A stretch of 30,217 bases of DNA from a virus, in the IMG/VR virus record IMGVR_UViG_3300028103_000056, positions 1 through 30,217 of that record; one strand, 5' to 3'. The notes under the pieces are model-generated. The model saw only the letters and a program-made list of their open reading frames with translations. It did not search any database and was not told the origin of the DNA. Below, one piece after another: positions 1-30,217 of this stretch. Made by a program: the position numbers and the translations under genes. Every line of letters begins with the position of its first letter. Position 1 is the stretch's first letter.

Positions 1-1962
1 CAATGCGACTCTATTAATACTGAAATTAAAAATAAAAGAGCCTTAGATAAGGCAACCTTATTTATCAAAAATGCATTAGAACCTATAATGCGTGAAATAG
101 GGATGCCTCAAATGGCTGAGGGTGAATATGCCCCTCAAAATAAAAGTGAGTTAAATCTTTATGAGACATTGGGAGGATTTAAACAAAACTTTGAAATATC
201 AATTGAGAAAATAGCAGAGTACGGATTTCAAGTAAGTGACTACGACAAGATAGAACGTCAATTAAAAGATGATCTTGTAAACTTTGGTTTTTGCGTAGTT
301 AAAGATTATACAGATAATGAAAGCGGAATATCAAAGGTTAAATATGTTGATGTAACAAAGTTTATTTGTGCGTGGACAGACCAAAACCAAGGAGATAATT
401 CTCCATTTGCAGGACACTTTGAAAAATATAGCATTCCAGAAGTGAGAAACCTTTTGTTAGCAAATGGATGGGATGAAGAAGATGTTGAAGAGCAAGTGAA
501 TCGCATAGCAAAGTGGGCATTTGATTTGACATACTCAAATGACCGATATGGTTGGTCTTGGTATTGTCAAAGAGATACTATCACAGATAGAATGAGATAT
601 GATGATTTCTTTGTAGATGTTTTAGAATTTGAATACATTTCAAAAGATACAAGTTTTTACAAGAAAAAAAATAGAGATGGTATTACAACCTTTTATTCTG
701 ATAAGTTTGGTGAGTATGTAGATAGTGAAAAAAAGAAGACTGTAGTTGTAGATGCTCATACTATTTATGAGGGTTGGTTTTTACCCGGTGCAAACATTAC
801 TGTAGGTGGTAAGCAAAAAAATATAAAGAGGGTAAATAAAAAGAAGCCTCAACTTTCTTATAGATTTGAAAAGGTTTCTGGAAAGTCTATTACTGAGACT
901 GCTATTCCTATTTATGACTCTCTCCAAATCAATCACTTAAAACTACAAGCCGCTAAATTAGCCGCTGCTCCTAAAGGTATTGCTATTGATATTGGGTCTT
1001 TGAATATTAATTCTATTGGAGGTACTATGTACACTCCATTTGACTTAGTTCAAGTTTATTCCCATACCGGGAACTTTTTCTACAAATCTTCTTTATTGGG
1101 AGGAAAGGTAAATACAAATAAAACTTTTGAAGAACTAGAAGGTGGTGTAGGTAAGCAATTGTCCGAATGGATTATGGCATATCAACACGATGTAGAGAAG
1201 TTGTTACAGATTACAGGCATCACTCCAACAATGGCCGGATCTCCTCCAAAAGGAGACAAGTTAGTTGGTATTGCAGAATTAGAAATAGACGCTACAAATA
1301 ATGCGTTATGGCCATTACAACAAGCATTAGAAAGAATCAAAGTTAAAGCGGCTGAGAATTTAATATTAAGAACTCTAGTTACTTGTAGATTTGATGAAGA
1401 GGTTAAGTCTTTTTATTCAGATGTATTTGGCAAAGAGGCTATAAATTATATGTTGCAAGGGGCTGAATTCACTTTAGAAGAATTAGGCCTTTCTTTAACA
1501 AATAAGATATCAAATACTCAGAAATTTAAAATAGCTGAAGCTGCTGAAACGGCATTAAAAGTAGGTAGAAATGGTATGCCGGAAATTGAATTATCTGACT
1601 ATACCATGATACTTGAAATGTTAGAGAAAGGAAGATTAAAAGAGGCTACATGGTACTTGACATATAAGAGTTCGAAAAAGAGAGAGCAGAATGATATGAT
1701 GTCAATGCAAAACCAACAGGCTCAAAATCAGGCTATGCAAGAACAGTTATTAATGAAGCAAAAGGGTGAGATGGAGTTAATGCAAATGAAGGCAGAGTTA
1801 GAAATTAAGAAAGAGGCTGCTTTATCAAACATTAGAGTTAAAGAAAAGCAAATGATTATAGCCGCGGAAACTCAAGGGACTATTGAGGAAATTAAAGCGG
1901 AAGCATTCTTACAAAAAGAGACCGGTATGGAAATTACAGGTCAAGTAAGAAATAAAGAATAA
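1..1962 (+). CDS. Portal protein, 5' end missing (cut by window edge)
   Basis: Portal proteins form the dodecameric ring at one capsid vertex through which DNA is packaged and ejected. The first ATG in this frame is at 88, but the frame is open without a stop from base 1 and the upstream codons read as continuous protein (...KNKRALDKATLF...). The gene therefore very probably starts before the window; 653 residues are visible. The N-terminal part (ELNLYETLGGFKQNFEISIE, then VDVTKFI) resembles portals of crAss-like and other Bacteroidota podoviruses. The last 90 or so residues are rich in Met, Gln, Glu and Lys and look like a long coiled coil, as in many portal C-termini. It is followed by a scaffold-like gene and the capsid gene, the usual order. 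Assignment rests on recalled family resemblance plus context; a terminase gene is expected just upstream. Confidence 0.82.
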   Translation, partial: QCDSINTEIKNKRALDKATLFIKNALEPIMREIGMPQMAEGEYAPQNKSELNLYETLGGFKQNFEISIEKIAEYGFQVSDYDKIERQLKDDLVNFGFCVVKDYTDNESGISKVKYVDVTKFICAWTDQNQGDNSPFAGHFEKYSIPEVRNLLLANGWDEEDVEEQVNRIAKWAFDLTYSNDRYGWSWYCQRDTITDRMRYDDFFVDVLEFEYISKDTSFYKKKNRDGITTFYSDKFGEYVDSEKKKTVVVDAHTIYEGWFLPGANITVGGKQKNIKRVNKKKPQLSYRFEKVSGKSITETAIPIYDSLQINHLKLQAAKLAAAPKGIAIDIGSLNINSIGGTMYTPFDLVQVYSHTGNFFYKSSLLGGKVNTNKTFEELEGGVGKQLSEWIMAYQHDVEKLLQITGITPTMAGSPPKGDKLVGIAELEIDATNNALWPLQQALERIKVKAAENLILRTLVTCRFDEEVKSFYSDVFGKEAINYMLQGAEFTLEELGLSLTNKISNTQKFKIAEAAETALKVGRNGMPEIELSDYTMILEMLEKGRLKEATWYLTYKSSKKREQNDMMSMQNQQAQNQAMQEQLLMKQKGEMELMQMKAELEIKKEAALSNIRVKEKQMIIAAETQGTIEEIKAEAFLQKETGMEITGQVRNKE

Positions 1963-1980
1963 CACAAATAAAAAACACAT

Positions 1981-3084
1981 ATGGAAAGCGAAAACACAAT
2001 TAACTTCTTCGACTATATTGGTGCGGAGTCACAATCTAGTCCACAACCAACACCAACTAATGTAGACTCAGAAACAACCCCATCACCTGTTAACGATTCT
2101 ACTCCAAGTGAAACAAGTCCATCAGAACCTACTCCTTCAATAGTATCAGATGATACTACTTTTTCTGCGTCTGACTTAAAGGCTATATTTGGTGATTTTG
2201 AGTCTTTAGATTCTATTAAAAGCAAGTATGAAGCAGTAAATCAAAAGGCATCTAAGTATGATGAGTATGAGCCTTTCTTAAATGAGCAGGAAACATTATT
2301 TAAAGAGTTGGAAAGTCCATTTGTAGATGACACTCTTGCATCCTTAAACTCATTCATGAAACACACTGGTATTAAAGATCGTTCTGTAGCTGAAAAGTTT
2401 GTAGGTAAAACAGCAGAGGAAATAAAACAAAGCCCTATCCAAACAATGGCACTAGCACAAGTATTGGAAGACCCATCTCTTTTGAAAGATATTAGCTTTG
2501 AAGACTTGTGTGATGCAATTGCAGATGAAAACAATACCTATGCCGATGTAACATTTGAAGACGCTCCAAAAATCATGAAAATGAAAATTGGAAAAAATGT
2601 TGCTGTCGTAGAAGAAAAATTAAAAAATATTAGCGAAAACAGAGATATTTTATCATCTTTGCGTAATAAATTCAATGAGTCTAAAGAGACTATTGAAAAA
2701 GTTGTGAATCAATGGAAGCCAGTAGTTGGTGATTTGACAAAAATGAGTGAGTATGAGTTGGAAGTTGAAGGTTTGAAAATTAAAACTCAGGTGTCTGAGC
2801 AAACTAAAAATCAACTTCAAAATGAATTAATCTCTCTAATTAAATCAAATCCATCATTACCTAACGACCAAAATGTTGAGCTTATGAATAATTACATTCG
2901 GAGTCGAGTGGAAAATCTTGAAGCAAAAAACATTTACAAGGCACTCATTAATGCTGCTAAAGGGGAGGCCCGAGAGCAAACAGCTAAAGAGTTCCACAAT
3001 GGATCAGAGGTTAAGAAAACAGAAAGGCCAAATACAGGAAGCGAGAAATCCCAACTACAACGCTACTTTGAGTCACAATACTAA
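1981..3084 (+). CDS. Probable capsid scaffolding protein
   Basis: A 367-residue acidic, largely helical protein lying between portal and major capsid genes, where scaffolding proteins usually lie. Residues 15-60 are a disordered, Pro/Ser/Thr-rich acidic tract, followed by a helical region (about 65-345) with charged heptad-like stretches and a basic, polar C-terminus ending QLQRYFESQY. A helical body with a basic C-terminal tail is typical of scaffolds, whose tail contacts the capsid protein. No catalytic motif is visible, and I see no serine-protease signature that would make it a maturation protease. The start at 1981 follows an A-rich leader 18 bases after the portal stop. The function is inferred from position and composition, not from a recognised domain; a minor internal head protein is the main alternative. 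Confidence 0.6.
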   Translation: MESENTINFFDYIGAESQSSPQPTPTNVDSETTPSPVNDSTPSETSPSEPTPSIVSDDTTFSASDLKAIFGDFESLDSIKSKYEAVNQKASKYDEYEPFLNEQETLFKELESPFVDDTLASLNSFMKHTGIKDRSVAEKFVGKTAEEIKQSPIQTMALAQVLEDPSLLKDISFEDLCDAIADENNTYADVTFEDAPKIMKMKIGKNVAVVEEKLKNISENRDILSSLRNKFNESKETIEKVVNQWKPVVGDLTKMSEYELEVEGLKIKTQVSEQTKNQLQNELISLIKSNPSLPNDQNVELMNNYIRSRVENLEAKNIYKALINAAKGEAREQTAKEFHNGSEVKKTERPNTGSEKSQLQRYFESQY

Positions 3085-3115
3085 GATTAATTGTTAAATT
3101 TAAAATTGTACTAAA

Positions 3116-4561
3116 ATGGCATTTTCATCTCCAGTAGCAGCCCCCAGTGGTTTAAATGGGTCGTTGCTATCTTTATTCGATGCAAGTTACACTACAGGTT
3201 TATTAGTGCCTCACTACTTGCGTACTCTTAAAAACAAATTCGGTGATAACGGTCTTTCTGACTTCCAACTTTTGATGGGACTTGGAATGAAGCGTGGTGT
3301 TCAAAACGTAACAGGATGGCACTGGGAAAAGGGTCTTTATGACGCTCCGGTTGTAGTTAACGCTACTGTTGCTGCTCCTGGTGCAGGTGTTGCATTAACT
3401 TTTGTTTCTGACACTTCAGCAGGTACTGTTTCAACACCTCCATCTTTCCCATATGTTGACCAATTTGCAGGTTATACTTATGCTAAAGAAGGGCAAATCT
3501 TAATGAACACTAGTGTTGCAACTTTACCATTGTATCTTGTAACAGGTGTATCTGGTGTGAACGTAACTATCAAACCTTTGAACTCATCTACTAACGAAGC
3601 CGCTACAGCAGGTGACGTATTTGTAGTTACAGGTTCTGCTTGGGATGAAGGAACTGCTCAACCAATCTCTTCTCAATCTTTTTGGACTAAGTATTCTTGG
3701 AAGACTCAAATCTTCAAAGAAACTTACGAATTAACTGGTACTCAAAAAACTAACGCTCCTCAATGGATGGAAGTTGAGTATGGTGATGGTAAGTCTAAGA
3801 AGATGAATGGTTTCTTCTACGAAGGTCAAGATGAAGCTGAATATCGTTTAATTAAGCAGATTGCTTTGTCTATGATTTTTGGTCAGTCAGCTAACAACAC
3901 TGGTATTCCTCAAACTTTCTCTGGTTTGGATGCTGAAATCACTTCTCGTGGTTACACTCACTCAGCAGGTGGTGCAGGTGCTTTTGGTGTTGCTGATTTG
4001 CGTACTATTGCTTCTGTAATGAGCAGACGTTATGCAAGTAACTTGTTCTTAACTTGGTTAACTAATGAGCTTTATAGCGACTTGAACCAAGAAATTTCTT
4101 CAGGTTCTTCTGCATACGAATTAGGTAACGCTAACTTGGTTAATGCTACAACTCAAGCCATTGCCGATGTATTCTTCGGAGGTAACATGGAGCAGACTCA
4201 AACCTTGTTCAGCACATTCTCATGGCAGGCACTTAACATAGATGGATACAACTTTGCATTAAAGAACGCTCGTTTCATGCAAGATCCTGCTACTACTGCT
4301 GCTAACGTATCATCAGGTCTTCGTCAACGTGGATGGGTTATTCCATTGAACAAAGTTGCTGATGCTGAGGGTGTATTGCGTAACCGTATCGAGTTGGTTT
4401 ACAAAGAAATGGATGGATATAGCCGTTTCATGGAAATCACCGATGATGGTCGTGCTTCTGCTCGTAAGATTGGTCCATATGATGTGGCAAAACTTTATTT
4501 GTCATCTGACCTTGGATTTGACTTCTTTACTTTGGAGCAGTTCACAAGAATCACAGCCTAA
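3116..4561 (+). CDS. Major capsid protein (HK97-fold type)
   Basis: A 481-residue protein, within the usual range for capsid proteins of crAss-like and related phages. It probably makes the icosahedral shell. An N-terminal arm (about 1-60, including LLVPHYLRTLKNKF) is followed by a beta-rich, Ala/Val/Thr-rich stretch (about 82-175) that could be an insertion domain, then an alpha/beta body and a C-terminal stretch (KEMDGYSRFMEI...) fitting the end of an HK97-like P/A domain. Its codon use is clearly more biased than that of its neighbours: 14 of 16 arginines are CGT and AAC and TTC are favoured, as expected for the most abundant virion protein. A strong terminator follows 21 bases after the stop. 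The HK97 fold is inferred from phage type and arrangement; a structure prediction would settle it. Confidence 0.85.
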   Translation: MAFSSPVAAPSGLNGSLLSLFDASYTTGLLVPHYLRTLKNKFGDNGLSDFQLLMGLGMKRGVQNVTGWHWEKGLYDAPVVVNATVAAPGAGVALTFVSDTSAGTVSTPPSFPYVDQFAGYTYAKEGQILMNTSVATLPLYLVTGVSGVNVTIKPLNSSTNEAATAGDVFVVTGSAWDEGTAQPISSQSFWTKYSWKTQIFKETYELTGTQKTNAPQWMEVEYGDGKSKKMNGFFYEGQDEAEYRLIKQIALSMIFGQSANNTGIPQTFSGLDAEITSRGYTHSAGGAGAFGVADLRTIASVMSRRYASNLFLTWLTNELYSDLNQEISSGSSAYELGNANLVNATTQAIADVFFGGNMEQTQTLFSTFSWQALNIDGYNFALKNARFMQDPATTAANVSSGLRQRGWVIPLNKVADAEGVLRNRIELVYKEMDGYSRFMEITDDGRASARKIGPYDVAKLYLSSDLGFDFFTLEQFTRITA

Positions 4562-4581
4562 TTAATTTAGGAATGTAAATA

Positions 4582-4613
4582 AAAATGGGGGAGGGTAAAA
4601 CCTCCCTCATTTT
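4582..4613 (+). terminator. Terminator hairpin after the capsid gene
   Basis: A 13-base-pair stem, left arm 4582-4594 and right arm 4601-4613, with one G-T wobble (4588/4607) and a six-base loop GTAAAA. The core is GGGGGAGG against CCTCCCTC, flanked by AAAAT/ATTTT so that each strand ends in a T run. It could therefore stop transcription in both directions. It probably limits read-through from the capsid gene and may protect the capsid mRNA 3' end. Confidence 0.85.
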
Positions 4614-4653
4614 AACTTTAAACACAAAACACAACAAATAAAAATTATTAATT

Positions 4654-5517
4654 ATGCTATTTGCAGACAACAAAAAATTCGTCTTAGATGAAGAAGATTT
4701 GGCACAATTAACCTCTGTATTTCCTGACTTTATGAAAGGGAAATCTCTAAGAGTTAATTACAACGAGAATGTTATTCAAAAGATAGAGACTAATAATCCT
4801 AGAACACCTCACGTTTTTTCTAAGCCATTACATTCAATTTTATTGGTTAGTAAGTGGATTGATGATGAGACAGGTGAGCAGAGAGAAATTAGATATTCAA
4901 ACCAACCTCCTAGATATAGAGGTGATGGATCTTCTTACTTCCCGGAGAAACATTTGGTAATTGATAATTCTTTTTCTTTCAACCCTTCGAAAGATAAAGA
5001 GTTATTATGGTTTTGTTATAACTTTTCAAACTTGTTTTCTAATAGCCTTGTTGGGACTCATTTATCTCCATTTAAGTTCTTAGTAGAACAAGCAGATGCC
5101 TTGGCTAACACTAACGATGTTATTGCAGAATCAAATGCTAAAATTGCTCTTGCACAGATGTCTTTAGAGAAGTTAAAGCAAATTGCTGAGAACAAATTAT
5201 CAGTAGGTGTTGATGACACTAAAGAGATTTTATTATCTAAGTTCTACAGCACAATGGATAAGAACAAGCAATTTAAGTCTTGGATTATCGGTGGCGTAAC
5301 TAAAATGCAAGACAATACAGAGGCTTTAACTCTTGTTGAGCAGGCTGGTGCTTTGGGTATTTTAAAGTCAAATGAGGATGGTTCTCAAACAATCCTTGAC
5401 TATAATGGCAAAGAAACCGTTGTAGCCGACATTTCTTTTGAGGATAAAAATGCTTTAGCATCTTATGTAGGAAAGGAGAAAAAGTTGTTTACTACATTAA
5501 AAAAAGCATTGTCGTAA
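4654..5517 (+). CDS. Unassigned virion-module protein, 287 aa
   Basis: I do not recognise a function. The N-terminal half (about 1-140) looks beta-rich and holds DDETGEQREIRYSNQPPRYR, then a KDKELLWFCYNFS stretch. Short segments of this type (Asp-Lys-x-Leu-Leu-Trp-Phe) recur, as I recall, in uncharacterised proteins coded beside capsid genes in Bacteroidota phages. The C-terminal half (about 145-287) is helical, with a likely coiled coil around 165-190. No signal peptide or membrane segment is seen. The gene sits between two terminator hairpins (4582-4613 and 5542-5564) and no convincing promoter lies between 4614 and 4653, so it is probably expressed by read-through from the capsid transcript, at a lower level. 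A capsid auxiliary protein, head completion factor or packaged cargo protein are all possible. Confidence 0.6.
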   Translation: MLFADNKKFVLDEEDLAQLTSVFPDFMKGKSLRVNYNENVIQKIETNNPRTPHVFSKPLHSILLVSKWIDDETGEQREIRYSNQPPRYRGDGSSYFPEKHLVIDNSFSFNPSKDKELLWFCYNFSNLFSNSLVGTHLSPFKFLVEQADALANTNDVIAESNAKIALAQMSLEKLKQIAENKLSVGVDDTKEILLSKFYSTMDKNKQFKSWIIGGVTKMQDNTEALTLVEQAGALGILKSNEDGSQTILDYNGKETVVADISFEDKNALASYVGKEKKLFTTLKKALS

Positions 5518-5541
5518 GCCAACCAAAATAATCTTTAAATA

Positions 5542-5564
5542 GGGGTACGAGTGTACCCCTTTTT
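5542..5564 (+). terminator. Terminator hairpin with T run
   Basis: A perfect 7-base-pair stem, GGGGTAC (5542-5548) and GTACCCC (5553-5559), closes the tetraloop GAGT and is followed by five T's (5560-5564). This is a standard intrinsic terminator, 24 bases after the preceding stop codon. A promoter-like box begins only four bases downstream, so this short gap appears to end one transcript and begin another. Confidence 0.85.
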
Positions 5565-5567
5565 ATT

Positions 5568-5575
5568 TATCTTTG
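5568..5575 (+). promoter_or_regulatory. Putative Bacteroidota-type -7 box (TATCTTTG)
   Basis: TATCTTTG matches the TAnnTTTG -7 consensus of the Bacteroidota housekeeping sigma factor. It lies directly after a terminator and 18 bases before the ATG at 5594, so transcription would start near 5580. No clear upstream TTTG (-33) element is present at the expected spacing. The following ATAATTTAA resembles ATAATTAAA after the box at 13392. The same octamer also occurs inside coding sequence at 7023-7030, so a match alone is weak evidence; position makes this one credible. Confidence 0.5.
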
Positions 5576-5593
5576 TGTATAATTTAAGTAAAA

Positions 5594-6802
5594 ATGGCTA
5601 CATCTCTTAATTTTAATACAAGCACAAAGAAGTATTATGGTACAACATCTCCATCTGCTACTATTTATGCTAAGGTATATGACCCTTCGGGTAATTTGAT
5701 TTTGAATAAAAGTACAACTGGTAATGCTTTTATTACAGCTTCAACGTCATCCTCTTTATATAACCTTCCACTTGATACTTCAGGAAACGTAGTACAGGGT
5801 GTATACACATTTGAGTACGATACTGTGTCGGGTATGCCTGCTCCAACAACGGAGACATTTACATATTTAGGCACAACTCAAAAGACTTTATCATTCGCTG
5901 TATCAAATGATTGCAACTTCTTCCCAAATGGGCAGATTTCTGCTGTTGATTCTACGGATTATGGTAGCCAAACCATTGTTACTAGAAGCATTGAGTTATA
6001 TTATCCTAATGGATTAGTTCCTGCACCAGTTACAAATCCTGTAGTAACAACTACAGCGGCTACATTGGTTGTAAATCAGTTAGCAACTGGGATGTGGACT
6101 GGAATAATTACTACTAATTTATCTTATACTCAAGACGATGGCTTAGTTATTTTCTATGAGTTGAAAGATGTGTTGAACCACAATGTTGCTTGTAATGCTC
6201 AGTTATGTAGTGTAAACTCTTGCTTAGATAAGATTACCTCTGCATACTCTGCTGACATTGCTTGCGGATCATCTACTCCAAGATATGCTAATGAGTTAAC
6301 TCTTGCTAATGCTTATTATACACAATACCAAATCGAAAGGTCTTGCGGCAATACAGAAGCTGCTGATGCTTATGCACAGAAAATTGTCAATCTTGTTGGG
6401 CAAGGCGGTTGTTCTTGTGGCAGCACTTGCGGTTGTAGTGATTGCACTTCTTGTGACACCGATATTGTTCCTCAATGGATTAATAATACGACTAGTGAAA
6501 CAGGTTATAAGTCATATGTAGCTCTATTAGAGCAGACAGGAACTTCTGACCCTGTAGTAACAGTTTTAGAAAACAGCATTGGAGATATTGTTTGGACAAG
6601 ATTTGCTTCAGGTATATTCAATGGAACTCTAGCAAATGTGTTTACAGCAGATAAGACCTGGTGTTCTATTACAGTTCCAACTAATGCCTATTCAGGCACA
6701 GTTGCTTGTGGTAGGTCAACAGATAGTATTGTTAAGGCATACTATACTGATGGAGTTGGGTCATCATTAACAGTTCAAGTAGAAATTAGAGTATACTATT
6801 AA
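5594..6802 (+). CDS. Cysteine-rich beta-structured virion-module protein, 402 aa
   Basis: Not assignable to a known function. Residues 1-200 are Ser/Thr-rich and look like one or two Ig-like beta sandwiches (for example SATIYAKVYDPSGNLI). Residues about 195-270 look like a helical hairpin carrying spaced cysteines (VACNAQLC, NSCLDK, DIACG, RSCGN). It ends in a dense cluster C273, C275, C279, C281, C284 and C287, six cysteines in 15 residues. A second beta domain (about 290-402) follows. In total there are 14 cysteines, unusual for a cytoplasmically assembled phage protein, suggesting bound metal or disulphides formed outside the cell. It has its own terminator and putative promoter upstream and lies just before the connector genes. 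A decoration, tail-attached or host-contact protein is plausible. I recall similar helix-plus-Cys-cluster proteins in other Bacteroidota phages, also uncharacterised. Confidence 0.6.
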   Translation: MATSLNFNTSTKKYYGTTSPSATIYAKVYDPSGNLILNKSTTGNAFITASTSSSLYNLPLDTSGNVVQGVYTFEYDTVSGMPAPTTETFTYLGTTQKTLSFAVSNDCNFFPNGQISAVDSTDYGSQTIVTRSIELYYPNGLVPAPVTNPVVTTTAATLVVNQLATGMWTGIITTNLSYTQDDGLVIFYELKDVLNHNVACNAQLCSVNSCLDKITSAYSADIACGSSTPRYANELTLANAYYTQYQIERSCGNTEAADAYAQKIVNLVGQGGCSCGSTCGCSDCTSCDTDIVPQWINNTTSETGYKSYVALLEQTGTSDPVVTVLENSIGDIVWTRFASGIFNGTLANVFTADKTWCSITVPTNAYSGTVACGRSTDSIVKAYYTDGVGSSLTVQVEIRVYY

Positions 6803-6808
6803 TAGATT

Positions 6809-7558
6809 ATGAATCTAGACGAAATATTAAACCAAGTATATAATAAGATAGGTAAGGATGCCTATGGTAACCTTATTACGCCTGAAAAATATAATGAGGC
6901 TCTTGACTATGTTAATATTCAAAAGATAAATGATTACCTTGAATTATTTGAGCAAGACCAAGAGATAGCAGATAACATTAGGCAATTTATTGTAACTCTT
7001 GGTGACAATAACATAACTCCTTTATCTTTGGATAGTTATGGGTATGGTGTATTACCAAGTGATTATTTAAGATACGGTAGAGCAAGTAGATATGATTTTT
7101 TAAATACAGATACCGGATCTGAATTAGAATACAGGCATATAGAAATGTTAACCAATAAAGACTTTGCTTATAGGTTATCAACATCTCTATATAAACCAAA
7201 TTTAGCGAGACCGATTTGCACCATTCAAAATGATAAGATATTGGTAAGACCTCAAGGTATTCCTGCCATTAATTTTACATATGTAAGGTATCCACTAACT
7301 CCGTTTTTTGATTATGATATCATAACAGCAACAGGAATGCCTTACTACTTACCTCCAGGAACAACTCATCAAAATACAGCAACTCTAACTTGTAATCCTA
7401 ACTTTACTCCAGGTGACCCAAGTTTAAGTGTTGAATTTGAATATTATGATGACGTTCATATTGACTTGGTAAATGAGTTGACTAAATACTTTATGATAAA
7501 CTTGAAAGACTTGAATTCTTTAGGTGTATTAGAAATTGAAAAAGGATTGATGCCATGA
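6809..7558 (+). CDS. Connector/ring-type head-tail protein 1, 249 aa
   Basis: The first of three neighbouring genes that look like stacked ring components between portal and tail in podoviruses (T7 gp11-like tail tube or crAss-like 'ring' proteins). The N-terminal 70 residues are helical, followed by VLPSDYLRY (LPSD at 82-85), a motif also present as LPSDFMRY in the third gene, then beta strands (IQNDKILVRPQGIPAINFTY) and a final helix (DLVNELTKYFMINLKDLNSL). This helix-beta-helix plan is that of the gp11/gp4-like adaptor family. The gene begins seven bases after the preceding stop and overlaps the next gene by four bases (ATGA), so translation of the two is probably coupled. The specific ring position cannot be told from sequence. 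Confidence 0.6.
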   Translation: MNLDEILNQVYNKIGKDAYGNLITPEKYNEALDYVNIQKINDYLELFEQDQEIADNIRQFIVTLGDNNITPLSLDSYGYGVLPSDYLRYGRASRYDFLNTDTGSELEYRHIEMLTNKDFAYRLSTSLYKPNLARPICTIQNDKILVRPQGIPAINFTYVRYPLTPFFDYDIITATGMPYYLPPGTTHQNTATLTCNPNFTPGDPSLSVEFEYYDDVHIDLVNELTKYFMINLKDLNSLGVLEIEKGLMP

Positions 7559-8136
7559 CAAAGAGAGAGCTTATAGAATTAATACAAGAGCGTTTGGCTA
7601 GTGGTGATGTTCCTAATGATATTTTAGGTCGTTATAAATACAACACTGTTGCTGCTATGCTCGATGTAATTTATCAAGAGGCATCAAGTGCTGACAATGA
7701 ATTAGGTCAGACTATGGCTACGGCATATGATGTTGATGTTACTTGCACTAATGGAAAGTATGTAAGCACCCTTCCGGTATCTCCTATAGCAGGAAATAAG
7801 TCTATTAAGTATGCTACAGATTCTTGCTCCAATACTTATTTTGCTCGACAGACTGAAGATCAAAACATTTTCTTGAGTACAATAAAGAACATGGCAAGAC
7901 CAGAGTTTTATGCGAGAGGAAAGCAAGTTTCATGGACTTGCAAGCCACATTCAGATACTGTTACTTTTTATATAATACCATCTTTTTTAGATACGGATGA
8001 GAACGATGAGGTTGTTATGCCTTCAGCTATAGGTCCTATATTATTAAAAGTTATTGAATTAATAAGGGGTACAGATGTAAGACCGGAGGAAATGATAAAT
8101 AATGCGTTGGATGATAGTTCACCAAAAATAGGATAA
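7555..8136 (+). CDS. Connector/ring-type head-tail protein 2, 193 aa
   Basis: The second of three connector-type genes. Its start overlaps the previous stop in ATGA, and the next gene starts six bases after its own stop. The N-terminus (TKRELIELIQERLASGDVPND) is helical; the centre (about 55-150) is beta-rich, containing KQVSWTCKPHSDTVTFYIIP; and the end is a helix (AIGPILLKVIELIRG). The pattern of helix, beta body with a 'YARGKQVSW' strand, then a long closing helix is like its two neighbours, but there is no LPSD motif and I cannot show homology by eye. A role as ring, adaptor or head-completion protein is inferred from context and size. No membrane segment or catalytic motif is seen. Confidence 0.55.
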   Translation: MTKRELIELIQERLASGDVPNDILGRYKYNTVAAMLDVIYQEASSADNELGQTMATAYDVDVTCTNGKYVSTLPVSPIAGNKSIKYATDSCSNTYFARQTEDQNIFLSTIKNMARPEFYARGKQVSWTCKPHSDTVTFYIIPSFLDTDENDEVVMPSAIGPILLKVIELIRGTDVRPEEMINNALDDSSPKIG

Positions 8137-8142
8137 TAAGAC

Positions 8143-8886
8143 ATGGAAGGAACACCTGTAAAAAATATAGAATACGTTATTCAATCTGCTCTAAATAGGG
8201 TCAAAGGTCAAACTGCTGAGATACCTCGTTTAGAGCAAATTGCCATTGAATGGATGACAGAAGTTGTTCGAGGTACTACAGCGTTTCCATGTATGAAAGT
8301 TGCTCACTTACAGGTAAATAGTTTGAGACAAGCACCACTACCAAGTGACTTTATGAGGTACTCTAAAATAGCACTTAATGTAGGGGGAAGATTAATAACA
8401 TTAGGTCTTGACCCAAATATGTCTATACCTACAACAATGGAGGCTTGCGGATTTGACCAAATGTCTAACCCAAATGTGTCTAATCAAGGTGTGTTTTTTA
8501 TTGACCACACATGGAGAGGCACATACTACCCTGCCCTATTTGGTATGGGGGGTGGTTTTAATGAGGCTTATTATAGAATTGACCCAACCAATACTTTTAT
8601 CCAATTGTCAAATGGCATTGAAGGAAAAGATATCGTATTAGAATATTTAAGTACAGGAAAGGATGTTAACTCTCAAACACTTGTCCCTCATTATTATATA
8701 GAGCCAATGCGTAATTATATTATATGGCAATTAGCGGAGTTTGAGCCTCAGAAATATCCTGTTAACGCAAAAGATAGAGAGAGAATTTACACAGAGTCTA
8801 TGGCTGATGCGGCTATGGCAACAGGAAATACTATTGATGAACTTCTAGACGCTTACTACTCAGCACCTGGATTAAAATTGAGATAA
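8143..8886 (+). CDS. Connector/ring-type tail adaptor 3, 247 aa
   Basis: The clearest T7 gp11-like member of the trio. An N-terminal helical part (NIEYVIQSALNRV ... EQIAIEWMTEVVRG) leads to PLPSDFMRY (LPSD at 66-69), then beta strands, YYRIDPTNTFIQLS, KDIVLEYLSTG, and the closing helix EPMRNYIIWQLAEFE. The LPxDF motif followed later by an 'I-x-L-E-Y' strand and a C-terminal helix is, as I recall, characteristic of gp11-like tail tubular proteins of podoviruses and of ring proteins in crAss-like virions. The next gene starts one base after this stop (TAATATG) and encodes the muzzle-like protein, the partner such a ring would hold. Its likely role is a ring joining portal and tail muzzle. Confidence 0.65.
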   Translation: MEGTPVKNIEYVIQSALNRVKGQTAEIPRLEQIAIEWMTEVVRGTTAFPCMKVAHLQVNSLRQAPLPSDFMRYSKIALNVGGRLITLGLDPNMSIPTTMEACGFDQMSNPNVSNQGVFFIDHTWRGTYYPALFGMGGGFNEAYYRIDPTNTFIQLSNGIEGKDIVLEYLSTGKDVNSQTLVPHYYIEPMRNYIIWQLAEFEPQKYPVNAKDRERIYTESMADAAMATGNTIDELLDAYYSAPGLKLR

Positions 8887-8887
8887 T

Positions 8888-11800
8888 ATGTATTCACAAA
8901 ATATAACCTTTACAGGTGGGATAAATACTGATGATGAGGATCGTTTCATTACCGATGGTGACTACAGGAATGCAAACTATAGTAGAAACTATGGTGTTGG
9001 AACGTCTAATGATGGGGCTATTCAATCTGTAACAGGAAATCTATTATTTAATAATCCAAAATTAGCATTAGGAAGTAATGTTATAATAGGTTCTTGTGAA
9101 GATGTCGAGAGTAGAGGTTATAAACAAAGTGGAAGTTTAATATTATTCGTTTACAACTCATTCAGATACCATTCTATTTGGAGATATAATACCGTAGACA
9201 ATCAATACGAATTAATACTACAAGACCCAATATTAAACTTTCAATTAGATTATAAAATATATCATGCTGCTGTTGTAAATGGACTTCTTTATTGGACTGA
9301 CAATTACTTCACTTCATATGGATTAGATACATATGGTTTGCCCGATTTTAATCCTCCTAGAAAGATTAACATTGAAAAGGCAATTGCATATACTACAAGT
9401 GGAGGAACTGACCCAAATGGTTATTCAGAAATAACTTTTAATAATTTAGATTGGATTAAGCATCCTCCTCTTTTCTCTCCTACAGGCCAATATATAACTG
9501 ATACTGCTGAATCGAGCAATAATTTAGCAGGCAAGTTATTTCAGTTTAGATACCAATATATATATGATGACAATGAGGAGTCTGCATGGTCTCCGATTTC
9601 TGATTTACTTTTACCTACTCAAAATGAGTACATAGCAGGAATTACAAACATCAGCCCATATGTAGACAACACTATTGAACTAAATATAAATACAGGCAGT
9701 TCTATTGCTACCATTATTCGAGTTGCGTATAGAATTGGAAATACCGGGGAGTTCTTTTTATATAAGGAGTATGATAAAAGTGAGCAAGGATGGTCAGATT
9801 ATACTACTCAAGTAATTACTTTTAAAAACGAAACATCTGGACCTGCTATAAGTAACTCTGAACGTAATTATGACCTTATCCCTCAGATTGCAAAGTGCGT
9901 AGAGTATTTACCATCCAATGAGTTTGCAATAGGTAACATAGTTGAGGGTTATGACAAACCTGATTTGCATGGTGTTGATTTTGATTTTGATGTTGGTAGG
10001 GTTGTAATAGACGATACAGCATTCACAGCCCCATTGGCTGACTTTATAAATATATACGATGCTTCTTTGCCTTTAATAAGACATAATGTTATTAGTCTGA
10101 ATAATGCAAAAGGATATTCGTTTGTAAAATATAGATTTGAGCCAGGGGATATACTTATTCTTCAATTAAAACAAAGTTCTGCAACTGCAACAGCTAATAA
10201 TAATTTATTAACTCCAAATCCTATACTATACTACACTGTACCAAGTGTGGATGGAAGTGTATACACTACTGACTTGCAGAAAATAGACTATGTTTCACAA
10301 GACTTAGCAAATTTTCTTAACGCTAATGGAGTGGCTTGCGGTGTGTCTCCTGCTGGAACTTTTACTTACGATGGAAACCCTTTAGTTTGGTCTACTGTTT
10401 TGTTACTTTCTAACACTTGGTATAACCAAACAGATTGGCAGTTAGATACATCTAACACAGAGTCTTATAAGTTAGAGATAAATGTAGTAAGAACAAATAA
10501 CGCTAAAAGGACATTTAAAACAGGAGCTACTCATGAGTTTGCAATTCAATATTATGACAGAGCAAATCGAGATGGGACTGTATTGACGATGCCTGCTGGA
10601 AGTGTTTACAATCCATTTTATTACGACTATCAAGATAGTTATTTGAATAATATTTGTTCTTTAAGAAGACAGCCTTTTTACACGACAATGCAGATGACAA
10701 TACCTAATGATTTTCAGCCACCAGAATGGGCTACTAATTATCAGATATTGTATAAGCCATCTACTAATATTGCCAACTTTCAACAGAGGTCAGTAATTAA
10801 GGCAACTTATAATCCAGATACAACAGTTAAGTTATCACTCGACAATTATTATAAGCCTAATTATGAAGGTGCTTCAATTAATCAAACTCCTTCAAAAGGA
10901 GACTTTATAAGATTTGTTAGAAAAAGAGCATTATTTACAAGAGAAGCAGTTCTTGTAATATCTAATGGGCTTAATTTAGGGTCTATAACTAGACCTTTAA
11001 ATCCTGTTTTATTAGATACATATTACTTTTTATTTGAATCAAATCCTCCTACGAATGACCATCTAACAGTTTTATGTGACCCTACAGGAGCGTTTTCTCC
11101 TCCAGGTGCATTTGATACAGAGCCTCCTCCTGCTATTTTTACTAGTTATAGATTTGAATACAATTCTGAGTTTACATTAAGTTGGGATTTGGGATATGCA
11201 AATCCAACTTCAGCTACAATTCAGTTTGTACTTTATAACACTAGCACAGGTGCGTTTATAGGCACGTTAAGCTCAAATGTTATAACAAACCCGACAAATG
11301 GAATGACTGTTAATATAAATAACGTAACTCCATTTATATCATTAGGTCCAGGTATAAATGTTTCGTATGGTGTTGCTGTTGAATTTGCAGGAGGTGTTGG
11401 AGCTTATGCTCCAAATGCTACTTTAAATTTCTCTAGTTACACAATGAGTGCATATAGAAATCTTGTGGACTATGATGATTATAATTACTACCCAAGTTAC
11501 GTTACAAATACTGATGAGATAAGTTACGAACTTAATGTTTTATCTTATAATCCAGGCGGTGAGGGAGAGGCTGAGTCTATAACTGTAAATTATTTTGACA
11601 TTTCCTTATTGGGTGATTATTTATTTTATTCTGGAAATAATGACCATAGAGGTTTTGCTTCAGGAGGCTTTCAGATAGAAATATACACTCCAAAAAAAGA
11701 GGCTGAAAATGACCCTTGGTTTGAGACAGGAATAGAATGGGACATTATAGACCCTCACACTCCCGATAGAAGACACAATGGGAATACGGCACAAATAATA

Positions 11801-13384
11801 GGCTCTCAAAGAGGTGTTGTAGACTTAGATTGCGGAGACGTTTACATAAGACAACGTATTATGGCAACAGGCTATGACTATGATGGGGCTTACGAAGATG
11901 TTAATGATGCCAATGATATTAGAGGTGCTTGGTTCTGTGAAGACCCTCACTACTCTGATTATTATATTTCTAATTGGAATAATAAAGGTAGGCTTGGATT
12001 ATACTCTCCATTTGCTAAAAGACAAGAATTAAAGGCTACTGTTTACCATACAAATTCTCTTATTGATAACACTCAAATAAATGGATTAAGCAGGGTTGAA
12101 TTTCAAAACCAAGTATCATTAAAAGATGAGCATGGAGGTATAAATAAATTACTACAAATAGGTGACACTTTAAAGGCGTTTCAAGATAGAAAGATATCAT
12201 CTATTTATGTGCAAAAAACATTTGCCCTTAATGGAGATGGCACTAACAATGTTATTATTTCAGATAGGACATTTGCAACTGTAAGACCACATGATGATGA
12301 CTACGGATGTATACACCCAGGGTCAATTAGTAAGTATGAAAATAATGTGTTTGCATATGACTATTTTAACTCGTCAGTTATAAATATAACGCAAGGAGGT
12401 ATTGTAAATATCTCAGACAAGATGAGTAAGTTCCTAAACGGCATAAATACTTTTACACAAAACATAGATGCTATTGGATATAATGTGGCTAATATATGGT
12501 CTAATATCAATAGACTTCATGGAGAGTATGCTATATATGTTTCAGACCAAATAAGCGTAGGAACTCAAGAGTCTAAAGTTGAAGGGTTTAAAGCTAAGGA
12601 TACTGTTATACTTGAAGGTGATCTTACATCTATATTTGTTACAGGCTTCGTATTCTCAACTATAGGGGCTATAAATGCAAATAATAATGTTTCCGATTTA
12701 GTTGTAATATCATCATCATATAATGCCGTTAATGATACTACATCAGTTATAACAAATAGTGATGACTTAACAGCCGAGAGTAGTTCACCTGCGATGGCAG
12801 TATATAATGTTGTGGGTAATTTGGAGAATGGGTTTAGTATTCACTATTCTTTCTTAAAGAGTCGTTGGATTTATAATGGTAAATTACCTGTTTCATTTGC
12901 CACTCAATACGGAATTCATTGCCTTACTTCTGGAGGATTAGACTCTGCAACTTATGGAATGCTATATGAAGAGAATTTAGGAGATGAGTTGACATTTTAT
13001 GGAACAGGGCAGGCACAAAGTATAGAGTTTCCTATTAACGTAAACCCTACAATTGTTAAGAGGTTCTTGACTTTTATGACCCAGTCTAATATGCCATTTT
13101 CAGTTAGTGTAAATATTCCTATTACAAATCAATACCCTACAGGAATGTCCTCAACCATAGGAACGGCAAACTTTAACAATCAAGAATCTTACTATGTTTC
13201 TAAATATTTCCGAGATGAATCTGATCCTAACCCATTTATTACAGGTGTTTTAAAGAGGCTAAATGGTCGTGAGTTGCGTGGATATGTTTTAAACCATACA
13301 TTAACAAATTCAGACACCACTCAAAAAATGATACTTATGAGTGTTCAATGTAATTTTGTTCCATCTGAGCCAATACTACAATAA
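8888..13384 (+). CDS. Muzzle / tail-stabilisation protein, 1498 aa
   Basis: A very large beta-rich protein. The N-terminus (FTGGINTDDEDRFI, then NYGVGTSNDGAIQSVTGN) and LYWTD (134-138), followed by PPRKINIEKA and QFRYQYIYDDNEESAWS near 218-234, are hallmarks I associate with the crAss-like 'stabilisation' or muzzle protein, a relative in role of T7 gp12 and P22 gp10. Such proteins build the beta-propeller nozzle at the distal tail end, through which DNA leaves, and support the receptor-binding apparatus. Residues about 740-860 look like an added Ig/Fn3-like module. The C-terminal third (LQIGDTLKAFQDRKISSIYV, HPGSISKYENNVFAYDY) again resembles the nozzle proteins. No signal peptide is seen. 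The gene follows the ring genes by one base and is followed by the ejection-protein genes, as expected for a short-tailed phage. Confidence 0.8.
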   Translation: MYSQNITFTGGINTDDEDRFITDGDYRNANYSRNYGVGTSNDGAIQSVTGNLLFNNPKLALGSNVIIGSCEDVESRGYKQSGSLILFVYNSFRYHSIWRYNTVDNQYELILQDPILNFQLDYKIYHAAVVNGLLYWTDNYFTSYGLDTYGLPDFNPPRKINIEKAIAYTTSGGTDPNGYSEITFNNLDWIKHPPLFSPTGQYITDTAESSNNLAGKLFQFRYQYIYDDNEESAWSPISDLLLPTQNEYIAGITNISPYVDNTIELNINTGSSIATIIRVAYRIGNTGEFFLYKEYDKSEQGWSDYTTQVITFKNETSGPAISNSERNYDLIPQIAKCVEYLPSNEFAIGNIVEGYDKPDLHGVDFDFDVGRVVIDDTAFTAPLADFINIYDASLPLIRHNVISLNNAKGYSFVKYRFEPGDILILQLKQSSATATANNNLLTPNPILYYTVPSVDGSVYTTDLQKIDYVSQDLANFLNANGVACGVSPAGTFTYDGNPLVWSTVLLLSNTWYNQTDWQLDTSNTESYKLEINVVRTNNAKRTFKTGATHEFAIQYYDRANRDGTVLTMPAGSVYNPFYYDYQDSYLNNICSLRRQPFYTTMQMTIPNDFQPPEWATNYQILYKPSTNIANFQQRSVIKATYNPDTTVKLSLDNYYKPNYEGASINQTPSKGDFIRFVRKRALFTREAVLVISNGLNLGSITRPLNPVLLDTYYFLFESNPPTNDHLTVLCDPTGAFSPPGAFDTEPPPAIFTSYRFEYNSEFTLSWDLGYANPTSATIQFVLYNTSTGAFIGTLSSNVITNPTNGMTVNINNVTPFISLGPGINVSYGVAVEFAGGVGAYAPNATLNFSSYTMSAYRNLVDYDDYNYYPSYVTNTDEISYELNVLSYNPGGEGEAESITVNYFDISLLGDYLFYSGNNDHRGFASGGFQIEIYTPKKEAENDPWFETGIEWDIIDPHTPDRRHNGNTAQIIGSQRGVVDLDCGDVYIRQRIMATGYDYDGAYEDVNDANDIRGAWFCEDPHYSDYYISNWNNKGRLGLYSPFAKRQELKATVYHTNSLIDNTQINGLSRVEFQNQVSLKDEHGGINKLLQIGDTLKAFQDRKISSIYVQKTFALNGDGTNNVIISDRTFATVRPHDDDYGCIHPGSISKYENNVFAYDYFNSSVINITQGGIVNISDKMSKFLNGINTFTQNIDAIGYNVANIWSNINRLHGEYAIYVSDQISVGTQESKVEGFKAKDTVILEGDLTSIFVTGFVFSTIGAINANNNVSDLVVISSSYNAVNDTTSVITNSDDLTAESSSPAMAVYNVVGNLENGFSIHYSFLKSRWIYNGKLPVSFATQYGIHCLTSGGLDSATYGMLYEENLGDELTFYGTGQAQSIEFPINVNPTIVKRFLTFMTQSNMPFSVSVNIPITNQYPTGMSSTIGTANFNNQESYYVSKYFRDESDPNPFITGVLKRLNGRELRGYVLNHTLTNSDTTQKMILMSVQCNFVPSEPILQ

Positions 13385-13391
13385 TTTTTTG

Positions 13392-13399
13392 TATATTTG
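13392..13399 (+). promoter_or_regulatory. Putative Bacteroidota-type -7 box (TATATTTG)
   Basis: TATATTTG matches TAnnTTTG and lies in the 32-base gap between two genes, 17 bases before the ATG at 13417. The following ATAATTAAA parallels ATAATTTAA after the box at 5568, with nearly the same box-to-ATG spacing (17 and 18 bases). No TTTG element is seen at the expected -33 spacing. If real, it would drive the ejection-protein operon separately from the tail genes. Confidence 0.45.
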
Positions 13400-13416
13400 G
13401 GACATAATTAAATGTT

Positions 13417-14082
13417 ATGGCCGGATCTCCATTTCCTTATGCTCAACTTGCTGATACTGCTGTAGGTGTAGGCACAGGTGTATATCAATTGATAAAAGCT
13501 CGTCAGTTACAAAAACAACTTGGTGAAAGACCTGTATATGATTTTAATTATGCAAAAGATGCTGTTGCAGGACAATTAGCATTAGCCCAAGGTGAAGCAC
13601 CGGGTCTTTCTCAGCAAATGACTGCCGCCAATCAATCTCTTGCAAATACAACACAAAATATTGCAGCTATGGCCCCATCTGGAGCCGCAGGTTTAGGTGC
13701 TTTAGTTCAATCAGGTGCAGCTAATCAGCAGATGCAAAATGATATATTAGCAAATGCTCTCCAACAAAAAATGGGACTACAGCAAAGCTATTTGCAAGGG
13801 TTATCTAATTTAGAAGGGTATAATCAAACAGCATTTGACATTAATAAAATGCAACCATATCAAATGAAGTTAGGTGAAATATCTGCTCTTAAACAAGCAG
13901 GTATGCAGAATATAGGCGGTGGAGTTTCTAACTTAGCACAATCTATTGATGCTTCAAGAATGCAAGAGTCTCTAACCGATAGTTATTCACAAATATCCTT
14001 GCAGCAAATGGTTGATTCAGGACTTATAAGTGAAGAAGCCGCAAGAAAAATGGGTTGGAAAGGAACTAAATCATCACAATAA
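13417..14082 (+). CDS. Small ejection (internal virion) protein, T7 gp14-like, 221 aa
   Basis: An Ala/Gln/Gly-rich helical protein. An N-terminal weakly hydrophobic stretch (LADTAVGVGTGVYQLI) precedes RQLQKQL, then long Gln/Ala/Asn-rich helices with GLGALVQSGAANQQMQ and a Ser/Gln-rich C-terminus. Size, composition and place, first of three genes of increasing size after the tail nozzle gene, match the small ejection protein of podoviruses (T7 gp14, P22 gp7/gp20 class), which leaves the virion with the DNA and joins a channel in the host envelope. There is no sequence motif that proves this, and a tail-needle or cargo role is an alternative. A putative promoter lies in the gap upstream, and the next gene starts one base after the stop. 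Confidence 0.55.
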   Translation: MAGSPFPYAQLADTAVGVGTGVYQLIKARQLQKQLGERPVYDFNYAKDAVAGQLALAQGEAPGLSQQMTAANQSLANTTQNIAAMAPSGAAGLGALVQSGAANQQMQNDILANALQQKMGLQQSYLQGLSNLEGYNQTAFDINKMQPYQMKLGEISALKQAGMQNIGGGVSNLAQSIDASRMQESLTDSYSQISLQQMVDSGLISEEAARKMGWKGTKSSQ

Positions 14083-14083
14083 T

Positions 14084-15505
14084 ATGGCAGAACCATTTAC
14101 ACAAGTACCACAAGGACAAGTAGGAACAGGAACTGCTTACGTTCATCAATATCGAGATAATTCAGCAGCTATACAAGCATTAGCTGAGGCTAAACGTCAA
14201 CAAAGAATAGATCGTGAAAAGAAATTAGCGAGTCTAAAGGATTTTAATTACGGAGAGGTTGTTGACCAAACTATGGCTAATGAAATTAGAAATGATTACA
14301 AGGAAGGTTTGGACTTTTTTGCACAAGTATTTGTTAATGGTGGTGACCCAACAAACCTAAGCACAGAGGAGGGAAGGATGTTCTCCGAGTTTAAGCAAAA
14401 AATACAAGACAAGGCTAAACAGGCAAATAGTGCGGATGCTAGGTACAAAAAATATTACGACATTATAGCTAATGATAAGTCGCAAAACTACGACCAAGAT
14501 GTTTGGACTGCGTTAAGTGAGAAATATGAAAATGCTAAAACAGTAGATGACAAAATAGATGCTGTATCATCTTTAGACCCAATTACATTTACAAATTTTG
14601 ACTATACAAAGTGGATAGATGATGCTGTTGAAGATGTTGCAAAAGATGTGCTTATAAAAAAACAGACAAAAGACAAAACGCAATACGAGCAGGATTATGC
14701 AGATAAATTAAAAGGAATAGCATTGGAGTTAGCAGGCACTAACGAATACGATGTTGCTGAAGTGAAATGGGAAAAGAAAAAGGCTGAAGGAGACCCTGCC
14801 TTTCAACAACCAGATTTTGCAACATTTTTAAATGAAAGAATTAACGCTGAAGGAGAAAGAAGATTAAAAGAATACGAATCATCTAGAAATCCAATTAATA
14901 TTAATCAGAGAGTTAGTTTGCCAGGTCAAACTACAGCAGGAGGTGGTACTGTTTCAACTGTAAATACAGGAGCTGTTCAATCACTAGTTTGGTTATATAA
15001 TGAGCCAGGGAAAGTAGTATTAACGAGACGATCTGATGGTAAAATAGAAGGGAAAGCAACTACTAAAGATTTGAAAGAAATACAAGGAGGTAATGATACT
15101 GATTTAAAGGTTTTTACTTTTGAAGGCGAAAACGTAGTTGTTGACCCAGTTCAATATGCTAAAAATTTCCATTATCAACTAGGAAAAGAGTACGTTGTTG
15201 GTGATGATCCTAAATATAAAACTTTAGATATAAATTTAAGAAATTATTACAATTCTAACACTCAAAAAACAGCAAAGTTATCTACTGTGTTCTATGACCA
15301 AGGTGCTAATATGTGGGGGCAATCAAAAGAGGGAGGTTATTTTCTATTAGCACCTAGAGATACTCATAGCCCATTGTGGGAAAATCCGTCAGCAGAATTA
15401 AATGCCAAAACAATATTGACTACTTTTTTTGGGATGAAAGATGTTGAGGGCAAGACAAAAGAAGAGATATTTCGTTTAATTAAAGAAAAATTTCCATTAT
15501 TTTAA
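14084..15505 (+). CDS. Middle ejection (internal virion) protein, T7 gp15-like, 473 aa
   Basis: The start is placed at 14084 (MAEPFTQVPQG), in the junction TAATATG one base after the preceding stop. The frame is open further upstream to 14030, but that would overlap the previous gene by 53 bases with an unlikely N-terminus. Residues about 25-260 are charged and helical (AEAKRQQRIDREKKLASLKD ...); a Gly/Thr-rich linker (QTTAGGGTVSTVNTG) leads to a mixed beta/helical C-terminal part (about 290-473). No catalytic motif or membrane segment is visible. As the middle of three genes increasing in size after the nozzle gene, it fits the gp15-like ejection protein that would bridge the small protein and the giant one. 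This is inference from order and composition; a scaffold-like core protein is equally possible. Confidence 0.55.
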   Translation: MAEPFTQVPQGQVGTGTAYVHQYRDNSAAIQALAEAKRQQRIDREKKLASLKDFNYGEVVDQTMANEIRNDYKEGLDFFAQVFVNGGDPTNLSTEEGRMFSEFKQKIQDKAKQANSADARYKKYYDIIANDKSQNYDQDVWTALSEKYENAKTVDDKIDAVSSLDPITFTNFDYTKWIDDAVEDVAKDVLIKKQTKDKTQYEQDYADKLKGIALELAGTNEYDVAEVKWEKKKAEGDPAFQQPDFATFLNERINAEGERRLKEYESSRNPININQRVSLPGQTTAGGGTVSTVNTGAVQSLVWLYNEPGKVVLTRRSDGKIEGKATTKDLKEIQGGNDTDLKVFTFEGENVVVDPVQYAKNFHYQLGKEYVVGDDPKYKTLDINLRNYYNSNTQKTAKLSTVFYDQGANMWGQSKEGGYFLLAPRDTHSPLWENPSAELNAKTILTTFFGMKDVEGKTKEEIFRLIKEKFPLF

Positions 15506-15515
15506 ATAAGAAGAT

Positions 15516-18500
15516 ATGTCATATTCAGAAGAGTTATACAACAAAATAGTAGCAGAACCAGCTTTAACTAATGAGGCTACTTATGATGAGTTTTTATCAA
15601 GTATTGAAGACCCGGAGAAGTTAAAGAGCGTATACTTCAAAGCGAAATATTTTGACCCATATAATACTCCATCTACTATAGAGGAGTTTTCTGAATTATT
15701 AAAAAAAAAAGACGAGGGAGATTTTGGAGATTCGTCTCAGCCATTAGAGCAGGATACAATGCCTGTAGAAGAGACTACAAGTCAAATCCCTACGGTTGGT
15801 ACTGAGGATGAATTAATAGACGCTAATTCTCAATTTAAGGCTAATATAAATGTACCTATGAATGCAATAGGTATCAATCCTATTAATTCCATTTCATTAC
15901 AAAATGAGTCCAACAATATTACAGAAAATAAAGAGGTTGCTAATAAATCAGCAAATCAATTAGGTGATGTAGGTCAAAATAATATGTTGGAAAATTCCAA
16001 TATAAATGTATATAACTTAGCAAAGAAAGCATCTCAAAATTTTAAAAAATATATTCAATCACCACTTGCTCAGGCTGAAATTGATATAGAAAATGACATA
16101 GAAGAGCTTGGGAGTAATTTAGAAGACCCAGAAAAAAGAAAAAGAAAGGGTGAAAAAAAAGCCACCAAGGGTGATGTAAAAAATGCTTATACTGAATTAA
16201 TTGACAGCAACAGAAAAACTTATGACGAATCAGTAGAGTCACTTGGAAAGACACAAGTATATGGTGTTAGAGTAGATGGAAATAATTACGAAATAATTTA
16301 TACAAATCCCGACAGGGGTGGTGTAAATCAAGCTAATTTATATCCGGGAACAGTTGGGGATGCAACATGGAATGGTTATGTCAGTTCAAGATATCAAGAG
16401 GGGGGTGTTTTAGGATATGATAAAAATCCAGAGGCGTGGGAAGATTTAAAAGAAGCTGTTATAGATATAGATGGATACGATATTTCAAACTTAAACGACC
16501 CTAATAGGTCAAATGACTTACAAACAAATTTAGCGTCTCACCAAGCAAAATATAATATTGCTACTGGTCTTACGGTTTCGCTGGGTGAAGTAGAAGTAGA
16601 TACAGATAAAAATGCACGAGAAAAAAAATACTTTAGATCCTTAACTGAAAACGCAAGATTCTTTGCTAAAGAGCGTTGGAAAAAAGATGAGGAGATGGCT
16701 GAGTTTAATAACGCTAAATTAACTGAAGAAGCCACTTCTTATATGAAAGATGCAGAGGATAATTTTTATAGTGACATTTATAACAACCCTTTGACCAATC
16801 AAATTGGTAATGCAGCAGGTATATCACCATCAGATTTAATGTTTAAAACTAATGAGGATGCTGTAAAAAATCAAATAAGGAGTTGGATATATGAAAATGG
16901 CTTAATAAACGCTCAGGGGGATAGTTATCAACCAAATAAAGAAGAATTAGAAAGACAAATAAACGTCATATATAATAACATGAGAAGGGATGCCCAATAT
17001 CATTTTGGAAGGGCTTTCATTGACAACGAAAAGTTAAAAGGGAATCCCGAACTTTCAAAAGGAGAAATAAATGATATGTTCCAAAAAATTCAGCAGAGTG
17101 GTTTAGACTACAAGGTTGGAGATTTAGATAAATCGGAACAGGCTTTAAGTGATTTTGGTATTAGAATATTTGACTCATCTAAAAATGATTATAAGTCATA
17201 TTATGAGTCAAAAGCATATGTATTAGATAAGACATCTAAATTTAAAGGGACTACAGGCAGAATAAATGCTATTAATGGTCGAATTCAAGACTTGAGTCAG
17301 CAGTTAGAAAATTTAAAATCTAAGTATAATTTACCAGACGAAACATTTATTGAGGAAACTGGAAAAAGGATTGGTGATAGTAAAAGAAAATTAAATGATC
17401 TTAAATCTGAGAGAGATGCCCTGCTTATTGATGTGGAAGGCGAGTATTATAAAGACGAGGCGGCTTCTACAAGAGGTGCTGAAATAGAGAAAGAAATGCA
17501 ATCCCTACTTATCAATAAAGATGGGGAATTGTTTTGGAAAGATGAAGTGTCTCAAAAAAAAGGAGAAGAATTGCAAAAAGAGTTGCAAGGTTTAATAGAG
17601 AAGAAAAAAGGCAAGTCATTTAAAGACGATAATTCTAAATCAAAATATGACGAATTAGAGTCTCAAATGCAAGCATTAATTAATGAAATAAATGAAAGCT
17701 CAAAAACTTTAGATCCTTTGAATTCATATTCTAAAGAGGCTAATAGGTTGGTGGCTAAAATAAATGCTTTACAAAGTAAGTTAACAAATATTGCTAATAG
17801 TAGTGAAGAGTTAAACTCAATAAAAGAAATACAAAGTCAACTTGAGTCTATAGATAAATATAATTCACAAATTGAGAATGCATATACTGATGAACATGGT
17901 GTTAAATATTTTAATGATGACTCAGGTATGGGATTTGAAAGTCGAAGAAGACAAAATTCATACACCGAGTCTGATTTAAAGAGGTCTGCAAAATATGACT
18001 CTGGAGGTGAGGCTTTTATTAAAGGTTTATTTGGTGGCGTTGCTTCATCTGTTTTAGGAATTGGCTCAACAGCTTTGTATTTAAATCCTGCAACTGGATT
18101 TCTTACAGAAAGTGATGAGACTTTTGATTCGGCAGATTTAGTTAAACTTACTTTAGATCAAGTATCAAAAGATGTGCAATCTTTTCAGAGTAATCCTTAC
18201 TATAAAGATTGGGGATTAAATAGTATTTTATCAGGTGTAGGTGGGGTTGTTCCTGACTTGTTAGCTGTAGCTGTTACTGGTGGAGGTGCAGGTATTACTC
18301 AATTAGCAACAAAGTATGGTATGGGGCGTGCTATTTTAAAAATAGCAACTAGTCCTACTACGGCTTATTTTACTATAAGAAGCACAGGTAGTTATGCCTT
18401 AGAGTTAGAAAAGGCTGGTTATAGTCCTGCATCTGCTTTAGCTATGGGAGGTATGATAGCACAAGTTGAATCTATGATGGAGTCCTTGTTGCCAGAGTTT

Positions 18501-21500
18501 GGTTCTTCGGCAGAAAGAATAGCATTTAAAAATTCAACAAAAGAACTGATACAGGCCGGAATTAAAAACGGACTTTCTTTAGATGAAATTTTAAAACAAG
18601 TTTCGTCTAATTACTTTGAAAGTGCTTTAAAGTTTGGTTGGGATGTTACTAAACAGGGTCTTAAAGAAGGTGGTTATGAAGAATTCCTTCAGGGTTTATT
18701 TTCTAACACTTCTATGAATTTGCTTAAAGGTGAGAGCATTGCTTTATACGACTTTAAAAATGGAAAGATAACGGAAAATGGTAAAGAGCTATTAAAATCT
18801 GCCGCTATTGGATCTATAGTTGGGGGTGGAATGCAGTCAGTACAGTCTTATAAAGATTGGGTAAATTCTTCTGCAAATAAAGAGAGTGTAAAACTTGTTC
18901 AATTAGAAATAGGTAAAAATTATTCTTTAATTAAAGATGAGGTTTTAAAGGGAAATAAAGATTTTCAAGATAATGAAGTATTAAAATATTACGAAACTAT
19001 TTCAAACACCTACTCTGACTTAAACAATAACCCAACATTTAAAAACTCCGGTGATTTAGAGCAGTCTGAAATTTTAGATAGGACATTAAAATTAGATGAA
19101 TTATTAAAGGCTCAAAAGGAATTATCATCTAAGGGTATAGTAGACAAAAGCCTTAATGCTAATATTGAGGCAAAGCAAGAGGAGTTGTCTAAAATATTGG
19201 ATGTTTCAAATTCACATACAAATGAAAGAAACGAATTAAATGAAAAGTTGAAGTCTATAGGTGTAGATGGGTATAGTTTAGCAACAAATGGTGTAATTAC
19301 AAATATAATATTATCTCCTTCGGTTACTGAAGATAAGGCAGATGGTGTTATATTACAAGCAAAAGAATTAATTAATAATAAATATAAATCTCAAGAAGAT
19401 GCCGTTCAAAAGTCAGAAACAGGTGAAGTTCCTGTACAGCCAGAAGCCGCAGTTAGCGAACAAGTGGAGGAAGGAAAATCCCAAACAGAACCTCAAGTCT
19501 CTACCGAAGAAAGTTCGGGGCAAAAAATAGAGCCACATGAAATGGGTGAGTTTGATGAGAAGTATTGGGGTGTAGATGAGGCAACTAGTATGGATGAAGG
19601 TTATTTGAAAAATAACTTCTGGGGATCACCATTGAAACAAATAGCCGCCTTCTTTAAGCTGGGTCTTGGTAGTGATAAAAATATGCGAGAAAAGAGAATG
19701 ACAGCATATATCTTCAAGCCAAAATCATCACCTAAAAAATCATCTGAACAAAAAATAAGATATCCTGATATTGCACAAATAGCAGATGATATTTTACGTT
19801 TATTTGAAAATGGTGAAGGTAAGAACGATCAAAAGATAATTAATCGTGCAAAAGAAGTAGGGATGAGTGATGAGTTAATAAATAAATTCATTGACATTAA
19901 AAACTCAATACCTGAATACTCTGATAAAGAAGAAAAATATAGGTACGAAAAAATAGCATTCTCTCAAATGGAGAACGCCATAGGCGAATATATGGCTTCT
20001 CAAGGAATAGAATCTTCTGATGCTGATCATCCATCTAATTACGACCCTAATAGTCGAGAAGAAGGTGATCTTCCTCACGCATATAGATTCTTTGGAAGTA
20101 AAGGAAATACTGTATTGGGTGCTGTTGATATCACTCCTGAATTAGAGGCTAAATTAAATGACGAAACATTAAGTGAAGAGGATAGGGGAAGAATGCTTGC
20201 AGAGGCAGCAGGAATAGAGTACGACCCAGATGCTTTTGTTCACCTCAACACTACAAATGTTGCAGATTACGCTAAGAAAAACAATCTTAAATTACAAGGT
20301 GGGACAAAGGTTGAAGAGCAAGAAGATGTAGAGGAAGAAAGTTTAACTGATGAGGAATGGAATAATATGGTGTCTGAGGCTGAATCATTAGGAACGGACA
20401 TAAATCAAGTTGCTCAAAATGTTAAACAAGATACTCGTAAGAGTAAAATAGTTGAGCAGATTAGAAAGGGTGCTAAGTCTCTCGCTTCTGTATTTCCAAA
20501 CATGAAAATTGTTGTACACGAGAACACAGACTCTTATAACAAGGCAATGGATGTGTTGGGTGGTAGAAGGAATTCACGAGGTCAATTTGTTTATATGCCG
20601 ACTAGTGATGGTTCTTACTCAGGGGCAATACATATTAACTTACAAAAGGCAAATGGAAGGACAGTTCCTCACGAAATTGCTCACGCTGTAATGTTAAAGT
20701 TGTTTGGTGAGAATGCTGAATTGTTTAAAAACTTCCGAGATAAAATAAAGGACCTTGCTAAAGGTAGAACAGTTAAGTTAAAGAACCCGGATGGAACTGT
20801 TGAGGAAGTATCTTGGGATGACTTGGCTAGTGACTTAGCGGATCGTTACGAAGACAATGAGCGTGGTGAGGAATACCTTGCTGAACTTACTGGTATTGTA
20901 AACGATATTGACTTAGAAGATAAGGGGTCTCGTAATATCTTCCAAAAGATAGCTGACTTTGTAAACAACTTTATCAGCAAATTCACAGGCTTAAAGGCAA
21001 TTGATGACACCTCATCTGCTGAAGAGGTATTGGAATTCTTTGAGGGATTAAGCGGAAAGATTTCTAAAGGGGAGAAAATAGATACTAAAACACAAATAAA
21101 TGATGCTATTGAAAACAATATAGCAGGTGAGGTAGTTGTTGCAGGTGTTATAAATAAAGAAGCAATTGCTAAATCTCAAGTAATTGATACGCCTATTTTA
21201 AATGTATATCAATCTGAAGAGGTTGAAACATTGCCTGTTATTTCTATGCAAGATATATTTGATAAATATGATGGAAAAGTAACAGCTATAAATTCAGACC
21301 CTACTCGTGTTGGTGAATTAACATTAATATCGGGTAAAAAAATATTTATGTATGGCGGTCCTAATTATGCTTCTTTAAAGAAAAATATAAGTTCAAATAT
21401 TGGCTTTGCTACAACTCAACTAAAAAAAGTATTGTTAAATCTAAAGTACGCAAAAAGTTTATCTAAGGATAAACCTGTAGCTACTTTAATTGTAACTCAA

Positions 21501-24500
21501 ACCCCATTATCATTATTAAGCAATTCTTATTCATTAAGATATGTGTTAGATGCTATATCTCAATTACCTAAGTCTGTTAGAAAAAGCAAGGAATTTAAAA
21601 CAGAGTTTTTTGGAAAAGATTTAGTTACATTGAAAAATGCTTTTGGTGAAAAATCGTATAATGAATTTGTAAAAAAATACAGCAATATCGATTTGTCTGA
21701 TGATGCACAGATGGATAAGATGATTGAAGAAATGGCATATAAACTTGCGGATGATAATAACCCAGCATCATTTAAAGCAAGAGGAGCTTTTTTATCTAAT
21801 TTATTAGGAGGTATTGCCGAAAATAAAAATAAAGCAGGTTCAGAAAAAAAAGTAGGTTACTATTCTAAAACTCCAAGTAAATTTATTGCCAAGCAGTTAT
21901 TTGAAAGATTTGGTTTAAATTCAGAAAAATTATTTTATGAAATAGGCGAAAAAAGCATTGTGGATGCGTATATGAATGAAGGTGTTTGGGGTATTGCTGT
22001 AGGTGGTTTTGAAACTGATCCTAATGCTGACGCTGAATCTGTTCAATCTGGTGGAGTAAAACATCCATTGTTTAATGCTAAATTCCCAGGTAAAAATCAT
22101 TTCGCATTAAATGGAGGTTATCTAATTGATGAATTGTTTTTACCCGAAGCTATAGAAAAAGAAGGTGGAAAAATATACATAAAAAAGGCATCTCAAATGT
22201 TGGCTGGAAGTATGTATTTAAAAGGTGTTGTTGAAAAGGCAGAACCTAAAATAAAATTAAGCGAAAAGAAAAAAGGTGTAAAGGCAAAATCTCAAGTAGA
22301 CACTAACTCTGATGCGTTTTTTAATGAAGCTGATAAAGTATTTCCAAATGACCATATATTAGGTGGATACGCTGTTACTGATGAGAACAATAAATTAATA
22401 GGCAGAGTTTCATTATCTCAAGTTAATGATAATGTTGTTAAAATTGATGAGGTAGTTAGTGAAAAACGAGGTGAGAGAACTGGTAATGGATCTGCAATAA
22501 TGAATAAGGTTATTGGATTAGCAGATAAAAACAACGTAACTCTTACTCTTACTCCAAATTTGATACTTTCTCTTAAAGCAAAAGGGTTTGAAACTCCTTC
22601 AAAACTAGAAAAGTTTTATGAGAAATTTGGTTTTGAAAAAGATAAGGGAAGAGCTACGATGACTAGAAAACCTGTCTCAAAAGGCGTAAGGGCTAAGTCT
22701 CAAATAGATATAAACGCAGAAGATAGCCCACTATACAAAAAACGTAGTAAAGAAGATGTGCCATTTATCTCTAACGAAAGGGTAGAAAAAGCTATCTTGA
22801 ACAATGAAGTTCCATCCGACCAAGTTAAAAGATATAAAAACGCCAAGCCTTTAGAAGAAGGTCAAGTGATTGGTGCAAGGTTAAATCTTAACGGTACTCG
22901 TGACGCAGGATTTGAAATCATGTCTATACATACAGGATATAGAGCAGGTGGTAAGGTGCTTACATATCGAGGTAATGTCACTTTAAAAAATGTTCAGTTT
23001 AATGTATCTCAAGGTGCAAGAGAGGCTATAGTTACAGGTAAAAGAGAAAAAGAGCCAATGGCTGTAGCAGCAGGTGAGTATACAACTAAAGAAGCAAATT
23101 TCGATGGAGTTGAGGTTAAATTCAATCCAAAAAAATTACACTTGTTTGTTGATGAAAACGGAAGAGCAATAAAGTCAGCTGAGGAAGTGACCATCATGGG
23201 TCATAGGGCATATGCTCGTGGTGTTATTACTTACTTTGAAGAGAATGAAGATCCAAGGGAAGCAAAGTATACAGCACCATCAGAAGTTAAATTTGCGAAG
23301 ACAAAAGACGAGTTGGTAAACATTGCGGAGGATTTAAGAAACGGTGATATTACTGTAGAGGAGTTGGGGGTTGAAGATGTAACACCAGAGGAATTAGCAA
23401 CAACTTTAGAAGAAGTTGCCGAGCAAATGGAGGATAATGTTGAGCCTGCAGAAGTTGTTAAGTCCTTGCCTAATAAAAAGGCAAAAGATGATGTAGAAAC
23501 CATCATGGCTAAAGTGATTGCAGCAAACATTAAATCTCGAATGGATGTTAGCGGCAAGTCTAAGGATGAGGTTTTGAAAATGGCTATCATAGATTATTTG
23601 AAATCCGAAGGTGCTTCAGGTAATTTGTCAGACGCGGCTGACCAAATGATAATGGGATATCCTACACTTATGGAAAAAGTGGACAAGGAGTTGGGTGCTG
23701 CCGTTAAAAAAGAAAAAGCTAAAGTTCGTGCTGAAATGACTCCTGAGCAAAAGCAACTTGCAGACACTATTAAAAGAGAGGCACAAGCGGCTTTAGAAGG
23801 ATTTAAAGAAGGTAAGAAGGAAGGTAAGGCTGAGGGTATAGAGAAAGGTAAAGAGGCAGGTAGAAAGGAGGGATTCAAGGAGGGCAAGAAAGAAGGTAAG
23901 GCTGAGGGAAGAGAGATGGGAAGAAAAGAGGGTATTGTTGCAGGTAGAAAGGTTGGTTTCTTTGAAGGTATATTCAAAGGCGTGGCTAAGGCTGAGTCTT
24001 CTCAACGTACAGTTGCTAAAGCTGTTCGTGATGCCATCAATGAACTTAAAAAGACTGCAAAAATATCTGACGCTGTTGCTCGACAACTTGTAAAACGTGC
24101 AGTAGGTATAACTACTGAAAATGAACTTACCGACTATATGAATTTTGTTAGTGAGGTTCTTGCTAATAATGAGATTGCTACAGCATTGAGTGAAATTAAG
24201 AAGTTGCAAAAGCAAGCCCTGAAGAAAAGAACTTACCAATACTACACTACTATTCGTCAGTTTGCTAAGATGCCTCTCTTTAAGAATCGCAATCTATTAT
24301 TTGACTACGAGACTTTAGAGCAATATAGAGACGCATTAAAACAAATTGTAGAGGGTAAAGTTCCTGACATCTCTGGAATGAATGGAATGCATAGTACCGG
24401 AACTTCATTGTTTAATTATATGAGCAATGTAGCTTTATCAAATAAACAAGGGTTTGATATCTCTAAGGCACAACAAGTAATATCTGACATTCTTCAAGGT

Positions 24501-27500
24501 GTTTATTTTCAGCCATTCAAGATAAACAATATTGATGACTACAGGAAGTTTAGAAGACAAGTTTCTAAACTGAGAACAAACCTTGGTCAGTTATTGGCAA
24601 AGGGTGTTATTACCCAGGTTGATTACGATAACGCTATGGGTAAATTAGTTGACCTTGATGCCACTTACGAAACCTATACAGATTATTATCAAAAGCAAAT
24701 TGACGCTATTAAAGAGCAGTTAATAAAGGATATATTTGATAATCAGATTAAGGATGTAGTTGACTTCATGAACAACAATCCAGATGTCTTTACAGACCCT
24801 CAAAAGGAACTCATCAGAAAATTAGCAGGAATGAATTCTGATGTCCTTTCTGAAGTTTTAGATATTGAAGATGCTGACACATTGAAAGAGGTTGTCGACA
24901 GCATGGAAGATGGTTTTGTAGACGAGTCGGCTCTGAGAAGATTGATAAGTAAGGCAGAGATAAGAGGTAACAGAGTAGGAGAAAAGTTAAACGCTCAGTT
25001 GGGTGGCATCCGTTCCAAGTATAAGAAAGGAGATATAGGATTCAAACTATTTAGAGACTTGATGACAAAGGCAGTAGTGTTTTGGGAGTCTCAATTAGGA
25101 TTAACTGAAAAAGGAGCGTTTTGGAACTATGTATCTCAACCTATTACTCGTGCGATTAATCAATGGACTAAACTTTATGACGAGGGCATTAGACAATTTA
25201 TGTCCGAAGTAAAAGATATAAAGTTCTCTGGCACTACAAGGGTTTACGATCCGGTGTCTGAGAAGTATGTAGACATATCCAACGAAACTTATTCTCGTAT
25301 TAAGATTGGATTGGTAGGTCACATTTTGGATAATGCATGGAAGAAAGTTAACTCTCCACAATCTAAAGAGGATATGATGACAGACTGGTTGGGAAATATC
25401 TTAAACAACAAGTCAATTGCAATTAACTTTCAAAAAGGCGGTGATTACAATATGGCTATTGTTATGGACATTTATAAAAAGTTAGCCAGTGCTTATTCTA
25501 ATGATAACGGAGGTATAAACCAAGAGGCTTTGTTAAATGCTTATGAAAAAGGCGGTAAAAGTCGTGACAACATATTAAGTAAAGGTGAGCAGGAGTATTA
25601 CGATGCTTTAAGAAGGCAATTTGAAACAACCTCTGAATACGTTATTGCTGCTAATTCAATGCGTCAACAGAACTCCGAGACCAATCCTTATTATATGCCT
25701 CGTTCATATTTTGCAGACACTCGCAACAAGAGAACGTCTTCAGATATTAACAAGGAAGTTGCAGGAAAGGCAGGTCAAAGAGCCTCTGCAACTTACGAGC
25801 GTGTAGCAGGATTGCCATACGAAGCTCTAGAGTTTAATGTGGACAAATTGCTAAACACTCATTTAGAGGAAGTTTATAGAGACTACTCTTTAACAGAGGC
25901 AAAAGTATTTGTAAATGAAGTGTTTGCTAATGCTCGTGATAACGCTAAAACTGAAGATGAAGTTATTCTTTTGGATCAGCTACAAGAGTTAGCAAAGGGA
26001 AGAATTGAATTTGCTTTAGAGGATAGTGCAAACTTGCAAGCCCTAAGTGCAATTACAAAACTATTTGTAACAAATACCCTTATTGGAATTAAGCGTACAC
26101 CTGTAGAATTCTTAAACAACTTAATAGCCTATTCAACAGGTAACAGAAGCTCAAAGTCTATTACATTACCATTTAATAAGAAAGAGCTAGATGATACAGA
26201 CCAATTGTTGAAAAGATTTAATTCTTCAATTTATGCAGACGCTCCGAAAAGACAAGTTGTTTTGGGTAAGCGTATAATGGAAAAATTAAAGAAAGGTAAG
26301 ATGGATGCCAAATTAAAACAAGAGGCTGCAATAAACCTTATCTATCCTTACTTAAACAACACAACTTCCTTTATGCGTAAGGGTGAGTGGAAGAGTAATT
26401 TTGACCGGGCATTTAAGGAGTTGACTGGAGAAAAATTCTCATTCAGCAAGCATTTTAATGACCCTAAATACAACGAGGCTATGACAGAAGCAGCGAGTTC
26501 TGCTGACTTTAATATGCGTAGGATTATGAAGGGTGGTAACAAGTCAGAGCAGTTGCAATATGTAAGACTTGCTCCTGAATGGATGTATAAGATGTTTGGA
26601 AATAAGAGAAAAGAAAGAGGCATGGTTTCTATGAACTCTTATTCATCTCTATTCCTTACCCTTTACACCGGGTTCATTGGTCATGATGTTACTAATATTG
26701 AGGAGGGATTCAAGAAGACAGTAACAGGAAAGGATATTAAGGATGGTCTTTCTCAAATGGGTGGGGCGGCTTTCAGATTAAGCCTATATCCAACTTTAAT
26801 GGTAATTGCCGATGCTTTACTCAAGGCTAGCTTTGGAGACGATGATGAAAAGAAAGAAGGTGATGAGACATTGAATTCTCTCACTACACCTGAAGGTTGG
26901 TCAGACTTGTTCAAAACATTAGCGACTCAGATGGCATCAACATATGTGTCTGGTAAGTATGGTAACATTGCAAAACTTGTTGGGTCTTTTGCCTTAGATG
27001 CGGCTTACACATTTGGTGATGATAACCAAAAGAAAATGATTAAGACCATCATGAGAGAGCTGTACTTTACAGACCCTATGGATTGGGAACAGTCAAGCCA
27101 AGCAGCTAAGGATTATGTGTACAGAGCATCGTCTATTTTAACACCTATGGTTGGGATGGTTGCTAAAGAAATAGAAGAAACTATAGAAGACTTGCAGGAT
27201 AAATCTCCTTATGAGAAAATTACTGTAGGTGATATTATAGAATATTTCACTAAGGATGAGGAAGGATCTTCAGCATGGCAACTATTTACAGGTATGTTAA
27301 TGTTGGGACAAGGTTTATTTGCCGCTTCAGGAACTCCAATACCATTTGTGGATGACTTTGTAAGAATGTTTGATGACTCAGTTAAAAACCAAGAGGTAAA
27401 TAACAGAGACATGAGAACAACCTTTGCAACTGAAACAGGTGAGTTGATTGATATGAAAGACCTAGTATTGAATGACAAGGGTATGGTAGATATCAATATA

Positions 27501-28127
27501 AGTGGAATTACACCTAGTGAGAGAAAGGAATTGTCAGAATTAGCAACTGAAAAGTTTGACGAGATGGTTAATCAGCGTTTTGGAACATTAACTCCAGAGC
27601 AAGAGGCTGAAATGAAAATGAATGTTAAAAAATATAGTAATTCATTGAAATCAACATATAACACACTTCAATCTTTTGTTGATAAGGCAAAGTTCGAGGC
27701 TATGAAAGAGTTAGGGTTTAATGTCGAGGAGTGGGATGTTAATGAGGAAATATTTGTAGATAAACAATTGACTGATTATAATGCCCCATCTCATGAAGAT
27801 GATTTAATTGAAGACATCTTAAAAGGTAAACATTTAACTCAATCTCAGCATAGAGCAGAAAAAGAGGATCTTGACAAGTATATTGATGAAGAGTTTAAGA
27901 AATACGAGAAAAAAGACAAATTAACGCCAGGTGCTACTAACGCATTAAGAGAGTATTACAAGGCAAAATATCTCAATGAAAAGTATCAATTAAACAGAGA
28001 GCCAAGGGAATACGATTACATTAAAGAGTATGGTGATAAAATAATAGAAAGACCTAAAAGAGTGTCAGATGTTGAGGCTGAAATAATGAAGGAAAAAAAT
28101 CAAGAATATAGAGAAAATAAAGAATAA
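15516..28127 (+). CDS. Giant multidomain ejection/polyvalent protein, 4203 aa
   Basis: One uninterrupted 12.6-kb gene. By position it matches the largest ejection protein (T7 gp16 place), but it is about three times longer. Visible regions: 1-330 acidic/disordered and beta; 540-800 coiled coil with a 28-29-residue triple repeat; 829-1110 glycine-rich hydrophobic, membrane-like; about 1640-1800 zincin metallopeptidase (H1719-E-I-A-H1723, candidate third ligand E1786 or E1790); about 1905-2250 GGPxY domain of unknown function; 2266-2386 GNAT acetyltransferase; 2404-2574 unassigned beta domain; 2762-2822 Gly-x3 ladder; then about 1380 residues of mostly helix with hydrophobic stretches near 3753-3775 and 3920-3935. 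AKSQ[V/I] stands before three domains. This mixture fits the 'polyvalent proteins' of phages and conjugative elements, thought to enter the host with DNA and act on it. I see neither a lytic transglycosylase nor an RNA polymerase motif. Confidence 0.8.
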   Translation: MSYSEELYNKIVAEPALTNEATYDEFLSSIEDPEKLKSVYFKAKYFDPYNTPSTIEEFSELLKKKDEGDFGDSSQPLEQDTMPVEETTSQIPTVGTEDELIDANSQFKANINVPMNAIGINPINSISLQNESNNITENKEVANKSANQLGDVGQNNMLENSNINVYNLAKKASQNFKKYIQSPLAQAEIDIENDIEELGSNLEDPEKRKRKGEKKATKGDVKNAYTELIDSNRKTYDESVESLGKTQVYGVRVDGNNYEIIYTNPDRGGVNQANLYPGTVGDATWNGYVSSRYQEGGVLGYDKNPEAWEDLKEAVIDIDGYDISNLNDPNRSNDLQTNLASHQAKYNIATGLTVSLGEVEVDTDKNAREKKYFRSLTENARFFAKERWKKDEEMAEFNNAKLTEEATSYMKDAEDNFYSDIYNNPLTNQIGNAAGISPSDLMFKTNEDAVKNQIRSWIYENGLINAQGDSYQPNKEELERQINVIYNNMRRDAQYHFGRAFIDNEKLKGNPELSKGEINDMFQKIQQSGLDYKVGDLDKSEQALSDFGIRIFDSSKNDYKSYYESKAYVLDKTSKFKGTTGRINAINGRIQDLSQQLENLKSKYNLPDETFIEETGKRIGDSKRKLNDLKSERDALLIDVEGEYYKDEAASTRGAEIEKEMQSLLINKDGELFWKDEVSQKKGEELQKELQGLIEKKKGKSFKDDNSKSKYDELESQMQALINEINESSKTLDPLNSYSKEANRLVAKINALQSKLTNIANSSEELNSIKEIQSQLESIDKYNSQIENAYTDEHGVKYFNDDSGMGFESRRRQNSYTESDLKRSAKYDSGGEAFIKGLFGGVASSVLGIGSTALYLNPATGFLTESDETFDSADLVKLTLDQVSKDVQSFQSNPYYKDWGLNSILSGVGGVVPDLLAVAVTGGGAGITQLATKYGMGRAILKIATSPTTAYFTIRSTGSYALELEKAGYSPASALAMGGMIAQVESMMESLLPEFGSSAERIAFKNSTKELIQAGIKNGLSLDEILKQVSSNYFESALKFGWDVTKQGLKEGGYEEFLQGLFSNTSMNLLKGESIALYDFKNGKITENGKELLKSAAIGSIVGGGMQSVQSYKDWVNSSANKESVKLVQLEIGKNYSLIKDEVLKGNKDFQDNEVLKYYETISNTYSDLNNNPTFKNSGDLEQSEILDRTLKLDELLKAQKELSSKGIVDKSLNANIEAKQEELSKILDVSNSHTNERNELNEKLKSIGVDGYSLATNGVITNIILSPSVTEDKADGVILQAKELINNKYKSQEDAVQKSETGEVPVQPEAAVSEQVEEGKSQTEPQVSTEESSGQKIEPHEMGEFDEKYWGVDEATSMDEGYLKNNFWGSPLKQIAAFFKLGLGSDKNMREKRMTAYIFKPKSSPKKSSEQKIRYPDIAQIADDILRLFENGEGKNDQKIINRAKEVGMSDELINKFIDIKNSIPEYSDKEEKYRYEKIAFSQMENAIGEYMASQGIESSDADHPSNYDPNSREEGDLPHAYRFFGSKGNTVLGAVDITPELEAKLNDETLSEEDRGRMLAEAAGIEYDPDAFVHLNTTNVADYAKKNNLKLQGGTKVEEQEDVEEESLTDEEWNNMVSEAESLGTDINQVAQNVKQDTRKSKIVEQIRKGAKSLASVFPNMKIVVHENTDSYNKAMDVLGGRRNSRGQFVYMPTSDGSYSGAIHINLQKANGRTVPHEIAHAVMLKLFGENAELFKNFRDKIKDLAKGRTVKLKNPDGTVEEVSWDDLASDLADRYEDNERGEEYLAELTGIVNDIDLEDKGSRNIFQKIADFVNNFISKFTGLKAIDDTSSAEEVLEFFEGLSGKISKGEKIDTKTQINDAIENNIAGEVVVAGVINKEAIAKSQVIDTPILNVYQSEEVETLPVISMQDIFDKYDGKVTAINSDPTRVGELTLISGKKIFMYGGPNYASLKKNISSNIGFATTQLKKVLLNLKYAKSLSKDKPVATLIVTQTPLSLLSNSYSLRYVLDAISQLPKSVRKSKEFKTEFFGKDLVTLKNAFGEKSYNEFVKKYSNIDLSDDAQMDKMIEEMAYKLADDNNPASFKARGAFLSNLLGGIAENKNKAGSEKKVGYYSKTPSKFIAKQLFERFGLNSEKLFYEIGEKSIVDAYMNEGVWGIAVGGFETDPNADAESVQSGGVKHPLFNAKFPGKNHFALNGGYLIDELFLPEAIEKEGGKIYIKKASQMLAGSMYLKGVVEKAEPKIKLSEKKKGVKAKSQVDTNSDAFFNEADKVFPNDHILGGYAVTDENNKLIGRVSLSQVNDNVVKIDEVVSEKRGERTGNGSAIMNKVIGLADKNNVTLTLTPNLILSLKAKGFETPSKLEKFYEKFGFEKDKGRATMTRKPVSKGVRAKSQIDINAEDSPLYKKRSKEDVPFISNERVEKAILNNEVPSDQVKRYKNAKPLEEGQVIGARLNLNGTRDAGFEIMSIHTGYRAGGKVLTYRGNVTLKNVQFNVSQGAREAIVTGKREKEPMAVAAGEYTTKEANFDGVEVKFNPKKLHLFVDENGRAIKSAEEVTIMGHRAYARGVITYFEENEDPREAKYTAPSEVKFAKTKDELVNIAEDLRNGDITVEELGVEDVTPEELATTLEEVAEQMEDNVEPAEVVKSLPNKKAKDDVETIMAKVIAANIKSRMDVSGKSKDEVLKMAIIDYLKSEGASGNLSDAADQMIMGYPTLMEKVDKELGAAVKKEKAKVRAEMTPEQKQLADTIKREAQAALEGFKEGKKEGKAEGIEKGKEAGRKEGFKEGKKEGKAEGREMGRKEGIVAGRKVGFFEGIFKGVAKAESSQRTVAKAVRDAINELKKTAKISDAVARQLVKRAVGITTENELTDYMNFVSEVLANNEIATALSEIKKLQKQALKKRTYQYYTTIRQFAKMPLFKNRNLLFDYETLEQYRDALKQIVEGKVPDISGMNGMHSTGTSLFNYMSNVALSNKQGFDISKAQQVISDILQGVYFQPFKINNIDDYRKFRRQVSKLRTNLGQLLAKGVITQVDYDNAMGKLVDLDATYETYTDYYQKQIDAIKEQLIKDIFDNQIKDVVDFMNNNPDVFTDPQKELIRKLAGMNSDVLSEVLDIEDADTLKEVVDSMEDGFVDESALRRLISKAEIRGNRVGEKLNAQLGGIRSKYKKGDIGFKLFRDLMTKAVVFWESQLGLTEKGAFWNYVSQPITRAINQWTKLYDEGIRQFMSEVKDIKFSGTTRVYDPVSEKYVDISNETYSRIKIGLVGHILDNAWKKVNSPQSKEDMMTDWLGNILNNKSIAINFQKGGDYNMAIVMDIYKKLASAYSNDNGGINQEALLNAYEKGGKSRDNILSKGEQEYYDALRRQFETTSEYVIAANSMRQQNSETNPYYMPRSYFADTRNKRTSSDINKEVAGKAGQRASATYERVAGLPYEALEFNVDKLLNTHLEEVYRDYSLTEAKVFVNEVFANARDNAKTEDEVILLDQLQELAKGRIEFALEDSANLQALSAITKLFVTNTLIGIKRTPVEFLNNLIAYSTGNRSSKSITLPFNKKELDDTDQLLKRFNSSIYADAPKRQVVLGKRIMEKLKKGKMDAKLKQEAAINLIYPYLNNTTSFMRKGEWKSNFDRAFKELTGEKFSFSKHFNDPKYNEAMTEAASSADFNMRRIMKGGNKSEQLQYVRLAPEWMYKMFGNKRKERGMVSMNSYSSLFLTLYTGFIGHDVTNIEEGFKKTVTGKDIKDGLSQMGGAAFRLSLYPTLMVIADALLKASFGDDDEKKEGDETLNSLTTPEGWSDLFKTLATQMASTYVSGKYGNIAKLVGSFALDAAYTFGDDNQKKMIKTIMRELYFTDPMDWEQSSQAAKDYVYRASSILTPMVGMVAKEIEETIEDLQDKSPYEKITVGDIIEYFTKDEEGSSAWQLFTGMLMLGQGLFAASGTPIPFVDDFVRMFDDSVKNQEVNNRDMRTTFATETGELIDMKDLVLNDKGMVDINISGITPSERKELSELATEKFDEMVNQRFGTLTPEQEAEMKMNVKKYSNSLKSTYNTLQSFVDKAKFEAMKELGFNVEEWDVNEEIFVDKQLTDYNAPSHEDDLIEDILKGKHLTQSQHRAEKEDLDKYIDEEFKKYEKKDKLTPGATNALREYYKAKYLNEKYQLNREPREYDYIKEYGDKIIERPKRVSDVEAEIMKEKNQEYRENKE
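17418..17672 (+). repeat. Triple 28-29-residue repeat in the coiled-coil region
   Basis: Residues 635-662, 663-691 and 692-719 of the giant protein align as three diverged copies. Each begins with a hydrophobic pair (ALLID, SLLIN, GLIEK), has Gly at position 8, an aromatic-Lys-Asp core (YYKDE, FWKDE, SFKDD), and ends in an E-x-x-M/L-Q turn (IEKEMQ, LQKELQ, LESQMQ). The DNA copies have diverged, so the expansion is old. It lies within a predicted helical/coiled-coil stretch and probably sets the length of a rod. Confidence 0.75.
18000..18845 (+). other. Membrane-like region of the giant protein
   Basis: Residues 829-1110 are rich in Gly, Ala and Val, with hydrophobic stretches GGVASSVLGIGSTALYL (about 839-856), SGVGGVVPDLLAVAVTGGG (906-924) and AAIGSIVGGG (1096-1105), plus amphipathic helices including KEGGYEEFLQGLFSN. 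This is the only strongly membrane-compatible region in the N-terminal half. Regions of this kind occur in ejection proteins that form a channel across the host envelope; that role is inference here. Confidence 0.5.
20433..20960 (+). other. Zincin metallopeptidase domain of the giant protein
   Basis: Residues about 1640-1815. The core is VPHEIAHAVM, a canonical HExxH zinc site with H1719, E1720 and H1723, preceded by strand-forming segments (MKIVVHENTD, GAIHINLQKA) as in zincins. About 65 residues downstream, EEYLAEL offers an acidic third ligand (E1786 or E1790). Domains of this form are common in phage and plasmid polyvalent proteins. Possible targets are host proteins or the giant protein itself; nothing in the sequence decides between them. 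Confidence 0.8.
21168..21188 (+). repeat. AKSQ linker motif, copy 1
   Basis: Codes A1885-K-S-Q-V-I-D, just before the GGPxY domain. DNA begins gct aaa tct caa gta. It matches copies at 22284 and 22692; see the finding on this motif. Confidence 0.65.
21231..22262 (+). other. GGPxY domain of unknown function in the giant protein
   Basis: Residues about 1906-2249. YGGPNYASLKKN (from Y1946) followed by SNIGFATTQLKKVL, then PVATLIVTQTPLSLLSNSYS, resembles a conserved but, to my knowledge, uncharacterised domain of other large phage and plasmid polyproteins, where the pattern reads roughly GGPxYP...N.G.AWA...VVMG...H.SN. A second conserved-looking part, GGVKHPLFNAKFPGKNHFAL, lies near its end. An enzymatic role is possible but not shown. 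Strongly AAA-, AGA- and AT-biased codons set it apart from the DNA on both sides. Confidence 0.5.
22284..22301 (+). repeat. AKSQ linker motif, copy 2
   Basis: Codes A2257-K-S-Q-V-D, preceded by KKKGVK, immediately before the GNAT domain. DNA begins gca aaa tct caa gta. The context KGV[KR]AKSQ[VI]D is shared with copy 3. Confidence 0.7.
22311..22673 (+). other. GNAT N-acetyltransferase domain of the giant protein
   Basis: Residues 2266-2386. The order fits a GNAT fold: strands GGYAVTDENNKLIGRVSLSQ, then VVKIDEVVSEKRGERTGNGS containing the acetyl-CoA pyrophosphate-binding loop (E2320-x-x-G2323-x-G2325, preceded by R2318-G2319), helix AIMNKVIGLADK, strand VTLTLTP, and the closing LEKFYEKFGFEKD with terminal strand RATMTRKP. 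The motif lies after beta-4 as expected. It would acetylate an amine on a host molecule or protein; the substrate cannot be read from sequence. Confidence 0.85.
22692..22709 (+). repeat. AKSQ linker motif, copy 3
   Basis: Codes A2393-K-S-Q-I-D, preceded by SKGVR, immediately after the GNAT domain and before the next beta domain. DNA begins gct aag tct caa ata. Confidence 0.7.
22725..23235 (+). other. Unassigned beta domain of the giant protein (KFNPKKLHLF / IMGHRAYARG)
   Basis: Residues about 2404-2574. The most pattern-like parts are GQVIGARLNLNG, LTYRGNVTLKNVQFNVSQGA, VEVKFNPKKLHLFVDENG and SAEEVTIMGHRAYARGVITY. I recall closely similar strings in other phage proteins, where the domain can occur in other contexts, but I know of no function. 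It is predicted mostly beta. It directly follows the third AKSQ motif. Confidence 0.5.
23799..23981 (+). repeat. Gly-x3 ladder and 72-bp tandem repeat in the giant gene
   Basis: Residues 2762-2822 carry sixteen glycines at exact four-residue spacing, mostly as K-E-G, K-K-E-G and K-A-E-G. The 24 residues starting at 2762 and at 2786 repeat (both begin GFKEGKKEGKAEG), corresponding to 72-bp units at 23799-23870 and 23871-23942. A glycine every four residues places all glycines on one helix face, as in FliH-type GxxxG segments and the deca-GX3 motif of the Yae1/Lto1 proteins, where it packs helices. The last units (IVAG, RKVG, FFEG, IFKG) become hydrophobic. Confidence 0.9.
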
Positions 28128-28134
28128 TTCATTG

Positions 28135-28142
28135 TAAATTTG
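28135..28142 (+). promoter_or_regulatory. Weak promoter-like box (TAAATTTG) before the ferritin gene
   Basis: TAAATTTG matches TAnnTTTG in the 20-base gap before the ATG at 28148, but only five bases separate them, so any transcript would be nearly leaderless. No -33 element is visible. It may be a chance match in AT-rich DNA. Confidence 0.2.
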
Positions 28143-28147
28143 TAACT

Positions 28148-28645
28148 ATGAAAACACCTGAAAAATTATCAATACAGGTAGTAAATTTATTACTTCCTCG
28201 ACTTCAAGACGAGTTAAACGCCTTTTATTTCTATCGTTCAGCAGCAAATTGGTGCAAGAATGTAGGGTACTTTAAGGCAGGGGAATTCTTTACTGAGGAG
28301 TCAGAGACTGAGTTAAAACACGCTAAGGCAATAGAAAACTATTTGGTAGATTGGAATGTGACACCGGATCTACCAAATGTATTAAAGCCCACACTTGAGT
28401 TCCGTAACCTAATAGACGTAATAACTCAAGCCTATGATATGGAATATAAACTATATGAGGCTTATGAGGAAACAAGTATGCGTATATTTAAGATAGGTGA
28501 CTTGTGTGTTTTTGATTTTCTCCAGTCATATAGGGTAGGGCAAAAAGAATCTGTGGCTGAATATAGCGACAAGTTAAATATGCTTGAAGGCACTAATGAA
28601 CTGAGTAAGTTTGAAATGTTAATGCTTGAAAAAAAGTTATTCTAA
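28148..28645 (+). CDS. Ferritin-like di-iron protein, 165 aa
   Basis: Length and helix pattern fit a non-haem bacterial ferritin (four-helix bundle). Helix A contains DELNAFYFYRSAANWC, helix B FFTEESETELKHAKAIENYL, helix C YDMEYKLYEAYEET, helix D FLQSYRVGQKESVAEYSDKL. With an offset of five, residues match the iron ligands of E. coli FtnA as I recall them: E22 (17), E55 (50), H58 (53), E99 (94), Q132 (127) and E134 (129). However position 130 is S135, 49 is T54 and 126 is G131, so sites B and C look weakened. It would oxidise and store iron or consume peroxide. It starts 20 bases after the giant gene, and its stop overlaps the next start (TAATG), so it belongs to the late/lysis operon. Dps is less likely because the helix-B EXXH site and length fit ferritin better. 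Confidence 0.8.
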   Translation: MKTPEKLSIQVVNLLLPRLQDELNAFYFYRSAANWCKNVGYFKAGEFFTEESETELKHAKAIENYLVDWNVTPDLPNVLKPTLEFRNLIDVITQAYDMEYKLYEAYEETSMRIFKIGDLCVFDFLQSYRVGQKESVAEYSDKLNMLEGTNELSKFEMLMLEKKLF

Positions 28646-29202
28646 TGGAAAGATATACTCTAGAACAAATAAAAGCAGTCTGCGAGAAAAAAAGATATCG
28701 TTGGCTTCCATTTCAATTAATTGGTATTAGAAGTTCAGCAGATAAACCTAATTCATTTGATGACTTGTTGGGTTATGTAGATGGAGATAATATAGTGTGG
28801 CATACAGGAACAACAAACCCTGGAGTTTATTGGCTAAAGAAGTTTATGAATCCTAAAGGATGTGCCGTTCTCGCAGAAGGTCAACACATTAATTCTTGGG
28901 TAATTGGAAAACATAAAGGTCAGTATGAAGCACTTGTACAATATGGTCCTTTGGATGTCTACAGAGACATTGACAAAGACGATAAGAGTGAGCAAATGGG
29001 TAAGCCCATCAGAGGTGTATATGGGATTAACTTTCATAGAGCAAACCCAAAGTTTATCAGTTCTATTATAGATAAGTGGTCGGCAGGATGCCAAGTTCGT
29101 AACAATCCAAAGGAATATGATGAGTTTATGACAGCTTGTAAAAATAGTGGTCTTAAATTCTTTTCTTACATTCTATTAAATGAAAATGATTTTAAGTCAT
29201 GA
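28645..29202 (+). CDS. Putative peptidoglycan-active lysis protein with YkuD-like motif, 185 aa
   Basis: The C-terminal third has GINFH131 followed by fourteen residues and S146-A-G-C149-Q-V-R152. This closely matches the L,D-transpeptidase (YkuD) active-site pattern H-x14-17-[S/T]-H-G-C-x-[N/R], with Ala replacing the usual second His. Upstream lie TTNPGVYWLKKFMNPKG, GKHKGQYEALVQYGP and VYRD, which I recall as conserved in an uncharacterised phage/bacterial family with the same HxA...WSxGCQV ending. No signal peptide or membrane segment is seen, so export would need the neighbouring holin candidates. Its start overlaps the ferritin stop by one base and its TGA overlaps the next ATG (ATGA). 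Its place directly before small membrane proteins makes it the best endolysin candidate in the window. Whether it cleaves peptidoglycan or performs transpeptidation is not known. Confidence 0.6.
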   Translation: MERYTLEQIKAVCEKKRYRWLPFQLIGIRSSADKPNSFDDLLGYVDGDNIVWHTGTTNPGVYWLKKFMNPKGCAVLAEGQHINSWVIGKHKGQYEALVQYGPLDVYRDIDKDDKSEQMGKPIRGVYGINFHRANPKFISSIIDKWSAGCQVRNNPKEYDEFMTACKNSGLKFFSYILLNENDFKS

Positions 29203-29450
29203 ATACAGAAAAAGAAATAACTTTGATACACGAGGAATTGCAAAACATGAATAAGAAGATAGATCGTATCTATAATGTTCTCATTGGTGATGAGGAGATG
29301 AAGATAGAAGGTCTAGTAGACAAGGTTTCTCAACATGATAAATACATTCAAAAACAAAAGTTATTAATTGCCAAGTATTCAGGCATAGCCACAGCTATGG
29401 GTATATTGGGAGGTATTATTGTTCAGCTCGTAATGAAATTAGTTTTATGA
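29199..29450 (+). CDS. XhlA-like coiled-coil membrane protein (holin-associated), 83 aa
   Basis: Residues 5-28 form an amphipathic helix (LIHEELQNMNKKIDRIYNVL) and 35-58 a second charged helix; residues about 60-83 form one hydrophobic segment with a glycine pair (SGIATAMGILGGIIVQLVMK). A charged N-terminal coiled coil with a single C-terminal membrane segment is the plan of the XhlA (haemolysin) family, which acts with holins in phage lysis. The gene overlaps both neighbours by four bases (ATGA at each end), so it is translationally coupled to the lytic-enzyme candidate and to the holin candidate. Assignment is by topology and position only. Confidence 0.6.
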   Translation: MNTEKEITLIHEELQNMNKKIDRIYNVLIGDEEMKIEGLVDKVSQHDKYIQKQKLLIAKYSGIATAMGILGGIIVQLVMKLVL

Positions 29451-29695
29451 TTAAATGGGTTAAGAGCATTCTTGCCGTTGATGGAAACCAAAGTAGCAAG
29501 AGGCTGGCAGCAATCCTTTCCCTCATTTGCTGTATTGCATTTTCTTGGATAGCCACATTTACTCCATACCAATGTCCAGAATATATGTTTGAGGGTTTAC
29601 TTGTTGTTGCTGGAGGTGGTTTTGGATTAACGGTAATTGAGAGTATATTTGCAAGACACAAATCAAAAGAACATAATGAAAACAATCAAAATTAA
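29447..29695 (+). CDS. Putative holin, two membrane segments, 82 aa
   Basis: A short basic N-terminus (MIKWVKSILAVDGNQSSKRL) is followed by membrane segment 1 (about 20-38, AAILSLICCIAFSWIATF), a short polar loop with YQCPEY, membrane segment 2 (about 48-66, FEGLLVVAGGGFGLTVIES), and a charged hydrophilic tail. This is class II holin topology. It would permeabilise the inner membrane at the end of infection and release the lytic enzyme. It begins within the stop of the previous gene (ATGA) and its 3' end overlaps the next gene by 20 bases. No family name can be given with certainty. Confidence 0.6.
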   Translation: MIKWVKSILAVDGNQSSKRLAAILSLICCIAFSWIATFTPYQCPEYMFEGLLVVAGGGFGLTVIESIFARHKSKEHNENNQN

Positions 29696-29975
29696 GACAC
29701 TAATATTTATATTAATAGCTTCAATGTGTGTGTACTCTTTAATTATCACATCTAAATATCAAAAGATTAAAACCACATTAGAAATAAATACTCAAAAAAA
29801 ATCTGAATTTATTGACTCTTTAATTTTAACAAATCATAATTTGCAAAACTCTATGTATAATACATATAATACATATATTGAGCATATATCTATAATAGAT
29901 TCTCTTAATAATAATAATAATAAAGAGGAAATAAAAAACCTTGTTTATCACATATTAAACAAGGACAACAAATAA
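29676..29975 (+). CDS. Spanin-like inner-membrane protein, 99 aa
   Basis: The start is placed at 29676 (MKTIKIKTLIFILIASM), giving a clean N-terminal anchor; the open frame extends to 29637, but that would add thirteen polar residues deep inside the holin gene. Residues about 7-25 are a single membrane segment; the remainder (26-99) is a polar periplasmic helix/coiled coil rich in Asn, Lys, Ile and Thr, with YNTYNTY and a run of five Asn coded by an (AAT)n-like tract. One N-terminal anchor plus a periplasmic coil, directly after holin candidates and overlapping one, is the plan of an i-spanin (Rz-type). No lipoprotein partner (o-spanin) is visible inside it or downstream within the window. 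Confidence 0.5.
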   Translation: MKTIKIKTLIFILIASMCVYSLIITSKYQKIKTTLEINTQKKSEFIDSLILTNHNLQNSMYNTYNTYIEHISIIDSLNNNNNKEEIKNLVYHILNKDNK

Positions 29976-29986
29976 AAAGTACGCTA

Positions 29987-30217
29987 ATGACATTTAAAAT
30001 ACCCTTCCACCTTTCTCAAGAGGAAAGGACTTTATATGAGCTTTATACTCTAATAAACAACTCTATTAACAATTCAAATACCTTTTGGTCGCTCAAAAAA
30101 GAAGAGTCCATTGCTCCTAAAAGTGCAAAAGTTTCTGGCTTTATGGAAATTTGGAACGATGGAAATGTGCGTAGGTCGGACTCTTTTACTATCATTTGTG
30201 ATGAAGATAAGCCAAGA
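29987..30217 (+). CDS. Unassigned protein, 3' end missing (cut by window edge)
   Basis: An ATG eleven bases after the previous stop opens a frame of 77 codons that is still open at the end of the window. The visible N-terminus reads MTFKIPFHLSQEERTLYELY, then an Asn/Ser-rich stretch and SGFMEIWNDGNVRRSDSFTI. No signal peptide, membrane segment or known motif is seen. Codon use is like its neighbours. Its position after the lysis genes suggests another late gene, but nothing more can be said. Confidence 0.55.
   Translation, partial: MTFKIPFHLSQEERTLYELYTLINNSINNSNTFWSLKKEESIAPKSAKVSGFMEIWNDGNVRRSDSFTIICDEDKPR

Follow-up and report, generated by a model that had tools for sequence, protein, structure and literature searches.

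The window, i.e., the whole stretch of 30,217 bases that was analysed, is a single IMG/VR virus record of an uncultured phage and contains an ORF of 402 residues and 14 cysteines that probably encodes an accessory and dispensable surface fibre. As we read it, this fibre has a constant base that would dock on the 249-residue protein encoded directly downstream (g249) and a swapped tip that would bind glycans. On its 5' side lie the genes of the portal, a probable scaffold, the major capsid protein (MCP) and a 287-residue protein (g287), and on its 3' side those of proteins of 249, 193, 247 and 1498 residues (g249, g193, g247 and g1498) (Table 1). The MCP was matched to phrog_13704 (3.1e-9), to PDB 9in6 (3.8e-7, profile A10), and to Pfam SU10_MCP at an E value of 6.5e-4, a match that falls short of the cut-off of that family. 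PDB profile searches with g249, g247, g1498 and g287 yielded no convincing match; judging from the gene order, g249 is probably of the connector or ring type. The portal shows remote similarity (21-29% identity among the matches listed) to those of the Manatee Spring record MW202828, Tenacibaculum phage Gundel_1, Cellulophaga phages (e.g., phi13:2) and Elemovirus. From these remote portal relatives, and from Gundel, which is podoviral according to its description in PMC8776804, we infer the host phylum and a short tail; the window phage would thus probably infect Bacteroidota. Matches of the fibre protein to MORN_2 and phrog_34705 were at chance level and were rejected.

Table 1. Features of the fibre gene and its surroundings in the window
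Feature	Position	Strand	Basis or remark
Major capsid protein (MCP)	3116..4561	+	Pfam, PHROG, PDB profile matches
g287, 287-residue protein before the slot	4654..5517	+	5' flank in 25/25 distinct slots
Intrinsic terminator (hairpin and T run) behind the capsid genes	5541..5567	+	Hairpin 5541-5560, fold z = -3.66
TATCTTTG, matches the Bacteroidota -7 box TAnnTTTG	5568..5575	+	Probable operon promoter
Accessory fibre gene (probable), 402 aa, 14 Cys	5594..6802	+	ORF, 25-row alignment, slot survey
Beta domain 1 (N-terminal), residues 1-91, modelled as Ig/FN3-like	5594..5866	+	Block pLDDT 88-96 (residues 1-90)
Beta domain 2, residues 99-198, with invariant Cys107	5888..6187	+	AlphaFold2
Helices, residues 202-268	6197..6397	+	AlphaFold2 and alignment
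Cysteine cluster, residues 273-287, C-x-C-x3-C-x-C-x2-C-x2-C	6410..6454	+	Proposed hinge or clasp
C-terminal tip domain, residues 292-402	6467..6799	+	tblastn, alignment, BFVD matches
g249, 249-residue protein after the slot	6809..7558	+	3' flank in 25/25 distinct slots
g249 segment 62-106, proposed fibre docking site	6992..7126	+	Kept in 23 gene-bearing slots

The optional nature of the gene emerges from a survey of its slot. A total of 97 loci with both flanking genes were fetched, many of them from the same contigs, and these were reduced to 25 distinct slots. The fibre gene sits between g287 and g249 in 23 slots and is cleanly absent from the other two. In the gene-less slots, 74 bases separate the stop codon of g287 from the open frame of g249, and the phages concerned (L077, L078/L079) keep the portal (70%), the MCP (64-65%), g247 (72%) and g1498 (71-72%). 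The fibre gene was not found elsewhere in the L077, L078 and L079 records, which measure 8.4, 32 and 38 kb and of which none is known to be complete; each of the 13 records checked for copy number carries just one copy. An optional gene located beside virion genes fits the class of accessory phage fibres.

The two AlphaFold2 runs, with mean pLDDT values of 66 (12 rows) and 71 (25 rows), agree on the layout of the protein. Two beta domains, the first of which presumably faces the particle and is well modelled in the 25-row run, are followed by helices modelled at residues 202-223, 232-250 and 254-265/268 (block pLDDT 56-66), a part that contains Cys205, Cys210, Cys224 and Cys251, with Cys200 just ahead of it. 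The subsequent stretch 270-303, which includes the cysteine cluster, is rich in Gly, Ser and Cys and is predicted to be unstructured (block pLDDT 23-32), and a C-terminal beta domain is modelled from residue 304/305 to the protein end. These models agree with the sequence-only reading, made from the bare letters of this DNA, in placing the cluster between helices and a beta domain, the cluster itself being modelled at very low confidence. Fold comparisons of the N-terminal domain with the PDB returned Z scores of 6.0-8.3 that reflect a common arrangement only, and for the N-terminal half, a Z score of at least 8 was reached by 7 of 998 chains in one search and by none of 998 in the other, all being generic Ig/FN3 pairs. 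Such matches were set aside as a clue to function since the arrangement is too common. A phage head fibre is absent from the PDB fold matches listed for the N-terminal half, which proves nothing, and a fibre profile of 12 members found nothing at E <= 1 among all PDB chains, a result that leaves room for a distant relation.

The cysteines are the most conspicuous feature of the protein. The translation confirmed the earlier count of 14 cysteines, located at positions 107, 200, 205, 210, 224, 251, 273, 275, 279, 281, 284, 287, 357 and 372, six of which fall within residues 273-287. When 14 cysteines were placed at random, six of them came to lie within 15 residues or fewer in only 22 of 100,000 placements. 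Across eleven other virion-module proteins, 23 cysteines are spread over 8,843 residues, and at this frequency a protein of 402 residues would have at least 14 with P = 7e-12. Conservation was scored over residues 1-295, which contain 12 cysteines, in an alignment of the window protein and 24 relatives. Cys107, Cys200, Cys205, Cys251, Cys279, Cys281 and Cys287 are invariant in all 25 rows; the invariant share is 7 of 12 cysteines versus 69 of 283 other residues, a modest excess (Fisher p = 0.015). Cys224 is kept in 23 rows and Cys210 in 12, and within the cluster, Cys275 is kept in 11 rows, Cys284 in 13 and Cys273 in two. The number of cluster cysteines is seven in 23 of the 25 rows and six in the window and L010, and the register and spacing of the cluster shift between clades. 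With the addition of L080, a distant relative of 34% identity, all of the above invariant residues apart from Cys287 were invariant in 15 of 15 rows. The tip residues Cys357 and Cys372 were kept in two and five rows, respectively, of another 15-row comparison. Non-conservation of the cysteines in homologues had been named beforehand as the outcome that would refute the sequence-only reading, and the check was passed by a core of seven and nearly so by Cys224, while Cys210, Cys275 and Cys284 occur in about half of the rows and Cys273 and the tip cysteines in few. Because the number of cysteines in residues 1-295 ranges from 12 to 14 and is odd in some clades, there is no sign of a set pairing of disulphides within the chain. 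Conservation of cysteine parity between clades was looked at in the same alignment and dropped.

Two readings of the cluster have to be weighed. In one, the helical cysteines and/or the CxC/CxxC cluster would bind Zn, Fe or Cu and thereby fold the hinge and lock the oligomer. The dense CxC and CxxC spacing, the six cysteines that remain invariant down to the relative of 34% identity, and a ferritin-like protein encoded in the same genome are in line with such a metal-thiolate site; yet no metal-site family is found among the Pfam or PHROG matches of the window protein, the cluster changes register and spacing between clades, and an extracellular Gly/Ser/Cys linker fits disulphides equally well, so that we regard this reading as unlikely. 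In the other, to which we give an even chance, the Gly/Ser/Cys hinge would be reduced in the cytoplasm and oxidised after lysis, leaving chains stapled by disulphides at the junction of base and tip. Stapling of parallel chains is preferred to one precise metal site because the segment is Gly/Ser-rich, predicted to be unstructured and subject to register shifts. Given the coiled-coil and collagen-like stalks found in relatives, the chains would oligomerise, probably as a trimer, and covalent stapling would mean that a new tip needs no interface matched to the base.

The ferritin-like protein is encoded at 28148-28645 (Pfam PF00210, 6.3e-20), and in the relative G003, a similar-looking protein of 166 residues (61162-61662) adjoins a gene for an endolysin of the peptidase M15 type. 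Other proteins of the virion module are devoid of cysteine, namely, the MCP (3116-4561) and, at the module end, those encoded at 13417-14082, 14084-15505 and 15516-28127. The last of these is a giant protein of 4203 residues, with an HExxH motif at residue 1719 and a match to Pfam Phage_L5_gp82 over residues 2465-2566; the giant protein of G003 (3777 residues) likewise has no cysteine. Selection against cysteine in proteins that are ejected via the tail possibly accounts for this.

The comparison of relatives, comprising 26 IMG/VR loci and the three further contigs L043, L044 and L049, reveals a constant base and exchanged tips. Residues 1-290, i.e., the two Ig/FN3-like domains, the helices and the cysteine cluster, align across the members compared. 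What comes after the cluster differs: the tip domain follows directly in the window; a coiled coil and then a related tip are present in L019, L021-L024, L026 and L027; a coiled coil is also seen in L020, whose end is cut off by the contig; and collagen-like repeats occur in L049, where the contig is cut off, and in L018 and L025, together with a CBM5/12 match below the curated cut-off and, in L025, additional TAIG-type repeats. The C-termini of L028 and L029 are unrelated to the window tip, and that of the distant L080 is also a different one. Overall, a tip-domain match was obtained in 19 of the 23 gene-bearing slots.

Exchange is also visible at the DNA level, where 10 pairwise alignments were examined in bins of 120 bases. 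L022 and L028 share 69-98% per bin through the cluster, the cluster bin itself being at 94%, then 47-54% in the tip, and 80-91% after the stop codon. For L002 and L018, the change falls near base 240 of the gene; it is confined to the last part of the tip for L004 and L005, whereas L002 and L004 show no such break. Among the 10 pairs, mosaic borders follow the cluster and coincide with the stop codon, and some changes are abrupt. L018:6001-7899 is a natural hybrid, with an upstream side and a domain 1 like those of L002 and a domain 2 and hinge like those of the other clade; the junction of the two beta domains can therefore be a starting point of exchange as well. The DNA mosaic and the differing tip domains speak for tip exchange between relatives and would be consistent with exposure of the tip. 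Because the base is kept and the tip exchanged, the base is likely to point inward and the tip outward, where it would bind host or environmental glycans.

The earlier suggestion of an exterior protein gains from this context, i.e., the slot among virion genes, the modelled Ig/FN3-like domains, and a tip in common with proteins annotated as structural or as tail fibre. The gene might instead encode a cement or decoration protein with a main role in particle stability and not in binding, an idea to which its location next to capsid genes, its richness in cysteine and its modelled Ig-like domains lend something; given the exchange of long adhesin-type tips and the absence of the gene from some relatives, we consider it quite improbable.

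Clear differences exist between the distribution of the tip and that of the cysteine-rich part. The tip, a domain of about 100 residues, forms the C-terminal end of gp46 of Flavobacterium phage lotta8-1 (Pippivirus lotta8-1) and of gene 13 of Olleya phage Harreka_1, with 30% and 38% identity to the window, respectively, and shares 32% identity with an Elemovirus 'DUF285' protein. It was detected by tblastn in lotta8-1 (E 2e-9, L006 query) and Elemovirus (1e-4, window query), and by a BFVD match in Harreka_1 (8.9e-7). The best BFVD matches include the lotta8-1 structural protein and the Harreka_1 tail fibre, with the tip in common; gene 13 is called 'hypothetical' in its own record and 'Tail fiber protein' in the BFVD table. 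The tip was also found in contigs of Flavobacterium chilense, F. collinsii and Arenibacter aquaticus. In contrast, the constant part was unmatched in whole-record searches of lotta8-1, Harreka_1, Elemovirus, MW202828, phi13:2 and Gundel_1 with a profile that does detect the L080 and L010 records. It was matched in one of 299 genomes drawn from the Flavobacterium chilense family and in none of 395 drawn from the phylum, searches that, being sampled, can miss copies, and was not confirmed in any of 81 stretches in genome_contigs. The single match, L136 (G191:C1:393117-393287), corresponds to the helical Cys region (E 0.0015), has two internal stops, and is either a decayed remnant or due to chance. 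The cysteine-rich constant part is thus known from one phage group and the distant L080, all IMG/VR contigs. The proposal that this protein type is recurrent in Bacteroidota phages consequently holds for the C-terminal tip, not for the Cys module, which appears, among the collections searched, to be restricted to one phage group.

The evidence on the attachment site comes from g249. This protein has 214 residues in the gene-less L077 and L078 as compared to 248-249 otherwise, and its segment 62-106 retains in these two only 16% identity to the window, with 14 gaps, whereas three other parts are at 53-62%. In the distant, fibre-bearing L080, the situation is reversed, with 44% identity in this segment and 32-38% in the same three other parts. 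A D-x-YGY motif within the segment is present in 23 of 23 gene-bearing slots (L025 reads DNYGY) and in neither of the two gene-less ones. As a control, windows of 45 residues were slid over the MCP, scaffold, g287, g249, g193, g247 and g1498, the portal being left out since it is cut in L080. Of 3,014 such windows, L080 was closer than L078 to the window phage in only 45, of which g249 contributed 43 (largest excess nine residues) and the MCP two (excess one residue). Another g249 segment, 181-202, is absent from the gene-less phages, yet the fibre-bearing L080 lacks it too, and a link of this segment to the fibre was therefore rejected. Since segment 62-106 is lost or replaced in phages that have no fibre gene and kept by the most distant fibre-bearing relative, these data point to g249 as a candidate docking partner. 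A segment lost in this way would be the expected trace of a binding partner that has disappeared; as the two gene-less slots are close kin, the change may represent a single event, and a chance linkage is possible.

The constant N-terminal half would accordingly dock on the particle via g249, a putative neck or ring protein by gene order. It is because of the g249 result that attachment at the neck or tail is now somewhat favoured over the capsid surface, the slightly poorer choice; prior to it, the preference was slightly for the head. The competing view is a head fibre whose constant part sits on capsomers and not on the neck, by analogy to gp21 (a trimer) and gp29 (a dimer) of phi-crAss001, gp8.5 of phi29 being another head fibre (PMC10172136). 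The position beside the MCP and g287 genes, the dispensability of the gene and its modelled Ig-like domains are all compatible with it, as is a separate fibre-like cluster that follows the lysis gene of G003; however, the change tied to gene loss sits in g249, and the MCP and g287 show no such segment. We hold a head fibre to be a real, though less probable, option. Gene position alone is not decisive, since in phi-crAss001, the portal gp20 is succeeded in the numbering by a head fibre (gp21) as well as a tail fibre (gp22) (PMC10172136). The three head fibres are anchored by the N-terminus and expose their C-terminal domain, as the window protein would, and gp29 has a predicted Ig-like end (PMC10172136). 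The profile search of the PDB chains gave no sequence match to them, and the window protein, with its putative attachment site, differs in its constant part, in which some 290 residues comprise a pair of Ig-like domains, the helices and the cysteine cluster.

The G003 cluster consists of a 1017-residue Cys-rich repeat protein (L053:3531-6584, corresponding to G003:63531-66584), with 19 cysteines of which many lie in an N-C-x repeat, and a protein of 670 residues; the former, a second Cys-rich protein, is probably a fibre or spike of that relative.

We therefore lean towards a neck-docked fibre with a disulphide-stapled hinge. A further-reaching version, doubtful in our estimation, is that the g249 docking segment and the fibre base form a plug-in unit that is gained and lost together, the cluster serving as a redox clasp that acts after release. 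The hinges, reduced during assembly, would zip outside the cell into a covalent disulphide ladder at the very site of tip exchange, and recombination could join any oligomeric tip, be it a beta tip, a coiled coil, or collagen plus a carbohydrate-binding module, to one and the same base with no need to evolve a matching interface.

The signals ahead of the gene have a bearing on its expression. A hairpin and T run precede the fibre gene in all 27 sequences examined; across 18 aligned rows, the stem is almost invariant and the loop varies. The box behind it reads TATCTTTG in 17 of the 27 sequences and TATCTTCG in 10; the latter departs from TAnnTTTG, reported as the -7 box of Bacteroidota sigma-A promoters (PMC9723704). 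At the same place, L080 has, as judged by eye, a different hairpin and TATTTTTG. Bacteroidota sigma-A promoters also have an upstream -33 TTG element at the usual spacing, and by eye, no TTG is present 17-23 bases upstream of the window box, a stretch filled by the terminator. In pieces of two related phages, TAnnTTTG precedes 11 of 51 free-standing genes versus 1.3 expected, one of the 11 (L052:52) being an artefact to be dropped, namely, the fibre gene itself cut by a piece border. Neither motif is rare in the window (TATCTTTG, two sites versus 2.6 expected; TAnnTTTG, 40 versus 42.3), so the box is credible only for its position and conservation. A sigma-70 promoter scan of the window gave 60 sites, fewer than the shuffled mean of 65.8, and was dropped.

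Both gene-less slots carry the same hairpin and TATCTTCG directly before g249, and the signals therefore serve the whole downstream operon. The sequence-only reading had correctly recognised the terminator and promoter-like box directly upstream, but its view that the gene is transcribed on its own signals did not hold, given that the next ORF starts six bases on (6802 to 6809) and that the signals are retained ahead of g249 in relatives that have no fibre gene; the idea of a separate dosage is weakened for the same reason. The hairpin is thus a terminator that closes the capsid genes, and the box is the probable promoter of an operon whose first gene, where present, is that of the fibre; the promoter is no more than probable because a -33 element is lacking and TATCTTCG replaces TATCTTTG in 10 of the 27 sequences. 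A second G+C-rich hairpin, at 4589-4608 between the MCP and g287 genes, may act as a partial terminator and so adjust the dosage of capsid proteins.

Modular Ig-domain fibres are already known. Hoc of phage T4 is dispensable and is not known to have a Cys-rich hinge. It shares with the window fibre the Ig-like domains, a constant attachment part and a variable exposed part, but is anchored by its C-terminal domain, whereas here the N-terminal part is constant and the C-terminus exchanged (PMC10385173). T4-like fibritin is another modular case, a collar fibre with swapping of C-terminal domains (PMC3797505). As to disulphides, virion proteins of Agrobacterium phage Milano, including receptor-binding ones, are cross-linked by them, but as defined pairwise inter-subunit bonds and not through a hinge packed with cysteines where tips are exchanged (PMC10811340). 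In the tail-fibre hubs of phi-crAss001, fibres are docked on a ring-protein barrel and disulphides stabilise the hub, but they join hub and ring proteins, whereas the window cysteines lie within the fibre (PMC10172136). The g249, g193 and g247 proteins contain two, three and two cysteines, and the PDB profile search found no homology of g249 to the phi-crAss001 ring proteins. Among the papers listed by literature searches, none showed a Cys-packed hinge in a phage fibre, which is no proof of its absence from print; what appears to be new here is a conserved hinge of this kind at the point of tip exchange, and it may lock the fibre once outside the cell.

If this interpretation is true, an accessory fibre can retain a single base while its tips change without restraint, a covalent hinge replacing the co-evolved interface, and the g249 result would also tell which virion protein such a fibre plugs into. 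The group offers natural controls in the form of phages with the gene, phages that have none, and a common base that bears four or more kinds of C-terminus. Furthermore, the coupling motif would be of possible use for protein display on laboratory phages.
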